A stretch of 64,000 nt of DNA from Hyphococcus sp. (GTDB lineage Bacteria; Pseudomonadota; Alphaproteobacteria; Caulobacterales; Parvularculaceae): NCBI GenBank assembly GCA_028281665.1, contig JANQJK010000008.1, positions 186,001 through 250,000 of the forward strand, read 5' to 3'. The notes under the pieces were generated by a model, which worked only from the letters and a program-made list of their open reading frames with translations, did no database searches and was not told the DNA's origin. Position 1 is the stretch's first letter. Each line of letters begins with the position of its first letter. The position numbers and the translations under genes are program-made. This document shows positions 1 through 64,000 of the stretch, in pieces.

Positions 1-1
1 G

Positions 2-367
2 TTTCACGGCGACTACGGCCCCGGCGGCGGATTTCAGGCGGGCGTCATTTTTGCGGTCGCGTTTATCCTGCACGCCTTCTGTTTCGGGCTTGAACAGACC
101 AGGAAGGTCATTCCGTTGAAGGCCCTGATCATCGCCATGGTGGTCGGCGTCATGTTCTACGCAGGCACGGGCGTCGCGACGATGCTGCTTGGCGGCAATT
201 TCCTTGGCTACGATCAGATCGCGCCGGAATCGACGCACCACGCCGGCCAGCATTACGGGATCATTCTCGTTGAATGGGGCGTCGGCGTCGCGGTGGCGTC
301 GACCATGATGACGATTTTCTATCTCTTCACGGGCCGCGAGCCGGATATCGACCAGGAAGACTGGTAG
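2..367 (+). CDS. mnhB: Mrp/Mnh cation:proton antiporter subunit B (5' truncated)
   Basis: Integral membrane subunit of a multisubunit Na+(K+)/H+ antiporter. The frame is open from base 2, so the gene begins before the window. The visible 121 residues contain the MnhB hallmark PGGGFQAG near the left edge and three hydrophobic segments. The C-terminus is short and acidic, ending DQEDW. It is followed after 5 bases by mnhC and heads the visible part of an Mrp-type operon. In similar alphaproteobacterial operons subunits E, F, G and an A-like domain lie upstream of B, so they are probably just outside the window; this is inference. Confidence 0.9.
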   Translation, partial: FHGDYGPGGGFQAGVIFAVAFILHAFCFGLEQTRKVIPLKALIIAMVVGVMFYAGTGVATMLLGGNFLGYDQIAPESTHHAGQHYGIILVEWGVGVAVASTMMTIFYLFTGREPDIDQEDW

Positions 368-372
368 CGGTC

Positions 373-1164
373 ATGGAAAGCTGGACTGAATTCGTCATCG
401 CACGATACAACTACTGGATCGTCATTATCCTGATGATGATCGGGCTCTACACGGTTTTTGCGCGGGGCAATCTCGTGAAGAAAATCGTCGGGCTCAATAT
501 CTTCCAGACGTCGATTTTCATTTTCTACATCACCATCGGCAAGGTCGCCGGCGGCACCGCGCCAATCTATATCGGCGACGAGCTTTATCACGGCGACGAC
601 CATGGAGGGGGCCATGGGGACGATTACGATAAGGGCGCGGACAAGGCCGCCGACAAGGTCGCCGACAATGTCGCCTCTGGCGCAGAAGACCATGTCGGGG
701 AAGCCGGCGCCTCGCTGCATTCCAAAATCGAAAACGATCTCGGCGTCAACGATCTGAAAGCCGCGGCGAACGAATTGAAACTCGGCGAAGGCGCCATCGC
801 CGGCGAGGGCGGCCATGACGCCGCATCGCTCCATGCGGCGCCGGACGGCGCGGCGAAGATCGCCAATGAACAATTGATGGATGCGGGCAAACCGGCGAAA
901 GACGCGATCGAGCTTACCGTCGACGCCGCCCACGCCGCGGCGGAAGCGACCGCCTATCATTCGGAAGTTCTCTATACGAACCCCTTGCCCCATGTGCTGA
1001 TCCTCACCGCCATCGTCGTCGGCGTCGCCGGCACGGCGGTGGGCCTCGCCCTCGCGGTGCGCATCCGCGAAGCCTATGGCACGATCGAGGAAGATGAGCT
1101 TGTCGCCATGGACAACGTCGCCGAGTTCGGCGACGCGGCGAATGCGACGGGGGCGCGCGCATGA
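373..1164 (+). CDS. mnhC: Mrp/Mnh antiporter subunit C with a long acidic/His-rich insertion
   Basis: NuoK-like small membrane subunit of the Mrp antiporter. The ATG at 373 gives 263 residues, roughly twice the usual MnhC length of 110-150. Residues 1-72 hold the first two membrane helices and the conserved GNLVKKIVGLNIFQT segment. Residues about 73-200 form a hydrophilic insertion rich in His, Asp, Gly, Ala and Lys (for example HGDDHGGGHGDDYDKG). The third helix follows at about 210-235 (HVLILTAIVVGVAGTAVGLALAVRIRE, seen as two halves of one helix). The reading frame is intact and the stop overlaps an ATG in ATGA, so the long form is probably real. Confidence 0.88.
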   Translation: MESWTEFVIARYNYWIVIILMMIGLYTVFARGNLVKKIVGLNIFQTSIFIFYITIGKVAGGTAPIYIGDELYHGDDHGGGHGDDYDKGADKAADKVADNVASGAEDHVGEAGASLHSKIENDLGVNDLKAAANELKLGEGAIAGEGGHDAASLHAAPDGAAKIANEQLMDAGKPAKDAIELTVDAAHAAAEATAYHSEVLYTNPLPHVLILTAIVVGVAGTAVGLALAVRIREAYGTIEEDELVAMDNVAEFGDAANATGARA

Positions 1165-1307
1165 ACCTTGCTGCGCATCCTTCGAGACGCCCATTCTCCT
1201 TCATCCTGAGGGCGCTCGCAGAGCGCGTCTCGAAGGGCGAAGGAGAATGGGCTCCTCAGGATGAAGGCGGCTTTGTTGAATTGTCGCCGCAGCGAGGCGC
1301 TTCATGA
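1161..1307 (+). other. bridging mini-ORF at the mnhC/mnhD junction (48 codons)
   Basis: Open frame whose ATG (1161) overlaps the mnhC stop in ATGA. Its TGA (1305-1307) overlaps the mnhD ATG (1304), again in ATGA. It runs straight through a family-1 palindromic repeat. Its first six codons duplicate those of mnhD: ATGAACCTTGCTGCGCA here versus ATGAATCTGGCTGCGCA at 1304. It probably carries ribosomes across the insertion rather than making a functional peptide; that is inference. Confidence 0.45.
1179..1267 (+). repeat. family-1 palindromic repeat, copy 1
   Basis: Segments run in the order A (CCTTCGAGACG), B (CCATTCTCCTTC), C (ATCCTGAGG), hairpin GCGCTC-GCA-GAGCGC, A' (CGTCTCGAAGG), B' (GAAGGAGAATGG), C' (CCTCAGGAT). 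Each primed segment is the reverse complement of its partner. Four related copies start at 2837, 7504, 24490 and 38008. Confidence 0.9.
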
Positions 1308-2809
1308 ATCTGGCTGCGCAACTTCCGGTCCTGCCGGTCGTCATTCCGCTCGTCACGGCGCCCATCGCCATGCTGCTGCCCAATGGCCGCGCGCCATGGG
1401 CGTTTGCGACGATTGTCAGCTGGCTGACTTTTGCGGCCTGCGCGTTTTTGCTGCAAGCCGTTCTGGGCGCCGGGGTCATTTCCTATGAGCTGGGCGACTG
1501 GCGCCCGCCCCTTGGCATTGAATACCGGATCGATCTCGCCAACGCGCTGGTCTTGTTTCTGGTGTCGGGCATTGCGGCGGTGGTGTTTCCCTTCGCCTAT
1601 CGCTCGGTGCAGCTCGAAATCGACGCACGCCAGACGTCGTTTTTCTATTGCGCGCTGTTGATCTGCCTGACCGGACTGCTTGGCGTCACCATTACGGGCG
1701 ACGCGTTCAACGTCTTCGTGTTTCTCGAAATCTCGTCGCTCGCGACTTATGCGCTCGTGGCCATGGGCGCGCGGCGGGACCGGCGCGCGCTCACCGCGGC
1801 GTTCAACTATCTGATCATGGGCACGATCGGCGCGTCCTTCTTCGTCATTGGCGTCGGCCTTCTCTATCAGGCCACCGGCACGCTCAACATGGTCGACATG
1901 CATGACAAGCTCGTGGGCCAGTCGAGCCGCGTCATCGACGCCGGCTTTGCGTTTATCGTGGTCGGCATCGGCCTGAAGCTCGCCATGTTCCCGATGCATC
2001 TGTGGCTGCCCGGCGCCTACACCTATGCGCCCTCGGCAGTGTCGGCGTTTCTCGCCGCGACGGCGACGAAAGTTGCGGTCTATGTGATGATCCGGTTCAT
2101 TGACACGGTGTTCGGATTTCAGTTTGAGTTTCTGGGCGCGGCGTTCACCTGGGTGTTCCTGCCCCTCGGCCTTGCAGGCATGTTTATCGCGTCGCTCGTT
2201 GCGGTTTTCCAGGACGACATCAAACGCATGCTCGCCTATTCCTCGGTGGGACAGATCGGCTACATGCTGCTCGGGCTTTCCTTCGGCACCGTTGAAGGGC
2301 TCACTGCAAGTCTCGTCCATATCTTCAATCACGCGTTGATGAAGGGCGCGCTTTTCATGGCGGTCGCCTGCGTCGTCCTGCGCGCCGGCTCTCATTCGGT
2401 GAAGGCCTTCGCCGGTCTCGCCAAGCGCATGCCTTTCACCACCTGGGCGTTTATCATCTCCGGCATGTCGCTGATCGGCGTGCCGCTCACCGTCGGCTTC
2501 ATTTCCAAATGGTATCTGTTGCAGGCGTCGTTTGCCGCAGGTCACTGGTATGCGGGCTTTCTGATCGTCGCCTCGTCCCTCATCGCGGTGCTTTATGTGG
2601 GGCGCATTGTTGAGCTGATGCTCCTGCGCGAGCCCGCCGAAGACGGGCCCTACGCCATCCCGGCGAAGGACGCGCCCCTTTCCATGCTGATCCCTATGTG
2701 GTTCCTCGTGCTCGCCAATATCTATTTCGGTCTGCATACGGAGCTGACCGGCGGGATCGCGTCCCGCGCCGCTGAGGCGCTGATGTTCATGGCGGGAGGG
2801 GCGTCATGA
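1304..2809 (+). CDS. mnhD: Mrp/Mnh antiporter subunit D (first of three D-like subunits)
   Basis: Proton-translocating antiporter-like subunit of the NuoL/M/N superfamily, 501 residues with about 14 membrane helices. Family features visible are the GDAFNVFVFLEISSLATYAL segment with its helix-V glutamate, FPMHLWLPGAYTYAPSAVSA with helix-VII/VIII charges, and KRMLAYSSVGQIGYM. Length is normal for MnhD. The ATG at 1304 overlaps the stop of a mini-ORF that bridges a palindromic insertion from mnhC. The original start probably lay at 1161, where the first six codons are duplicated. Confidence 0.93.
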   Translation: MNLAAQLPVLPVVIPLVTAPIAMLLPNGRAPWAFATIVSWLTFAACAFLLQAVLGAGVISYELGDWRPPLGIEYRIDLANALVLFLVSGIAAVVFPFAYRSVQLEIDARQTSFFYCALLICLTGLLGVTITGDAFNVFVFLEISSLATYALVAMGARRDRRALTAAFNYLIMGTIGASFFVIGVGLLYQATGTLNMVDMHDKLVGQSSRVIDAGFAFIVVGIGLKLAMFPMHLWLPGAYTYAPSAVSAFLAATATKVAVYVMIRFIDTVFGFQFEFLGAAFTWVFLPLGLAGMFIASLVAVFQDDIKRMLAYSSVGQIGYMLLGLSFGTVEGLTASLVHIFNHALMKGALFMAVACVVLRAGSHSVKAFAGLAKRMPFTTWAFIISGMSLIGVPLTVGFISKWYLLQASFAAGHWYAGFLIVASSLIAVLYVGRIVELMLLREPAEDGPYAIPAKDAPLSMLIPMWFLVLANIYFGLHTELTGGIASRAAEALMFMAGGAS

Positions 2810-2958
2810 TGCATGAACTGGCGCCAACGCGCCCCTCCTTCGAGACGCCCGATATTCCCTTCATCCTGAGGGTCGCGAAGCGACGTCACGAAGGACCAAG
2901 GGAATATCGGGCTCCTCAGGATGAAGGTGGCGTTTCGCGGATGGGAGGCGCCCAGTGA
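2806..2958 (+). other. bridging mini-ORF at the mnhD / second D-like subunit junction (50 codons)
   Basis: The ATG at 2806 overlaps the mnhD TGA (ATGATG). The TGA at 2956-2958 overlaps the GTG start of the next antiporter gene (GTGA at 2955). The frame stays open through family-1 repeat copy 2 and reads the repeat in the same phase as the mini-ORF at 1161: FILR near the left half and APQDEGG at the right end in both. Confidence 0.45.
2837..2927 (+). repeat. family-1 palindromic repeat, copy 2
   Basis: Same A-B-C-hairpin-A'-B'-C' plan as at 1179. The variable stem here is CCGATATTCCCTT / AAGGGAATATCGG and the central hairpin is GTCGC-GAA-GCGAC. One mismatch separates A from A' (CGTCTCGAAG expected, CGTCACGAAG present). 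Confidence 0.9.
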
Positions 2959-4448
2959 TCTCTCCCTCCGTCGCGCTCGCCGCCGCCGTCGGCGTTCCCC
3001 TGATCGGCTGCCTCGTCATCTGGCTTTTCGACAAGTCGCCGAATTTGCGCGAAGCGGCGACGCTTCTCACCGGCGCCGTGCTGGTTGTTCTCAGCGTCAC
3101 GGTCTTTCTCGCCGTCGGCAATGGCGGGACGCCGCAGATTTACGTCTTTGAAGTGATCGACGGGTTGCCGCTCGCCTTCCGGGCCGAGCCCCTGGGCGCC
3201 ATGTTCGGCGTCATCGCCAGCGGCCTCTGGTTCGTCAATTCGCTCTATTCCATCGGTTACATGCGCGGCCATGACGAGAAGCATCAGACGCGGTTTTACA
3301 TGGCGTTCGCCATTGCGATCTCCGCGGCCATGGGCGTCGCGTACGCGTCGAACCTCTTTACGCTTTTTATCTTCTACGAAGTGCTGACGCTCTCGACCTT
3401 TCCCCTTGTCACTCATTACGGCGACGAAAAGGCGCGAAAGGGCGGGCGGATTTATCTCGGCGTTTTGATGGCGACGTCGATCGGGCTTTTGTTGCCGGCG
3501 ATCGTCTGGACCTATGCGATTGCCGAGACGACCGAGTTCGTAAATGGCGGCATCTTAAGCCAGCATGTGGACGCGGCGGGTCCGCTGGTGGGCGTGCTGC
3601 TCGGCCTTTATGCCTTCGGGATCGGCAAGGCGGCGCTGATGCCGGTCCATCCCTGGCTGCCCAACGCCATGGTGGCGCCGACGCCGGTGTCGGCGTTTCT
3701 TCACGCGGTTGCGGTCGTGAAGGCGGGCGTCTTTGCGATCCTGAAAGTCGCGGTCTATGTCTTCGGCATTGATCTGCTGAAAGATACGGGCGCGTCGACG
3801 CCGTTCATGTGGATCGCGGCCGGGTCGATCCTGCTCGCCTCGCTGATCGCCATGAGCAAGGACAATCTGAAAGCGCGGCTCGCCTATTCCACTGTGTCGC
3901 AGCTTTCCTATGTCACCCTCGGGGCGATGCTGGCGACCTCCATGGGCGTCATGGGCGGGGCAACCCAGATCGCGGCCCACGCCCTCGGCAAGATGACGCT
4001 CTTCATGTGCGCCGGCGCCATTTACGTGGCTCACCACAAGACACTCGTTTCGGAACTTGGCGGCATGGGCCGGGCGATGCCGGTGACGTTCGCAGCGTTT
4101 TTCGTCGGCGCCCTTTCGATTATCGGCCTGCCGCCGCTTGGCGGTTCCTGGCCGAAATTTTTCCTGATGCTGGGCGCGGCGGACGCCGGCGCATTACTGA
4201 TCATCGCGGTACTGATGATCTCCTCGCTCCTGAATATCGTTTATCTATTGCCGATCCCGCTCAGGGCCTTTTACGGAAAGCCGGCCGCGACGGCCGATGG
4301 CGCGCCTCAGAAAATCGCCGAGGCGCCGATCCTCTGCCTGATCCCGATCATGGCCACGTCGCTCGCCTGTCTCGTTCTCTTCTTCACGATCACCGATCTC
4401 ACGACCTTTCTTGAGCCGCTCATCGAAAACGGGAGCCGCGCGCCATGA
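2955..4448 (+). CDS. Mrp-type antiporter D/NuoL-like subunit (second)
   Basis: Second antiporter-like membrane subunit, 497 residues. Family motifs are LFTLFIFYEVLTLSTFPLV with the conserved Glu, KAALMPVHPWLPNAMVAPTP, VSAFLHAVAVVKAG with the conserved Lys, and KARLAYSTVSQLSYV. Because it is more NuoL/MnhD-like than MnhA-like in length, it is probably a D paralogue giving the complex an extra ion path; this is inference. The start is a GTG at 2955 overlapping the stop of a mini-ORF. The stop at 4446-4448 overlaps the next ATG (ATGA), indicating tight translational coupling. Confidence 0.88.
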   Translation: MISPSVALAAAVGVPLIGCLVIWLFDKSPNLREAATLLTGAVLVVLSVTVFLAVGNGGTPQIYVFEVIDGLPLAFRAEPLGAMFGVIASGLWFVNSLYSIGYMRGHDEKHQTRFYMAFAIAISAAMGVAYASNLFTLFIFYEVLTLSTFPLVTHYGDEKARKGGRIYLGVLMATSIGLLLPAIVWTYAIAETTEFVNGGILSQHVDAAGPLVGVLLGLYAFGIGKAALMPVHPWLPNAMVAPTPVSAFLHAVAVVKAGVFAILKVAVYVFGIDLLKDTGASTPFMWIAAGSILLASLIAMSKDNLKARLAYSTVSQLSYVTLGAMLATSMGVMGGATQIAAHALGKMTLFMCAGAIYVAHHKTLVSELGGMGRAMPVTFAAFFVGALSIIGLPPLGGSWPKFFLMLGAADAGALLIIAVLMISSLLNIVYLLPIPLRAFYGKPAATADGAPQKIAEAPILCLIPIMATSLACLVLFFTITDLTTFLEPLIENGSRAP

Positions 4449-4729
4449 CCGAACACGAACAAGGCGGCGAAACGCATGAACACGGCAGCGAGCCGCCGGG
4501 CTTCTTCGACAAGCCGTCGACGCGCAAGGCGGTGTGGATCGTTCTCATCGTGCTGTGCGCCGGCTTCGCGCTCGCCGGTTTCGTGATCGACACCCACGGC
4601 TATTTTGCCGTGGAAGGCTTCGGCGCCTTTTACGCGATCTTCGGCTTTATCGTCTTTTCGTTCATCGTTCTGGCCGGCCAGCATCTCCGTAAAATCCTGA
4701 TGCGGCCGGAGGATTACTACGATGACTGA
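4445..4729 (+). CDS. small two-helix membrane protein of the Mrp operon
   Basis: A 94-residue protein with a hydrophilic His/Glu-rich start (TEHEQGGETHEHGSE) and two membrane helices at about 30-52 and 60-82, with a charged tail ending RPEDYYDD. It overlaps the flanking antiporter genes on both sides (ATGA upstream, 8 bases downstream), so it is co-translated with them and is probably a structural subunit. No family name is recognised with confidence. Confidence 0.75.
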   Translation: MTEHEQGGETHEHGSEPPGFFDKPSTRKAVWIVLIVLCAGFALAGFVIDTHGYFAVEGFGAFYAIFGFIVFSFIVLAGQHLRKILMRPEDYYDD

Positions 4730-6461
4730 CCTGCAAGCCGTATTGACGAGCCCAGGCGTCATCGTCGTCCTGACGGCGCTTGTCGGCATGGGGCTGGGCC
4801 CGACGGCGCGGGCGGCGGTTTACCTCGCCGGGCTTGCGGTGTCCGCATTGGTCCTTGTCGGATACGAACAGGGCCTTGCAATATCCTTTGCGCTTGTCGA
4901 TGCGCCCTATCTTTCCGTCGACCTGACGCCGTTGCGGGTCGACCGGCTGTCATTCATCTTTGCCCTGATCTTTCACATCGCCGCGGCGCTCAACGTCATT
5001 TACGCTTGGCGTATCTCCGACCGCGTGCAGGATGTGGCGGGCCTTGCCTATGCGGGCGCGGCCATCGGCGGCGCGCTCGCCGGCGATCTCCTGACGCTGT
5101 TCGTCTACTGGGAGATCACCGCCATTGCGTCTGCATTCCTCGTCTTTGCGCCGGGCACGCGGGAATCCTTCGGCGCCGGCATGCGCTATCTGGTGGTGCA
5201 GATCCTGTCGGGGCTATTCCTGCTCGCCGGTCTTGTACTGTTCGTTTCGTCCGGTCGAGGCATGGCGTTCGAGGCGATGTCGCTGACGGCGGCGAGCGGC
5301 GAGTTAGATTTTGCCGCGCTTGCCCTGTTTCTTGCCTTCGGCATCAAGGCGGCGTTTCCGTTCCTGCATAACTGGTTGCAGGATTCCTATCCCAAAGCGT
5401 CGATCACCGGGTCGGTGGTGCTTTCCGCCTTCACGACCAAGCTTGCCGTCTATGCTTTGGCGCGCGGGTTTCCGGGCGCCGATCCCCTGATTTACATCGG
5501 CGCGGCGATGACCGTCTTCCCGGTCTTCTTTGCGCTCATTGAAAACAATCTCCGCAAGGTTCTCGCCTACAGCCTCAACAACCAGGTCGGCTTCATGGTC
5601 TGCGCCGTCGGCGTCGGCACCGAACTCGCGATCAACGGGGCGGCGGCCCACGCTTTCGTGCACATCATCTACAAGGCGCTTCTCTTCATGAGCATGGGCG
5701 CGGTGCTTTACCGGACCGGCACGGTGAAGGCGACGGAGCTTGGCGGGCTTTACAGAACCATGCCGGCGACAGCGGTGTTCTGCATCATCGGCGCGATGTC
5801 GATCTCGGCCTTTCCGCTGTTCTCAGGGTTTGTCGCCAAGTCGCTGACCATGTCGGCGCTCGGCTATGAAGGACTGTTTTTCGTCTGGCTTGTCTTGTTG
5901 TTCGCGTCGGCCGGCGTGCTTGAACATTCGGGCATCAAGATTCCCTATTTTGCGTTCTTCGGTCACGACAGCGGCAAGCGCCCGAAAGAGGCGCCGCCGC
6001 AGATGCTTGTCGCCATGGGTGTAGCCGCGGCCCTGTGCATCGGCATTGGCGTTTTCCCGCAGGCGCTTTACGCAATCCTTCCCTATGACGTGAAGTACCA
6101 GCCATACACGGCGGCCCATGTGGTCACGCAAATGCAATTGCTGCTTTTTGCGACCCTCGCCTTCGCGCTGCTGATCAAGTTCAAGCTTTATCCGGACGAA
6201 GTCGCGTCCACCAATCTCGACTTCGACTGGTTCTACCGGGTGCCTGGGCGCGCGCTGGCGGGCTGGGTGAGTGGTGCGTCCGGCGCAACATTTAACGCCT
6301 TCTGGGCGATTTTCTCAGGCCGGGTGCACGCCATAATGGAACGCATTTACGCTGTTCACGGTCCGGAAGGACAGATGGCGCGGTCCTGGCCGATCGGTTT
6401 CATGGCGCTGTGGACCGCAATTTTGCTGGGCTTTGTGCTGGTGATTGCTTTCTTCGCCTGA
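4722..6461 (+). CDS. Mrp-type antiporter D-like subunit (third, 579 aa)
   Basis: Third antiporter-like subunit. Motifs include [19 protein letters not shown] with helix-V Glu, [39 protein letters not shown] with conserved Lys, and [17 protein letters not shown]. It is about 80 residues longer than the other two because of extra C-terminal helices and a soluble loop ([19 protein letters not shown]) before a final helix. Such long D-like proteins often close Mrp-like clusters in alphaproteobacteria. It is the last gene of the operon; no hairpin terminator is evident after it. Confidence 0.87.
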
Positions 6462-6610
6462 CGTCGCGCGCAGCGCGGTTAAGGTTACGAATAAAAAAAG
6501 CGTTAACGGCGCTTTGCAAACTTATCCGCAACATTCAATCGGGTCTTATCATAAGGCGTACGGAGGAATCCTCCGTCGCTCGCAGAATGTGCGCCAGGGA
6601 GGCAACAAGA

Positions 6611-7012
6611 ATGCCGTTCAATGAGGACGCGTTTTCCGGTCAGACCTGCCGGGTCATCGCCCGGCTTGCCAAGGAGGTTGTTTGTGAAGCGAACGCGCTG
6701 CCCCATGCAGCGCTTCTGGACGAACCGCGCGGCGACACGCATCTCGCGCTGTCAAGGCAGATCGCCATGTATCTGGCGCATGTTGTCGGCCAGCTGACAC
6801 TTAACGAGGTCGGGACGTACTTCAAGAAGAACCGCGCGACCGTCAGCCATTCCTGCACGAATGTGGAGGACCGGCGCGACAGTCCCATCTTCGACTTACA
6901 ACTTGAGTTTATGGAAAAACAGTTGCGCGACCGCATCGCCCGGTTTCGGGCGAGAGAGGCGCGCGAGAAGAAAGGCGTCGCCCGGGCGCGCCTCGTCGTT
7001 CGCGAGCGCTAA
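6611..7012 (+). CDS. stand-alone DnaA domain-IV-like helix-turn-helix protein
   Basis: 133 residues resembling the C-terminal DNA-binding domain of the replication initiator DnaA without its AAA+ domain. The core (about 48-95) reads [20 protein letters not shown], then [16 protein letters not shown], matching the basic loop and DnaA signature region. In genuine DnaA the motif is close to DHTTVLHA; here it is NRATVSHSC, so DnaA-box recognition may be altered. The ATG at 6611 is chosen because GGAGG lies about 8 bases upstream, although the frame is open much further. It likely acts as a transcription factor. It converges with sufE, overlapping by four bases. Confidence 0.75.
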
Positions 7013-7422
7013 CCGTCGGCCGCTTCCGCGGCGGCGATGGCGCGAATGCGCTTCACCATGGAGTGCAGTCCGTTTGAGCGCTGGGGCGTCAGGTGGTTGT
7101 CGAGATCGAAGGGTTCGAGCGCCCTGGCCGGGTCGAGTGCGGAGATTTCCGCCGGGGATTTGCCCGAGTAAAGCGCGATCAGGAGTGCGACGAGGCCTTT
7201 GACGATATGGGCGTCGGAGTCGCCCTGAAACGTCACGCGCCCCTGTTCGCGATCCGCATGGAGCCAGACCTGGCTGGCGCAGCCCTTCACTTTATGCGCC
7301 TCGTCCCGACAGGCGTCGGGATAGGGCGCAAGGGTGCGCCCGAGATCGATCAGATATTTGTAGCGGTCGTCCCAGTCGTCGAGGAACTCGAAATCGGCGC
7401 GGATATTCTCAAAATCAGACAT
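7009..7422 (-). CDS. sufE: SufE-family cysteine desulfurase activator
   Basis: SufE accepts the persulfide from a SufS-type cysteine desulfurase and passes it to the Fe-S scaffold in the cytosol. The 137-residue protein has the sulfur-accepting cysteine in [11 protein letters not shown], the conserved N-terminal [19 protein letters not shown], and the C-terminal [16 protein letters not shown]. The ATG at 7422 gives the usual length; an upstream start would add 12 residues. No other suf genes are adjacent. Confidence 0.93.
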
Positions 7423-7503
7423 CGGGTGGGAAATAAGCGCCGACAGTTGCCGAAGCAAGGCTTGCGCGATCCGCGTTAAACCAATCTCCCGCTCTTGCCG
7501 CCT

Positions 7504-7598
7504 GTCCTTCGAGACGCAAAAAATATCTTCATCCTGAGGGTCGGCGCAGCCGACGTCACGAAGGACGAAGATATTTTTCGCTCCTCAGGATGAAGGAC
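7504..7598 (+). repeat. family-1 palindromic repeat, copy 3
   Basis: Lies in the 203-base gap between sufE and the exported protein gene. The variable stem is AAAAATATCTTC / GAAGATATTTTT and the hairpin is GTCGGC-GCA-GCCGAC. A/A' is GTCCTTCGAGACG against CGTCACGAAGGAC with one mismatch. Confidence 0.9.
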
Positions 7599-7625
7599 AG
7601 TGATCCCGGCTGGCGTCAGGACACC

Positions 7626-8630
7626 CTAGCTCGATGACGGCCCGCCGACCCAGCCGGTGCAGGTGGCGATGTCGTTGAGGGCGTGTTCGCCGAGGCAGAA
7701 CGCTTCCTCATAGGGCGTGCGCGTGGCGGCGATGCACTGGTCGAGGGTCAGTTTCGACATTTCGAGGCATCGCTGCGACTTATTGTTTTTCGCATAGACC
7801 TGAACGATTTTCGGATTCAGCGAATTGGTGGAATAGCGCGCCGCGAGATTGAGAATGCGGTCCATGATGACTTCGGCGTTCGCCTCGCTCATGCGTCCGG
7901 TCGGCGCCGACTTGCCCCAGTCCGCCGACCATTCGCCCGATGCGCTGGCGAGGGACGGCGCAATCACGCCGCCATCGGCCTGATGATCGAAAGCGGGCGC
8001 CGGGGCGCTGCCGCGGCCGCGGCTGAATTTCGCCGCTTCTTTCAGCCGTTCCTGGCTGGAGGAAATGCGCGCCTTGCCCCATTTCGTTTTCTGCATGGCG
8101 TAGGCTTGCGTCTTGAAGGCTTCGCCGAGGGCGGTGATGCGCGCCCCGTCGCGCGCCGTCATGGCGAGGACCGAAGCGATGGCCTTGTCGGCGCCCGGCA
8201 GCTTTCTGGCGAAGCTCGGATCCTGCGCAAGATTGGAGAGAAGCCCGTCCTGACCGCCAAGCCGGCCTTTGCGGCGGTTGGCCTTTTTCTTCAGTTCTTT
8301 CTTCAGCGCGGCGGCGAATTCCGGCGTGTCCGCTGCAACGAGCGCCGCATAGGCGACCCAGCCGCCGGCAATCCCTTCCGGATCGTGGGCGCCGAGGCGG
8401 CGGTGCGCCTCCCGCGTCACACTGGCGTTGTCGAACGGCATCGCCTCGACGGCGGCGACGTCCTCGCGAAAGCGAATGTAATCGGCCGCGGCCCGTTCGA
8501 GGGACGTGTCTTTCGGCTGTGCGAGCGTGTCGGCGGATACGGCGGTCGTCGCGAAGCCCGCGACCACGGCGGCGGCGAGTGCGAATCCCGATTTTCGGCG
8601 TGGCGTGAGTGCAATTGCGTTACGCAACAT
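7626..8630 (-). CDS. conserved exported protein of unknown function
   Basis: 334 residues from the ATG at 8630, which has GGGAG about 10 bases upstream; a longer frame begins at 8660. The N-terminus is a signal peptide (RRKSGFALAAAVVAGFATTAVSA). The mature protein is Ala-rich and helical with a basic Lys/Arg patch (KKELKKKANRRKGRLGG, about 110-126). Four cysteines sit in the last 55 residues (QRCLEMSK, DQCIAAT, EAFCLGEH, ATCTGW), consistent with two disulfides in the periplasm. No domain is recognised. Confidence 0.65.
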   Translation of the reverse strand: MLRNAIALTPRRKSGFALAAAVVAGFATTAVSADTLAQPKDTSLERAAADYIRFREDVAAVEAMPFDNASVTREAHRRLGAHDPEGIAGGWVAYAALVAADTPEFAAALKKELKKKANRRKGRLGGQDGLLSNLAQDPSFARKLPGADKAIASVLAMTARDGARITALGEAFKTQAYAMQKTKWGKARISSSQERLKEAAKFSRGRGSAPAPAFDHQADGGVIAPSLASASGEWSADWGKSAPTGRMSEANAEVIMDRILNLAARYSTNSLNPKIVQVYAKNNKSQRCLEMSKLTLDQCIAATRTPYEEAFCLGEHALNDIATCTGWVGGPSSS

Positions 8631-8789
8631 TGGCAAAGTCTCCCGAGTGTTCCTTTTCAAGCCCCGTCAGAAAGGCCCCGCCACGGTAACGCCGCATCTT
8701 TTAACCTGTGGTCAAAGAGTATGGCCAATTTCGAAATAAAAGCGAGCGAGCCCGATCCTGAACTCCCCGGATTCCGCCATTTTTCGGTC

Positions 8790-8805
8790 TTTAGCATTTA
8801 TTAAC
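8790..8805 (+). promoter_or_regulatory. CtrA-like box upstream of the PAS histidine kinase
   Basis: TTTA-N7-TTAAC, one base from the CtrA consensus TTAA-N7-TTAA. It lies 89 bases before the kinase start, in the divergent gap between the exported protein and the kinase, and could serve either. A second TTAAC follows near 8832. Assignment is by pattern only. Confidence 0.35.
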
Positions 8806-8893
8806 GACAATCCTGCCAAGGTGAAGAGGCGTTAACGAATCTGTAGATCTCGTAAATTTTCGCGTCGGATTTTAAGCAGGAATCGTACCGGAA

Positions 8894-10144
8894 TTGCTCA
8901 GTTTTCGCCCATTCTCGGTCTTTCGCCGCCTTGCCGGCCGATTCGGCGCCGGTCCGGTCTGGTCCGGCGGGCCGTCGGACATGGTGGCGACCCTCGATGA
9001 GGACGGGGTCATTCGCGCCGCGTCCGCAAGCGCCGGGGAAATCATCGGCGCGGCGGGCAATCTCGTCGGCCGGTCCATATTCGACTTCATCGGACGGGAC
9101 GACCGGGCCGCGGTGCGTGCGGCGCTCGCTCACGCGGTCGAGCGCGGCGCATATGCCGATCCCTCGCGGCTGTCGGCCGACTTCACCCTGCTTCGGGCGC
9201 GCCGGGCCGCAGCGCCCGCCGAAATTACGATCAGGACCGCCGGCAAGGGCCGTCTTGCGGCGCTGATCCGGCAGCGTTTCGTCCGCCGCGCGGAGGAAGC
9301 CGCGGCTGTGCGCCCCGCGCCGGAACAGTCCGATGACCGGCAGCCTGTGGACGCGGATCTCATCGGCGATCTCGCCCATGAGTTGAAAACGCCGCTCAAC
9401 GCGATTATCGGTTTTGCCGACGCCATGCGCGCGGAGACGTTCGGTCCCCTCGGCGCGGACATTCTGGGCGCGCGCAAATACGCCGAATATGTGGGCCACA
9501 TCCATGCGTCGGGCGCCCATTTAAGCGCGCTCATCAGCGCCGCGCAGGACTATGCGAAAACCCGCGCCGGCCATTACCGGCTGTCGCCGGAACCGGTCAG
9601 CCCGGCGGCGATCGTCGAGGAATGCGCGGCGATGATCCATGGCGCCGCCGACAAGGCCGGCCTCGCGCTGAAAGTTTCCATCGAAGACGATCTGCCCGAC
9701 GCGATGCTGGATGCGCGCGCCGTCAAGCAGATCCTCGTCAATCTTCTTTCGAACGCGGTCAAGTTCACCGACGAAGGCGAGGTGGCGCTGTCCGTTTGCG
9801 CAAAAGGCGGCGATCTTGAATTCGTCGTGCGCGACACCGGCGTCGGCATGAACAAGGTCGTTCTCGCCAAACTTGGCGGGCGCTATTCGGACACGCACCG
9901 GACCGGCGTTCGCGGCGCCGGCGGGTCGGGCCTCGGCCTTTCCCTGGCGTTCGAACTGGCCCGGCTGCATGGCGGTTCCTTGCACATCGACTCCGAACAG
10001 GGGGTCGGCACCACGGCGCGCCTCAGGACGCCGATTTCCACAAAGGCCGGCGCCGCTGACGCGCCCATGGCGGACATTCAAAGCCAGCTCGACCGCGTCA
10101 ACGCCTTCCGCGCAGAGCGCGCGCGCGCGGCGAACGCCGCGTAA
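8894..10144 (+). CDS. PAS-domain sensor histidine kinase
   Basis: Cytosolic histidine kinase of 416 residues. A PAS-like fold spans about 25-110 (MVATLDEDGVIRAASASAGE). The HisKA phospho-acceptor is His162 in GDLAHELKTPLNAIIGFADA, and the HATPase domain has the N box (QILVNLLSNAVKFTD), a D-box (VRDTGVGM) and a G-rich lid (GAGGSGLGLSLAFELARLHGG). The phospho-acceptor region resembles PleC/DivJ-type kinases of alphaproteobacteria. No membrane helix is visible. The start is a TTG at 8894. No response regulator is adjacent, and a CtrA-like box lies upstream. Confidence 0.85.
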   Translation: MLSFRPFSVFRRLAGRFGAGPVWSGGPSDMVATLDEDGVIRAASASAGEIIGAAGNLVGRSIFDFIGRDDRAAVRAALAHAVERGAYADPSRLSADFTLLRARRAAAPAEITIRTAGKGRLAALIRQRFVRRAEEAAAVRPAPEQSDDRQPVDADLIGDLAHELKTPLNAIIGFADAMRAETFGPLGADILGARKYAEYVGHIHASGAHLSALISAAQDYAKTRAGHYRLSPEPVSPAAIVEECAAMIHGAADKAGLALKVSIEDDLPDAMLDARAVKQILVNLLSNAVKFTDEGEVALSVCAKGGDLEFVVRDTGVGMNKVVLAKLGGRYSDTHRTGVRGAGGSGLGLSLAFELARLHGGSLHIDSEQGVGTTARLRTPISTKAGAADAPMADIQSQLDRVNAFRAERARAANAA

Positions 10145-10210
10145 TCAAAGAGTACGCAGCAATGTCGTCGCAGGCAATCGCCTCTTATAACAAAGCGCAG
10201 CCTTAAGAAT

Positions 10211-10287
10211 CCGCTCATCCCTGCGAAAGCAGGGATCCATCTTCGATCTAGGATACAATGGATTCCCGCTTTCGCGGGAACGAGCGG
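10211..10287 (+). repeat. family-2 palindromic repeat, copy 1
   Basis: Imperfect inverted repeat in the 296-base gap before the molybdenum hydroxylase operon. Arms are CCGCTCATCCCTGCGAAAGC / GCTTTCGCGGGAACGAGCGG with inner GGGATCCAT / ATGGATTCC. Related copies lie at 34599 and 38580. Nothing else is seen in this gap apart from the ribosome binding site of the next gene. Confidence 0.85.
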
Positions 10288-10440
10288 TTGAGATGTTACG
10301 CGAAGCGGATTGCGCCAGCATTGCGGATAGTATCACAAATCACAATTGCAGCATGAAACCCGTGCGCGGTGGACAGCGCGTCCCTCGCGGGTGCACACTC
10401 GTTTGCAATCTCTCAGGCAGCGACAGGAGGCGAAAGGCCC

Positions 10441-10902
10441 ATGGCTGTATCCTTGAAAATCAATGGCGAAAACCGCGCACTCGAAGTTGACGGCGAGACG
10501 CCGCTTCTCTGGGTGCTGCGCGACGATCTGCGTCTTACCGGCACGAAATTCGGCTGCGGCATCGCGCAGTGCGGCGCCTGCACCGTCCATGTGAACGGCC
10601 AGCCGCGCCGCGCCTGCGTGACGCCGGTTTCAACGCTGGAAGGCGCTGATGTTATGACCATTGAAGGGCTTGAAGGGCCGGAGGCCGATGCGGTGCGCGC
10701 CGCCTGGGCCGAATACGACACGCCCCAATGCGGTTATTGCCAGTCGGGCCAGATCATGACCGCGGCGGCGCTCCTTCAGCGCACGCCGAAGCCGACGGAC
10801 GAGGACATCGACAACGCGCTTGCGGGCAATATCTGCCGTTGCGCCACCTATGTTCGGATACGCAAGGCCGTCAAAGCCGCCGGCGAAAGGCTGGAGGGCT
10901 GA
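10441..10902 (+). CDS. [2Fe-2S] subunit of an IorAB-type molybdenum hydroxylase
   Basis: Small iron-sulfur subunit (153 aa) of a xanthine-dehydrogenase-family enzyme, closest in type to isoquinoline 1-oxidoreductase alpha. A plant-ferredoxin-like cluster is bound by KFGCGIAQCGACTVHVNG plus a downstream Cys (RRACVTP). A second cluster is bound by CGYCQSGQIM and NICRCATYVRIR. It passes electrons from the Mo site to the haem protein encoded two genes downstream. The ATG at 10441 has AGGAGG about 12 bases upstream. It is followed after 3 bases by the Mo-binding subunit. Substrate is unknown. Confidence 0.9.
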   Translation: MAVSLKINGENRALEVDGETPLLWVLRDDLRLTGTKFGCGIAQCGACTVHVNGQPRRACVTPVSTLEGADVMTIEGLEGPEADAVRAAWAEYDTPQCGYCQSGQIMTAAALLQRTPKPTDEDIDNALAGNICRCATYVRIRKAVKAAGERLEG

Positions 10903-10905
10903 ACC

Positions 10906-13095
10906 ATGGCGCCATATGACAAACCGGAAAAAGCCACTCTCGCCACCCGCCGCGGTTTTCTCGCCGGCGCCGGGGGGCTCGTTATTGCGGTGGCCCTGCC
11001 AACAAAGGGGCGCGCCCAAACAGGGACGACAGGGGCCGCGACGGGAGCCGTATCGCCGAACGCTTTCATTCGCGTGACGCCGGACAATATTGTCACTGTA
11101 CTGATCAAACATATCGAGTTCGGGCAGGGGCCGTGGACCGGCCTTGCGACGCTTGTGGCCGAGGAGATGGATGCGGACTGGGCGCAGATCCGCGCCGAGC
11201 ACGCGCCGTCCAATCCCGCCCTTTACGGCGATCCCAATTTCGGGATGCAGATCACCGGCGGTTCCGCGTCCATTGCGACCTCTTATGACCTTATGCGCAA
11301 GGCCGGGGCGACGGCCCGCGCCATGCTGGCGTCGGCGGCCGCCAAGGCCTGGGGCGTTCCCGTCGATGAAATCACGGTTGAAAAGGGCGTCCTGTCGCAT
11401 GGGTCCGGCAGGACAGGTTCCTTCGGCGAGTTCGCCGAGGCGGCCGCGGCGGAGACGCCGCCCGACGCGCCGACGCTGAAGTCGCCCGATCGGTTTATCT
11501 ATATCGGCAATGAAGACCTGCCCAAGCTCGATACGGCGGACAAGTCCACCGGCGCCGCGGACTTCACGCTTGATGTCTATCGGGACGGCATGCTGACGGC
11601 CGTGGTCGAACATCCGAAAAAGTTCGGCGCTGCCGTTGCGTCATTTGACGACAGCGCCACGCGGGCCGTGCCCGGCGTTGTCGACGTGAAACAGGTGAGC
11701 GCCGGCGTCGCGGTGCTTGCGGAAAACACCTATGCGGCGCTCAAGGGCCGCAAGGCCCTGAAAGTCGAGTGGGACGACAGCGCCGCCGAAACGCGCCACA
11801 CGGACGCCATTCTCGGCGACTGCGAAGAGGCGGCGAAAGCGCAGGGCGTTGTCGCCCATGAGGCTGGCGCCGTCGCCGATGCGCTTGCAGGCGCCGAAAC
11901 TGTTCTTGAGGCGGAGTATCTCTTTCCTTACCTGGCGCACGCGCCCATGGAGCCGCTCGACGCAGTCATAGAGCGGTCTGCCGATGGCGGCGTCGAGGCG
12001 TGGCTCGGCAGTCAGGGCACGACCATCGATCATCAGGTCATCGCCGGCGTTTGCGGCGTCGACATGGCGCAGGTGAAGCTCAACGTCATGCTTGCGGGCG
12101 GCAGTTTCGGCCGGCGGGCGCAACCGACGGCGCATCTGGCGCAGGAGGCTGCGGAGATTTTCATGGCCGCCGGCGGAGATACGCCGGTGAAACTGATGTG
12201 GACGCGGGAAGACGATATTCGCGGCGGCTATTATCGTCCCGTGACCGCGCACCGGCTGCGTGGCGGTCTTGACGCCAATGGCGACATTATCGCCTGGGAA
12301 CAAACGCTCGCCGGTCAGTCATTCGCCGTGGGCACGCCCTTCGAGGCGTTCATGGTTCGTAACGGCGTTGATGCAACGATGCTCGAAGGCGCCAGCGAGA
12401 CCCCTTACGCATTGCCAAACGCCGTCGTCAGCGCGCATATCGTCAACAATCCCGTGTCGACCCTTTGGTGGCGGTCGGTGGGCCACACCCATACCGGACA
12501 CGCCGTTGAGTGCTTTATCGACGAGCTGCTGGAAGCCGGCGGGAAGGACGCGGTCGCAGGCCGGCTCGCGATGATGACCGACAATTACGCGCGCCTCGCC
12601 GCGACGCTCGAAAAGGCGGCGGAGATGGCCGGCTGGGGACGCGAATTGCCTGACGGGCGGGCCCTCGGGGTCGCGTCGGTCAAGTCGTTCAATTCCTACG
12701 TGTCGCAAGTGGCGGAAGTCTCAATCGATGGCGGCGTCCCCCGCGTTCACAAGGTCTGGTGCGCGGTCGATTGCGGCGTCGCCGTCAATCCGGAAATCAT
12801 CCGGGCACAGATGGAAGGCGGCGTCGGCTATGCGCTCAGCGCCGTCCTCTTTAACGAGATCACGTTCGACGAGACGGGCGCCGTCGAGCAGTCGAATTTC
12901 CACGACTATCGCTCCCTGCGGATCAGCGAGATGCCCGATGTGGAGGTTGCGATCATCAAATCCGGCGAGGCGCCGACCGGCGTCGGCGAACCGGGCGTGC
13001 CGCCGCTTGGGCCGGCAGTGGCCAATGCGGTGCGCAGGCTGACGGGCAAGGCGGTGCGGCGCCTGCCGATGGTCCGCGACGATTTTCAGGCATAG
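10906..13095 (+). CDS. molybdopterin-binding subunit of an IorAB-type aldehyde/N-heterocycle dehydrogenase
   Basis: Catalytic Mo subunit, 729 residues. A Tat signal at the N-terminus (ATRRGFLAGAGGLVIAVALP) indicates folded export to the periplasm together with the Fe-S subunit. The xanthine-dehydrogenase large-subunit fold is visible through AGGSFGRRAQPTAHLAQEAA and the C-terminal GVGEPGVPPLGPAVANAV, whose GVGEPG holds the expected catalytic Glu. Length fits IorB-like proteins, which lack a FAD subunit. The cytochrome c gene follows after 9 bases, making a three-gene oxidase module. Confidence 0.9.
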   Translation: MAPYDKPEKATLATRRGFLAGAGGLVIAVALPTKGRAQTGTTGAATGAVSPNAFIRVTPDNIVTVLIKHIEFGQGPWTGLATLVAEEMDADWAQIRAEHAPSNPALYGDPNFGMQITGGSASIATSYDLMRKAGATARAMLASAAAKAWGVPVDEITVEKGVLSHGSGRTGSFGEFAEAAAAETPPDAPTLKSPDRFIYIGNEDLPKLDTADKSTGAADFTLDVYRDGMLTAVVEHPKKFGAAVASFDDSATRAVPGVVDVKQVSAGVAVLAENTYAALKGRKALKVEWDDSAAETRHTDAILGDCEEAAKAQGVVAHEAGAVADALAGAETVLEAEYLFPYLAHAPMEPLDAVIERSADGGVEAWLGSQGTTIDHQVIAGVCGVDMAQVKLNVMLAGGSFGRRAQPTAHLAQEAAEIFMAAGGDTPVKLMWTREDDIRGGYYRPVTAHRLRGGLDANGDIIAWEQTLAGQSFAVGTPFEAFMVRNGVDATMLEGASETPYALPNAVVSAHIVNNPVSTLWWRSVGHTHTGHAVECFIDELLEAGGKDAVAGRLAMMTDNYARLAATLEKAAEMAGWGRELPDGRALGVASVKSFNSYVSQVAEVSIDGGVPRVHKVWCAVDCGVAVNPEIIRAQMEGGVGYALSAVLFNEITFDETGAVEQSNFHDYRSLRISEMPDVEVAIIKSGEAPTGVGEPGVPPLGPAVANAVRRLTGKAVRRLPMVRDDFQA

Positions 13096-13104
13096 GAACG
13101 CTTC

Positions 13105-13758
13105 ATGGGCATTAAAGGAACGACAGCAGCGGCAACCCTTTTGGCGGCGCTTGCCGTTCTGGCGTCGGCGTGCGAGCGGAACGCGTCGGAGCCTTCGGCG
13201 CCCGCCGCGACGGCCAACGAAGTGAACGGCCTGAAAACGCCGGCGGCCTTTGCGGCGATTGAAGGCGACGAAGAACGGTCGGCGGCGCTGTTTACGGAAT
13301 TGTCGAAGGTTATGCTTCATCCGCGTTGCGCCAATTGCCATCCGCGCGAGGGCGGGCCGACGCAAGGGGACGACATGCATCCCCATAACCCGCCGGCGGT
13401 GCGCGGCTTCGGCATGGGCGCGGCGGGCATGGAATGTTCGTCCTGTCACGGCCCGGCGAATGTGGAGTTTGCGAGCATGGTCGGGTCGATCCCCGGCGCC
13501 GAGCCGTGGATGCTGGCGCCGGAATCCATGGGCTGGGCCGGCGCGAGCCCCGCGGAACTCTGTGCACAGATTAAAGACGAGGACCTTAATGGCGGGCGGA
13601 CCCTTGACGATCTCGTCTTCCACAATACCGAGGACCATCTCGTAAACTGGGCCTGGCATCCCGGCGAGGGGCGCAGCCCCGCGCCCGGCGATCAGGAGAC
13701 CTTTGGCGCGCTGACGGCCGCTTGGGCGGCGGCGGGCGGTCATTGCCCCGCCGGATAG
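13105..13758 (+). CDS. dihaem c-type cytochrome lipoprotein (IorAB electron acceptor)
   Basis: 217 residues with a lipoprotein signal ending LAVLASAC, so Cys23 is the likely lipidated residue. Two haem-binding motifs are visible, CANCH and CSSCH, separated by about 40 residues. It follows the molybdenum hydroxylase genes directly and is the expected periplasmic electron acceptor that replaces a FAD subunit. Function by context is inference; the cytochrome assignment is direct. Confidence 0.85.
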   Translation: MGIKGTTAAATLLAALAVLASACERNASEPSAPAATANEVNGLKTPAAFAAIEGDEERSAALFTELSKVMLHPRCANCHPREGGPTQGDDMHPHNPPAVRGFGMGAAGMECSSCHGPANVEFASMVGSIPGAEPWMLAPESMGWAGASPAELCAQIKDEDLNGGRTLDDLVFHNTEDHLVNWAWHPGEGRSPAPGDQETFGALTAAWAAAGGHCPAG

Positions 13759-13774
13759 GGCTGACGCAAGCGGG

Positions 13775-14116
13775 ATGGCCGAGCCGCGCCTGAAAACCGA
13801 AATCAGGGTCGCCGCCCATATGCGCCGGGCGCGGGGGGAAGGCGCCTTCGCGACGGTGGCGCGAAAAGGCGACCCCGACGCCGGGGCGGTGGCGGTGAAG
13901 GTCTATCTCGGCTCGGGCGCCGCGCGGCTTTATGTGCAGAGCCGCGATCTTGACGGCCATCTCATCTGGCGCGACCCCTTTGAAGACGATGCGCATACGG
14001 AAGGTTCCGAAAAGCGGGTGGATGGCTGGCTCGCCAGGGAAATCGCCATCGACCCCGATCTGTGGGTCGTCGAGATTGAGGACCGGGAGGGCCGCGCGTT
14101 TCTGGAAGAGAGCTGA
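13775..14116 (+). CDS. DUF1491 family protein
   Basis: 113-residue cytosolic protein of an alphaproteobacterial family of unknown function. Recognisable family features are the N-terminal AEPRLKTEIRV, the central KGDPDAGAVAVKVY, and the C-terminal DPDLWVVEIEDREGR. It starts 16 bases after the cytochrome stop and may be read through from the IorAB operon, although DUF1491 is normally not tied to that enzyme. Confidence 0.8.
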   Translation: MAEPRLKTEIRVAAHMRRARGEGAFATVARKGDPDAGAVAVKVYLGSGAARLYVQSRDLDGHLIWRDPFEDDAHTEGSEKRVDGWLAREIAIDPDLWVVEIEDREGRAFLEES

Positions 14117-14437
14117 CGGCTATTAGGCAGGAGCGGACATGCGCTTTCGCCGTTTGTTGCAGGTGCGTACTTTCAGAAAAATGCGGCGAGAACAGGGCGC
14201 TGACAGCGATGCCGGCGAGCCCCGATGCATCTGGAAAACGACCCCATATTTCAATGCCGCGTATCTTGTGTCGAGTACGGAATACCGTAAACTGACGGTT
14301 GGGCTGTTGAGGGGCGCTATTCGGGTGCGGGGTGTCGACAGGATTAGCGCAAAAACAGATTGCCGGATTGCCCCGCAATCAATGCCGATCTTCCATTAAT
14401 CTCTATACACCGGAAATCTACAGGGGAGTCTCCACCG
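14117..14437 (+). other. intergenic region before the secreted repeat protein
   Basis: 321 bases with no supported gene. An 86-codon frame at 14139-14399 has a possible AGGAG upstream, but its protein is basic with no recognisable pattern and codon use unlike the neighbours. It is left as unsupported. The base composition is more AT-rich than the neighbours near 14380-14430, where the promoter of the next gene probably lies. Confidence 0.4.
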
Positions 14438-16996
14438 ATGACTGCTTTATCTTCGCCATTAAAAGGTCTTGGCTCGACGTCGATGAAATCGCGCGCGCTT
14501 CTGACGGGCTTTGCAAGCCTCGCCGCATTGCAGGCGTCGGCCCTCGCGCAATCGGGAAGCTGCGCCGCCGGAGAGAAGCTCGGTTCCGACAAACAATGTC
14601 ACAGCGACGTTAAGTTCCACGCGAAGGACTTTGTTACGCAGGGCGAAATCGATCAGCTCATCAAGGCCAATGGATGGCGCATGGCGACGCCCTCGGAAGT
14701 GGAAAAGGCCTGGTCTCAACTGGGTCTTGACGTTTACGCGTTCGGCAGGATGTCCGACGGGCGGTTCGCCGTGCCGGTGCAGCGCAATCATTCGAATTTT
14801 TCGAAGAGCGCGAATATCGGCGCCGTCGGCGGCAATCAGGGATTCTTTTACGTTCATGAAAAACCGAGCGGCGGCGTTTGCGCGCCGCCCAGTTGCGTTG
14901 TCGGCGAGATCTCCATCACGCAGCAACCCGACTGCAAAGAGGGGCAACAGCGAAACGGCGCCGTATGCCTGCCGACGATCAAGTTCCACAGAATGTCGCT
15001 CGATACGTCCGGGTATGACCGCGTAAAGATTTTTGCGCGGGAACGCGGATGGGTTCTCGCCTCCGCGGAGGAAGTCGGCGCGGCCCATAACGCGCTTCAG
15101 TATCGGGAAAGATATGCGGGCTATCTTGCTGACGGCCGCGTCGCTTCCGCGTCAGGCGCCTTCAAAATCGAACAAACCGCCACCAGCGCCAGCGGCGTCA
15201 GCCAGCTCACGGCGAGCCCGGAAGGATTTTTCTACGTGCAGGAAACGGCGGTTCCGCGCGTTCAAATTCTTCCCGTCAACGCGCCGCCGCCAACGGCGGT
15301 TTATCCCGGTTCAGCCTGGGTAAAGGTCCGCCCGCCAACCTTTTCAGGATTGTGGAGCAATAATTCCGCAGATCAGCACCCGGCGCGCGTGCTGTTCGGG
15401 CTCGGCGATGCGGTGCTGTTGCGCAAAGCGGCGGCTCGGTATCTGAGCGATCAGGGGCAGAATGCGTCAGGCGCATCTGTTGACGCCTATCTCCAGTCGC
15501 TTCGAAGCGATCCGGAGGCGAGATATCGATTTGCCCCGGCGTTGCTCATGGAGGGGTTTGAAGCCCTGTCGACGCCGAACCCCAACAGGGCGCAATCGGC
15601 GTTCAGAAAAGCGTTCGAACAATATATGAGTTACGGGCGTTACCGCGTCGACGGCATCACGCTCAGTCGCTGGCTCGAATTTAACGGACATAACCCGGTC
15701 AAAGCGGCGCAAGCGTATGGGCAGGGGCCCGTCGCCGGCAACCTCCTGCCGAACACGCCCAATGTTGCAGGGTTCGAAGCCAGGCTTACCAATCCAATGG
15801 AAATCGGGTCTGCCGGTCTTCACGCGATTGATTTGCTTGTTGATCCGGCGGCGGCGGCCAGCTTGCCGGAGTTCAGAAACACCGGAACGGGCATGCTGGG
15901 GGCGGATTTTGCGACCGTTGCAGCAGCGGTTGGCGCGCAGTTCGGCGGAACTGCGGCGACGGTGGCGCTCGTGGCGACGGCGGTCGCAGCGGGAACGGGC
16001 AAGAAAGGCGCGTTGATTAAAATTGTTTCCTCTGTGGGCTACATCGCGGGTAAATCCACCGGCGCAACTAGCGTCGGCGGCGCGCTCGGCATCGGCATCG
16101 GCGTGTCGGTTGCGTTGACGGCCCTGATCACGAAGGCTGTTGTGGAGCAGGCGCGCGCTGACGAGCTTGACCGAAAACTGAAAGCCTCGGTTGGAGCGGG
16201 GCCGCAACCGCTGAATGTTTACGAGCTCCTGAATTCGGGAGACGAGGGCCAGCGCCTCGTCAATCGAAGCGCCGTCTTCAGCTATCTTCTGAAGATGCTG
16301 GTGGGCGATCCGGCGGACAAAGGGTTGTTGACCCTGAAACAACCCAAGCCGCCTTCATATGTGGACGGGTACTGGACCTGCGGTTCGCTCGGGAAGCTTC
16401 ATTTGGACCAGACGGGGTTCCGCGTGGGCGGAAGTCACGCGTTTTCGGGCGCCGGCAACGCCTCCTTCAAGGGAGAGGTCAAAGGAAACGTCGTAACATC
16501 GAGCGCCAAGGCCTTAAAGCTGGAGGCGTCTTCCGACGCCGGGCGCCTCAGCGGATCGTGGACGCCGGCAAACGGTCAGGCGAAATCCGTAAGCTGCACG
16601 CGCGACAAACCGATCGGTTATGTCCGCATGCAAAATCATTGGCATAAAGATCAATATGTGCACAACGAAACGGGCAAGGCCGGCGTTGGCGCAATCGAGC
16701 CCGGCTGGTGGAGCGCCCAATGGAAGATCGTGCCCGCCGAGGGGGATTTCGTTAAGTTCCAGAACAGATGGCGCACCAACGAATATCTGCATATCCAGAA
16801 CGGAAAGCTGGAAGTCGGCCCCCTTGGCGATCAGGGCTGGTGGAGCGCGCAATGGCGCACTGCCACGGTCGACGGGGAATGGACGAGAATCCAGAACCGC
16901 TGGAAGCCCGATCACTATATTCACAATCAGAACGGCGCCATTGAAGCCGGCCCGATCAAGAATGCGTGGACAAGCGCCGTCTGGAAAATTGAATAG
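14438..16996 (+). CDS. large secreted repeat protein with a C-terminal three-repeat (beta-trefoil-like) domain
   Basis: 852 residues from the ATG at 14438 (AGGGGAG upstream). A signal peptide is at about 17-38 (SRALLTGFASLAALQASALAQ in essence). Two copies of a module of about 90 residues follow (about 50-150 and 180-275); both show C-x3-KFH, GW-x-(M/L)A-(T/S)-x2-EV, DGR(F/V)A and GFFYV. A helical middle leads to a very hydrophobic Gly/Ala/Val stretch at about 488-567. The last 125 residues are three repeats of about 42 with the pattern QN(R/H)W-x4-Y(V/L/I)H and W-(W/T)-SA-x-W. Three such repeats suggest a beta-trefoil. No homologue is recognised; a secreted adhesin or toxin-like role is only a guess. 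Confidence 0.7.
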   Translation: MTALSSPLKGLGSTSMKSRALLTGFASLAALQASALAQSGSCAAGEKLGSDKQCHSDVKFHAKDFVTQGEIDQLIKANGWRMATPSEVEKAWSQLGLDVYAFGRMSDGRFAVPVQRNHSNFSKSANIGAVGGNQGFFYVHEKPSGGVCAPPSCVVGEISITQQPDCKEGQQRNGAVCLPTIKFHRMSLDTSGYDRVKIFARERGWVLASAEEVGAAHNALQYRERYAGYLADGRVASASGAFKIEQTATSASGVSQLTASPEGFFYVQETAVPRVQILPVNAPPPTAVYPGSAWVKVRPPTFSGLWSNNSADQHPARVLFGLGDAVLLRKAAARYLSDQGQNASGASVDAYLQSLRSDPEARYRFAPALLMEGFEALSTPNPNRAQSAFRKAFEQYMSYGRYRVDGITLSRWLEFNGHNPVKAAQAYGQGPVAGNLLPNTPNVAGFEARLTNPMEIGSAGLHAIDLLVDPAAAASLPEFRNTGTGMLGADFATVAAAVGAQFGGTAATVALVATAVAAGTGKKGALIKIVSSVGYIAGKSTGATSVGGALGIGIGVSVALTALITKAVVEQARADELDRKLKASVGAGPQPLNVYELLNSGDEGQRLVNRSAVFSYLLKMLVGDPADKGLLTLKQPKPPSYVDGYWTCGSLGKLHLDQTGFRVGGSHAFSGAGNASFKGEVKGNVVTSSAKALKLEASSDAGRLSGSWTPANGQAKSVSCTRDKPIGYVRMQNHWHKDQYVHNETGKAGVGAIEPGWWSAQWKIVPAEGDFVKFQNRWRTNEYLHIQNGKLEVGPLGDQGWWSAQWRTATVDGEWTRIQNRWKPDHYIHNQNGAIEAGPIKNAWTSAVWKIE

Positions 16997-17032
16997 CTGA
17001 AGGTGCGGGGGCGGGCGGCGCGAGGCAGCGCC

Positions 17033-18193
17033 CTAAGCGGTCGCCCGCTGGCCGATTTCGTGGAGTTTCGGGCGACGTTTCGCCGGGGTTTCCTCTGCTG
17101 AGGCGGCGGCCGCGGACTGCGAGCGCACGCGCCAGAAACGCATGACCCGCTCGGCCGCTTCCTGCGGAATTTTCAGATAGAGATCGAGAATTCTGAGGGC
17201 CTTGTTCTGTTCGGTGTTATCCCGTTGCAGGCCGAAGACGATCTTGGCGAAGGTCGCGCGCTCAAGGCCCGCGGCGCGGCTCGCGATTGCAAGGGATTCC
17301 CAGCTCTTGTCCTTCAGGATTGCCTGCGCCGTCGACGTGTCGATGCCGACCACGTGCGAAAAGGCGAGCAGAAACTCCGTGGAGCGTTTCATCTCCATGA
17401 GTTCTTTCAGAAGGCTCTCGTTGATCTGGTTGGCGGCGGCCTTTTCCTGCACAAACTGATGGGCCGCGGTGACTTCCGACTTCGCGTCGCGCACCGCCGT
17501 TTTCAGAATCTTTTTTCGGTTCGAATTGACGGCCTCGTCGATCAAAGCCGGATCGAGCATGTCTGACCGTTTCAGAATCTCTTTCTTCAGCGCCGAGGAG
17601 ACAAAGAAATACATCTTCGTCAAGAGTTTCGGCGGCAGGTCGAACCGCTCCGTCATCGGCTTTTGCAGGCTCTTTATCGAGCGCGCCTGGCCGACCATCT
17701 TCTCCATGGAATCGTTCGAGAATTTGGCGCCCTTGTTTTCCGCAAGGCTGACCAGCACCTCCTCGTCGCCGCGGGCGACCAGTTCCGCCGTCAGTTTTTC
17801 GGGCACTTCCCGGCGCTTGGTGATCGCGCGCATATGCTCCTGGCCGCGCTGTCGGATGATCCCGAGAAGGTCTTCCTCGGTGAGCGCCTCTGAGCGCCTC
17901 AGCACCGGCTCGGCGACGGAGATCTCGTCCCGGGCAAGCTGGCGCAACAGCCCTTGGGGCGCGTCGGGCACATCGGCGAGTTTTTCGGCGAGTTCCCGGC
18001 GCAGGGCCGTTTCGACCTGTTCCGTCACGCGGGACATGATCACGTCGAAATGCTGCATTTCCGACGAGGTGAACCGGTCCGGCGTCGTCATGAAGACGTC
18101 GGTGATTTCGCGCAAGAGATCGCGGCGTTTATCGCTCGACCCTTCTTTTGCGACGGCAATGAGTTGCTTTAGACGCGACGCGCCGACAGTCAT
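17033..18193 (-). CDS. DUF2336 domain-containing protein
   Basis: 386-residue, almost entirely alpha-helical cytosolic protein built of HEAT-like repeats, the DUF2336 family frequent in alphaproteobacteria and of unknown function. The N-terminal SRLKQLIAVAKEGSSDKRRD and the repeated AEPVLRRSEALTEEDL-type segment are typical. It is transcribed alone, toward the secreted repeat protein, with a 36-base convergent gap. Confidence 0.8.
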   Translation of the reverse strand: MTVGASRLKQLIAVAKEGSSDKRRDLLREITDVFMTTPDRFTSSEMQHFDVIMSRVTEQVETALRRELAEKLADVPDAPQGLLRQLARDEISVAEPVLRRSEALTEEDLLGIIRQRGQEHMRAITKRREVPEKLTAELVARGDEEVLVSLAENKGAKFSNDSMEKMVGQARSIKSLQKPMTERFDLPPKLLTKMYFFVSSALKKEILKRSDMLDPALIDEAVNSNRKKILKTAVRDAKSEVTAAHQFVQEKAAANQINESLLKELMEMKRSTEFLLAFSHVVGIDTSTAQAILKDKSWESLAIASRAAGLERATFAKIVFGLQRDNTEQNKALRILDLYLKIPQEAAERVMRFWRVRSQSAAAASAEETPAKRRPKLHEIGQRATA

Positions 18194-18289
18194 GTCAGTA
18201 TGCCCTCCACATGCGCGGTAGAGTATGCTTAGGAGAGGTAAAGAAATCGTCGCCGGGGGCGGTTTGCGTAGTCAGAACAGGAGTTTGGT

Positions 18290-19021
18290 ATGGCGGGTGC
18301 GATCAGGTTAACGATATTGGCGCTTGGCGCGGCAGCGCTTTCCGCATGTGCGAGCCTGCCCTTTGTCGGCGACGAATTTCAGTCGTCGGGGGCTGAAAAC
18401 TTCGCCGGCGGGTCGCAACTGGCGGTCCTCTTGGCTGCGGACGACGCCCGCGCGCTCGATGCGGCTTTCGTCGATGCGATGGATACGGGCGTTGCGAAAA
18501 GCTGGCGTGGCCGGCGCGCCGCCGGCGCCGTCACGCCGACCGGATGGTCGATCTCCAACCTCAGGCCGGACCCGGATGCGCGCGTGCCCGCCTCCCGCAA
18601 CAATATCGATCTTGCGCCGGTCCTTGAAACCGAGCTTGGCCTCTATGTGCTCACCCGAAATGCGAATGTGCGGCTGGGGCCCGGCGTCAGTCACGGCGTT
18701 GCGGAAACGCTGCCGTCCGGTGCGGGCGTGGACATTGTCGGCCGGACCGTTCGCGACAAATGGATGCTGATCGCCCATGAGGGCGTCGTGCGCGGTTATG
18801 TTTCCGAAACGCTGATGATTAAAGCGCCGGGTACGGAGCTTGAGCTTGCCGGGGGGCCGCGCCGGCGCGGCGCGCTCTGCCGCGAATTCGTGCAGCGTCT
18901 GACCATCGGCGCGGAGCGCGATCAGTGGCGCGGCGCCGCCTGCAAGGGCGAGAACGGGGAATGGCGCCTTGCCCGCGAGCCGAAGCCGGCGGCGGACGAG
19001 CGGGCGCTGCTGCTGGATTAG
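18290..19021 (+). CDS. SH3-domain lipoprotein
   Basis: 243 residues. The lipobox LGAAALSACAS marks a lipoprotein. The N-terminal half resembles the 17-kDa surface-antigen type region (AVLLAADDARALDAAFVDAM, then TPTGWSISN). A bacterial SH3 domain follows at about 120-180 (VRLGPGVSHGVAETLPSGAG, KWMLIAHEGVVRGYV). It probably binds peptidoglycan from the envelope. It lies divergently beside the DUF2336 gene. Confidence 0.75.
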   Translation: MAGAIRLTILALGAAALSACASLPFVGDEFQSSGAENFAGGSQLAVLLAADDARALDAAFVDAMDTGVAKSWRGRRAAGAVTPTGWSISNLRPDPDARVPASRNNIDLAPVLETELGLYVLTRNANVRLGPGVSHGVAETLPSGAGVDIVGRTVRDKWMLIAHEGVVRGYVSETLMIKAPGTELELAGGPRRRGALCREFVQRLTIGAERDQWRGAACKGENGEWRLAREPKPAADERALLLD

Positions 19022-19142
19022 CATCGATCACAGCCGGGCGCGCGCGTAAACCGGCCCGTCGCCTGATCTGAATTATGCAGCCGGGCGGACGGCGCCGTTA
19101 CGGTGTTGTTGCAGACAGAGATAACCGCCAGGGGGCCTGAAC

Positions 19143-19277
19143 ATGGCCGATGAGCATCCGAACATTTCCGTTCTCAAGCGGTTCGATCCCAACCAGGACC
19201 GCCTGACCGGCGCATCAACGCCTCGACGCTGCGGAGATATGGGGCGAACTTTAATATTGTTGTTGTCGTTATATTAA
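19143..19277 (+). pseudogene. 44-codon remnant resembling the start of a SnoaL-like protein
   Basis: Sits in the 350-base gap 19022-19371. A strong start context (CAGGGGG then ATG at 19143) begins MADEHPNISVLKRFDPNQDR, which resembles the conserved N-terminus of SnoaL/NTF2-like enzymes. The similarity ends after about 20 residues and the frame stops at 19277. It looks like the 5' stump of a deleted gene. The rest of the gap shows no gene. Confidence 0.3.
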
Positions 19278-19371
19278 CGTTGTGTCCTGCGTCGGATGCA
19301 GTTGCTAAAGCCCGAATTAACCTGCCTATCCTATTGATGATCGGGAAAAGACAGGAACCCCGTGTCATCTC

Positions 19372-21933
19372 ATGCTCGACGCAGCGTTTTCAAAAAAGGC
19401 CGATCTGAGTAACGAGGCCGTCTCAATTCAAAACGCATTCGTGTTGACCGCATTCAGCTTTGCGGGCGTTCTGCTCCTTTATGTTGTGAGCGTATTCCTG
19501 CTGTTTTCGGAGTTAAGGATCGGAATGGTCGCCGGCGCCGGCACGGGCGTCTGTGCTGCGGCCCTTGGCGTCTGGGCGAAATTGTCAAAAAACATAATTT
19601 GGCCGGCGCGCATTTTCCTGACTGTGACGCTTCTGTGTGCAACTTTTGTTGCGTTTATCAATGGCGGCGCCGATGGCTATATCGCGCCGTTCTTTATCGT
19701 TGTGCCGCTCGGCGCGGCCTACTTTCTGGGCGCCCGGTCCTCATTTGTGTTCGGCGCGCTGGCGGTGTTGTGCATCGCCCTTCTGCATCTGGCCGACCTG
19801 AACGGCCTGCTTATCGAAAGCCCCTTTGACCCGCGCGACGTTAAGACGGCGGCGATCATCGTGTTGATCACCTGCATTCTGCTTGGGCTGATCACGTCCA
19901 GCTTTTTTGCAAGCCGGGTGTCGCGCCACGCCAATCATGTCGAGCATTCCCGCGCCCTGCTCGCCAGTATGGCGGAAGTCGCGGAGGTGGGCGGTTGGGA
20001 ACTTGACATTAAGTCGATGCGCCTTGTCTGGACGGATCAAACGCGGATTATTCACGACGTCGACGAGCAGTATGTCCCAACGCTTGAATCGGCGGTCGCC
20101 TTTTACGCGCCCGAAGTGCGCGACACGATCCGGAACGCCGTGCAGGATTGTATCGATAATGACGAGTCGTTCGATCTTGAGTTGCCTTTGATAACGGCCA
20201 GGGGACGCCATATCTGGGTGCGCGCAGCGGGCAGGCGAATTGACGAAAGCGGCGTTCCTGCAAAGCTGATTGGCGCCTTTCAGGACATCACGCGTCAGAA
20301 AGAGGAGAAGGCGTCGCTCGCCTCGGCCTTGAAGACGGCCGACAAGGCGCTGTCGGATTTGAGGGCCTATCAGTCTGCGCTCGACCTCAATGTAATCGTT
20401 GCAATAACCGATGCGAAGGGAAACATTACGTTCGCCAACGACAAGTTCTGCGAGATCAGCGGGTATTCCCGCGAGGAACTTCTTGGGCAAAACCACAACA
20501 TTCTAAACTCTGAAACCCATCCCAGATCCTTCTTCGTCGACATGTGGCGCACCATCGGCAAGGGAAACTCCTGGCGCGACGAGATCTGCAACAAGGCAAA
20601 GGACGGATCTCTCTATTGGGTCGACACCACTGTTATTCCGATTTGCGATCCTTCCGGCCGGCCCCAGCAATACGTCTCCATCCGGTACGACATCACCGAC
20701 CGGATCAACTACGAGAAGGAACTGGATGAGCGACGGTTGCAGGCGGAGGCCGCAAGCATTGCGAAAAGCCAGTTCCTGGCGACAATGAGTCATGAAATCC
20801 GCACGCCAATGAACGGCGTTATGGGCATGCTTGAGCTCATGCTTTGGGACAATCTCAGCGAAAAGCAAAAACGTCACGCACTGATCGCCCAGAAGTCGGC
20901 GGACAGGTTGCTCCGGATCATCAACGACGTTCTGGACTTTTCGAAAATCGAAGCGGGCCAGGTGAACCTTGAATCGATACCGTTCAATACGTTCGATCTC
21001 ATCGATCACGCCGTCGCCCTGATGGCCGCGCGCGCCGGCGAAAAACGGCTTGGCCTGTCGTTTGACATTGATGACGGCGTTCCGAAATGGCTCGCGGGAG
21101 ACCCGACGCGCATTACGCAGACCCTCCTTAATCTCATTGGCAACGCCGTGAAGTTCACCGATGAGGGCGCCATCGCCGTCAAAGCCGCTTATGCATCCGG
21201 CGCCGACGGGAATCTCCTGACGATCACGGTAAGGGACACCGGCATCGGCATCCCGAAGGAGGATCAGGCAAAGCTGTTTGAGCGCTTCACTCAGGCGGAC
21301 TCTACGACGACGCGAAAGTTCGGCGGTTCCGGTTTGGGCCTCGCCATCTCCAAACAGCTCGTCGAATTGATGGGCGGCGAAACCGGCGTCGAAAGCGAAC
21401 CCGGCGTCGGCAGCACGTTCTGGTTCGCCATACCGGCGGATCCGGCATCGGCGGTGGAGAGGCCTGTGACGGCTGCGTCCGACGAGGCGTCGCGTCAGCT
21501 GCCCGAACGACCGCTGAAAGTCCTTGTCGTTGAGGACAACGCCATCAATCAAATGATTGTGGAAACGTTCCTGCGAACGGAAGGTCACGCCGTCACGACC
21601 GTAGACGACGGCGCCAAAGCCGTTGACGCCGTTCAGGCCGGGGCGTTCGATCTCGTGCTGATGGACATTCAGATGCCGGTCATGGATGGCGTCACCGCCA
21701 CGCGGACGATCAGGGCGTTGCCGGGCCCGATGAGCGAGGTCCCCATCGTCGCCGTGACGGCGGACGCCATGGAAACGGATCGGGACAAGTATCTTGCCTG
21801 CGGGATGGACGAGTATCTCAGCAAGCCCGTTCAGTCGAAAGCGCTGTTTGCGGTGATCAATCGCGTCATGGCGCGCGACGGAAGCGGGGAAGCGGAAACG
21901 CCTCAGCTGCAACACGGCGCGCGATCAGCGTAG
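19372..21933 (+). CDS. membrane hybrid sensor histidine kinase (PAS-PAS-HisKA-HATPase-REC)
   Basis: 853 residues. Six hydrophobic helices occupy about 20-190, a MASE-like sensing module. A first PAS lies at about 195-305 ([20 protein letters not shown]) and a second at about 335-445 ([36 protein letters not shown]). The HisKA phospho-acceptor is His474 in [18 protein letters not shown]. The ATPase domain shows [15 protein letters not shown] and [16 protein letters not shown]-terminal receiver has Asp765 in [13 protein letters not shown] and the switch Lys in EYLSKPV. No partner gene is adjacent. The start at 19372 gives the whole first helix. Confidence 0.9.
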
Positions 21934-21976
21934 CCGCGGGTTTTCGTTTTGTCTGATTAGTCGTCCGGAGCGGATG

Positions 21977-22192
21977 TCACCCGCATATGGCGATGCGGCC
22001 TTCGACCACATGCTGCTGGAACGCGTCAAAGGACAGCGTGAAGTCGCACGCGCCCTCGCATTCGCACAGTCCGATGCAACTGCCCCGGGCCTCGATATTG
22101 TATTCGCCGCGGGGCGCCAGGCTGCGCCCTTCGCTTGATCCGTACTGGATTTTCTCTCTGACGATAGCCTTCGGCCCGATCTGCATACCCAT
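21977..22192 (-). CDS. small Cys-containing protein of unknown function
   Basis: 71 residues from the ATG at 22192; a GTG at 22210 would add six. It contains a cysteine cluster GSCIGLCECEGACDF in the middle and ends RIAICG. GC-rich third positions support coding on this strand. The five clustered Cys could bind a metal or cluster; this is inference. It lies between the hybrid kinase (convergent) and the PBP1A gene, about 135 bases from the latter. Confidence 0.45.
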   Translation of the reverse strand: MGMQIGPKAIVREKIQYGSSEGRSLAPRGEYNIEARGSCIGLCECEGACDFTLSFDAFQQHVVEGRIAICG

Positions 22193-22327
22193 CGCTGATA
22201 CTCTTTTCACGCGTCTTCGATTCGTTGAGTAGACACCAAATGGGCGACGATTTGGTTCAATAAATGGTTAAATTTTGACGCCGCGGCGTTAACTGTAACT
22301 TTCGTGTGAGCCGACCGGAAGGCGCGC

Positions 22328-24445
22328 TTAGTCCCGATAGCGTCCGCGGCGCGGATTGCCGTCCCGCGCCACGCGGGTAAGCCCCCGCGAGACATCGTTG
22401 TAAAAACTGAGAAGGGAACTCTCCTCGGCGTAGGTCGCGGCCGGATAGGCGCCGTCGAGGCGCCGCGACGGCAACCCCTGATGGGCGGCGGTCATGAAGT
22501 TCTTCCAGATTTCCGCGGGGATCGACCCGCCGGTCACCTTGTCCATCGGGCGGTAATCGTCATTGCCGACCCATACGCCCGCGGTGATCTGCGCCGTGTA
22601 GCCCATGAACCACGCATCGCGCCAGTCGTTGGTCGTGCCGGTCTTGCCGGCGGCCGGGCGCCGGCCGAGAGACGCGCGCCGGCCCGTTCCCGAATGGATC
22701 ACCTGATAGAGCATGTGGGTCATGTTCTTCGCCACCGCCGGCGTCATGACGCGCTTCGCCGGCGCCGGGGCGTGTTCGTAAAGCCGCTCGCCGTCGCGGG
22801 TTTCGATCCATTCGATGGCGTAAGGCTGCGGCTTCACGCCGCCGGTGGCGAAGGGCAGATAGGCGGCGGCGAACGCCTCCAGCCGAACGTCGACGGCGCC
22901 CAGCGCAATGGCGCGAAAGGCCGGCACGTCTTCAACGCCGAACCGCATGGCCGCCTCGGCGACTTTTCTCGCGCCGACCCGCTGGGTGACCTGCGCGGCG
23001 ACGGTGTTGATCGATTGCGCCATGGCTTCGGTGAGGCGGACGGGGCCGCGATAGCGGTCGGTGTAATTTGTCGGCGCCCAGTCGCCGAACTGCACGGGCC
23101 GGTCCACAAAGCGCGATCCGGGCCGGAGCCCCGCTTCCATGGCGGCCACATAGACAAACGGTTTGAACGCCGAGCCGGGCTGGCGCGTCGCCTGCGCCGC
23201 GCGGTTGAACTGGCTGTCCTTGTAGGAGCGTCCGCCCACCATGGCGCGCAGGGCGCCGCTTGCGTCATAGGCGACAAGGGCGGCCTGTTCGGCGCCTTTC
23301 AGCCGCGCCTCCACCGTAAGGCCCGCCTTGACGGCGGTTTCCGCGTCGCGCTGTAATTTCTGGTCGATGGTTGTCTTGACGATCACGTCGCCGGCGACGG
23401 CGGGTGCCAGTTCCCTGGCTTTCGCCGCCACGTAATCGAAGAAATAGCCGAGATCATTGTCCGTATTCTGAACGATAACCTTCGCCGGGTTGAGCCGCGC
23501 CTCGCGGGCGTCGAAGGGCGCAATGGCGTTCGCTTCCACGAGGTTGTCGAGAACCTCGCCGGCGCGCCGTTCGGCGCCTTTCGGATTATGCGTCGGGGCA
23601 TAGGTGGATGGCGCCTTGGGCAGGCCCGCCAGCATGGCCGCTTCGGCGAGCGTCACGTCGCGGGCGGACTTGCCGAAATAAGTAAGCGCCGCGGACTCAA
23701 CCCCATAGGCGCCGGCGCCGAGATAGATTCGGTTGATATAGAGCGAGATGATTTCGTCTTTTGAAAAATGCCCTTCAAGCCACAAGGCCAGAAGCGCCTC
23801 GCGGATCTTGCGCGTATAGGTCTGCTCCGGCGACAGGAAGAGGTTCTTTGCAAGCTGCTGGGTGATGGTCGAGCCGCCTTCGACGACGCTCCCGGCGCTC
23901 ACATTCGCCGTCGCCGCGCGCAGGGCGCCGCGCAAATCGACGCCGGCGTGATCGTAAAAGCGCCGGTCTTCCGTGGCGAGAATGGCGTCCATGAGATAGT
24001 CCGGCAGTTCAATGGGGTTGACCTGCGCCCCGTAGCGCGCGCCGCGGGATGCGATCTCTTCGCCGTTGCGGTCAAGGACGACAATCGCCGACTGCCGGTT
24101 GACGTTCCAGAGGTCCACATCCGTCGGCGCCCGCGGCGCCATATAGACAAAGGCGAAAGCGAGACCGCCGGCGGCGCCGACGAAGCCAAGCGATGCGATC
24201 GCCGCGGCGAGGCTGCCCCAGAAGTCGCGCCAGGCGCGGCCTTCGCCCGGTTCTTTTCTATATTTTTTATTTTCTTCGTATGGGGAGGGTTTGGCCGGCG
24301 TTTTCGGTTTGAAGAGTTTTGCGCGTATGGCGCCGGCGGAACGGCGCGCGCCTTTCGCCCATGCAAGGGCGATCGCTTTCAGGCCCGACGGGTCGAATTG
24401 CGGTTTCGTTTCGCCGCCGTCTTTTTTTTTGCCGTCGTCGTTCAT
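22328..24445 (-). CDS. class A penicillin-binding protein (PBP1A family)
   Basis: Bifunctional peptidoglycan glycosyltransferase/transpeptidase, 705 residues from the ATG at 24445. A cytosolic Lys-rich N-terminus precedes one membrane helix at about 85-108. The GT51 domain shows ATEDRRFYDHAGVD and GGSTITQQLAKNLF. The transpeptidase has SAFK (catalytic Ser) in RQPGSAFKPFVYV, the SxN motif in AQSINTVAAQ and KTG in GKTGTTNDWRDAWFMG. A frame extension to a TTG at 24478 is possible, but the ATG has GGAAG about 6 bases upstream. A family-1 palindrome lies just before the start. Confidence 0.92.
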   Translation of the reverse strand: MNDDGKKKDGGETKPQFDPSGLKAIALAWAKGARRSAGAIRAKLFKPKTPAKPSPYEENKKYRKEPGEGRAWRDFWGSLAAAIASLGFVGAAGGLAFAFVYMAPRAPTDVDLWNVNRQSAIVVLDRNGEEIASRGARYGAQVNPIELPDYLMDAILATEDRRFYDHAGVDLRGALRAATANVSAGSVVEGGSTITQQLAKNLFLSPEQTYTRKIREALLALWLEGHFSKDEIISLYINRIYLGAGAYGVESAALTYFGKSARDVTLAEAAMLAGLPKAPSTYAPTHNPKGAERRAGEVLDNLVEANAIAPFDAREARLNPAKVIVQNTDNDLGYFFDYVAAKARELAPAVAGDVIVKTTIDQKLQRDAETAVKAGLTVEARLKGAEQAALVAYDASGALRAMVGGRSYKDSQFNRAAQATRQPGSAFKPFVYVAAMEAGLRPGSRFVDRPVQFGDWAPTNYTDRYRGPVRLTEAMAQSINTVAAQVTQRVGARKVAEAAMRFGVEDVPAFRAIALGAVDVRLEAFAAAYLPFATGGVKPQPYAIEWIETRDGERLYEHAPAPAKRVMTPAVAKNMTHMLYQVIHSGTGRRASLGRRPAAGKTGTTNDWRDAWFMGYTAQITAGVWVGNDDYRPMDKVTGGSIPAEIWKNFMTAAHQGLPSRRLDGAYPAATYAEESSLLSFYNDVSRGLTRVARDGNPRRGRYRD

Positions 24446-24489
24446 CGCCGCTTCCGCCAGATCACGCGAGGTCGGCAACCCGGCTTCGT

Positions 24490-24574
24490 CCTTCGTGACG
24501 CCTTTTCCTTCATCCTGAGGAGCGGCGAACGCCGCGTCTCGAAGGGCGAAGGAAAAGGCTCCTCAGGATGAAGC
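24490..24574 (+). repeat. family-1 palindromic repeat, copy 4
   Basis: Lies 45 bases upstream of the PBP1A start, in its presumed leader. The variable stem is GCCTTTTCCTTC / GAAGGAAAAGGC and the central hairpin is GCGGC-GAAC-GCCGC. A is CCTTCGTGACG against A' CGTCTCGAAGG with one mismatch. Confidence 0.88.
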
Positions 24575-24756
24575 CAGACGCCATCGTTCATTCCGCCCAC
24601 TTGCTCGATAATTGGGGCCGGGACGTGGCGCAAGCGCCATAATCGGCATTATCCGCGGGGGGGCCCGCGAACCGGACAGACAACGCAATCGCCGCGCCGC
24701 AGATCGCTGGAATGCGTCCTCATTCCAACTGGTTAGCGGCGGTCGCGGTTGGCGCT

Positions 24757-24792
24757 GCCATTGTCGCCGCCATTGTCGCCGCCATTGTCGCC
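24757..24792 (+). repeat. three exact 12-base tandem repeats
   Basis: Unit GCCATTGTCGCC repeated three times without change in the 540-base region between PBP1A and NhaA. The rest of that region (24575-24940) contains only weakly coding-looking frames on both strands, none supported. Confidence 0.8.
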
Positions 24793-24943
24793 GACGGCTG
24801 CCATGTCGGATTGTTAACGGGGATGGGCGGCGCGCCGGCGCCGCGGCGGCTGACGTGATGCAAAGCCGAAGGGCGTTCACCGATGAAATCATCGTCGCGC
24901 AGGACGACTGACCGCATGGAACAAACGCTGCTTGAAAAACGTG

Positions 24944-24970
24944 AGGCCGCCCCGAAGGGCGGCCTTTTTC
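24944..24970 (-). terminator. Rho-independent terminator after nhaA (bidirectional)
   Basis: Perfect 9-bp stem AGGCCGCCC-CGAA-GGGCGGCCT. On the minus strand, which is the direction of nhaA, it is followed by CACGTTTTT; on the plus strand by TTTTTC. It starts about 20 bases beyond the nhaA stop. Confidence 0.85.
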
Positions 24971-24987
24971 TTGTGCGGTTGGCTTTA

Positions 24988-26193
24988 TTACACCGCGGCG
25001 GCCGCGGTGCGGGCGGGCGCGTCGTTTTGCTTCGTCGCCAGGGCGATGATGGAACAGCCGGCGATGGCCGAGGCGATCGACCCGGCGATCACCCCGAGGC
25101 GCACTTCGTTGAGGAGCGCCGCGTTGTCGAATGCGAGGCCGCCGATGAAGAGGCTCATGGTAAAGCCGATGCCGGTGAGCCAGGCGACGCCCGCAAGCTG
25201 CGCCCAGTTGACGTCCGCCGGCAGGCGCGCAAGGCCGGTTTTTGTCGCCAGGAACGACATGGCGAGGACGCCCACCGGCTTGCCGACGAAAAGGCCGAGC
25301 GCAATGCCCAGCGGCACCGGCGACAGCATCGCTTCAAGGGTGATGCCTTCGAAGGAAAGGCCGGCATTGGCGAAGGCGAAAACCGGCAGCACCATGAACG
25401 CGACCCACGGGTGCAGCGAATGCTCCAGATTATGGAGCGGCGAATGGCCCTCCTTCTCCTTGCCTGTGATCGGAATAAAGAGGGCGGTGACGACGCCCGC
25501 AAGCGTTGCGTGGACGCCGGACTTCAGGACGAAGACCCAGACAATCGCGCCGACCAGCACATAGGGCGTCACCGATTTCACGCCTAAGCGGTTGAGGGTG
25601 AAAAGCGCGGCGATGCCCGCCGCCGCCAGCAACAGCGCGGTCATGGAAAGGTTCGCCGTATAGAACAGCGCAATGATCGCAATCGCGCCGAGGTCGTCGA
25701 TAATCGCGATGGCGAGCAGCAGGATCTTCAGGCTCACCGGCGCGCGCGCCGCGGCGAGCGCGAGGAAGCCCAGTGCAAAGGCGATGTCGGTCGCCGCCGG
25801 GATCGCCCAGCCTGAAATCGTTTCCGGATTGCCCCAGTTGAAGCCGACATAGACAAGCGCGGGCGCGGCCATGCCGCCGATCGCAGCGAAGATGGGCAGG
25901 GACGCCTTGTCGAAGGTCGACAATTCGCCTTCCAGGACTTCCCGTTTGATTTCGAGACCCACAAGGAAAAAGAACACCGCCATCAGGCCGTCATTGATCC
26001 ATAAGAGGAGCGGCTTGGTGATGTCGTAAGAGCCGACCTGGATCGAAACCATGGTCGACAGCAATCCGTCATAGCCGGCCGAAAGGGCGGTATTGCTGGC
26101 GATCATCGCCAGCAGGGCGGCCAGGATCAAAAGCAGTCCGCCGCTCGATTCGAGCCGGAGAAAATCCTGCATGCGGGCGACAATTCTGGCCAT
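24988..26193 (-). CDS. nhaA: Na+/H+ antiporter NhaA
   Basis: Inner-membrane electrogenic Na+/H+ antiporter, 401 residues with about 12 helices. Key residues are visible: the Asp133 equivalent in IPAATDIAFALG and the paired Asp163/Asp164 in AIAIIDDLGAIAIIALFYT. The Lys-bearing C-terminal helix region (FVGKPVGVLAMS) is also present. It complements the Mrp operon at the start of the window. It is a single gene followed by a strong terminator. Confidence 0.95.
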   Translation of the reverse strand: MARIVARMQDFLRLESSGGLLLILAALLAMIASNTALSAGYDGLLSTMVSIQVGSYDITKPLLLWINDGLMAVFFFLVGLEIKREVLEGELSTFDKASLPIFAAIGGMAAPALVYVGFNWGNPETISGWAIPAATDIAFALGFLALAAARAPVSLKILLLAIAIIDDLGAIAIIALFYTANLSMTALLLAAAGIAALFTLNRLGVKSVTPYVLVGAIVWVFVLKSGVHATLAGVVTALFIPITGKEKEGHSPLHNLEHSLHPWVAFMVLPVFAFANAGLSFEGITLEAMLSPVPLGIALGLFVGKPVGVLAMSFLATKTGLARLPADVNWAQLAGVAWLTGIGFTMSLFIGGLAFDNAALLNEVRLGVIAGSIASAIAGCSIIALATKQNDAPARTAAAAV

Positions 26194-26365
26194 GAGACTT
26201 GGTATTCCTTCTTTACTCTATCTGTTGCGCGGCTTTCATATCGGCGCCGCTGCGTCGCCGGGGCATCGTTGTTGTGTCGTATGCTGACCGCCGGATTGCG
26301 CCGAAGCGCCGCTGAAGAAACATCAGCAGCGCGCCGGGCTTGCCGGATTGGTTTCGCCTATGGCG

Positions 26366-26785
26366 TTATCCGGGCGCGGCGTTCACATGTTGCTGCCCGG
26401 CCACGTCTTCCCATTCGGTGATCTGGCACAGGCAGTTCACGAGGGCGTATTTGAACTGGGCCTGGGCGTTCGGAGAGAAATGATCCGATGCGGCGCCGTG
26501 ATAGACAAAACGGCACAGCACCCGTTGGCGCCCGTCCTTGCCTTCGAACAGCGGGATGCATTCGAAAAGTTCATACGGCCCCCAGCTGCTGACGATATCG
26601 ACCTGTTCGCGCAGGGCGCCGAGATTGCCGTCCCAAACGGCGAGAATGTCGAACACGCGGCTGTTCTCGCGAAGGGCCGGCCGGGCGCCTGAGGGCCGTC
26701 TGCGATCGGCCGGGCGCGACGGCGCCCGGGCGGCGTCTTCCTGGCCGCCAACGCGGGCTGCTTTCAATGGCGTAGTCTCAAACAT
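26366..26785 (-). CDS. unknown protein divergent from the OxyR-like regulator
   Basis: 139 residues from the ATG at 26785, which has AAGGA 9 bases upstream; a GTG six bases earlier is poorly spaced. The first 45 residues are Arg/Pro/Ala-rich and probably disordered. The folded part (about 45-130) reads VFDILAVWDGNLGALREQ and VLCRFVYHGAASDHFSPNAQ. Two Cys lie close together (NCLCQITEW). No family is recognised. Divergence from a LysR gene with a palindrome between them suggests it is that regulator's target. Confidence 0.55.
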   Translation of the reverse strand: MFETTPLKAARVGGQEDAARAPSRPADRRRPSGARPALRENSRVFDILAVWDGNLGALREQVDIVSSWGPYELFECIPLFEGKDGRQRVLCRFVYHGAASDHFSPNAQAQFKYALVNCLCQITEWEDVAGQQHVNAAPG

Positions 26786-26866
26786 GCGCACCAGTCCTTT
26801 TCGTTACTGCCCGTAAGTATGGTCGAAATTCAGGGATTGATAAACTGGATTAAATGATCTATTTTG

Positions 26867-26881
26867 ATTGGAAATTCCAAT
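26867..26881 (+). promoter_or_regulatory. candidate LysR-type operator
   Basis: ATTGGAAATTCCAAT is a perfect inverted repeat around one central base. It lies 31 bases before the OxyR-like ATG and 81 bases before the divergent gene. This is the expected place for a LysR autoregulatory site, but binding is not shown by the sequence. Confidence 0.45.
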
Positions 26882-26912
26882 TAAGGGGCGTCGACCAAAG
26901 GGCTTTCGCCGA

Positions 26913-27872
26913 ATGACCGGAAACATCACGATCAAACAATTGCAGTGTCTCCTGGCGATCGAGCGGACGGAACACTTTCGGCGCGCGGCAGAGCGTTGCG
27001 GGGTCACGCAGCCGTCTTTGAGCGCGCAGATCGCCAATCTGGAAGAGGCCCTTGGCGTGCGCCTGGTGGAGCGCAGCCGGGCCGGCGTTTCCATGACGCC
27101 CGAGGGGCGCGAAGTCACGGTGCGGGCGCGGCGGATCACCGATGAACTGCAAGGGATCGTCGATTTTTCCGAAGGCGCGCGCCGGGGCTTGCAGGGCACG
27201 ATCAGGCTCGGCTCCAAGCCGACGCTCGGGCCCTATCTGTTGCCGCGCGTCGTCTCGACCCTGCATCGCGAATATCCCGATTTGAAACTGTACATCCGCG
27301 AAAGCGAGCCGCGTCATCTCGAACAGGAATTATTGGGGGGCATGCATGACGTTGTCCTGACGCAATTGCCGGCGACGTCCTCCGACATTGTCGAGGAGCC
27401 GCTCTTTCAGGAGCCGCTTTATCTCGCCGTCGCCTCCGATCACGAGCTGGCGAAGCGCGAAGACATTTCCGTAAAGGCGCTGAAGGGACTTGAAGTCCTG
27501 TCTCTCAACCCCGCCTTTCATCTTCACGATCAGGTGCATCTTCTTTGCGAGCAGTTCGGCGCGCAGCTTGTGCGCGACTATGAAGGCACCAGCCTCGACG
27601 CCATCCGGCAGATGACCGGCATGGGCATGGGCGCGACGTTCCTGCCGGCGCTTTATGCGCGCTCGGAAATCAAGGCCGGAAGCGAGGTCGTTGCGCGCAA
27701 GCTGAAAGGGCGAAACATCGCCCGGCCGATCGGGCTTCTGTGGCGCAAGTCCGCCGGCGCCGGACAGTCCTACCGCAAGCTCGCCGTCATCATCCGCGCG
27801 GTCGCGCGCCGGTATTTCAGGGACGTCGCGGTGGCCGACGAGGCGTCTGATCGGAAAAGACGATCAAAGTGA
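26913..27872 (+). CDS. OxyR-like LysR-family regulator lacking the peroxidatic cysteine
   Basis: 319 residues from the ATG at 26913; a TTG at 26868 would add 15 and overlap the operator. The winged HTH (FRRAAERCGVTQPSLSAQI) and ligand domain (TLGPYLLPRVVSTLHREYPD, MGMGATFLPALYAR) resemble OxyR closely. At the redox loop, E. coli C199-LRDQAMGF-C208 aligns with H203-LHDQVHLL-C212 here. The resolving Cys is kept and the peroxide-reactive one is His. It may therefore sense something else or be locked in one state. OxyR kinship is by motif reading. Confidence 0.8.
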   Translation: MTGNITIKQLQCLLAIERTEHFRRAAERCGVTQPSLSAQIANLEEALGVRLVERSRAGVSMTPEGREVTVRARRITDELQGIVDFSEGARRGLQGTIRLGSKPTLGPYLLPRVVSTLHREYPDLKLYIRESEPRHLEQELLGGMHDVVLTQLPATSSDIVEEPLFQEPLYLAVASDHELAKREDISVKALKGLEVLSLNPAFHLHDQVHLLCEQFGAQLVRDYEGTSLDAIRQMTGMGMGATFLPALYARSEIKAGSEVVARKLKGRNIARPIGLLWRKSAGAGQSYRKLAVIIRAVARRYFRDVAVADEASDRKRRSK

Positions 27873-27944
27873 CGTTTCAATTGCGGTTGTACGGCGAACG
27901 ATCGCTCTCATTTCTCTGTCAACAAAACAGAAAAGGAGAAAATC

Positions 27945-28022
27945 ATGGTTCGCACATTCGGCGTCGGCGCAGTCGCCCTCATGTTGGTCGGTTATTTCAG
28001 CGCGCTTGGGGCGTTACTGTAA
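27945..28022 (+). CDS. 25-residue hydrophobic small protein
   Basis: ATG at 27945 with a strong AAAGGAGAAAATC leader encodes MVRTFGVGAVALM plus 12 more residues ending ALGALL: one hydrophobic helix with an Arg near the N-terminus. A perfect terminator hairpin begins 36 bases after the stop, so the gene forms its own compact transcription unit within a 386-base gap. It is too short for homology by eye; a membrane microprotein is the simplest reading. Confidence 0.6.
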   Translation: MVRTFGVGAVALMLVGYFSALGALL

Positions 28023-28057
28023 TCCTCCCCGCGTCACGAGCGCCCTTAACCGGCCAG

Positions 28058-28088
28058 AGCCCCGCCGTCACACCCCGGCGGGGCTTTT
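28058..28088 (+). terminator. Rho-independent terminator after the 25-residue gene
   Basis: Perfect 10-bp stem AGCCCCGCCG / CGGCGGGGCT around an 8-base loop, followed by TTT. Confidence 0.85.
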
Positions 28089-28258
28089 CTTATGGCGATC
28101 CGCGATCAGCCGAGCCCCAGCCGCGACCGCCCGGGTTTGCCGGCGGCGGCGATGCTGGCATAGTGCGTCCCCAAGGGGCGAGCGGCGTTTGTTGAAACGT
28201 CAGCGGCGCGGGGGCGCGCCGGGCCCGAAACTCCGACGGGGCAGCGAAAGACACCATC

Positions 28259-30859
28259 ATGACCAAAAAAACGACCGCCTGTAAGCAGGCGATGAGAACC
28301 GTATTATTCGCCGGGGGCGTTCTTTTCGCCGGCGCCATTGCGCTGGCGCAGGACGACGAAAAGGACGAGGACGAAGACAAGGGCCCGCCGACCATCGAGG
28401 AAAAAACCGAGGACTTTGTGAAGTCCGAGGGGCTCTTTGCCTTCTACACCGATCCGGAAAACGGCGACGTCTACATGGAGGTCGCCGAAAGCCAGCTCGA
28501 TGAAGAGTTCGTCGCGTTTTCCTATTCGGAGAACGGCGTCCTTGAGGCGGGAACCTTTCGCGGCGCCTATCGCGACAACCGGGTGATCTCCATCGACCGC
28601 CACTATGACAAACTGAAGTTCATCGAAGAGAACACGGCCTATTATTTTGACGAAACAAATGCGGTTTCCCGCGCCAGCGACGCCAACATTTCCCCTGCCA
28701 TACTTGCAACGGCCGGCATCGAGGCGAAAACGCCAGGCTCCGATGAAGAGGGCGAGGAAAGCGAAACCCGTTATCTCGTGAAGGCCAACGGCGTCTTCCT
28801 CTCCGAGGCGCTGCATCAGGTGAAACCCTCGCCCGATCCGGAAGCGGGCCCGGACGCGTTTTCCGTTGGCGAGCTTTCCGGCGACAAAACGACGTTTGCC
28901 GATATCCGCAACTATCCGCAAAACAGCGACATCATCGTCAACTATGTTTTCGAAAGTAAGTATCCGCGCGTTGGCGGCTCCGGCGCGGTAACGGATCCGC
29001 GGGCGATCACCGTACAGGTGCAGCATTCGCTCATCGCCATGCCCGAAGACGGGTTCACCCCGCGCATGGACGACTATCGGGTCGGTTACTTCTTCGACCA
29101 GGTGACCGATCTCACCTCCACCGACGCCGCGCCCTATCGCGACCTCATCACCCGCTGGCGCCTTGAGAAAAAAGATCCGGATGCGGCGGTTTCCGATCCC
29201 GTCAAGCCGATTACCTGGTGGATCGAAAACACGACGCCCGTCGAATATCGCGACACGATCCGCGACGCTGTGCTGGCGTGGAATTCCTCTTTCGAAAAAG
29301 CGGGCTTTTCCAACGCGATCGAAGTGAAGGTCCAGCCTGACGACGCAGAGTGGGACGCCGGAGACATTCGTTACAACGTTCTTCGCTGGACCTCTTCGCC
29401 AATCCCGCCCTTCGGCGGCTACGGGCCGAGCTTCACCAATCCGCGCACGGGCGAGATCATCGGCGCGGACATCATGCTCGAATACTCGTTTATCACCAAT
29501 CGCTGGGTGTTCGGCGACGCATTTGAAGACGCCGGCATCGCCGGGTTCGATCATGCCCTTGCGGCGCCGGCGAGCGCCAGCGGGCGGCATATGTGTGCGG
29601 CCTCGTCGCATCTTCATGCAAACAACCAGTTCGGACTGACGGTCCTGAAGGCGCTTGGCGCCAACGACGTAACGCTCAACGAACTCGTGAAGGAAAGCAT
29701 TTACTTTCTGATGCTGCATGAGGTCGGCCATACGCTCGGCCTCAATCACAACATGAAAGCCTCGACCCTTTATAGCCCTGATGAAGTGAACGATCCGTCG
29801 ATCACCCAGGGCGCCAATGTCGCCTCCGTCATGGAGTATCCGGCGATCCACCTTGCGGCGCCGGGTGAAACCCAGGGCGATTACTACATTTCAACGCCGG
29901 GTCCCTATGACGACTGGGCGATCCAGTTCGGTTACGATCCGAACATTGAAGGCGATGCGCGCGACGCGTTGCTCGCCCGCTCCACCGAGCCCGGACACAT
30001 CTTCGGCAATGACGCCGACGACATGCGCTCCCCCGGCGCCGGCATCGACCCGCGGGTCATGATCAACGACATGTCGTCCGACCCGGTTGCCTATGGGGTC
30101 GGCCGGCTTGAGCTGTTGCGCGCGACGCTGCCCGGGCTCGTCGGCAAATACAGCGATGAAGACAGCTGGCAGACGCTGCTCCGCGGCTATTTCTTCGCGA
30201 CCAGCCAGCAGTTCACCATGGGGCAGGTCATCTCCCGTCAGATCGGCGGCGTCTATGTGGACCGCACCCCGCCGGGGCAGGATGGCGTCATGGATGCGCC
30301 GTTCACCCCTGTGCCGCTGGCGCGGCAGAAGGCTGCAATGAACGCGTTGAAGACATATATCTTCGCCGCAGACGCCTTTGACGCGCCTGAGGAACTGGCG
30401 CGCCACCTTCAGGCGCAGCGGCGCGGGTTCAATTTCTATGGCGGCACGGAAGATCCGAAACTGCACAGCCGCGCACTGGGCGTGCAGACGTCGGTGCTCG
30501 GCCATCTGCTCCATCCTGTGGTGTTGCAGCGCATGACGGACTCCGCGCTTTACGGAAACGCATACACGCCCGAGGCGATGATCGGCGATCTGACCGATGC
30601 GATATTCGGCGGCGATCTGCGCGGCAACCCCAATGCGTTCCGGCGCAACATTCAGACCGCTTATCTTGAGCAGCTGGTCGGAATCATCGACAATCCCGCC
30701 TACGATCCGACGGCGCGGGCCGCCGCGCTCGCCGGCGCCAGGGACGTCCGCGGGCGGCTTGGCGGTCTCCTTGGCGGCGTCATGGAGATGGGTCTGTCAG
30801 CGGAAACAAAAGCGCACCGGGCCCAGATCAACCGCACCCTGCGGATGGTCGGCATCTGA
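28259..30859 (+). CDS. secreted zinc-dependent metalloprotease (DUF5117/DUF4953 type)
   Basis: 866 residues with a signal peptide (LFAGGVLFAGAIALAQ) followed by an acidic stretch (DDEKDEDEDKG). The metzincin-like site is HEVGHTLGLNH: His487, Glu488, His491 and His497. The N-terminal half contains the DUF5117-like region (EGLFAFYTDPENGDVYMEV) and the centre the YRDTIRDAVLAWNSSFEKAG segment that precedes the protease site. This family is common in Bacteroidetes and proteobacteria; substrates are unknown. It probably acts in the periplasm or outside. A perfect terminator follows. Confidence 0.87.
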   Translation: MTKKTTACKQAMRTVLFAGGVLFAGAIALAQDDEKDEDEDKGPPTIEEKTEDFVKSEGLFAFYTDPENGDVYMEVAESQLDEEFVAFSYSENGVLEAGTFRGAYRDNRVISIDRHYDKLKFIEENTAYYFDETNAVSRASDANISPAILATAGIEAKTPGSDEEGEESETRYLVKANGVFLSEALHQVKPSPDPEAGPDAFSVGELSGDKTTFADIRNYPQNSDIIVNYVFESKYPRVGGSGAVTDPRAITVQVQHSLIAMPEDGFTPRMDDYRVGYFFDQVTDLTSTDAAPYRDLITRWRLEKKDPDAAVSDPVKPITWWIENTTPVEYRDTIRDAVLAWNSSFEKAGFSNAIEVKVQPDDAEWDAGDIRYNVLRWTSSPIPPFGGYGPSFTNPRTGEIIGADIMLEYSFITNRWVFGDAFEDAGIAGFDHALAAPASASGRHMCAASSHLHANNQFGLTVLKALGANDVTLNELVKESIYFLMLHEVGHTLGLNHNMKASTLYSPDEVNDPSITQGANVASVMEYPAIHLAAPGETQGDYYISTPGPYDDWAIQFGYDPNIEGDARDALLARSTEPGHIFGNDADDMRSPGAGIDPRVMINDMSSDPVAYGVGRLELLRATLPGLVGKYSDEDSWQTLLRGYFFATSQQFTMGQVISRQIGGVYVDRTPPGQDGVMDAPFTPVPLARQKAAMNALKTYIFAADAFDAPEELARHLQAQRRGFNFYGGTEDPKLHSRALGVQTSVLGHLLHPVVLQRMTDSALYGNAYTPEAMIGDLTDAIFGGDLRGNPNAFRRNIQTAYLEQLVGIIDNPAYDPTARAAALAGARDVRGRLGGLLGGVMEMGLSAETKAHRAQINRTLRMVGI

Positions 30860-30883
30860 CGTTTCGCTTCGGCTTGGGTTTTG

Positions 30884-30918
30884 ACGGCGGCGCGAGGATC
30901 CTCGCGCCGCCGTTTTTT
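30884..30918 (+). terminator. Rho-independent terminator after the metalloprotease
   Basis: Perfect 13-bp stem ACGGCGGCGCGAG-GATC-CTCGCGCCGCCGT followed by a run of T. Confidence 0.9.
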
Positions 30919-30935
30919 GTGCTAAGCGTCGCTTC

Positions 30936-31379
30936 GTGAAACCTGATAAGCCATTCTGGGAAACGAAAACCCTTGCCGAGATGACGGGCGAGGAGTGGGA
31001 ATCCCTTTGCGACGGCTGCGGGCGCTGCTGCATCTATATTCTGCACAATGAAGAAACCGGCGACGTTTTTGAAACGGATGTCGCGTGCAAACTATTTGAC
31101 GCAAAGAGGCGCCGCTGCACCGATTATGCAAACCGGACAAAACGCGTGCCTGACTGCGTGCGCCTGACGCCGGACAATGCGAAGGCTCTGTCATGGATGC
31201 CGAAAACCTGCGCCTATCGGCGCCTCGCCAATGGCGAGGGCCTGCCGGACTGGCATCCGCTGATCACCGGCGACCCGGAAACGGTCGCCCGCGCCGGCGT
31301 CGCCGTGCCGCCGGACCTTATCCCGGAAGAAGAGATTGACGATGCGTTATTGGAAAGCCGGATCACGAAGGCGCGGTGA
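30936..31379 (+). CDS. YcgN/UPF0260 family cysteine-cluster protein
   Basis: 147 residues starting with GTG at 30936. The family signature is CDGCGRCCIYIL followed by spaced Cys (VACKLFD, RRRCTDY, VPDCVRL, KTCAYRRL), suggesting metal or Fe-S binding. Function is unknown. It lies 18 bases after a strong terminator, so it probably has a short promoter within or just after the hairpin. Confidence 0.88.
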   Translation: MKPDKPFWETKTLAEMTGEEWESLCDGCGRCCIYILHNEETGDVFETDVACKLFDAKRRRCTDYANRTKRVPDCVRLTPDNAKALSWMPKTCAYRRLANGEGLPDWHPLITGDPETVARAGVAVPPDLIPEEEIDDALLESRITKAR

Positions 31380-31713
31380 CGGGCGCGCCGTTTTGCGCCA
31401 CGGGTATGCCGGCGACTGGCTGATAAGGACAGTAGAGGCCTCGAAAGCTCGAACGCTTTTCCAATTGGGTTTGTTCTGAACGTTCCTTTGCGCGTCAACC
31501 CGACAGCGGCGGTAAAAAAGGCATGTACTGGTTCCAGCCCGGAAAATATGAAAACGCGTAGTGAATTGCCGCCGCCCAAACACGCCGCCCAAACCCCCAA
31601 AAAACGCCGCCCCAATAAGGCGAGCGCGCCCCGCATTTTACACCAATAACCGTAAATTCTTTCACGAATCCCGCATTTGGTAGATACGTATCAACGTCTT
31701 TCCGGGAGGCCTT
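31380..31713 (+). promoter_or_regulatory. GTA cluster leader region
   Basis: 334-base gap upstream of g1 containing no gene. It is distinctly more AT-rich towards its end and presumably holds the GTA promoter. Visible structure: GATACGTATC, a 10-base palindrome at 31683-31692, 21 bases before the g1 ATG; and CGCCGCCCAAA at 31570 and 31583 with a near copy at 31605. A good ribosome site (GGGAGG) precedes g1. In Rhodobacter and Caulobacter, GTA transcription starts upstream of g1 under dedicated activators; whether the same holds here is inference. Confidence 0.5.
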
Positions 31714-32169
31714 ATGGTTCTCCCCATGACGAATTCAGATCAAAAAACACCGTCCGCAGATGCTGCATCGCATACGGATGAACGAAGCTGGCGACAGCTT
31801 TCGGAAAACATCCTGACGCTCGCGGTCCGTAAATCGGATCGGATGATCGACGATCGCAGCGGCGACGATGACGCTTTTGATCGCGACGCGCGCGATCTGC
31901 GCCTCTTGATGGGATCGGCGGAGATTGCCGCGCGCATGAACCGGCAACATGAAAAGGAACGCCGCCCGAATGACGAAGCACCGCCCCCGCGTGAGCACAC
32001 CGAAGAAGAACTTAACGACATCTTCCGCAACGTCGTCGCCCGCATCGACCGCCTCGACGCCGACGAGCGCGCAAGAGCGGCAGTCCCGCCTTCGCCGGAT
32101 ACGGGACAGGATGCTCCGCGAAATATTGCAGGACGAAGCGGCCATGGAGTGGCGGATCAATGCGCTTGA
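31714..32169 (+). CDS. GTA g1-like small terminase protein
   Basis: 151-residue first gene of the gene transfer agent cluster. The central segment RDLRLLMGSAEIAARMNRQHEKER is typical of the g1 family, which acts as the small terminase and recruits DNA to the packaging motor. The remainder is charged and probably disordered. The ATG at 31714 follows GGGAGG at good spacing; a second ATG four codons later is an alternative. Its 3' end overlaps the large terminase by about 59 bases. Confidence 0.75.
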   Translation: MVLPMTNSDQKTPSADAASHTDERSWRQLSENILTLAVRKSDRMIDDRSGDDDAFDRDARDLRLLMGSAEIAARMNRQHEKERRPNDEAPPPREHTEEELNDIFRNVVARIDRLDADERARAAVPPSPDTGQDAPRNIAGRSGHGVADQCA

Positions 32170-33385
32170 GCACCAACTCGAACCGCCCGGCGACGACTGG
32201 ACCACATGGCTCATCCTTGGCGGGCGAGGGGCGGGCAAGACCCGCGCCGGCGCCGAGTGGATCCGCGCTCTCGTCTGGGGCCGCGCCAACGACAATCGCG
32301 GCGCGCCGCCGAAAGCCCGCGCCGTCGCGCTGGTCGCTGAAACATACGCCGATGCGAGGGAAGTCATGATTGACGGACCCTCCGGCATTGTCGCCTGCGC
32401 CGCCGAGGCCGGCCGGCCCGCTTACGAAGCGTCGCGCCGCCGCCTCGTCTGGCCGAACGGCGCCGTCGCCCATTGCTTCTCCGCGGAAGACCCGGACGGC
32501 ATTCGCGGCTACCAGTTCGACGCCGCCTGGAGCGACGAGCTTGCAAAATGGCGGTATGCGGACGAAACTTGGTCGAACCTGCAACTGGCGTTGCGCCTCG
32601 GCGCCCGCCCGCGCCAGATCGCAACGACGACCCCGCGGCCCATCGGGCTGATCAAGCGGCTGATGGCGGCGAAGACAACGGCGCTCACCCGGGCGACGAC
32701 GTACGACAATCGCGCCAACCTGTCGGAAGCGTTTTTTACCGAGATCGCCGCCGCCTACGAAGGAACGGCGCTCGGGCGCCAGGAGCTGCTCGGCGAGATC
32801 ATCGACGATGTGGCCGGCGCGCTCTGGAACTGGGCGATGATCGAGGCGGCGCGCATTTCTCATTATCCGCCGCTCTCGCGCATTGTCGTGGCGGTGGACC
32901 CGCCGGCGACGGCGGGCGAGGCCGCGGACGAATGCGGCATCATTGTCGCCGGCGCGACGTCGAACGAATCGGAGAGCCGCGTTGCGTATGTGCTCGCCGA
33001 TTGGTCGGCGGCGGGGCTTTCCCCCCGTCAGTGGGCGGACAGAACCGTCGCCGCCTTCCATGAGTTTGAAGCGGACCGGATTGTCGTCGAAGTCAATCAG
33101 GGCGGCGACATGGCCAAGGCCGTGATCGCCCAGGCCGATCCGTGCGCTCCGGTGCGCGGCGTTTACGCAACCCGCGGCAAGCGCCTGCGCGCGGAACCGG
33201 TCGCGGCGCTTTATGAGCGCGCGCGCGTGCGCCATGCGGGCGCCTTTCCGCAACTCGAAGAACAGATGACGAGTTATGCGGGCGACGGAAAATCGCCCGA
33301 CCGTCTCGATGCGCTGGTCTGGGCGCTGACCGATCTGATGCTTTCCCCCGCGCCGGCGCGTCCCGGCGTCAAGCGGCTCGATTAG
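32111..33385 (+). CDS. GTA large terminase / DNA packaging ATPase (g2)
   Basis: Motor that pumps host DNA into GTA heads. From the ATG at 32111 the protein has 424 residues; the frame is open further upstream but overlaps g1. Walker A is GGRGAGKTRAGAEW near residue 37. Walker B and the catalytic Glu are in QFDAAWSDELAKW. The C-terminal nuclease domain shows IVVAVDPPATAGEAADE and SPDRLDALVWALTDLML, with the expected acidic residues. It is intact. Confidence 0.92.
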   Translation: MLREILQDEAAMEWRINALEHQLEPPGDDWTTWLILGGRGAGKTRAGAEWIRALVWGRANDNRGAPPKARAVALVAETYADAREVMIDGPSGIVACAAEAGRPAYEASRRRLVWPNGAVAHCFSAEDPDGIRGYQFDAAWSDELAKWRYADETWSNLQLALRLGARPRQIATTTPRPIGLIKRLMAAKTTALTRATTYDNRANLSEAFFTEIAAAYEGTALGRQELLGEIIDDVAGALWNWAMIEAARISHYPPLSRIVVAVDPPATAGEAADECGIIVAGATSNESESRVAYVLADWSAAGLSPRQWADRTVAAFHEFEADRIVVEVNQGGDMAKAVIAQADPCAPVRGVYATRGKRLRAEPVAALYERARVRHAGAFPQLEEQMTSYAGDGKSPDRLDALVWALTDLMLSPAPARPGVKRLD

Positions 33386-33396
33386 GAGTGCTCCCT

Positions 33397-34569
33397 GTGC
33401 TGAATGCCTTCATCAACCTCATGCGCGGAACCCCGGCGGAAACCAAAGCCTCCGCGGCGAAAGCCCTGATATCCCTGCACCGGCTGGGTCAGCCGGCCTG
33501 GACGCCGCGGGATTACGCCTCGCTCGCCCGCGCCGGTTTTGAAAAGAACGTCATCGCTTATCGCTGCGTGCGTCTCGTCTCAGAGGCGGCGGCGTCCGCG
33601 CCCCTTGCCGTGTCAGAGGACGGCGCATTGATGGCGGACCACCCGCTCGCGCGCCTCCTGGCGGCGCCCAACCCGGAACAGTCTGGCGCGGAACTGCTGG
33701 AGAGTTTTTACGGGTTCCTGCAAACCGCGGGCAACGGATATCTCGAAGCGGCGCTCATCGACGGCGCACCGCGCGAGCTTTACGTCTTGCGGCCGGATCG
33801 CATGAAAGCGCGTCTCGGCGCCGGCGGGTGGCCCGAGGCGTGGGATTACGCCGTCAACGGACGCACCGTGACGTTTCGCAAGGCCGCCGACGAGATGTCG
33901 CCGATCCTGCATCTGAAACTCTTTCATCCGACCAACGATCATTACGGCCTTTCCCCGCTGGAGGCGGCGGCGGCGTCGGTGGATCTTCACAATGCGGCGT
34001 CGGCCTGGAACAAGGCGCTGCTTGACAATGCGGCGCGGCCCTCCGGCGCGCTCGTCTATAAAGGGCCGGAAGGCGCGGAAAATCTGACGGCGGAACAATT
34101 CGACCGTCTGAAAGCCGAGCTTGAAAACACCTATCAGGGCGCGGCCCATGCGGGCCGTCCGCTCGTGCTCGATGGCGGCCTTGAGTGGCGCACCATGTCG
34201 CTCTCCCCGGCGGAGATGGATTTTCTTGACGCCAAGAACAATGCGGCGCGGGAAATTGCGCTTGCCTTTGGCGTGCCGCCCATGCTGCTCGGCATACCGG
34301 GCGACAACACCTACTCGAATTACCGCGAGGCCAATCTCGCTTTCTGGAAACAGACGGTGCTGCCGCTGGTGAAGAAAACCGCCGCCGTATTGACCGCCTG
34401 GATGAAGCCGGCCTTTCCCGGCGCCGCCATCCTCTGTCAGACCACGGAGATCGATGCGCTCTCCGCCGACCGCGATCAGCTCTGGCGCCGCGTTACCCGC
34501 GCGGATTTCCTTAACGACGATGAGAAGCGCGCGCTGCTGGGGCTGGCGCCGTGCGAGGAGGAAGGCTGA
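33397..34569 (+). CDS. GTA portal protein (g3)
   Basis: HK97-type portal of 390 residues, forming the DNA entry ring at the head vertex. Family features are AGFEKNVIAYRCVRLVSEAAAS, GNGYLEAALIDG, PTNDHYGLSPLEAAAASVDLHN in two halves, and PPMLLGIPGDNTYSNYREA. The GTG at 33397 is preferred because AGGAG lies 8 bases before it; a GTG at 33388 is 3 bases after the terminase stop and has no such site. The stop overlaps the next ATG (TGATG). Confidence 0.92.
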   Translation: MLNAFINLMRGTPAETKASAAKALISLHRLGQPAWTPRDYASLARAGFEKNVIAYRCVRLVSEAAASAPLAVSEDGALMADHPLARLLAAPNPEQSGAELLESFYGFLQTAGNGYLEAALIDGAPRELYVLRPDRMKARLGAGGWPEAWDYAVNGRTVTFRKAADEMSPILHLKLFHPTNDHYGLSPLEAAAASVDLHNAASAWNKALLDNAARPSGALVYKGPEGAENLTAEQFDRLKAELENTYQGAAHAGRPLVLDGGLEWRTMSLSPAEMDFLDAKNNAAREIALAFGVPPMLLGIPGDNTYSNYREANLAFWKQTVLPLVKKTAAVLTAWMKPAFPGAAILCQTTEIDALSADRDQLWRRVTRADFLNDDEKRALLGLAPCEEEG

Positions 34570-35324
34570 TGTTTCAACGCAACAGCAATCTGTCCGATCT
34601 TCCCGGCGAAAGCCGGGACCCAGAAACGGTTCCATTATGGACCCCGGCTTTCGCCGGGGAGGCCGGGGGTCGGGTCGCGACCATCGAAGGCTACGCCGCC
34701 CGCTACAATGAGCCGGATCTCAACGGCGACATCATCGCCCCCGGCGCCTTTGCAAAAACGCTGAAGCACCGATCAGCGCCCGTGCGCATGCTCTATCAGC
34801 ATGCGAGCGAGACGCCGGTGGGCCGCTGGACCGGCTTTCGCGATACGCCGGCGGGGCTCGTCGCCACGGGCGAGATCCTGCTCACATCGCAAAAGGCGCG
34901 CGAAGTGTTCGCGCTGATCGCCGGCGGCGCCATTGACGGGCTCTCCATCGGCTATCGCGCCGTCCGCGCCCGCAAGGGGCGGGGCGGAAGCGGCCGGCGC
35001 ATTCTTGAGGCCGATCTTTGGGAAGTCTCCATCGTGACCTTTCCCATGGCCGCCGGCGCGCGCATCACCCACATCGAATCGGACGGGGCGGCTGCCCTCC
35101 GCCCGCCCCCCGCAAGGCCCGGCGCCTTCTCCCCCAGGGCGCCGGCGACGCGCGCATCTTCCCCCTCGGCGCGCGTTGCACGCGCCGGCGCGCGCCTGAT
35201 CGCGGAGGCGCATCCGCCGTCCGACCGGCGGGCGTTCAGTCCTCCCCTCCTGAACGCCCGCCATTTCATCTCCGCCGTTCGCGATGCGGCGTCAATTCTA
35301 TCAGTAAACGGAGTAAAAAGGTAA
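34569..35324 (+). CDS. GTA HK97-family prohead protease (g4) with an in-frame palindrome
   Basis: Maturation protease of 251 residues that trims the capsid protein. The core starts at about residue 38 (RVATIEGYAARYNEPDLNG). The catalytic His is in LYQHASETPVGRW and the Ser in AIDGLSIGYRAVR. Residues about 12-32 are a translated family-2 palindrome (LPGESRDPE ... WTPAFAGE), an N-terminal extension not expected in the family. The last 75 residues are Pro/Ala/Arg-rich and low complexity. The ATG overlaps the g3 stop (TGATG). Confidence 0.88.
   Translation: MFQRNSNLSDLPGESRDPETVPLWTPAFAGEAGGRVATIEGYAARYNEPDLNGDIIAPGAFAKTLKHRSAPVRMLYQHASETPVGRWTGFRDTPAGLVATGEILLTSQKAREVFALIAGGAIDGLSIGYRAVRARKGRGGSGRRILEADLWEVSIVTFPMAAGARITHIESDGAAALRPPPARPGAFSPRAPATRASSPSARVARAGARLIAEAHPPSDRRAFSPPLLNARHFISAVRDAASILSVNGVKR
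34599..34663 (+). repeat. family-2 palindromic repeat inside g4, copy 2
   Basis: Arms CTTCCCGGCGAAAGCCGGGA / CCCCGGCTTTCGCCGGGGA lie within the first 32 codons of the prohead protease and are translated in frame. Confidence 0.88.
35227..35262 (+). other. perfect 13-bp hairpin near the 3' end of g4
   Basis: GGCGGGCGTTCAG / CTGAACGCCCGCC around a pyrimidine-only 10-base loop (TCCTCCCCTC). It lies 64 bases before the major capsid start. There is no T-run, so it is not an ordinary terminator. It could protect or process the capsid mRNA; this is inference. Confidence 0.7.
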
Positions 35325-35325
35325 G

Positions 35326-36567
35326 ATGACTATTGAAACCAAGGCGAGTGACGCGTCCGTCGAGAGCTATGAAGTCCGCGGCGCCATGCGCGAGTTTCTG
35401 GGTGCGTTCGAGCAGTTCAAGGAGGCCAATGACGCCCGGCTCGACGCGCTTGAGGAAAAGAAAACCGACGATGTGGTGCTGATCGAAAAGATCGACCGCA
35501 TCAATGAGGCCGTGACCGAGCAAAAGCGACAGGTCGACGCCCTGGCGCTGAAATCGAAACGCCCGGCGCTCCACGAAGGCGCGCCCGTCGCCCCGGATGA
35601 GCGCAAGGCCGCCTTTCAACGCTATATGCGCGCGGGCGACGCCAGCGCCGTTGCGGCGCTTGAACAAAAGTCGCTGAACGCCGGCACGGACGCCCAGGGC
35701 GGTTATCTCGCCCCGGAAGAAACGGCGCAGATCGTTGCACGGGCGGTGAAGGACATCTCGCCGATCCGGCAGATCGCGTCGATCCGCGAAATCGGTGCCA
35801 ACGTCTTCCGCAAGCCGGTCTCCAATGGCGACGCCGCCACCGGCTGGGTCGGCGAAACCGGCGCGCGGCCCGAAACGACGGCGCCCACCATCACCGCCGT
35901 CGACTTTCCGACCATGGAACTCTACGCCATGCCCGCCGCCACGCAGACGCTTCTTGACGACGCGGTGGTCGACATCGAGCAATGGCTCGCCGACGAGGTG
36001 CAGGGCGAATTTGCGATCCAGGAGTCCGCGGCTTTCGTGAATGGGGACGGCATCAACCAGCCGAAGGGCTTTCTCGACTATACGATTGCGGAAGAGTCTG
36101 TCCGCGCCGCCGGTCAGCTTGGCTATGTGGCGACCGGCGTCGATGGCGGCTTTCCGGCGTCGAACCCGTCCGACGTCCTGCTCGATCTCATATACACGCC
36201 GAAACAGGCGTTCCGCGCCAATGGCCGCTTCGTGCTCAACCGGTCCGTGCTCGGACAGTTGCGCAAGTTCAAGGACGCCGACGGCAATTATCTGTGGCAG
36301 CCCTCGGCTCAGGCGGGCGAGCCGGCGCGGCTTCTCGGCTATCCGGTCACGGAGGCCGAAGACATGCCCGATATCGCCCTTGGCAGTCATTCGATTGCGT
36401 TCGGCGATTTTCGGCGCGGCTATCTGATTGTCGACCGGGTCGGCGTGCGCGTCCTGCGCGATCCGTACTCCGCCAAGCCCTTCGTTCTTTTCTATACGAC
36501 GAAGCGCGTCGGCGGCGGCGTTCAGGATTTCGACGCCGTCAAGTTCCTGAAGTTTTCAGTGAGTTAA
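35326..36567 (+). CDS. GTA major capsid protein (g5), HK97 family
   Basis: 413 residues. Residues 1-100 form a coiled-coil delta/scaffold region (FLGAFEQFKEANDARLDALE) expected to be removed by g4. The shell domain begins near LEQKSLNAGTDAQGGYLAPE, with typical HK97-fold segments EIGANVFRKPVSNGDAATGW, AMPAATQTLLDDAVVDIEQW and the P-loop GDFRRGYLIVDRVGVRVLRD. AAGGT lies just before the ATG at 35326. The frame is intact and length is normal. Confidence 0.95.
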   Translation: MTIETKASDASVESYEVRGAMREFLGAFEQFKEANDARLDALEEKKTDDVVLIEKIDRINEAVTEQKRQVDALALKSKRPALHEGAPVAPDERKAAFQRYMRAGDASAVAALEQKSLNAGTDAQGGYLAPEETAQIVARAVKDISPIRQIASIREIGANVFRKPVSNGDAATGWVGETGARPETTAPTITAVDFPTMELYAMPAATQTLLDDAVVDIEQWLADEVQGEFAIQESAAFVNGDGINQPKGFLDYTIAEESVRAAGQLGYVATGVDGGFPASNPSDVLLDLIYTPKQAFRANGRFVLNRSVLGQLRKFKDADGNYLWQPSAQAGEPARLLGYPVTEAEDMPDIALGSHSIAFGDFRRGYLIVDRVGVRVLRDPYSAKPFVLFYTTKRVGGGVQDFDAVKFLKFSVS

Positions 36568-36575
36568 GCGCCAAT

Positions 36576-36676
36576 CCTCCCCCATTAATGGGGGAGGTGT
36601 CTGCGAAGCGGACGGAGGGGCGCTTTTTAAACCCCCTCCGGTCCTTCGGACCGCCTCCCCCGCAGGCGGGGGAGGG
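36576..36676 (+). repeat. family-3 palindromic repeat at the g5/g6 junction, copy 1
   Basis: Compound repeat: CCTCCCCCATTAATGGGGGAGG, then GGTCCTTCGGACC, then CTCCCCCGCAGGCGGGGGAG. The GCGGACGGAGGGG and CCCCCTCCGGTCC segments also pair. It fills most of the 136-base gap between capsid and g6. A shorter relative lies at 38747. Confidence 0.85.
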
Positions 36677-36703
36677 GCGCGACACCAAAAGGACGCAAAA
36701 AAA

Positions 36704-37249
36704 ATGTCCCTAACACTCATCGCCCCGGCTGCGGCCGAACCGGTGACGCTTGCTGAACTGAAAGAGCACATCCGCGTGACGGACGCATCGGAAGACGCGT
36801 TTATCGCCGGCGCGCTCGCCGCCGCCGTGCGCTCGATCGAGGCGCGCAGCGGCCTTGCCCTTTTGACCCAGGGCTGGCGCCTGGCGCTCGACGCGGCGCC
36901 GCAAGAGACGCTGCTCCTGCCCATCGCGCCGGTGCAGTCCGTGGATGCGGTGACGGTCTCCGCCGCGCCGGTCGATCCGTCCGTATACGAAGCAGCGCCC
37001 GGTTCGCCGGGACGGCTGCGCGTCGCCGCGCCCTGGCCGGCGCCCGCCCGCGCCATCGGCGATATCGCCATCGATTTTACCGCCGGCCATGCAACGCCCG
37101 CCGATACGCCGGGCCCGCTGAAACAGGCGGTGCTGATGCTTGCGGCGCATTTTTACGAAAACCGCGAATCCGCCGGCGAGGCCAGGGTCTATTCCGTGCC
37201 GCGCAGCGTCGACGCGCTGATCGCGCCCTATCGGGAGTTTCGACTGTGA
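36704..37249 (+). CDS. GTA head-tail connector (g6)
   Basis: 181-residue gp6-like head-tail connector that joins portal to tail. Typical features are AEPVTLAELKEHIRVTDASE at the N-terminus, the following AVRSIEARSGLALLTQGWR, and DFTAGHATPADTPGPLKQAV. The stop overlaps the g7 GTG (GTGA). AAAAGGACG lies upstream of the ATG at 36704. Confidence 0.88.
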   Translation: MSLTLIAPAAAEPVTLAELKEHIRVTDASEDAFIAGALAAAVRSIEARSGLALLTQGWRLALDAAPQETLLLPIAPVQSVDAVTVSAAPVDPSVYEAAPGSPGRLRVAAPWPAPARAIGDIAIDFTAGHATPADTPGPLKQAVLMLAAHFYENRESAGEARVYSVPRSVDALIAPYREFRL

Positions 37250-37563
37250 TCGGCGCCCTCAGAAACCGCATCGAGCTCTTGACCTTTACGCGCTTTGACG
37301 ACGACGCCGGCGGCGGCGCAGTCGTCTGGCTGCCGGGCCCGGAAATCTGGGCCCAGGTGACGCGGCTTACCGCGACCCGCGATATCGCCGGCGACCGCAC
37401 GCGGCGACTGAAACGCATCGCCGCGATCATTCGCCATCGCAGCGATATCGCCCTCGGTCAGCAGGTGCGGTTCGACAATGACAATTACGAGGTCGTCAGT
37501 ATCGAGAGCGACGATGGGCGCGCGCGCCGCATCACCCTGATCTGCGAGGAGGTCTCGCCATGA
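37246..37563 (+). CDS. GTA head-tail adaptor / head closure protein (g7)
   Basis: 105 residues of the phage head-closure family. The N-terminus IGALRNRIELLTFTR and the C-terminal VRFDNDNYEVVSIESDDGR are characteristic. It starts with GTG at 37246 overlapping the g6 stop, and its own stop overlaps g8 (ATGA). Confidence 0.87.
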   Translation: MIGALRNRIELLTFTRFDDDAGGGAVVWLPGPEIWAQVTRLTATRDIAGDRTRRLKRIAAIIRHRSDIALGQQVRFDNDNYEVVSIESDDGRARRITLICEEVSP

Positions 37564-37967
37564 CCGATGCATCCCTTTCCTTGCAGAAGGCCGTCTATGC
37601 CTGGCTGATGGCCGATGCGGCGCTGAAGGCGGAAATCGGCGATCCGGCGCGCATCTATGACGACCCGCCGGTGGAGGCGGTGTTCCCGTATCTCACCCTC
37701 GGCGAGTCGAAGGCGCGGGCCCTTGCCGGCGTTGAGGGCGCCCTTGAGCACGAAGTCCGCCTGTACGCCTATTCGAAATATGCGGGCCGGCTGGAAATCA
37801 AGCGCATCATGGGCGCGGTCTACGACGCCCTGTACGACGCGCCGCTGCAACCCCAGGACCATCGGCTCGTCAGTCTACGGTTCATTTTCAACGACGCTTT
37901 CCGCCGCAATGACGGCGAGACCTATCAGGCCGTGTCGCGCTTTCGCGCGGTGACTGAGCCAGCGTAA
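37560..37967 (+). CDS. GTA tail terminator-like protein (g8, DUF3168)
   Basis: 135 residues of the DUF3168 family, which caps the tail tube at the head interface. Visible family segments are LQKAVYAWLMADAALKAEIG, AVFPYLTLGESKAR, and HRLVSLRFIFNDAFRRNDGE. Its TAA shares bases with the ATG of the mini-ORF that leads into g9 (TAATG). Confidence 0.87.
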   Translation: MTDASLSLQKAVYAWLMADAALKAEIGDPARIYDDPPVEAVFPYLTLGESKARALAGVEGALEHEVRLYAYSKYAGRLEIKRIMGAVYDALYDAPLQPQDHRLVSLRFIFNDAFRRNDGETYQAVSRFRAVTEPA

Positions 37968-38128
37968 TGCCGATGACCTGCTTGTCCCTTTATCCATTCA
38001 TTCCCGCGTCCTTCGGGACGCAAAATTCCCTTCACCCTGAGGGCTGCGCAGCAGCGTCCGGAAGGACGAAGGGAATTTTGCTCCTCAGGATGAAGGCGGG
38101 AGTGAATGAGTTGACACTAAGGAGTTAA
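37967..38128 (+). other. bridging mini-ORF at the g8/g9 junction (53 codons)
   Basis: The ATG at 37967 overlaps the g8 TAA. The frame stays open across family-1 copy 5 and ends TAA at 38126-38128, three bases before the g9 ATG; the g9 ribosome site AAGGAG lies inside its last codons. Unlike the mnh mini-ORFs it reads the repeat in another phase. Confidence 0.4.
38008..38095 (+). repeat. family-1 palindromic repeat, copy 5
   Basis: Variable stem CAAAATTCCCTTC / GAAGGGAATTTTG; central hairpin GCTGC-GCA-GCAGC. A/A' is GTCCTTCGGGACGC against GCGTCCGGAAGGAC with one mismatch. Extra flanking arms TCATTCCCGC / GCGGGAGTGA extend it. Confidence 0.9.
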
Positions 38129-38131
38129 ACG

Positions 38132-38554
38132 ATGCCCGCACAACGCGGCAAGGATTTATTGCTGAAAATCGGCGACGGCGGCGCGCCGGAAACATTTACG
38201 ACCATTGGCGGCCTGCGCACGCGCACGCTGTCGCTGAACGCGCAGACCGTCGACGTCACCCATGCGAATTCCGTGGGCGGCTGGCGGGAACTTCTCGCCG
38301 GCGCCGGCGTCAAACAGGCGTCGGTTTCCGGCGCCGGCGTCTTCCTCAACGAAGCGGCGGCGGAAACGGCGCGGGCGGCGTTTTTCAACGGCGATATCGT
38401 CAACTGGCAGGTGATTGTCCCCGGTTTCGGAACCATCGAAGGCCCGTTCCAGATCGGCAATCTCGACTATGCGGGCGACTTCGATGCGGAAGCGACCGTG
38501 TCCCTGGCGCTTGAGTCCGCGGGGCAGCTGGCCTTTACGGCGGCGGCGCCGTGA
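38132..38554 (+). CDS. GTA major tail tube protein (g9)
   Basis: 140-residue TP901-1-like major tail protein. Family features are AQRGKDLLLKIGDGGAPETF, TVDVTHANSVGGWRELLAGA and the C-terminal DYAGDFDAEATVSLALESAG. AAGGAG precedes the ATG at 38132. The stop overlaps a mini-ORF start (TGATG). Confidence 0.9.
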   Translation: MPAQRGKDLLLKIGDGGAPETFTTIGGLRTRTLSLNAQTVDVTHANSVGGWRELLAGAGVKQASVSGAGVFLNEAAAETARAAFFNGDIVNWQVIVPGFGTIEGPFQIGNLDYAGDFDAEATVSLALESAGQLAFTAAAP

Positions 38555-38694
38555 TGAAAGACCTGCTTCCGAATTTTCTCCGCTCATCCCGGCGAAAGCC
38601 GGGATCTCGCGCGGCAAGTGCGGCGCGTGTCTCCGGAGATTCCGGCTTTCGCCGGAATGAGCGGAAAATGAGAACATTGGCGGGCGCCGAGTGA
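38554..38694 (+). other. bridging mini-ORF 1 at the g9/g10 junction (46 codons)
   Basis: The ATG at 38554 overlaps the g9 TGA, and the TGA at 38692-38694 overlaps the ATG of a second mini-ORF (TGATG). It passes straight through family-2 repeat copy 3. Confidence 0.4.
38580..38664 (+). repeat. family-2 palindromic repeat, copy 3
   Basis: Outer arms CCGCTCATCCCGGCGAAAGC / GCTTTCGCCGGAATGAGCGG, wholly inside the g9/g10 junction. Confidence 0.9.
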
Positions 38695-38822
38695 TGCATC
38701 CCGTCAGCATAATGATCATGGGCGCGCCGGTTTTCGGCGCGCTTGTCCCCTCCGTCTCAGCCTTCGGCTTCGACACCTCCCCCGCAAGCGGGGGAGGAGA
38801 GGGCGCGGCGGCGATTGTATGA
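38694..38822 (+). other. bridging mini-ORF 2 at the g9/g10 junction with a copy of the g10 start (42 codons)
   Basis: The ATG at 38694 overlaps the previous mini-ORF stop; the TGA at 38820-38822 overlaps the g10 ATG (ATGA). It begins MHPVSIMIMG, almost identical to g10 residues 5-13 (NPVSIMING). The DNA at 38698-38724 matches 38832-38858 in 24 of 27 bases. It runs through family-3 copy 2. Confidence 0.5.
38747..38803 (+). repeat. family-3 palindromic repeat, copy 2
   Basis: CCCCTCCGTCTCAGCC, then CTTCGGCTTCG, then CTCCCCCGCAAGCGGGGGAG. The last element matches the right end of the copy at 36576. Confidence 0.8.
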
Positions 38823-39145
38823 CCATGACCAATCCCGTCAGCATAATGATTAATGGCGAGACACACCCCTTGCGGCTCACTCTCGGCGCCCTTGCGGAAA
38901 TCGAAGAGGCGCTGGGCGGCGATATGGAAAGCCTGAAGTCACGCCTCGCCAATCCCCGCATCGGCGATCTGTTGCTTATCCTGAATGCGCTTCTGCGCGG
39001 GGGCGGCGTCAGCCTGTCCCTCGAAGCGTTGAAGGCCGCGGATGTGGATCTCGCCGCGGCGACGGTCGCGATTGCCGAAGCGTTTCGCGCGCTGGAGGCG
39101 CCGGGAAAGCCGCCGGCGCCGCCGGCCTCATCGGGGGCGGCGTAG
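38819..39145 (+). CDS. GTA g10 tail assembly chaperone (zero-frame product)
   Basis: 108 residues of the GTA gp10 family. The body reads PVSIMINGETHPLRLTLGAL, then EIEEALGGDMESLK, with a Pro/Ala tail after residue 93. It occupies the position of lambda gpG, between tail tube and tape measure. Near its end the codons CCG GGA AAG create the slippery heptamer G GGA AAG. A -1 slip there joins it to g10.1. The ATG at 38819 overlaps the preceding mini-ORF stop. Confidence 0.85.
   Translation: MTMTNPVSIMINGETHPLRLTLGALAEIEEALGGDMESLKSRLANPRIGDLLLILNALLRGGGVSLSLEALKAADVDLAAATVAIAEAFRALEAPGKPPAPPASSGAA
39103..39109 (+). promoter_or_regulatory. predicted -1 ribosomal frameshift site (G GGA AAG)
   Basis: GGGAAAG is phased exactly as X XXY YYZ in the g10 frame (codons GGA at 39104 and AAG at 39107). 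It is identical to the lambda G/GT slippery sequence. GC-rich inverted repeats follow (GCCGGC-GCC-GCCGGC and GCCGCC with GGCGGC). The slip continues into g10.1 with no intervening stop. Confidence 0.75.
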
Positions 39146-39327
39146 AAAAGTGGCGCGCGTGGTTTTCCTTCGCCGTCCTGCGGCTCGGGCTCTCCCCGGA
39201 CGCGTTCTGGTCGCTGCGCCCCGCCGAGTGGCGGTGGCTGCTCGACGCGGCTCTTGGCGGCGCCGACGCGCTGGACGGCGCCGCGCTCAAATCCCTCATC
39301 CATCAGTATCCGGATAAAACCCTATGA
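39109..39327 (+). CDS. GTA g10.1 (DUF2376) tail chaperone domain, reached by -1 frameshift
   Basis: 72-residue extension in the -1 frame of g10. Its folded part is WRAWFSFAVLRLGLSPDAFW, then SLRPAEWRWLLDAAL, matching the short DUF2376/g10.1 family (FW-x-L-x-PAE-W). From 39001 to the stop this frame contains no ATG, GTG or TTG, so an independent start is unlikely. The TGA at 39325 overlaps the g11 ATG (ATGA), supporting the reading. A fused product of about 169 residues with g10 is predicted, as for lambda gpGT. Confidence 0.75.
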   Translation, partial: AAGAAGLIGGGVEKWRAWFSFAVLRLGLSPDAFWSLRPAEWRWLLDAALGGADALDGAALKSLIHQYPDKTL

Positions 39328-39869
39328 CCGATCGCGTGAACATTACCTATGACGCCGGCGGCCTTGCCGGCGGTCTTGGCGCCGCCGGGGCCGAGATCGA
39401 GCGCATCGCCCGCGACCAGATCGCGCCGGCGGCGGAGCTGATCGAAGATGCGTTCGCCGTGGCGGCGGTGTCGATCCAGTCGAACCTCGCCCGCGCCGCG
39501 GAACGGGGCGAGCTGTCGCTCAAAAAACTGACCCGCGCGCTCACGCAGGATTTGCGCCGCTTCGCCATCGACAGCCTCGTCCGCCGCCCCATCGAAAATC
39601 TCATCACCAATGCGCTGACGGCGCCCTTCGGCGGCGGCCGCGCCGCGGGCGGGCCCGTGGCGGCGGGGCAGCGTTACCTCGTCGGCGAACGGGGGCCGGA
39701 GTTTTTCACCCCCTCCGTCAACGGCGCCGTCTCGCCCATGGGCCCGGCGCCGGTCTCCGTCAATATTCATCTTCCCGGCGTTCAGGATGCGGAGAGTTTT
39801 CGCCGCTCCGAAACGCAGATCGCCGCCGCGCTGGCGAGAGCCGTGGGGCGGGGCAGCCGCAATCTCTGA
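39324..39869 (+). CDS. GTA short tail tape measure protein (g11)
   Basis: 181 residues. The N-terminal half is helical; the C-terminal part carries the tape-measure hallmark GGPVAAGQRYLVGERGPEFF. GTA tape measures are much shorter than phage ones, in line with their short tails. The start overlaps the g10.1 stop. Confidence 0.87.
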   Translation: MTDRVNITYDAGGLAGGLGAAGAEIERIARDQIAPAAELIEDAFAVAAVSIQSNLARAAERGELSLKKLTRALTQDLRRFAIDSLVRRPIENLITNALTAPFGGGRAAGGPVAAGQRYLVGERGPEFFTPSVNGAVSPMGPAPVSVNIHLPGVQDAESFRRSETQIAAALARAVGRGSRNL

Positions 39870-39898
39870 CCCCGCGGAAAGTTGTCGAGTAAAAATCC

Positions 39899-40531
39899 AT
39901 GTCCTTTCACGAAGTCCTTTTTCCCGTCGACATCTCGCTGAACTCCGAAGGCGGGCCCATGCGCAAGACAGATATTGTCGCGCTGGTTTCCGGCCATGAG
40001 GAGCGCAACTCCCCATGGGCGGGCTCGCGGCGGCGGTTCAACGCCGGCTACGGCGTCAAATCCATCGACGACATTGAAGACGTCATCGCGTTTTTCGAGG
40101 CGCGTCACGGCCGGCTTTGCGGGTTCCGCTTTCGCGATCCGTTTGACTATAAAAGCTGCCGCATCGCAGAAACCCCCGGCGCCGAAGACCAGTTTCTCGG
40201 AACCGGCGACGGCGCGGCGAGCGACTTTCAACTGGTCAAACGATACGATTCCGGCGGCGCGTCCTACGCGCGCGATATCAAAAAACCCGTCTCCGGCTCG
40301 GTTCTCATCGCCCTTGACGGCGCGGCGCAGACCATCGGCGCGGACTTTACCGTTGACGACGCCGCCGGCCGCGTCTCGTTCACGGCGCCGCCGGGCGCGG
40401 GCGTTTCCGTCACCGCCGGTTTCCTGTTCGATACGCCGGTTCGTTTCGATGCGGACGAATTGCGCATCAACCTTGCGGCGTTCAAGGCCGGCGATATTCC
40501 GTCGATCCCGCTGATCGAGGTGCTCGTCTGA
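39899..40531 (+). CDS. GTA distal tail protein (g12, DUF2460)
   Basis: 210 residues of the DUF2460 family. Characteristic segments are FPVDISLNSEGGPMRKTDIV, RRRFNAGYGVKSIDDIEDVI, and RLCGFRFRDPFDYKS. It forms the distal tail ring beneath the tube. The stop overlaps the g13 start base (TGATG). Confidence 0.9.
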   Translation: MSFHEVLFPVDISLNSEGGPMRKTDIVALVSGHEERNSPWAGSRRRFNAGYGVKSIDDIEDVIAFFEARHGRLCGFRFRDPFDYKSCRIAETPGAEDQFLGTGDGAASDFQLVKRYDSGGASYARDIKKPVSGSVLIALDGAAQTIGADFTVDDAAGRVSFTAPPGAGVSVTAGFLFDTPVRFDADELRINLAAFKAGDIPSIPLIEVLV

Positions 40532-41406
40532 TGCGCAGCCTCGACCCTGACCTTCAGGCCCATCTTGACGCCGGCGCGACGACGCTCGCCACGTGCTGGC
40601 GCATTACGCGGAGCGACGGCGCAGCGCTCGGCTTCACCGATCACGACCGGGCCCTCACCTTCGACGGAACGACCTTTTCGCCGGAGAGCGGCGCGACCGG
40701 TTCGGCCCTCGCCTCCAGCGCCGATCTCGCCGTCGACAACAGCGACATCGAGGGCGCCCTTGACGATGCGGCGCTCTCCGCCGTCGATCTCGCCGCGGGC
40801 CGTTATGACGGCGCCGCGGTTGAAGTTTTCCGGGTCAACTGGACAGCGCCGGACCAGCGCGTGCTCATGAAGAAAGGGGTTATCGGCGAAATCTCCCGCG
40901 CAGGAGACGCCTTCAGGGCGGAACTGCGCGGGCTTTCCTCCGCGCTCGATCAGCCCGTGGGCCGGGTCTTTCAGCGTTTGTGCGACGTGAATCTGGGCTC
41001 GGCGAAATGCGGCGTCGATCTCAGCGATCCGGCGTTTATGGCGACGGGCGCCGTGACGTCCTTGCGCGACGATCAGAGTTTCATCGCGTCCGGGTTCGCC
41101 GGCTTTAACGACAGTTGGTTCGCCCACGGAGTACTGACCTGGGTGACAGGCGCAAACGCCGGCGCGGCCGCGCACATCAAGTCGCAGACGGCCTCCGGCG
41201 CGGTGGCTCTGTGGCTGCCGGCGGGCGCCGCCGTTGCAATCGGCGATCAGTTCACTGCAACAGCCGGCTGCGACAAACGTTTCGCAACCTGCCGCGACAA
41301 ATTTTCAAACGCCGTCAATTTCCGCGGCTTTCACCTGATGCCCGGCAACGATTTTGCGGTGTCCTATCCGCTGCGCGGCGAAAGGAACGACGGGGGGAAA
41401 CGGTAA
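40531..41406 (+). CDS. GTA tail hub protein (g13, DUF2163)
   Basis: 291 residues of the DUF2163 family. It shows WRITRSDGAALGFTDHDRAL near the N-terminus and four cysteines in RLCDVNLGSAKCGVD and CDKRFATCRDKFSN, which in RcGTA bind an iron-sulfur cluster. Its C-terminal coding end (PLRGERNDGGK) is duplicated 1 kb downstream, just before g14, flanking an insertion. Confidence 0.9.
   Translation: MRSLDPDLQAHLDAGATTLATCWRITRSDGAALGFTDHDRALTFDGTTFSPESGATGSALASSADLAVDNSDIEGALDDAALSAVDLAAGRYDGAAVEVFRVNWTAPDQRVLMKKGVIGEISRAGDAFRAELRGLSSALDQPVGRVFQRLCDVNLGSAKCGVDLSDPAFMATGAVTSLRDDQSFIASGFAGFNDSWFAHGVLTWVTGANAGAAAHIKSQTASGAVALWLPAGAAVAIGDQFTATAGCDKRFATCRDKFSNAVNFRGFHLMPGNDFAVSYPLRGERNDGGKR
41351..41406 (+). 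repeat. left copy of the duplicated g13 3' end
   Basis: Pairs with 42370-42426. Best-conserved part is CGCGGCGAAAGGAACGACGG here versus CGCGGCGAAAGAAACGATGG on the right. Both read PLRGERNDGGK and end in a stop codon. The pair bounds a 1-kb insert. Confidence 0.75.
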
Positions 41407-41429
41407 GGCAAACCCGAAGGAGAACGACG

Positions 41430-41969
41430 ATGGTAAAGAGTAACGAGTTTACGGCGAGCAGTCTCGCTTTGGCTGTAAAGAAAGCGACTGCCGCCTATGA
41501 TCGCCGACGCGGCTTTGAAAGAAAAAACGTTTGCGGTGATCTGGCATTTGAATTTGCGGATGCAAAGCGGACAGCCGGATCGCTACTGGACGATGTTGAG
41601 CGGATGCGACGCGACGCTGAGGCGCTGGAAGAATCGGCGCGCCGCAGCGCCCGCCGCGCGGCAGTTAACGCCGCGATCGCAGCAGCTGTCGGGTTTGGTA
41701 CAGCTGCGCGTGCGCTTCGGATAATCGCGCGTTGGCGCTTCAGAGATCTCGATCGGCGCGATTTGATCAGTCTCGTTCCAGTCGTTGGCGGCGGCGTTGC
41801 CGCCGCGTTGGATGCACTGGCCGCGATTAATGACATCCAGGAAGCAAGACGACTTTTGCGTCGCGCTGAGCAGGCTGAGAGGAGCGCAGACGATCTCGGC
41901 GACGATATACTGCGTCTTGCTGACGAGTACCGTCGCGCCGGCTGCGGTCGTGATCGCGGGACAAGCTGA
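41430..41969 (+). CDS. cargo gene 1 in the g13/g14 insert (unknown)
   Basis: 179 residues from the ATG at 41430 with GAAGGAGAA upstream. The N-terminal half is highly charged and helical; a Gly/Ala/Val-rich hydrophobic stretch (LVPVVGGGVAAALDALAAIN) lies near 115-135; the tail is again charged. It is not part of any canonical GTA set. Codon use is less GC-biased than the flanking genes, a sign of acquisition. No family is recognised. Confidence 0.6.
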   Translation: MVKSNEFTASSLALAVKKATAAYDRRRGFERKNVCGDLAFEFADAKRTAGSLLDDVERMRRDAEALEESARRSARRAAVNAAIAAAVGFGTAARALRIIARWRFRDLDRRDLISLVPVVGGGVAAALDALAAINDIQEARRLLRRAEQAERSADDLGDDILRLADEYRRAGCGRDRGTS

Positions 41970-41978
41970 ATGAATCGC

Positions 41979-42275
41979 TTAATCCGCGAGCCAGCCTGCA
42001 ACGATGTCGCGCAGGAAAAATACCTCGATTGCGGCAATCGCCAGCATCAGGCCGACACCGATGGCGAGCGCGCCCGCAGGCCTTGGCCGCAACGTGCCGG
42101 CGATAGCCCAAAACGCCAGACCGATAAGTACAATCGCAGCAGTGATTGTCGCGGCGACATAAGTGAGGTTAATCCAGAATACGTTGGATACAGCTCTGTC
42201 AGCGGCGGTATAGTAGATGATCCAGAGAAACCACGCCCAGGAAACGATAAGCATTGTATTGCTAAAGCGCTTCAT
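41979..42275 (-). CDS. cargo gene 2 in the g13/g14 insert (three-helix membrane protein)
   Basis: 98 residues on the strand opposite to the GTA genes. Three hydrophobic helices are visible (TMLIVSWAWFLWIIYY, the Ala/Ile-rich centre, and GALAIGVGLMLAIAAIEVFF). It converges with cargo gene 1. The local sequence is noticeably AT-richer than the GTA genes. Function is unknown; with its neighbour it might form a small defence or toxin-like pair, which is speculation. Confidence 0.55.
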   Translation of the reverse strand: MKRFSNTMLIVSWAWFLWIIYYTAADRAVSNVFWINLTYVAATITAAIVLIGLAFWAIAGTLRPRPAGALAIGVGLMLAIAAIEVFFLRDIVAGWLAD

Positions 42276-42369
42276 TGCGGCGGTCTCGGCATTGATCCAA
42301 CTTTGCGGCGTTACGCATCAACTCTAAGCGCAGCACTACGTCCGCGCAACCGATTGCGCTGGTGCATTG

Positions 42370-42426
42370 GTTTTGTCGCAGTCTCCGATCCCTTACGCGG
42401 CGAAAGAAACGATGGCGGGAAGCTGA
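42370..42426 (+). repeat. right copy of the duplicated g13 3' end
   Basis: Ends TGA one base before the g14 ATG (TGACATG), which is probably the original g13/g14 junction. It translates as VAVSDPLRGERNDGGKLT, matching the g13 end at 41351. Confidence 0.75.
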
Positions 42427-42427
42427 C

Positions 42428-42898
42428 ATGAGTGCAGTTCCCACCTTCTCCGCAACCGTTTCCCGCATTCAGATCATTGACGCGGCGCGAGACTGGCTCG
42501 GCACGCCTTACGTGCATCAGGCGAGCGCGAAAGGCGCCGGCTGCGACTGTCTTGGCCTCGTTCGCGGGGTCTGGCGCGAGCTTTATGGAAGCGAGCCCGA
42601 GGCGCCGCCGGCCTACACGCCGGACTGGAACGAACGGCGCTGGAAAAACGGCGCCGGCGAAACCCTGCTGGCGGCGGCCCGGCGCAACATGGCCGGGCGC
42701 GCCGACAAATCCTTCGAACCCGGCGACGTCCTTGTCTTTCGCGTCTGCGCCGACGGTCCCGCGAAACATTGCGGCATCGCCGTCGCGCCGGACCGGTTCG
42801 TCCACGCCTATGCGGGCCGCGCGGTCACCGAAAGCTGGCTGTCGCGCTGGTGGCGGGAGCGTCTCGCCGGAACCTTTATCTTTCCCGGAGCAGAGTAA
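42428..42898 (+). CDS. GTA NlpC/P60 cell-wall peptidase (g14)
   Basis: 156 residues from the ATG at 42428. The catalytic Cys lies in GAGCDCLGLVRGVW and the His in PAKHCGIAVAPDRFVHAY. Tail-tip peptidases of this family cut peptidoglycan during DNA delivery. Its stop overlaps the g15 ATG (TAATG). Confidence 0.92.
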   Translation: MSAVPTFSATVSRIQIIDAARDWLGTPYVHQASAKGAGCDCLGLVRGVWRELYGSEPEAPPAYTPDWNERRWKNGAGETLLAAARRNMAGRADKSFEPGDVLVFRVCADGPAKHCGIAVAPDRFVHAYAGRAVTESWLSRWWRERLAGTFIFPGAE

Positions 42899-45800
42899 TG
42901 GCGCAGCTTATTTTGACCGCGGCGACAAGCATCGGCGGCGGTCTTGGCGGGTTTCTCGTGCGAACTGTCGCAACAACGGCGGCGGCGTACGCCGCGGGCT
43001 ATGTGGACCGTCTGATATTCGGACCGCGCAAGCGCGCCGTCGAAGGCCCGCGTCTTGAAAGTTTCAATGTGCAGGCCAGTCAGGAAGGCGCCGGCGTGCC
43101 CCGGGTCTTCGGCCGCGGGCGGATCGCCGGACAACTCATCTGGGCGGCGAACTTCAAGGAGACGACGTCGGAAACGACCCAGTCCTCCGGCGGCAAGGGC
43201 GGACGTCCCGCGGCGCAAACAACGTTTACGGAGTATCTCTATTCGATCTCCTTCGCCGTCGGTCTTTGCGAGGGAGAAATCGACCGCATCGGCCGCGTCT
43301 GGGCCGACGGCAAACCGTTCGATATTTCCGAGCACAATGTCCGCGTCTATCGCGGCGGCGAAGCGCAACAGCCCGACGCGCTGATCGAATCCGTCGAGGG
43401 CGCGGGCAATGCGCCGGGTTTTCGCGGTCTCGCCTATGTCGTGTTCGAGGATCTGCCGCTGAAGGATTTCGGCAACCGCATTCCGCAACTGTCGTTCGAA
43501 ATCGAAAACAGCCTCAAAAAGGAAGACCCGAACGCGCTTGAAAACACGCTGACCGCCGTGACCATGATCCCCGGTTCGGGGGAATTCGTCTACGGAACCA
43601 CAAGGGTGCTGCGCGAGGAAGGCGAAGGCGTCACCGCGGCGGAAAACGTGAACAACGCGTCCGGCGCCACGGACTTCACCGCCGCCCTCGACGCCCTTGA
43701 GGACGCGGCGCCCAATCTCGGCCACGTGTCGTTAATCGTTTCCTGGTTCGGCGATTCTCTCGCTGCGGGACAGTGCCGGCTCCGCCCCGGCGTCGACGCC
43801 GCGACAAAAACAACGACTCCTTATGGGTGGAAAGTCGGCGGGACGACCCGCGCCGGCGCGCACCTTGTCTCGCAATCGGGCGGCGCCCCCGCCTATGGCG
43901 GCACCCCGGCGGACGCCGCGGTCGTGGAGGCCATCGCATCCTTAAAGTCCCGCAATTTGTCGGTCTTATTCCATCCTTTTATCCTGATGGACGCGGCCGG
44001 CTATCCGTGGCGGGGCCGGATCGACGCCGGCGCCAACGACAAAACCGCCGCCGCCGCGGCGGACATCGCGTCTTTTTTCGGGACAGCGGCGCCGGCGGAT
44101 TTTTCCATTCAGAATGGCGAGGTCGTTTACGCCGGGCCGGCCGAATGGTCGTTCCGGCGCATGATCCTCCACTATGCTCATCTCTGCGTTCTCGCCGGGG
44201 GCGTCGACGGGTTCCTCCTCGGCTCGGAACTGCGCGGCGTCACCACAACCCGCGACGGCGCGTCGGGCTATCCCGCCATCGCCCGGATGAAATCCCTCGC
44301 GGCGGATGTGCGCGCCGTGCTGGGCGGCGGCACGGAGATTTCCTACGGCGCGGACTGGTCGGAATATTTCGGCCATCAGCCGGCGGACGGTTCGGGCGAC
44401 GTTTTCTTTCATCTGGACGATCTGTGGTCCGATGCGTCCATCGACTTTATCGGCATCGACAACTACATGCCCATGGCGGACTGGCGCGACGGCTTTGCGC
44501 ATATAGATGCGCTCGCCGGCGCCCGCGGCCAGCATGACGTCGACTATCTTAAATCCAACATAGACGGCGGCGAAGGGTTCGACTGGTTTTACGCTAATGC
44601 CGCAGACCGCGACGCGCAGACGCGCACGCCGATCAGTGACGGCGCCTATGGAGAGTCGTGGGTTTATCGGTACAAGGATCTCTGGAACTGGTGGTCGAGC
44701 GCGCATCATAATCGCCCCGGCGGCGTGCGCGATGCATCGCCCACAAGCTGGACGCCCCAGTCGAAAAGATTTGTCTTCACCGAAACCGGCGCCCCGGCGA
44801 TCGACAAGGGCGCCAATCAGCCCAACGTGTTTGTCGATCCGAAGTCCGACGAAAGCGCGGTTCCCTATTATTCGAACGGACGGCGGGACGACATGGCGCA
44901 ACGGCGTTTCCTGGAAGCGCAGGCTGCGTTCTGGAGCGACGCCGCCAACAATCCGGTTTCCTCCGTCTACGGCGCGCCCATGGTCGATGGGGCCCGGCGC
45001 TATGTTTACGCCTATGACGCCCGTCCCTTCCCGGATTTCCCGGCGAGGACCGACGTATGGGGGGATGGAGCGAACTGGGAAACCGGGCACTGGCTGAACG
45101 GCCGGCTCGGCCGCGCCCCGCTAGACCTACTGGTCGAGGCGCTGGCGGCGGAGGCGGGGTTTGCCGCTGTCGACGCCTCGGCCCTTGACGGCGTCGTCAC
45201 CGGATATTTGATCGACCGCCCCCTGTCGCCCCGGGAGATGATCGATCCGCTGGCGGATGTTTTCCAGTTCGACATCGTCGAGACCGGCGATCAACTGCGC
45301 TGCCAGCCGCGACACTCCGCCAATGTGCATATGATCGACGCCGCCCGGCTGGCGGAGCGGGAAGACGGCGCCTTCTCCCTGTCCCTCGCGCAGGAGACCG
45401 ATCTCGCCGCCGCCTTCCGGCTCGGCTTTTTTGACGAGGCGCAGGACTTTGCCGCCGCGGTTGTGGAGGCGCGCGACCCCCGTGCGCGGCCCGCTCGGGA
45501 AGCCGGCGTCGATGTGGCGGCCGCCATCCCCGCGGCGGAGGCCGAAGCGCGGGCGCGGTCCATTCTCGCCGATGCGTGGGTGATGCGTGAACAGCTTTCC
45601 TTTTCCCTGCCGCCATCGGCGCTGGCGCTGGAGCCGGGAGACGCGGTCGCCCTTAATGATCTGGGTACGGAGCGGCTCTACCGCATCACGGATATCGAAG
45701 ACGGCGCGGAGCGCGAGGCCCGCCTCGTGCGCGTGGCGCCCTCGATTTACGAAAGCCCGGTCGGCCCGGCGGAATTTTCTGCGGCGCCGCCGGTCAGCGT

Positions 45801-46740
45801 CTATGGGGCGCCCGCCTGGGAGCTTTTTGAGCTGCCGATGATCGAGGGCGCCGAAGCCAGCGGACCCTGGTTCGCGGCGTTCAGCGATCCGTGGCCCGGT
45901 GCCGTCGCCCTTTACCGGGGCGGCGGCGGGACAGAGCCGTTGCTCTCGGGGCTCGCGCCGGCCCGTGCGGTGATGGGCCGGCTCAAAACGGCGCTGGCGC
46001 CCGCCGGCGCCGGCCGCTGGAGCGGTCGGTCGGTCGATGTGGAGTTGTCTTTCGGAACCCTGGCGTCGCGCGCGGCGGACGACGTTCTCGCCGGCGCCAA
46101 TCTCTGCGCCGTTGAAAGTAACAACGGCGCATGGGAGCTGGCGCAGTTTCGGGACGCAGAGCTGCAACCCGATGGAAGCTGGCGCCTGTCGGGCCTGTTG
46201 CGCGGGCAGGCCGGAAGCGACGGAGAGGCGTTGGCGGGAGCGAGCATCGGCGCCCGCTTCGTCCTGATGACCCGCGCGGTCACGCAAGGGACGTTTTCGG
46301 CAAACCTGCGCGGCCTTTCTTTCGACTGGCAGGCGGGCCCCCAGAAGGAAATTCCCGATACGGAGAATTTCACGTCAAGGTCGTTTGCGTTTGAAGCCCG
46401 CGCATTGGCGCCCCTGTCGCCGGTTCACCTGCGCGCGGCCCGCGAGGGCGCCGACATCAGGCTTTCCTGGATCCGCCGGACGAGGGAAGGCGGCGACTCC
46501 TGGGAAGGGGAAGTCCCCTTGAGCGAACAGTCGGAGCGTTACGCGCTCACGATCTATAACGGCGCGGCGCCGCTGCGCGAGATCGAAACGACGACGCCGG
46601 ACTATCTCTACGCCGCCGCGGACATCACCGCGGATTTCGGCCCTGCCGGCCCCGGCGCGGCGATAACATTTTCCGTCGCGCAGATTTCCGATGCGGTGGG
46701 GGCGGGGGATGCTGCGACTCAAGCATCCGCCATCGCCTGA
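42898..46740 (+). CDS. GTA host-specificity / baseplate megatron protein (g15)
   Basis: 1280 residues from the ATG at 42898. The N-terminus has a Gly/Ala-rich segment and the phage tail region FNVQASQEGAGVPRVFGRGR. The centre (about 250-700) is the GTA TIM-barrel-like domain, with FHPFILMDAAGYPWRGR, DWSEYFGHQPADGSGDVFFH, and FTETGAPAIDKGANQPNVF. The C-terminal third contains hub and fibronectin-like regions. It ends the cluster; the frame is intact. Confidence 0.92.
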   Translation: MAQLILTAATSIGGGLGGFLVRTVATTAAAYAAGYVDRLIFGPRKRAVEGPRLESFNVQASQEGAGVPRVFGRGRIAGQLIWAANFKETTSETTQSSGGKGGRPAAQTTFTEYLYSISFAVGLCEGEIDRIGRVWADGKPFDISEHNVRVYRGGEAQQPDALIESVEGAGNAPGFRGLAYVVFEDLPLKDFGNRIPQLSFEIENSLKKEDPNALENTLTAVTMIPGSGEFVYGTTRVLREEGEGVTAAENVNNASGATDFTAALDALEDAAPNLGHVSLIVSWFGDSLAAGQCRLRPGVDAATKTTTPYGWKVGGTTRAGAHLVSQSGGAPAYGGTPADAAVVEAIASLKSRNLSVLFHPFILMDAAGYPWRGRIDAGANDKTAAAAADIASFFGTAAPADFSIQNGEVVYAGPAEWSFRRMILHYAHLCVLAGGVDGFLLGSELRGVTTTRDGASGYPAIARMKSLAADVRAVLGGGTEISYGADWSEYFGHQPADGSGDVFFHLDDLWSDASIDFIGIDNYMPMADWRDGFAHIDALAGARGQHDVDYLKSNIDGGEGFDWFYANAADRDAQTRTPISDGAYGESWVYRYKDLWNWWSSAHHNRPGGVRDASPTSWTPQSKRFVFTETGAPAIDKGANQPNVFVDPKSDESAVPYYSNGRRDDMAQRRFLEAQAAFWSDAANNPVSSVYGAPMVDGARRYVYAYDARPFPDFPARTDVWGDGANWETGHWLNGRLGRAPLDLLVEALAAEAGFAAVDASALDGVVTGYLIDRPLSPREMIDPLADVFQFDIVETGDQLRCQPRHSANVHMIDAARLAEREDGAFSLSLAQETDLAAAFRLGFFDEAQDFAAAVVEARDPRARPAREAGVDVAAAIPAAEAEARARSILADAWVMREQLSFSLPPSALALEPGDAVALNDLGTERLYRITDIEDGAEREARLVRVAPSIYESPVGPAEFSAAPPVSVYGAPAWELFELPMIEGAEASGPWFAAFSDPWPGAVALYRGGGGTEPLLSGLAPARAVMGRLKTALAPAGAGRWSGRSVDVELSFGTLASRAADDVLAGANLCAVESNNGAWELAQFRDAELQPDGSWRLSGLLRGQAGSDGEALAGASIGARFVLMTRAVTQGTFSANLRGLSFDWQAGPQKEIPDTENFTSRSFAFEARALAPLSPVHLRAAREGADIRLSWIRRTREGGDSWEGEVPLSEQSERYALTIYNGAAPLREIETTTPDYLYAAADITADFGPAGPGAAITFSVAQISDAVGAGDAATQASAIA

Positions 46741-46839
46741 TTGAGGCCGCCTTTGCCCGGCTTTTCCCTCCCCCAAGCCCCTTCAAATCCGGCGAAAATC
46801 GCTTATCTCTGGCGCAAATGGGCCGCCTGCGGCGCGCGG

Positions 46840-46854
46840 TTAACGAAGCGTTAC
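46840..46854 (+). promoter_or_regulatory. CtrA-like box upstream of the DnaJ-like gene
   Basis: TTAA-CGAAGCG-TTAC, seven of eight bases of the TTAA-N7-TTAA consensus, 48 bases before the TTG start and 100 bases after the GTA g15 stop. Confidence 0.4.
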
Positions 46855-46901
46855 CCAATGGCGGCCTAAAAACGAATCGATAGCGGAAGAGAAGACGAGC
46901 G

Positions 46902-47858
46902 TTGGCGAGAAATCCTTACATCGTGCTGGGCCTCAGCCCGACGGCGAGCGATTCCGATATTCGCACGGCGTTCCGCAAGCTCGCCAAGCAATATCATCCG
47001 GACCGCAATCCCGACGACAAGAAGGCGGAAGAGAAGTTCAAGGAAGTCTCCGCCGCGTTCGATGTCATCGGCGATCCGGAGCGGCGCAAGAAATTCGATC
47101 GCGGCGAGATTGACGAGGAGGGCAAGGAGAAAGCCCATCCCTTCGGCCAGTGGTCGAACCGTCAGGGTCCGGGCGCGGGCGCCCATACGGGCGGCGCCTT
47201 TCGCGGCGGTTTCGATCCGGGCGGGCCGGGCGCCGGCGCCTCGTTTGAAGACCTCTCCGACATATTCTCCGATCTTTTCGGCGCGCGCGGCGGCGGGCGC
47301 GCCGGCGCAGGCCCACGTCCCCAGGCGCGCGGACGCGACGTGCGCTACCGGCTTGAAGTCGATTTTCTCGATGCGGCGCTCGGCGCCAAAAAACGCGTCA
47401 CCATGCCCGACGGGCGCACGCTGGATCTTACTGTGCCCGCCGGTCTCGAAGACGGGCAGTCCCTGCGCCTGAAAGGCCAGGGCGAAGCGGGCGCCGGCGG
47501 CGCCGGCGATGTTTACGTCGATATCAAGGTGCGCCCGCACAAGCGGTTTGAGCGGCGCGGCGACGACATTCATGTGGAGCTGCCGATCTCGCTCAAGGAA
47601 GCCGTGCTCGGCGGCAAGATCACCGCCCCGACCATTGCCGGCGAGGTCGCGTTGACCGTGCCGAAGAATTCAAGCTCGGGCACTGTGTTGCGCCTGCGCG
47701 GACGCGGCGTCGCCAAGGGCAAGAACGCGCCGGCGGGCGATCAGTATGTCCGCCTCAAGATCGTTCTTCCGGAAGGGGGCGACAAGGAGCTGGAAGAGTT
47801 CGTCAAGAGCTGGCAGGGCGCCGATGCGCCGGCCCGCAAGGACTTCGCCGACGTCTGA
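46902..47858 (+). CDS. DnaJ-like co-chaperone (J domain plus DnaJ C-terminal domain, no zinc finger)
   Basis: 318 residues, type II DnaJ/CbpA-like Hsp70 partner. The J domain has the HPD motif in KQYHPDRNPDDKKAEEKF. A Gly-rich linker spans about 85-140. The C-terminal substrate domain shows VPAGLEDGQSLRLKGQGEAG and KVRPHKRFERRGDDIHVELP. The CxxCxGxG zinc repeats of DnaJ itself are absent. It starts with TTG at 46902. Confidence 0.88.
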   Translation: MARNPYIVLGLSPTASDSDIRTAFRKLAKQYHPDRNPDDKKAEEKFKEVSAAFDVIGDPERRKKFDRGEIDEEGKEKAHPFGQWSNRQGPGAGAHTGGAFRGGFDPGGPGAGASFEDLSDIFSDLFGARGGGRAGAGPRPQARGRDVRYRLEVDFLDAALGAKKRVTMPDGRTLDLTVPAGLEDGQSLRLKGQGEAGAGGAGDVYVDIKVRPHKRFERRGDDIHVELPISLKEAVLGGKITAPTIAGEVALTVPKNSSSGTVLRLRGRGVAKGKNAPAGDQYVRLKIVLPEGGDKELEEFVKSWQGADAPARKDFADV

Positions 47859-47975
47859 CCGGCTGGAACTTGCCGCGTGTCTCGACTATAGTTACCCCAC
47901 ACCCGGCAAGGGGCGCCGGAAGAGGGCGTTCTTTTAATTGATCCGTATCGTCATTAATCAGCGGGACGCATCCTG

Positions 47976-49403
47976 ATGGCGCTGAGCGAGCGCAAACGCG
48001 AACAACTGACCGAGTTTCTCGGCGGACTGCCGACGGCGACCGCCGTTAAGCTCTTTGCCGCGATTGAGGCCGACCGTCTCGCCGGCGGCCAGCAGCTTCC
48101 CCATAATGAAATCCTGAATGATCTGCGCAAGCGCCTGCTCGATCGCGGGGCGGTGCTGCCGGCCCGGCGCGCCGACGCAAGGCGCCTTTTCTTTACGCCG
48201 TTCGAAGATTTCTATGTCGGCGAACGGCAGAACCGAAAGCGCCCCGGCGTCATCCCGCGCACCTCCCTCGGCCCTATCTGGCGGCTGATGATGCGCGAGA
48301 CGGCGCTGTCCGAAGCAGCCTTCGCGGCGGCGAGCCTCGACGAAGCCATCAGGGCGGGGCGCAACACGGACGATCTGGAGCGGGCGCTGTTCATCGCCGC
48401 GGAAGCCGGTCTCGGCCGCGTGCTTGACGCCGCCGCGGTGGAAGCCGGCGCGCGGGCGCATATCTGCGACATGCTGGGCGGCGAGGCGGCGTTCGCCGAT
48501 TTGCAGGAATTGCGCAGGCTCCTCGCCGGCGTTGAGTTTCTCAAACAGGTGCAGCGAACGATCCCCGCTGGCGCCGGCGCATTGTCCGAAGACGATCTCT
48601 ATGGGTTGCGGTCGATATTTTTGTCCGCACACGATCAGTCTCCGAAGCTCGCCGCGTTCCTGTTGCTTGCGGTGAAAGGCCGGCTTGAAAAACCCTGGCG
48701 CGCCCTTGAGCTTTATTATCACCTGGCGCGCAGCGCCGATACGCGCCTTGAGGCTGCGCGCGACACCGTCGCCGCCCTGCCCGAGGCGTTGTTCGAAGAC
48801 CTTGAAGCGCTTGCCCGCGCGCTCGAACGCGACGGGATGGCGGCGGAAAGATTTGACGCCCAGGCCGGGCGCCTGCGGGTCGGCTGGTTCGCCGATTACG
48901 CGGACGGTCTTGCGCGGCAGGCGGAAAAGGCCGGCGACAATGTTTCGGTCAATCGCATCGAAGCCTGCCGGGACGTTGCCGCCGAGGCGTTCGAACGGTT
49001 TTGCGAACTGGCGCTGGCGGCCCTGCGCGACGCCATGCCGGTGCGCCAGTCGGGCGGGTCGAGTTTTCTTATGGCGCAGCGGCCGGACTATTCCGCGCCG
49101 CCCTCGCCGCGCGCGGTCGAACAGGCGAAGGAAGCCGCGACGCTGATTGCGTCGGCGACAATTTTCGCAGACCGGCTTGGCGCGGCGGCGGATATCGCCG
49201 CCGGCATTGCACGCGAGGCCAGCGAGAAAACGGCGTCCTTCGCCACCGATCTCGTCACGGAGATTCGCGCGGCCGAAGGGGCCGAACGCAAGGCCGCCGA
49301 GCGCATGCTCGACCAGTCGCTTGAAATCGCGGAGCCCTTGCTGGATCGTGAGGAGGCCGGGCTCATTCGTGATCGGGCGAAGGCTGCGGCGGTGGCGGTT
49401 TAG
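47976..49403 (+). CDS. conserved alphaproteobacterial protein of unknown function
   Basis: 475 residues, soluble and almost wholly alpha-helical, Ala/Glu/Arg-rich. The N-terminus SERKREQLTEFLGGLPTATA is followed by a conserved-looking FTPFEDFYVGERQNRKRPG and IPRTSLGPIWRLMMRE. No signal or membrane helix is present. No domain name is recognised. It lies alone between the DnaJ-like gene and the hydrolase fusion. Confidence 0.65.
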   Translation: MALSERKREQLTEFLGGLPTATAVKLFAAIEADRLAGGQQLPHNEILNDLRKRLLDRGAVLPARRADARRLFFTPFEDFYVGERQNRKRPGVIPRTSLGPIWRLMMRETALSEAAFAAASLDEAIRAGRNTDDLERALFIAAEAGLGRVLDAAAVEAGARAHICDMLGGEAAFADLQELRRLLAGVEFLKQVQRTIPAGAGALSEDDLYGLRSIFLSAHDQSPKLAAFLLLAVKGRLEKPWRALELYYHLARSADTRLEAARDTVAALPEALFEDLEALARALERDGMAAERFDAQAGRLRVGWFADYADGLARQAEKAGDNVSVNRIEACRDVAAEAFERFCELALAALRDAMPVRQSGGSSFLMAQRPDYSAPPSPRAVEQAKEAATLIASATIFADRLGAAADIAAGIAREASEKTASFATDLVTEIRAAEGAERKAAERMLDQSLEIAEPLLDREEAGLIRDRAKAAAVAV

Positions 49404-49445
49404 GCCTATACCCTGCGCGACGCGGCACGATGCAGGGAGCAGAAC

Positions 49446-50648
49446 ATGACAGGCGAAACACGCAAAGCCGAATTCAACGGATCGACGGGCGAGAAACTGG
49501 CCGCGGCGCTGGAACTGCCCGCCGGCCCGCCGCGGGCCTACGCCCTCTTTGCCCATTGCTTTACCTGTTCCAAGGACATCAAGGCGGCGCGGGAAATCGC
49601 CCGGGCGCTGAGGGCGCAAGGGTTTGCGGTTTTGCGTTTTGACTTCACCGGTCTTGGCGGATCGGAAGGCGAATTCGCCAACACGAATTTCACGTCCAAT
49701 GTGGAAGACCTTGTGGCGGCGGCGGATTTTCTGCGCCGTGAATTCGAGGCGCCGTCTCTCGTCATCGGTCATTCCCTCGGCGGCGCGGCGGCGATCGTCG
49801 CGGCGACGCAAATTCCCGAAACCAAAGGCGTTGCGATTATCGGCGCCCCGGCGGAAGCCGATCACGTGGCGTTGCAGATCAGGGACAGCGAAAGCGAAAT
49901 TCGCGACAAGGGCGCCGCCATTGTGAATCTCGCAAACCGTCCCTTCGAAATCAAAGCGCAGTTCCTTGACGACCTCAAAAACCAGACCGTCACCGAGTGC
50001 GCGTCGTCTCTCAAAAAGCCGCTGCTCATTCTTCACGCGCCGCTCGACGAAACGGTGGGCATCGACAATGCGACGAAGATATTTGTCGCGGCGAAACATC
50101 CGAAGAGCTTCGTCAGCCTCGACACGGCGGATCACCTTCTCTCCGACACGGAGGACGCGCGCTACGCCGCAAGCGTCATCGCCGCCTGGGGCGCGCGGTA
50201 TCTTCCCGCAGCGCCCGACGATCCGGTGGAGACAAAGCGTCTGGATCCGGTTGACGGCGGCGCGGCCGAAATCATCCCCGAGAAAAGATTTGCGGTTTCC
50301 GCGTCGGCGGACGATTACCCCATGATCATCGACGCCGACAAGGAAGAGGGCGGCGACGGTCTCGGGCCGAACCCGACCCGCCTCGTCGAGGCTGCGCTTG
50401 CGGCCTGTTCGGCGATGACGATCCGGATGTACGCCCGGCGCAAAAAGTGGTCCATCGACGCCCTGAAGGTTGTGGTGACGCGGGCGGAAGACGAGGATTC
50501 CCATCTCTCCCGGGTGCTCGAAAAAACCCTCACCGTGACCGGCGATCTCGACCAGACGCAGCTGGCGCGACTCCATGAAATTGCAGGGAAATGTCCGGTT
50601 CACCGCATGCTGGCGGAGGGCGTCGAAATTCGCTCGAAAATGGTCTGA
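49446..50648 (+). CDS. alpha/beta hydrolase - OsmC fusion protein
   Basis: 400 residues. The N-terminal hydrolase domain (about 1-255) has the nucleophile Ser in VIGHSLGGAAAIV, the acid region PLDETVG and the His in DTADHLLSD. The C-terminal OsmC-like domain (about 265-400) shows EAALAACSAMTIRMYARRK and CPVHRMLAEG, whose two cysteines are expected to reduce organic hydroperoxides. This domain order is a known bacterial fusion. It is probably a peroxide-detoxification enzyme. Confidence 0.9.
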   Translation: MTGETRKAEFNGSTGEKLAAALELPAGPPRAYALFAHCFTCSKDIKAAREIARALRAQGFAVLRFDFTGLGGSEGEFANTNFTSNVEDLVAAADFLRREFEAPSLVIGHSLGGAAAIVAATQIPETKGVAIIGAPAEADHVALQIRDSESEIRDKGAAIVNLANRPFEIKAQFLDDLKNQTVTECASSLKKPLLILHAPLDETVGIDNATKIFVAAKHPKSFVSLDTADHLLSDTEDARYAASVIAAWGARYLPAAPDDPVETKRLDPVDGGAAEIIPEKRFAVSASADDYPMIIDADKEEGGDGLGPNPTRLVEAALAACSAMTIRMYARRKKWSIDALKVVVTRAEDEDSHLSRVLEKTLTVTGDLDQTQLARLHEIAGKCPVHRMLAEGVEIRSKMV

Positions 50649-50754
50649 TTTTTAACAATTTTTAATGGGAAAGAGCGGGTTTGCGATACGTCGCCTTACG
50701 CCTATCTGGCTTATATCGACGGCGGGCGATTCTCGCGAGGCGACGTAAATTTGA

Positions 50755-52230
50755 ATGGGTAAAGCGATTATGAAAAGTTTCGGCTCTGGAGTTTTGTTGG
50801 CGAGCGCTGCGGCGCTGTCCTTGAGCATTGGCGGCGCGCTGAACGCGCAGGCCCCGAGATTGATGGCCCCGCCGGTGTCTGCGGACGGCATGCCGTCGCT
50901 GGCGCCGCTCGTGGAGCAGGTGAGCCCCGCCGTCGTCAGCGTTCTTGTGGAGCGCGAAGTTCAGTCGCGCGCCATGCCGAGCCAGTTCGAAGAGTTCTTC
51001 AATTTTCGCTTCGGTTCGCCCGAAGGGCAGGGCGATCCCTTTGATGACGGTTCGCGGCGCATGCAGGCGGAAGGGTCCGGCTTTTTCATCGACGATGACG
51101 GCCATATCGTCACAAACAATCATGTGATCGAAGATGCGGACAAGGTTCGCATCCGTCTCACCAATGGCGACGAAGTCGATGCGGAGATCATCGGAACCGA
51201 TCCGCTTACGGACCTTGCGGTGCTGAAAGTCGACACCGAGAAGAACTATCCGTTTGTGGAATTCGCCGAAGGCGTGAACCTCCGGGTCGGCGACTGGGTT
51301 GTCGCCGTGGGCAATCCGTTCGGCCTTGGCGGCACCGTGACGAGCGGCATCGTTTCGGCGATCGGCGGACAGGACCGCGAAAACCAGTATCTCGATTTCA
51401 TTCAGATCGACGCGCCGATCAATCGCGGCAATTCCGGCGGTCCGACTTTTGACCTCAAGGGCCGCGTCGTTGGCGTCAACACGGCGATCTTTTCTCCGAA
51501 CGGCGGCAGCGTCGGCATCGGTTTTGCGATCCCGGCGAAAGTCGCGCGCGAAACCGTGGCGCAGCTCATTGCCAACGGTTCGGTCACGCGGGGCTGGCTC
51601 GGCATTCAGCTTCAGGAGATCACGACGGAGATCGCCGCTGCCCTGGAGTTGAAGTCGCGCAACGGCGTTCTCGTAAACAGCGTTATCGACGGCGAGCCGG
51701 CGGCGAGAGCCGGTCTGCGCGACGGCGACGTCATTGTCGAAATCGGCGGGGAAAAAGTCGATACGCCCAATGAATTGTCGCGCCGCGTCGCATCCTTCGC
51801 GCCCGGCGAAAAAGTCCGCGTGAAGGTGCTGCGCGAGGGCAAGGCCAAAACCGTCAACGTCACCCTCGGACTGCGCGACGACGATTCGGCCGCCGGCGAC
51901 GATGAAGCGCCGGCCAACGATAATGACACGCTGTCATCCGAAGTCGGCCTGCGGGTTTCGGAATTGAACGATTCCCTGCGCCAGCAGTTTCGGGTGCCGA
52001 GCGAGGTCAGCGGCGTGATCGTCACCGGCGTCCGGCCCGGCAGCCCGGCGGAAAACGCCGGCTTGCGGCCCGGCGCGGTTATTTTGCAGGTCGAGGGCCA
52101 GGATGTTCGCAATGCGGACGAATTGCGTGATAAGATCGAAAACGCGAAAGAGGACGGCAAGGACGCGATCCTGATGCGGATGCAGTTCGGGCGGAACAAG
52201 CAGTTCGGCGCCCTGTCGCTCGTGGAATAG
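50755..52230 (+). CDS. Do/HtrA-family periplasmic serine protease (DegP/DegQ-like)
   Basis: 491 residues. The signal peptide is at about 6-31. The trypsin-like triad is His123 (NNHVIEDADK), Asp153 (DPLTDLAVLKV) and Ser227 (INRGNSGGPTFDL). Two PDZ domains follow at about 275-370 (GWLGIQLQEI) and 390-485 (PGSPAENAGLRPGAV). It degrades or refolds damaged envelope proteins. It lies upstream of a two-component pair, an arrangement frequent in alphaproteobacteria, suggesting common envelope-stress control. Confidence 0.93.
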   Translation: MGKAIMKSFGSGVLLASAAALSLSIGGALNAQAPRLMAPPVSADGMPSLAPLVEQVSPAVVSVLVEREVQSRAMPSQFEEFFNFRFGSPEGQGDPFDDGSRRMQAEGSGFFIDDDGHIVTNNHVIEDADKVRIRLTNGDEVDAEIIGTDPLTDLAVLKVDTEKNYPFVEFAEGVNLRVGDWVVAVGNPFGLGGTVTSGIVSAIGGQDRENQYLDFIQIDAPINRGNSGGPTFDLKGRVVGVNTAIFSPNGGSVGIGFAIPAKVARETVAQLIANGSVTRGWLGIQLQEITTEIAAALELKSRNGVLVNSVIDGEPAARAGLRDGDVIVEIGGEKVDTPNELSRRVASFAPGEKVRVKVLREGKAKTVNVTLGLRDDDSAAGDDEAPANDNDTLSSEVGLRVSELNDSLRQQFRVPSEVSGVIVTGVRPGSPAENAGLRPGAVILQVEGQDVRNADELRDKIENAKEDGKDAILMRMQFGRNKQFGALSLVE

Positions 52231-52344
52231 CGGCCGCGGTTCAGCGGTCGTCGCCGGAGACGGCGAAACGAGTTCTCCCGGCGGCTTCGCAGCAAAAACA
52301 GAGAAGTCGCCGTCATTGTAACCTGTAACCCGAATGGCGAGATC

Positions 52345-53028
52345 ATGAGGATATTGCTGATTGAAGACGACGCCGAAGCGGCGGCCTATGCGGCGAAAGG
52401 GCTGCGCGAGGCGGGCCATGTGGTCGAGCATGCGCTTGACGGCGACGCCGGCCTCGATATGGCCGATGTGGGCGACTATGACGCCTACGTCATTGACCGA
52501 ATGCTGCCGAAAAGCGACGGCCTCAGCCTGCTCGCGGCGCGGCGCAGCCAGGGCGACGAAACGCCGGCGCTCTTTTTGTCCGCCCTCGGAGAAGTTGACG
52601 ACCGCGTTTCCGGCCTGAAAGCCGGCGGCGACGATTATCTCGTCAAGCCCTACGCCATGCCGGAGCTGCTGGCCCGTGTTGAAGCGCTTGGCCGGCGCCG
52701 CGCCGTAGAGCCGTCTGCGGTGACGACCCGGTATCAGGTGGGGGATCTGGAAATCGATCTCCTGTCCCGCACGGTGCGCCGCGCGTCGCAGAAGATCGAC
52801 CTTCAGCCCCGCGAGTTCCGGCTGCTCGAATATCTGATGCGCCACGCCGGACAGGTCGTGACCCGCACCATGCTTCTTGAGAATGTGTGGGAATATCACT
52901 TTGATCCGCAGACGAATGTTATTGACGTTCACATCTCGCGGCTTCGGTCCAAGATCGACAAGGACTTCGAACGGCCCTTGTTGAAAACGGTGCGGGGCGC
53001 GGGCTACACGATCTCCGACGAAGATTGA
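52345..53028 (+). CDS. OmpR-family response regulator
   Basis: 227 residues. The receiver has Asp51 (AYVIDRMLPKSDG), the paired acids IEDDAEAA at the start and the Lys in DYLVKPYAMPEL. The C-terminal winged helix (about 130-225) shows LDLQPREFRLLEYLMRHAG-like reading QPREFRLLEYLMRH, and FDPQTNVIDVHISRLRSKID. The stop overlaps the TTG of the kinase gene, so the two are co-translated. Confidence 0.92.
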   Translation: MRILLIEDDAEAAAYAAKGLREAGHVVEHALDGDAGLDMADVGDYDAYVIDRMLPKSDGLSLLAARRSQGDETPALFLSALGEVDDRVSGLKAGGDDYLVKPYAMPELLARVEALGRRRAVEPSAVTTRYQVGDLEIDLLSRTVRRASQKIDLQPREFRLLEYLMRHAGQVVTRTMLLENVWEYHFDPQTNVIDVHISRLRSKIDKDFERPLLKTVRGAGYTISDED

Positions 53029-54554
53029 CCGCGAATACGGACCTCGTCGAAGACGCGCCGGTGCCGCGGCGGGGCAGGAAAAAGCCGGCGCGGGCGAAGT
53101 CGCGCCGGCGCCGCGCGACCTCGGGCGTATTGCGGCTTTTCCGGACGACGTCTTTTCGCTTCACCCTGTTTTTCGTGCTGCTGTTCACCTGGGCGGTGGG
53201 CGTTCTGGGCGCCTTTGTCTATCGCGCCTCCTTCGGCGCAGCCTCTGAACAGACCGACGTTATCATCGATGCGGAGCTTGCGGTTCTCGCCAATCTTTTC
53301 GGCGATGACGGGCCGGGCATGCTGACGCGGGTTATCCGTCAGCGGACGGCCTGGCGCGACGATTCGATCTACATGCTGATCGGCGCGCCCTCTGGCGTTT
53401 CCCTTGCCGGCAATCTGACGGCGTTGCCGCCGGAAGCGCTGACCGCGGAAGGCGCGTTTTTCGATTTTGTCTATGAACGCCCGGTGCTCGATGCGGCGGG
53501 CCGCGAGGCGGGCGTCCAGTTGCGTCCGGCCCGGGGCAAGCTCGTGCGGTTTCGCGCCTCCTCCGATGCGGAGCAGTCGTTTCTGGTGGTCGTCGCCAGG
53601 GACGTCTCGACGCGCGAGTTCCTGCGCGATCGTCTCGCGGAAGTCTTTCAGCGGATCATCATCGCGACGATCATTCTCGGGATCATTGTCGGGCTTCTCT
53701 TTTCGCGCTCGCTTCTTGCGCGTGTGGAGACCGTCAACAAGACGGCGCGCGCCATCCGCGCCGGGGATCTCTCCCGGCGAATACCGCGCACCGGCGCCGG
53801 CGACGAGTTGGATCACCTAAGCGAGAACCTGAACTCCATGCTCGATCAGATCGAAAGACTGATGACCGGCATGCACGATGTTTCAGACAATATCGCCCAT
53901 GATTTGCGCTCGCCGCTGACGCGCATTCGCAATCGCCTCACCGACGCCATGAAAAGCGGTCCGGAGGAGAAAGAAGTCGCGCTCCAGGCGACGCTGGAAG
54001 ACACCGAGCGCATGCTCTCCACATTCAACGCGCTTTTGTCGATTGCGCGTATCGGCTCCGGTGAAAGCGTTCGCAAGATGGCGCCGATTGACGTTGTCGC
54101 CGTCGCCGAGGAAATGGCGGAGCTTTACGAACCGGCGGCCCAGGACGCCGGGTTTGACCTGGTGCTGATCACGGCGCCAACGCCGCCCATCAAAGGCTCG
54201 CGCGAACTGGTGAGTCAGGCTGTCGCCAACTTTCTCGACAATGCGTTGAAATACGCGGATGGGGGCTCGCGCATCGAACTGAAAGCGGCGCCGGACCCTG
54301 GCGGCGGCGCGATCATCAGCGTTGCCGACGACGGCGTTGGCGTCGCGAAAAAAGATCGCGCCCGTGTGCTTGAGCGATTCGTTCGCCTTGAGGAAAGCCG
54401 GTCAACGCCGGGGAGCGGCCTTGGCCTCAGTCTCGTGGCCGCCATTGCGCGGGCGCACAACGCGCAGCTCAAGCTGGAAGACGGGCTGGCGCGCGCCGAT
54501 GGCGGCGTTGGACTGCGCATGGTCATGCGCTTCCCCGCGGCCAAAGTGGACTGA
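53025..54554 (+). CDS. membrane sensor histidine kinase partnered with the OmpR-type regulator
   Basis: 509 residues starting with TTG at 53025 (TTGA overlap). A basic N-terminus (RRGRKKPARAKSRRRRA) leads to a first helix at about 45-68 and a second at about 202-225, enclosing a periplasmic sensor. HAMP follows (RVETVNKTARAIRAGDLSRR). HisKA has His292 in NIAHDLRSPLTRIRNRL, and the ATPase domain has VANFLDNALKYADGG and STPGSGLGLSLVAAIARAH. It probably monitors the envelope, given the neighbouring HtrA. Confidence 0.9.
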   Translation: MTANTDLVEDAPVPRRGRKKPARAKSRRRRATSGVLRLFRTTSFRFTLFFVLLFTWAVGVLGAFVYRASFGAASEQTDVIIDAELAVLANLFGDDGPGMLTRVIRQRTAWRDDSIYMLIGAPSGVSLAGNLTALPPEALTAEGAFFDFVYERPVLDAAGREAGVQLRPARGKLVRFRASSDAEQSFLVVVARDVSTREFLRDRLAEVFQRIIIATIILGIIVGLLFSRSLLARVETVNKTARAIRAGDLSRRIPRTGAGDELDHLSENLNSMLDQIERLMTGMHDVSDNIAHDLRSPLTRIRNRLTDAMKSGPEEKEVALQATLEDTERMLSTFNALLSIARIGSGESVRKMAPIDVVAVAEEMAELYEPAAQDAGFDLVLITAPTPPIKGSRELVSQAVANFLDNALKYADGGSRIELKAAPDPGGGAIISVADDGVGVAKKDRARVLERFVRLEESRSTPGSGLGLSLVAAIARAHNAQLKLEDGLARADGGVGLRMVMRFPAAKVD

Positions 54555-54703
54555 GTCGCGCGCATTTGCATTTTTCGGCGTCGCGACGCCGATTCTTGCA
54601 ATGGGAGGCTTGCCATGAGTCGCAAATCACCTGCTTTTTGCTGAAGAAAGCGCCGTGTCAGTTGGCGCTTGCGATTGCGATCAAAGCTTGAAGGAACAGA
54701 GAA

Positions 54704-54988
54704 ATGAGCAAAGCAGAGTTTATCGCCAATGTCGCCAATTCAGGCGACATGAGCAACGCTGAAGCCAAGCGCGTCGTTGAACTCGTGTTCGGCGAAATCG
54801 AAGCGGGCCTGAAGCGCGCCAAGAAAGAGGGTAAGTTCACCATCGGCACATTCGGCACCTTTACCGTGTCGAAGCGCGCGGCGCGCAAGGGCCGCAACCC
54901 GCGCACCGGGGAAGAGATCAAAATCAAGGCTTCGAAGTCGCTGCGGTTCCGGCCGTCGTCGAGCCTGAAAGGCGCTGCGGGCTGCTAG
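54704..54988 (+). CDS. HU-family DNA-binding protein
   Basis: 94-residue nucleoid protein. The arm and dimer core are visible: SKAEFIANVANSGDMSNAEA, FGTFTVSKRAARKGRNPRTG and EEIKIKASKSLRFRPSSSLK. The Cys at the very end (AAGC) is unusual. AGAG lies upstream of the ATG and a strong terminator follows, so it is a separate unit inserted between the kinase and glnE. Confidence 0.93.
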   Translation: MSKAEFIANVANSGDMSNAEAKRVVELVFGEIEAGLKRAKKEGKFTIGTFGTFTVSKRAARKGRNPRTGEEIKIKASKSLRFRPSSSLKGAAGC

Positions 54989-55014
54989 GCCGCATCCCTT
55001 TTTGTTGATCAAGG

Positions 55015-55048
55015 CCGCCGCGGGAGAGCGCTTCCGCGGCGGTTTTTT
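55015..55048 (+). terminator. Rho-independent terminator after the HU gene
   Basis: Perfect 9-bp stem CCGCCGCGG / CCGCGGCGG with a 10-base loop, followed by TTTTTT. Confidence 0.92.
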
Positions 55049-55105
55049 GTGCGCGCCGTTTTCCCTCTGGCGTCGCCGGGCGGACCGTGATCAAGTCTGA
55101 AGTCC

Positions 55106-57997
55106 ATGGCGACATCGACAAATCTCGGCGACAACATACGGCGCGCGCCGAAGCCGTTTGACAAAGGCGCCGCCGATCGGTTGCGTGACGTCTGGGGCGC
55201 GGACTGGTCCGCATTGTCGGCGGATGAAGCGGCGCTCCTTGAGGGCGCGGCGGGCTGCTCCCCCTACCTTCGGCGCATGATGGCGCGGTCGCCGGCGCGC
55301 GTTCTGGAAATATTGCGGACGCCGCCGGCGGAGACCATCGCCGGCGTCTGCGCCGCGGCGCGCGCAGCCGGTGCGGTGAACGCCCGTGACGCGACCATGC
55401 GCGAACTGCGCGCGGCGAAGGAGCGGGCCGCCCTCGGCGCGGCGCTCGCGGACATCGCCGGCGCCGCTGACGCCATGGAGGCCGCCGAATGGATCTCGCA
55501 ATTCGCCGACGCCGCGTGCGATGCCGCCATCGCCGCGGCCGCAGCGAAAAACGAACTGCCGAAGGCGCGCGCCGGCCTTGTCTCCATCGCCATGGGCAAG
55601 CTCGGGGCTTTTGAACTCAACTATTCGAGCGATATCGATCTCATTATCATTTACGACGCCGCGGAAATGGGCTGCGAGGCCGACGACGCCCGCCAGCGCG
55701 CGGTGCGAACGGCGAAAGACGTTGTCGCCATCCTGCAAGATCAGACCCCTGACGGTTACGTCTTTCGCACGGATCTTCGCCTCAGGCCCGATCCCGGCGT
55801 TTCTTCGTTAGCCGTGTCGGCGGCGGCGGCGGAAGCCTATTACGAATCCTTCGGTCAGAACTGGGAGCGCATGGCCTTCATCAAGGCGCGCGCCCATGCG
55901 GGCGACATCGCTCTTGGGGAGCGCTTCCTTTCCGCCTTGCGCCCGTTTGTCTGGCGCAAATATCTCGACTTCGCGGCGATTGAGGACGTCAAGGCGGTCA
56001 AGCGCCAGCTGCACTCCGCAAAGGGCGGACAACAAATCGAATTCGCCGGACACGACGTCAAAACCGGACGCGGCGGCATTCGGGAAATCGAGTTTTTCGC
56101 CCAAACCCAGCAATTGATTCTCGGCGGCAAGGCCGAGGATCTGCGCTCCCGCAAGACCCTCGACGCCCTCGATGCGCTGACGCGGCGCGGTCATGTCTCC
56201 GACGAAGAACGAAACGAAATGTCCGCAGCGTATCGTTATCTTCGTCATGTGGAGCATCGATTGCAGATGATCAACGACGCGCAGACGCACAAGATTCCGA
56301 AGACCCCGGAGGATATAGAACGCGCGGCGGTCTTCTCCGGGGAGACGGACGGCGCCGCCTTCAGGGAAAAGCTCCTGTCGGTCCTGGAAACCGTCCAGCG
56401 AAACTACGACACACTGTTTCGCGAGGATGCTCTTGACGTCGAGCAGCCGGGGCCGCTCGTCTTTACCGGCGTCGAGGGCCACGATGCGACGCTGCAAACG
56501 CTTGCCGATCTCGGTTTCGGGCGCGGCAGGGAGATCAGCCGGACGATCAGGCGCTGGCACGCCGGTTCCGTTCGCGCGACGCGGACGGAGCGGGCGCGCA
56601 ACATCCTGACCAAACTGATGACGCCGCTCTTGGTCGCCCTGTCGAAATCAAGCGATCCGGATGCGGCGTTTTTTGCATTCGACGAGTTTCTCTCGCGCCT
56701 TCCCGCCGGCGTGCAGATCTTCTCGCTGCTCGCGAACAATGTGGCTCTCTTCGATGCGCTGATCGAGATCATCACGATCTCCCCCTTCCTTGGCCGGGAA
56801 ATGGCCAGGCGCGCGAACTTCATTGAGGGGCTGGTTGAACAGGGGCTCGGCGCGCCCTTGTCGGATCCGCCGGACTATATAGCCTCGGTCGAAAAGGCGA
56901 TCGCGCCGCTCTCCGGACAGTATGAAAGCGTTTTGAATGCGGTGCGCCGCTGGGCGGGGGAAGCGCGGTTCTTCGCCGCGGCGAAACTCGCCGCCGGCGC
57001 CATTGATGCGGACATGGCGGCGATTCATTTCAGCGCCATTGCGGAAGCAAGCATTCGCGCGTTGACCCCGGAAGTCGAAAACGAAATGCGCCGCCTCCAC
57101 GGGAAGATCGACGGCACGCTCGCGGTCGTCGGGCTTGGACGACTGGGCGCGGCGGAAATGACCGCATCGTCCGATATCGATCTCATTTTCGTTTACGACG
57201 CCCCGGAAGGCGCGCAGTCTACGCCGGAGCGCGACGGCGCGCGCGCCCTCGGCGCGGTTGAGTATTTTACGCGGCTCGTGCGCCGGCTCGTCACGGCGCT
57301 GTCGGCGGCGACGGAAGAGGGCGCCCTTTACGATGTCGACATGGCGCTGCGCCCGTCGGGCGGCGCAGGGCCCGCCGCCGTCAGCCTCGCCGCGTTTCGC
57401 CGCTACTACAAGGACGACGCCTGGACGTGGGAAGTCATGGCCCTTGCAAAAGCCCGCATTGTTGCCGGCGCGCCTCAGCTTGCCGGAACGCTGGAGCAGG
57501 AAATTGACGCGATCCTGAAACGCCCGCGCAACCGGACCGCGGTCGCTCATGACGTCAACAATATGCGGGGCCGGCTGCTCGGCGCCAAACCGGGCGCCAG
57601 CCCGTGGGATGTCAAGAACATCCGCGGCGGCCTTACCGACATTGAATTCGTCGTACAGTTCCTGACCCTCGTTTCCGCGGCGTCAGCGGGGCGCCCGCCG
57701 GCGCAGGCCCGTCAGGCGATCGCATGGTTTCGCGACCGTAATATGCTCGATGACGCGGCGGCCGAGACTTTAGTCAGCGCGCATCATAATTTCAGCGAAG
57801 TACTTCACGCTGCGCGCGCGGCTACAGGCGGACTATTTGCGGCTGATTCGGCCGGCGAAGCGCTTGCGGCCCGTATGGCGGGGATTTGCGATGCGCCCTC
57901 GCTTGCGGTGGCGGAAACACAGTTGCGGGAGATGCAAAGCCGGGTGGCGAAAGTTTACCGACAAGTGCTAGGAATGGATCCGAACGACACCGATTAA
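55106..57997 (+). CDS. glnE: glutamine synthetase adenylyltransferase/deadenylase GlnE
   Basis: Bifunctional regulator of nitrogen assimilation, 963 residues. Two nucleotidyltransferase cores are present: the deadenylase half with ELNYSSDIDLIIIYD and the adenylyltransferase half with EMTASSDIDLIFVYD. Each is followed by its helical segment (RTDLRLRPDPG and DVDMALRPSGGAGP). Length matches GlnE. It lies 58 bases after the HU terminator and is followed after 8 bases by the FAD-oxidoreductase operon. Confidence 0.95.
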   Translation: MATSTNLGDNIRRAPKPFDKGAADRLRDVWGADWSALSADEAALLEGAAGCSPYLRRMMARSPARVLEILRTPPAETIAGVCAAARAAGAVNARDATMRELRAAKERAALGAALADIAGAADAMEAAEWISQFADAACDAAIAAAAAKNELPKARAGLVSIAMGKLGAFELNYSSDIDLIIIYDAAEMGCEADDARQRAVRTAKDVVAILQDQTPDGYVFRTDLRLRPDPGVSSLAVSAAAAEAYYESFGQNWERMAFIKARAHAGDIALGERFLSALRPFVWRKYLDFAAIEDVKAVKRQLHSAKGGQQIEFAGHDVKTGRGGIREIEFFAQTQQLILGGKAEDLRSRKTLDALDALTRRGHVSDEERNEMSAAYRYLRHVEHRLQMINDAQTHKIPKTPEDIERAAVFSGETDGAAFREKLLSVLETVQRNYDTLFREDALDVEQPGPLVFTGVEGHDATLQTLADLGFGRGREISRTIRRWHAGSVRATRTERARNILTKLMTPLLVALSKSSDPDAAFFAFDEFLSRLPAGVQIFSLLANNVALFDALIEIITISPFLGREMARRANFIEGLVEQGLGAPLSDPPDYIASVEKAIAPLSGQYESVLNAVRRWAGEARFFAAAKLAAGAIDADMAAIHFSAIAEASIRALTPEVENEMRRLHGKIDGTLAVVGLGRLGAAEMTASSDIDLIFVYDAPEGAQSTPERDGARALGAVEYFTRLVRRLVTALSAATEEGALYDVDMALRPSGGAGPAAVSLAAFRRYYKDDAWTWEVMALAKARIVAGAPQLAGTLEQEIDAILKRPRNRTAVAHDVNNMRGRLLGAKPGASPWDVKNIRGGLTDIEFVVQFLTLVSAASAGRPPAQARQAIAWFRDRNMLDDAAAETLVSAHHNFSEVLHAARAATGGLFAADSAGEALAARMAGICDAPSLAVAETQLREMQSRVAKVYRQVLGMDPNDTD

Positions 57998-58005
57998 CCG
58001 GGCAT

Positions 58006-59328
58006 ATGGCCGTCACTTTCGATCTGCTTGTCATCGGCGATGATGCGCCGAGCCTTTGCGCTGCGGCGGCGGCTGCGGCGGGCGGCGCCAGCACGGCTCT
58101 TGCGGCGACGGGCGCGGTGACCTATGGCGGACCTTCCGTATGCGACATACCGAACTTTGTCTGGCGCCGGCTCGATCTTCAGGAATTCGGTCTTGAAACC
58201 GAGCCTGTGAGCGCCCGCATCACGCTGCTCGCCGACGGTCAGACGACAACGACCTATCGCAGCCTCGAAGAAACCGTCGATGCATTGCGCGAGGTTGACG
58301 CTGACGGCGCGGCGCTCTGGCCGGAGATGACCGACGACATGCGCGCGCTCGGTGAATCCGGGCTTGCCGCCGGCGTCAGCGGGACGGCGCCGAACACGCT
58401 TTCGCTGATGAGCGATATGCGCGCCTTTGCGGATCTGGGACGCGTCGCCGGATCCGGTGAGGAACTGGTGGAAGACTATGTGAATGGCGGCCCGTTGAAT
58501 GCGCATATCAACGCCCACGCCCTAGCGCCGTTCGGTCTTGGCGGCGTTGAGGCGGGATCGGCCGCGGCGCTGCCGGAGTTTTTTGACGAACATGCCTGGC
58601 GGGTGCGCGCAAAATCCGGCGCGCGGTCGATCATTGGGGCGCTGCGCAAAGCCTGCGAGCGCAATGGCGTCGCGACGACGCCCGCCGGCGTCGAAAAGGC
58701 GACCGCCGACGGCGCCAAACACAACAGCATCACGTTCAAGGGCGGCGAGAAAGTTCGCTCACGATACATTTTTTTCGCCTGCCCGGACGCCGCCGAGGCG
58801 GCGGGCTATGGCGGCGCGGGGCAAGGCGGGCCGCCCGTCGCCGCGCCCGCAAACGGCGCGCGCGCGGTCATGCGGATCAAGCTGCGCGATCGCGTCGCGC
58901 CGCCGGTTGGAGATTCGTCTGCGCTCTTTCAGATCGTCGATGACGGGTCGGATCTGAAAGACGCGCGCGCCGCGGCGCTCGGCGGGCGCATCTTCGATCG
59001 CATGCCGGTCGAATTCGAGTTCACCGACAAGGGGGACATTGTTGCGCGCACCTCTTACGTTCCGAAACGCCTGCAAGAGGAAGGGGAGTGGCGCGACTGG
59101 ACAGGGCAGGACCGTCAGCTTCTGTCGACCATTCTGTTAAACCGGCTGGTCAGCCGCATTGACGGATTGCAGGATCAGATCCGCAAGACGGACCTGAAGG
59201 TTGTCGACCGCACGGTCGCCGGCGATGAAAAATTCGCCGGCGCCCGGAACGTGGTTTTGCAGCCGCGCCGCCACGACGCCATCGCCGCCGCCGTAACCCT
59301 CATCGACAAAGTGCTTGCAGATGACTGA
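58006..59328 (+). CDS. FAD-oxidoreductase-like protein with a degenerate Rossmann motif
   Basis: 440 residues from the ATG at 58006. The N-terminal fold resembles phytoene-desaturase-type FAD enzymes, but the expected GxGxxG loop reads GDDAPSLCAAAAAAAGG, lacking the glycines. The C-terminus (GARNVVLQPRRHDAIAAAVT) is also less canonical than its neighbour's. It may be a non-catalytic partner of the next protein. It overlaps that gene by 8 bases. Confidence 0.65.
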   Translation: MAVTFDLLVIGDDAPSLCAAAAAAAGGASTALAATGAVTYGGPSVCDIPNFVWRRLDLQEFGLETEPVSARITLLADGQTTTTYRSLEETVDALREVDADGAALWPEMTDDMRALGESGLAAGVSGTAPNTLSLMSDMRAFADLGRVAGSGEELVEDYVNGGPLNAHINAHALAPFGLGGVEAGSAAALPEFFDEHAWRVRAKSGARSIIGALRKACERNGVATTPAGVEKATADGAKHNSITFKGGEKVRSRYIFFACPDAAEAAGYGGAGQGGPPVAAPANGARAVMRIKLRDRVAPPVGDSSALFQIVDDGSDLKDARAAALGGRIFDRMPVEFEFTDKGDIVARTSYVPKRLQEEGEWRDWTGQDRQLLSTILLNRLVSRIDGLQDQIRKTDLKVVDRTVAGDEKFAGARNVVLQPRRHDAIAAAVTLIDKVLADD

Positions 59329-60883
59329 CGGCGACGGCCAGATCGGCAAGGCGAAGATCGAAGGCGGCGTCGACGCAATCGTCATTGGCGGCGCCCCTGA
59401 CGGGCTCGTTGCTGCGGCCTATCTTGCGCGGGCGGGTCTCAAGACCGTGCTGTTCGAAGCATCGGGCGAGATCGGCGCGCCCTGCCGGTCTGCCGCGCCG
59501 GAGGGTGATAGTGCAAGCCTTGACGGCGAACACCTGTTTCACGGGCTCGATCCGCAGACCATCGACGATCTTGACCTTTATAGCTGCGGCGTCGCCTTTG
59601 CGGCGCGCCGGATGGGGGTCGCCTACTTCTTCGAGGACGGCGAATGTCTGCGGCTCGGCGGAGATTTGCGCGCGGCGGCCCAGGACGCCGATCCTGACGG
59701 CGATGCGTTCCAGCACTTTATCACCGACGCTTTCGAAGCGGCGTCTTTCATGCGTCCGCTGTTTTCCGGCGCCCCCGGCGTCAACGCTGCCTTCGCGACG
59801 GCGCTCGCCGATGCGCCGCCGCGTCTTGCAAAACAGCTGGACCGATGGATGACCCAGCCGGCGGAAGAGGCGCTCGCCGACTATTTTCCTGAAGGCGCCG
59901 TTAAGACTGCCATGCTGGCCGAGGCGGCCTTCCGGAACGGTCTGCCGCCCCATGAAGCGATGAGCTTTTCGCCGCTGCTTGCCCGCTGGTCTGGCGAGGT
60001 CGCCGGCTTGCAGGGCGCTGTCGCGTTCGCCGAAGGCGGCGCGGGCGCGGTCATCGACGCCCTTCGCCGGGCTGCCCAGAAAGCCAAGGTCGAATTCCGC
60101 ACCGCGAGCCCGATTGCAAGGATCCTGATCGAAAAGGACCGCGCCGCCGGCGTTGAGCTGGACACCGGCAATCAGCTTCGCGCGCCCATCGTGATCGCCG
60201 CCGTCGACGCTGAAACAACGTATACGGAGTTAATCGGTCCGGCGGTGCTCGACCGGGCTTTCCAGCAATCGATTTCCATGCGCAAACCCGCCCTTTCCAC
60301 TGCGCATCTTCATCTGCGCCTGAAGGGCGCGCCGATTGACGAAACGACCCGCGCCGGTCTTGCGCGCCGCATCGTTTACGCGCCGCCGGCCGATAAGATC
60401 TGCCGGGCCTTTGCCGGCGCCGCACAGGGCGACGTGCCCAAGGAATTGATTATCGAAGCTGTATTTGAAAACGCGTTCGACGAAAATGCGGCGCCCGACC
60501 GGCAGCAATTGTCCGTCCTCGCGCATCCGACGCCGGCGCTTGCTGCATCCGACGAGAAGGGTCGCGAAAAGTTGCGCGATGCGATTGTCGCCGGCGTCGA
60601 ACGTTTTGCGCCGAACATTGCTGAGCGCATCGACGCCGAAAGGCTGGCGACGGCCGCGGATATGGCGTCGGCAAGCGGCGCGCCGGCCGGCGCCTTCGCC
60701 GCCCGCGAAGGCGTCTACCGGCAGCTCGCGCGCGCCGCCGCCACCACATCCGCCGGCTCCGTTGGCGGACTTTTTTTCTGCGGTCCCGAGGCGCAGATCG
60801 GCTACGGGATAAACGGGGCCGCCGGGCGCAACGCGGCGCAGGCGGCCCTCGGCAAGATCGACCGGGCGGGAGCGGCGCGATGA
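59321..60883 (+). CDS. phytoene-desaturase-like FAD-dependent oxidoreductase
   Basis: 520 residues from the ATG at 59321. FAD binding is suggested by AIVIGGAPDGLVAAAYLARA followed by the acidic strand end VLFEASGEIG, although the loop is GGAPDG rather than GAGHNG. The C-terminal second FAD motif is GGLFFCGPEAQIGYGINGAA. The protein lies between a degenerate paralogue and a GcvT-like protein, with overlaps on both sides. Substrate is unknown. Confidence 0.8.
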   Translation: MTDGDGQIGKAKIEGGVDAIVIGGAPDGLVAAAYLARAGLKTVLFEASGEIGAPCRSAAPEGDSASLDGEHLFHGLDPQTIDDLDLYSCGVAFAARRMGVAYFFEDGECLRLGGDLRAAAQDADPDGDAFQHFITDAFEAASFMRPLFSGAPGVNAAFATALADAPPRLAKQLDRWMTQPAEEALADYFPEGAVKTAMLAEAAFRNGLPPHEAMSFSPLLARWSGEVAGLQGAVAFAEGGAGAVIDALRRAAQKAKVEFRTASPIARILIEKDRAAGVELDTGNQLRAPIVIAAVDAETTYTELIGPAVLDRAFQQSISMRKPALSTAHLHLRLKGAPIDETTRAGLARRIVYAPPADKICRAFAGAAQGDVPKELIIEAVFENAFDENAAPDRQQLSVLAHPTPALAASDEKGREKLRDAIVAGVERFAPNIAERIDAERLATAADMASASGAPAGAFAAREGVYRQLARAAATTSAGSVGGLFFCGPEAQIGYGINGAAGRNAAQAALGKIDRAGAAR

Positions 60884-62034
60884 TTTTTCCCGTCGACGAC
60901 ATCGTCGCCGAGCGGCCCGCGCCGACGCCGCTTTATGCGGCGGCCGCGTCCGTCAGCACCGCCAATCTCTGGACGTCGATCAACGGTTTTGCGGCGGCGC
61001 GCGTCTATGATTCCGTCGAAGCGGAATATCGCGCCGCGAAGGAAGGCGCGGTCATCGCCGATTTCGGACCGCTCTCGCGTTATGCCGTGCGCGGAGAAAG
61101 CGCAGCGGTTTTGTTGTCGCGCGTTGCAACGGCGCCGGCCCTCAGCCTGTCGCCGGGCGAAAGCGCTCGCGGTCTCATTCTCGATGACGAAGGCGGCGTG
61201 ATCGATCTCGCGGAGGTCTCCCGCCTCGCCGACGAACTTTTCCTGTTGACGACGCCGTCGCCCCAACCACGCGCCTTGCAGCTCGCCGCGCGCGGTCTCG
61301 ATGCGCAGGTCGAGGATATTTCGCGAACGGTCGCAGCGATCGGCGTTCTCGGCGCCAACGCCAATGAGGCGCTTGCGGCGTCGGGGCTGAAGATCCCCGG
61401 CGATCATGTTGCCGCTTCCGCCGTGTTGCGCGGGGTTGAAACCGCGGCGCGGCCAATGCAGTTCGGCGCGCTTCCGGGCGCTGAGCTTGTCTTTCCCGCA
61501 GAAGACGCGCTGACGATCTGGGAGCGGCTCATGCGCCGGAGCAGCGTCAAGCCCATCGGGCTCGACGCCATGGAGGTCCTGCGCATTGAAAGCGGCGCGC
61601 CGCGGCCGGGCGCGGATTTCATCACGCGGGTTCCCCGGCGCGGGGCTCGCCGTCCATTACCGTCGGAGATCGGCCTGCCGCATCTGGCGCCGCTGGACGG
61701 AGGCTGGTTCAACGGTCGCCGGTCCTTGCGTTTCGCGGCGCCCGCGCCCGATCATTATCTCGTAACGCTGGCGATTGACGCCGACCACGTTCTGCCCGGG
61801 GCGCCGGTCGCGCTTGGCGGCAAGGCGGACGGGCGCGTTACGTTGGCGGTCTGGTCGCCGGCGGTTCGGCGTGTCATCGCCTTTGCGTCCCTGCCCGGGG
61901 CAACCGCAGGAAAAATAAGGGAAATCAGCGTCGTTGACGATGGCGGCGAGGCCCGCCGGGCGCGCATTCTCGACACGGCGGAGAGCCGTCTGGCGGCCGC
62001 CTTCCAACAGTCCCAGGCGCAAGCGACGGATTAG
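60880..62034 (+). CDS. GcvT-like (aminomethyltransferase-fold) protein
   Basis: 384 residues; the ATG at 60880 overlaps the oxidoreductase stop (ATGA). It shows folate-binding GcvT-fold features: EAEYRAAKEGAVIADFGPLS, SPGESARGLILDDEGGVIDL, and KPIGLDAMEVLRIESGAPRPG. In glycine cleavage and sarcosine/dimethylglycine oxidation, such proteins pass one-carbon units to tetrahydrofolate. With two flavoprotein-like genes upstream, a one-carbon-releasing demethylation is possible; this is inference. Confidence 0.8.
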   Translation: MIFPVDDIVAERPAPTPLYAAAASVSTANLWTSINGFAAARVYDSVEAEYRAAKEGAVIADFGPLSRYAVRGESAAVLLSRVATAPALSLSPGESARGLILDDEGGVIDLAEVSRLADELFLLTTPSPQPRALQLAARGLDAQVEDISRTVAAIGVLGANANEALAASGLKIPGDHVAASAVLRGVETAARPMQFGALPGAELVFPAEDALTIWERLMRRSSVKPIGLDAMEVLRIESGAPRPGADFITRVPRRGARRPLPSEIGLPHLAPLDGGWFNGRRSLRFAAPAPDHYLVTLAIDADHVLPGAPVALGGKADGRVTLAVWSPAVRRVIAFASLPGATAGKIREISVVDDGGEARRARILDTAESRLAAAFQQSQAQATD

Positions 62035-62085
62035 CCTCCCCCGCGCGTTTAAAATGCGGCTGGTAAAGTTGGAAAAGGAGAAACC

Positions 62086-62501
62086 ATGAAAAAATCAATC
62101 ATCGCCGCCGTCTGCGTTCTGGGCGTTGCCGGAACCGCGGCGGCCGTTTCGGCGGCGCCGGCGGCGATCGTTTCGAATGGCTGGACGCCAATGGCGACGG
62201 CATCGTGACCGAAGCGGAAATGGATGTGCGCCAGGCGGCGTTTTTCGACGGCGCTGATGCCAATGGCGACGGCGGTGTCTCGGCGGAGGAGATGCGCGCC
62301 TATCGTAAGGCAAAACGCGAGGAATGGCGGGAGAAAAACAATCCTGACGCCAATGGCGACGGCGTCGTTGACCGCGTCGAGTTTCAGGATGCGGCTGACA
62401 AGCGCTTTGACCGAATGGACAAAAATGGCGACGGCGTTCTCAGCGACGACGAACGCAAGCGTCGCCATGGCCGCCGTCATCGTGGCCATCGCGGCGAATA
62501 G
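62086..62501 (+). pseudogene. exported EF-hand calcium-binding protein with a frameshift
   Basis: A good start (AAAAGGAGAAACC, ATG at 62086) encodes a signal peptide (KKSIIAAVCVLGVAGTAAA) that stops at 62208 in its frame. The continuation in the -1 frame, GDRFEWLDANGDGIVTEAEM, runs to 62501. Four EF-hand loops follow: DANGDGIVTEAE, DANGDGGVSAEE, DANGDGVVDRVE and DKNGDGVLSDDE, then a His/Arg-rich tail. The break lies in the GC run at about 62152-62165. One missing base or a sequencing error would explain it. A GTG at 62205 could yield only the last three hands, without a signal. Confidence 0.75.
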
Positions 62502-62514
62502 GCTTATCCTGTCT

Positions 62515-62546
62515 GAACGGCGGGCGGATCCGTCCGCTCGCCGTTC
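62515..62546 (+). other. hairpin between the EF-hand gene and the sigma-factor gene
   Basis: GAACGGCGGGCGGA / TCCGCTCGCCGTTC with one G-T wobble and a 4-base loop. No T-run follows, so it is a weak or Rho-assisted terminator at best. Confidence 0.55.
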
Positions 62547-62570
62547 GCTGTCGCATGGGCGCGCAGTTTA

Positions 62571-63167
62571 TTGGCAACGGAACGAGACAGTGATGAAGCG
62601 CTTGTTGCACGCGCCGGCCGGGGCGACCGGCGGGCTGCGTCCATTCTTGTCGAGCGGCATACGGACAAAATCTACGCCGTGTGCTTTCGCACGCTTCGCT
62701 CTCGTCCGGCGGCGGAAGACGCCGCGCAGGAAACCTTTCTGCGGCTTTGGAGTCATGCATCGAAATGGCGCCCGAAAGGAGCAAAGTTCGAAACCTGGCT
62801 GTACCGAGTGGCGATGAATATATGCCTTGATCAATTGCGCAAACGAAAGCGCGAGGCGCCGGAGGAGAGTGCGCCGGAACGGGCCGATGACAGTCTGCGT
62901 CAGGACGATCGCGTCTTTGCGGCGGAGCGTCGCCGGGCCGTTGACGAAGCGCTGGAGGCGCTTCCCGACCGGCAACGCATGGCGATCAACCTGTGTTGCT
63001 ATCAGGAGCTTTCCAATATTGAGGCGGCGGAAATCATGGAAGTAAGCGTTGATGCATTGGAGTCGCTGCTGGCGCGTGGGCGCCGGGCGCTGCGGGACCG
63101 GCTGGCCCCCATGCGCGAGCAGCTAACAGGACGGATGAGCGATGACGGAACCGCCCAGCACTACTGA
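62571..63167 (+). CDS. ECF-type RNA polymerase sigma factor
   Basis: 198 residues. Sigma region 2 is at about 12-80 (DEALVARAGRGDRRAASILV, DAAQETFLRLW) and region 4 at about 125-180 (ALPDRQRMAINLCCYQELSN, EVSVDALESLLARGRRAL). The start is a TTG at 62571; no better start exists in frame. It overlaps the next gene by 26 bases, the usual arrangement for an ECF sigma with its anti-sigma factor. Confidence 0.9.
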   Translation: MATERDSDEALVARAGRGDRRAASILVERHTDKIYAVCFRTLRSRPAAEDAAQETFLRLWSHASKWRPKGAKFETWLYRVAMNICLDQLRKRKREAPEESAPERADDSLRQDDRVFAAERRRAVDEALEALPDRQRMAINLCCYQELSNIEAAEIMEVSVDALESLLARGRRALRDRLAPMREQLTGRMSDDGTAQHY

Positions 63168-63621
63168 TAACCTTGCGGCGGCGAGACGCTGTCTTGAGAT
63201 TTACGGCGGCGACATCGCGCGCTGGCCGGAAGATGCGCGCGCGCGCTGGGGCGACATCGCACTGAGCGATGCGCTCAAGGATGAGCGCGCCGAGGCCGAT
63301 GCGCTTGACGCCCTGCTCGGCGCGGCGACCGCGCCGTCGACGCCGCATGATCTCAAAAACCGGATCGAGGCGAGCTACCGTCCGCCAACGGAGCGTCCCG
63401 GTCGCGGGCGGTTCTGGGATGGTCTGTCTTCGCTTGCCGGCTGGATGCGGCCATTGCCGGCCGGTGCATTGGCGAGCCTGTCTGTTCTCGGGTTTGCCGC
63501 GGGCGCGGCGATTGACGCCGACGACCGCCTGACGCCGGAATATGAGGCATACGCCTATCTGGAGGACAGCGGCCTTGTGGCGTTTGAGGAGGAAACGGGG
63601 GCTCTATGGGACGCGGAGTGA
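63142..63621 (+). CDS. probable membrane anti-sigma factor
   Basis: 159 residues. A cytosolic Asp/Arg-rich half (RRCLEIYGGDIARWPEDARA) is followed by one membrane helix at about 112-130 (LPAGALASLSVLGFAAGAAI) and a short acidic periplasmic tail. Position, overlaps and topology fit an anti-sigma factor for the ECF protein. No zinc anti-sigma motif is visible. The call rests on context. Confidence 0.6.
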   Translation: MTEPPSTTDNLAAARRCLEIYGGDIARWPEDARARWGDIALSDALKDERAEADALDALLGAATAPSTPHDLKNRIEASYRPPTERPGRGRFWDGLSSLAGWMRPLPAGALASLSVLGFAAGAAIDADDRLTPEYEAYAYLEDSGLVAFEEETGALWDAE

Positions 63622-64000
63622 TCATTCTTCTGGCCGCATCGCTCGGCCTGAATTTTCTTGTCTTCGGGTATCTCCTGAACGACTGGGTGGATCGCGCGCC
63701 GCCGCAACCGCCGGCGGCTGCGGACTTTCGCGGCTTCGATACCCCCCGCGCCCTTGTGGGCGTTACGAATGCGCTGCCGCCCGACAGCCGGCGCGCCTTC
63801 CGCGCCGCCTTTCGTCAGCGCCTTCCCGATATGCGCGCTCATCATCGGGAGATGCGCGGCGTTCGCCTTGAACTGCGAGACCTTCTTGAGGCGGATGAAT
63901 GGGACGGCGAGGCCGTTGCAGCAAAAATGGCGGAGATCCAAACATTGCGCGCGCGTCAGCACGAAGCGTTTGACGAAGCGTTTTTGGCGGCCGTCAACAC
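63606..64000 (+). CDS. periplasmic metal-resistance/sensor protein (CnrX/Spy-like), 3' truncated
   Basis: The open frame from the ATG at 63606 runs off the window, giving at least 131 residues. A signal anchor (VIILLAASLGLNFLVFGYLL) precedes a periplasmic helical domain, LPPDSRRAFRAAFRQRLPDM and MRGVRLELRDLLEADEWDGE, typical of the heavy-metal-resistance family that includes CnrX and CpxP/Spy relatives. With the sigma and anti-sigma genes it resembles a CnrXYH-type signalling set. It overlaps the anti-sigma gene by 16 bases. Confidence 0.7.
   Translation, partial: MGRGVIILLAASLGLNFLVFGYLLNDWVDRAPPQPPAAADFRGFDTPRALVGVTNALPPDSRRAFRAAFRQRLPDMRAHHREMRGVRLELRDLLEADEWDGEAVAAKMAEIQTLRARQHEAFDEAFLAAVN

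Follow-up and report, generated by a model that had tools for sequence, protein, structure and literature searches.

A predicted −1 frameshift between the tail chaperone genes g10 and g10.1 in an RcGTA-like gene transfer agent of the Parvularculaceae

The genes g10 and g10.1 of the window (the whole 64,000-nucleotide stretch of Hyphococcus DNA analysed here) are very probably, with a probability of about 0.9, the two halves of a tail chaperone of the phage lambda G/GT type. They belong to an RcGTA-like gene transfer agent (GTA) of the Parvularculaceae and would be fused by a predicted −1 slippage at the heptamer G_GGA_AAG. Agents of this kind are domesticated viruses that carry host DNA from one cell to another. 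The frameshift device is known from phages and its place in a GTA is new; the switching and the upstream element described below may make it a variant. In this reading we infer that slippage occurs and how often, what the upstream element contributes and what the proteins do.

All features of the pair lie on the forward strand. The g10 gene occupies 38819–39145 in the 0 frame and encodes 108 amino acids; it is defined by its open reading frame, its Pfam match and an AlphaFold model as tail assembly chaperone 1. The computed reading frames confirm the proposal of the initial annotation that g10.1 lies in the −1 frame relative to g10, which it overlaps. This frame is open from 38854 to 39324 (157 codons). 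It had been described as free of ATG, GTG and TTG from 39001 to its stop at 39327, and this proved true of the entire open frame from 38854 onwards. Its near-cognate codons are ATC at 39130, CTG at 39178, 39214, 39238 and 39271, and ATC at 39298. The TGA at 39325–39327 overlaps the ATG of g11 at 39324 to form the ATGA already noted; g11 (39324–39869) encodes a short tape-measure-like protein of 181 amino acids. The sole X XXY YYZ heptamer found in g10 is GGGAAAG, whose recomputed position is 39103–39109, in the exact phase of g10 and with its Lys codon 12 codons ahead of the g10 stop, just as first reported; sequence and conservation both mark it as the slippery site. A Shine–Dalgarno-like TGGAGGC (39093–39099) precedes the heptamer by 3 nt and forms a duplex of −9.3 kcal/mol with the 16S tail. 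From 39109 the −1 frame extension, composed of a linker and the g10.1 domain recognized by Pfam, runs to the stop at 39327. The predicted product (38819–39327) was computed as 169 amino acids, the length originally estimated.

The pair is situated between the genes for the major tail protein (g9) and the tape measure (g11), and both proteins belong by Pfam to tail chaperone families, from which chaperone functions may be assigned to them. The g10 protein matches PF11836 Phage_TAC_11 with 55.6 bits (cut-off 27.8). The Pfam description line of this family reads “Phage tail tube protein, GTA-gp10”, yet its family name is that of a TAC; g9, which matches the tail tube family PF06199, is the better tail tube candidate. 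Two extents of the g10.1 frame match PF09550 Phage_TAC_6, at 48.7 and 51.1 bits (cut-off 23.4), and a genome-wide search with this family returned g10.1 as its single match, at 50.6 bits. The g11 protein matches tape-measure families of PHROG, the best of them at 3.6e-8, and its Pfam tape-measure match of 21.7 bits falls below the 23-bit cut-off. The AlphaFold model of g10 (pLDDT 82.7) is similar to predicted phage proteins that carry the label tail tube or tail assembly chaperone, four of them at E ≤0.001 (best 1.3e-4), and had no match among solved structures. The model of g10.1 is weaker (pLDDT 76.3); its fold search gave no significant match, the top entry being a phage tail assembly chaperone at E 0.41, and protein searches with g10.1 against PHROG and against phages found no match.

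The surrounding cluster, g2 to g15 (31949–46740, forward strand), was delimited by domain matches and synteny. It contains terminase, portal, prohead protease, capsid, connectors, tail tube, chaperones, tape measure, the DUF2460 protein g12, the hub g13 and the NlpC/P60 protein g14, and g15 carries GTA_TIM and Rcc01698_C domains. The order of these genes is that of RcGTA. By this content the cluster is a predicted RcGTA-like gene transfer agent. Among 14 chosen 20-kb regions of Parvularculaceae, 13 hold the cluster in order (in one of these, L270, g7 was undetected). A CxxCxxCC-domain gene flanks one side in 11 of the 13 and a DnaJ gene the other in 9 of the 13, counts in which the 20-kb limit may explain the absences. 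In a g12 tree of 193 of the 238 loci compared, the Parvularculaceae form one side of a branch with an SH-aLRT of 96. Shared neighbours and a supported family branch fit vertical inheritance, as expected of a GTA. The remaining region, L266 of the L009 genome, gave weak matches (24–39%) to six head or tail genes and none to g2, g7 or g10–g15; since this region is without the cluster, L009 is probably not an orthologous GTA.

In the phage lambda G/GT system the heptamer is likewise GGGAAAG. In the proposed mechanism most ribosomes would terminate at the g10 stop, and a minority would slip by −1 on G_GGA_AAG, perhaps aided by the Shine–Dalgarno-like sequence just upstream, to yield the 169-residue g10–g10.1 fusion. 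If the parallel with lambda holds, g10 would cover the tape measure g11, and the tail tube protein g9 would be recruited by the small number of fused molecules. The heptamer, its phase, the frame, the location of the pair between tail tube and tape measure genes and the want of a start in the downstream half are all alike in the two systems. The differences are that the present pair lies in a host-inherited GTA cluster and not in a virus, that its tape measure is very short (181 amino acids), and that a Shine–Dalgarno-like sequence stands just upstream; the protein families (TAC_11 and TAC_6) are named here for the window only.

For comparison across lineages, the PF09550 profile was run against genomes of the window's family, where 35 of 62 gave a match, all above the family cut-off, and likewise against those of its order (124 of 200) and class (45 of 385); the loci L001–L179 are among the matches listed in these searches. 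Through the g12 alignment, named loci were added: of at least 579, the best 80 were taken. Named Parvularculaceae among the loci are Marinicaulis, Parvularcula and Aquisalinus flavus. Of the 260 loci, eight without a g10.1 match (L180, L186, L193, L219, L230, L243, L252 and L255) were set aside. Removal of 8 exact duplicates and of 6 loci in which no g10 could be detected then left 34 Parvularculaceae and 204 other loci. A locus was scored as having a start if its g10.1 frame contained ATG, GTG or TTG anywhere between 60 nt ahead of the g10 stop and 3 nt beyond the beginning of the domain, a definition broad enough that some of the counted starts are chance occurrences. L009 was kept among the 34 although it is probably no orthologous GTA. 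L062, which has GGGAAAA, was counted in the 34-locus table and the codon analysis and excluded from the folding, Shine–Dalgarno, near-cognate and linker-frame analyses (n=26). In the family genus designated g8 (G049–G058), a PF09550 match was obtained in 2 of 10 genomes, 8 of the 10 being listed as at least 99% complete; GTA loss or divergence is a possible cause.

Within the Parvularculaceae the heptamer is kept where g10.1 lacks a start, and a start is present where the heptamer is missing, nearly as the initial annotation had predicted. Heptamer without start was found at 26 of the 34 loci, both at one (L024, with GTG), start without heptamer at six, and neither at one (L009). The 27 heptamers comprise 26 GGGAAAG and the single GGGAAAA, and all 27 loci show the −1 relation. 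An in-phase heptamer near the end of the upstream gene is thus present in 27/34 family loci, against 10/204 outside for the GGGAAA form. Fisher tests of heptamer versus start gave p 3.5e-5 and 4.4e-7, on rows that are related by descent. Along the 193-locus g12 tree the GGGAAA trait requires 7 changes and the start 17; a tree-aware pair test, underpowered with three well-supported independent pairs, gave a median p of 1.

The codons of the slip site provide a line of evidence that depends less on ancestry than these counts of presence and absence. CCG GGA AAG is found there in 25 of the 27 heptamer loci, while GGA accounts for 175 of 1510 background Gly codons (11.6%) in the same loci. The four-fold sites of g12 have a median identity of 0.52 (210 pairs from 21 of the 27 loci), so that synonymous sites are far diverged. 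In-phase GGGAAAG occurs once per 13,192 codons in g10, g11 and g12 of the 27 heptamer loci and three times per 82,295 codons in the other loci, compared with 26 of 34 family loci at the slip site, and its presence there exceeds chance. In the linker, a comparison of frames at 20 of 26 loci gave mean BLOSUM values of 1.83 for the −1 frame, 1.91 for the +1 frame and 0.62 for the 0 frame, so the −1 frame is not singled out. A G-rich stretch just ahead of the g10 stop (39130–39144 in the window, IGGG in the −1 frame) has GGG in 16 of the 20 loci whose linker is sufficiently long and is conserved in more than one frame. Locus comparison, synonymous constraint and synteny together support the programmed −1 frameshift as a prediction.

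It had also been held that relatives with a normal g10.1 start and no slippery site would count against the frameshift. Such loci exist, 168 of 204 outside the family and 6 of 34 inside it; they appear to represent an alternative state, and the site is not displaced in the window's own lineage. The genus designated g2 is itself mixed, with GGGAAAG in L007, L023 and L029, GGGAAAA in L062 and an ATGA start in L005, L006 and L019. L006 has gaggcgccATGA at the place of the window's gaggcgccGGGAAAG, that is, ATGA in lieu of GGGAAAG behind the same GAGGCGCC. In a g12 tree of 27 Parvularculaceae and five chosen outgroup rows, all five of them start-type, the heptamer requires four changes within the family and start-type rows are scattered in the clade. 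The simplest reading of this pattern would be one gain of the heptamer at the base of the family followed by several losses. Judged from the compared loci, the frameshift is not a general GTA trait; the predicted frameshift and start-codon versions replace each other, even inside one genus.

Of the possible stimulators, the upstream Shine–Dalgarno-like sequence is more striking than any downstream structure. Its pairing with the 16S tail averages −9.06 kcal/mol over 26 loci versus −4.08 at random in-frame places (p 2e-13). Synonymous reshuffling gave a mean of −6.69 against −9.13 observed, with 23 of 26 loci stronger than their own reshuffled mean and few singly reaching p 0.05; about half of the pairing excess is due to the amino acids of the linker. 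A spacer of 3 nt separates it from the heptamer at 12 of the 26 loci, and one of 9–12 nt at 4 of them. In the dnaX −1 frameshift, a Shine–Dalgarno sequence about 10 nt upstream acts together with a downstream hairpin. The loci of the family resemble dnaX in having such a sequence upstream of a slippery heptamer and differ from it in a spacer of mostly 3 nt and an unexceptional downstream structure, and so do not show the dnaX-type combination. As the spacing is nearer that of a start site than that of dnaX, a role of the upstream element in slippage is put forward as a hypothesis. The GC-rich inverted repeats described after the heptamer are present, but their standing as a special stimulator did not hold up: three downstream stretches of the window fold as is ordinary for their composition (z −0.25, −0.35 and +0.76), and across the 26 heptamer loci the mean z is −0.75 versus −0.34 in coding controls (p 0.16). 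A downstream hairpin or pseudoknot as stimulator was rejected, folding being no stronger than in controls; only L029 stands out (z −4.4), and Rfam gave no match over 31000–48000. Weaker Shine–Dalgarno pairing goes with stronger downstream structure (Spearman −0.45, p 0.02, among related rows).

The same upstream sequence could instead serve initiation, with g10.1 translated independently from a non-standard start, either the ATC at 39130 or a CTG. Its roughly start-like spacing and the ATGA that L006 carries behind it would suit this explanation, as would the near-cognate codon of some kind that follows the heptamer at 17 of 26 loci. At the other nine (eight if L024, with its GTG, is set aside), however, no CTG, ATT, ATC or ATA lies between heptamer and domain; the near-cognate position wanders from +9 to +51 from the heptamer start, and the ATC of the window stands 27 nt past the heptamer start, far from the Shine–Dalgarno-like sequence. 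With the conservation of the heptamer left unexplained as well, independent initiation is very unlikely.

Translational coupling, in which ribosomes that have terminated g10 would reinitiate close by in the g10.1 frame, is more doubtful again: the frame of the window offers no ATG, GTG or TTG, and at 12 of the 27 family heptamer loci the g10 stop lies at least 10 nt past the start of the g10.1 domain, late for translation of the whole domain. In favour of restart, most relatives possess a start close to where g10 ends, 168 of 204 loci outside the family having a start and no GGGAAA. That g10.1 has decayed or goes unexpressed in the −1 frame is hardly credible, given a domain scoring 50.6 bits, matches above the cut-off in 35 of 35 matching family genomes, a stop that overlaps the g11 start and a heptamer that has been kept, even though a fusion product would be rare in any case. 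Slippage at G_GGA_AAG is the preferred reading throughout.

One study calls G_GGA_AAG highly prone to shifting in E. coli, gives a ratio of about 30:1 for lambda G and GT, and treats −1 frameshifting in phage tail chaperones as established (PMC5009743). In another, two phage tail chaperone genes frameshifted at 6% and 7% in reporter assays (PMC3711429). The tail chaperones of RcGTA have been named 1 (g10) and 2 (g10.5), and the word “frameshift” is absent from the accessible part of that text (PMC11409702); we infer that g10.5 corresponds to g10.1. The g10/g10.1 pair of Rhodobacter capsulatus RcGTA resembles that of the window in gene order and in the GTA_TIM and Rcc01698_C domains of g15, and appears to differ, judged from relatives, in that 41 of 41 named Rhodobacterales loci have a g10.1 start and no GGGAAA heptamer (the named loci being the best 80 of at least 579). 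Rhodobacter phage RcDormio (MW677510.1) has GTA-like tail genes; its chaperone is annotated as a join of two pieces, and the short form contains GGGAAAC in phase, presumably at the place of the join. It differs in being a virus, and its locus, L180, has no g10.1 match by the profile used. No report of frameshifting in GTA g10/g10.1 was found in the accessible parts of open-access (PMC) papers, most subscription papers lying outside this scope.

Outside the Parvularculaceae, some of the loci may belong to prophages and not to GTAs. The 204 loci comprise 168 with a start and no GGGAAA heptamer, 9 with the heptamer and no start, 1 with both and 26 with neither. An in-phase X XXY YYZ heptamer of any kind occurs in 30 of the 35 no-start loci versus 13 of the 169 start loci, against a background of 233 per 82,295 codons; five no-start loci have none. 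The no-start loci include GGGAAA (9), AAACCC (6; Rhodobium, Microvirga and Cohaesibacter among those named) and CCCTTT (13; those named being Hyphomicrobium and one Hyphomonadaceae MAG), and the latter two heptamers are candidate slip sites. The case for AAACCC is weaker than that for CCCTTT, because a possible start is also present in 7 of 13 AAACCC loci versus 2 of 15. CCCTTTC lies mostly at one fixed place, in a “PFPW” motif of g10.1 with an inner start further on, so that coding constraint could explain it; among loci of this layout that lack a start, 12 of 14 use TTT for Phe, compared with 22 of 39 start-type loci (p 0.06). At L087 and L239 the heptamer is directly followed by a stop codon. 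It is conceivable, and offered tentatively as a less than even prospect, that the second tail chaperone has repeatedly switched between a start of its own and a −1 frameshift across alphaproteobacterial GTAs and their relatives. In places ATGA and GGGAAAG would have been exchanged behind the same Shine–Dalgarno sequence, which later served as a frameshift stimulator, and two sites of a rarer type, A_AAC_CCT and C_CCT_TTC, would be used by Hyphomicrobiales and some relatives. If so, the classic RcGTA model would be one of two ways to set the chaperone ratio.

GTAs do not propagate their own genes, and for this reason selection on the host is considered the force that shapes them. Retention of a finely tuned viral decoding device by a host-run element across most of a family would, if real, be evidence that tail assembly in these GTAs still works and is under selection. 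Sister species in which a start codon has naturally taken the place of the frameshift would allow a direct test of whether the benefit of the frameshift is a fixed ratio, a physical fusion or both. In such genomes, gene finders that look only for start codons will probably overlook g10.1 or place its start wrongly.

Several minor observations were made. One alphaproteobacterial-type GTA locus (L216) lies in a record titled Exiguobacterium profundum, a MAG that is probably mislabelled. Between g9 and g10 of the window there is an imperfect, REP-like palindrome with 46-nt arms (38576–38668), and a 27-nt direct repeat of the g10 start (38698–38724 and 38832–38858, 89% alike), a layout reminiscent of a repeat element that split the start of g10 and duplicated it. 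Further downstream, a 44-nt direct repeat (80% alike, spacing 1022, 41356–42421) includes the end of g13 and flanks the stretch between g13 and g14. One ORF tested in this stretch had no Pfam match, and the stretch looks like an insertion or a partial duplication.
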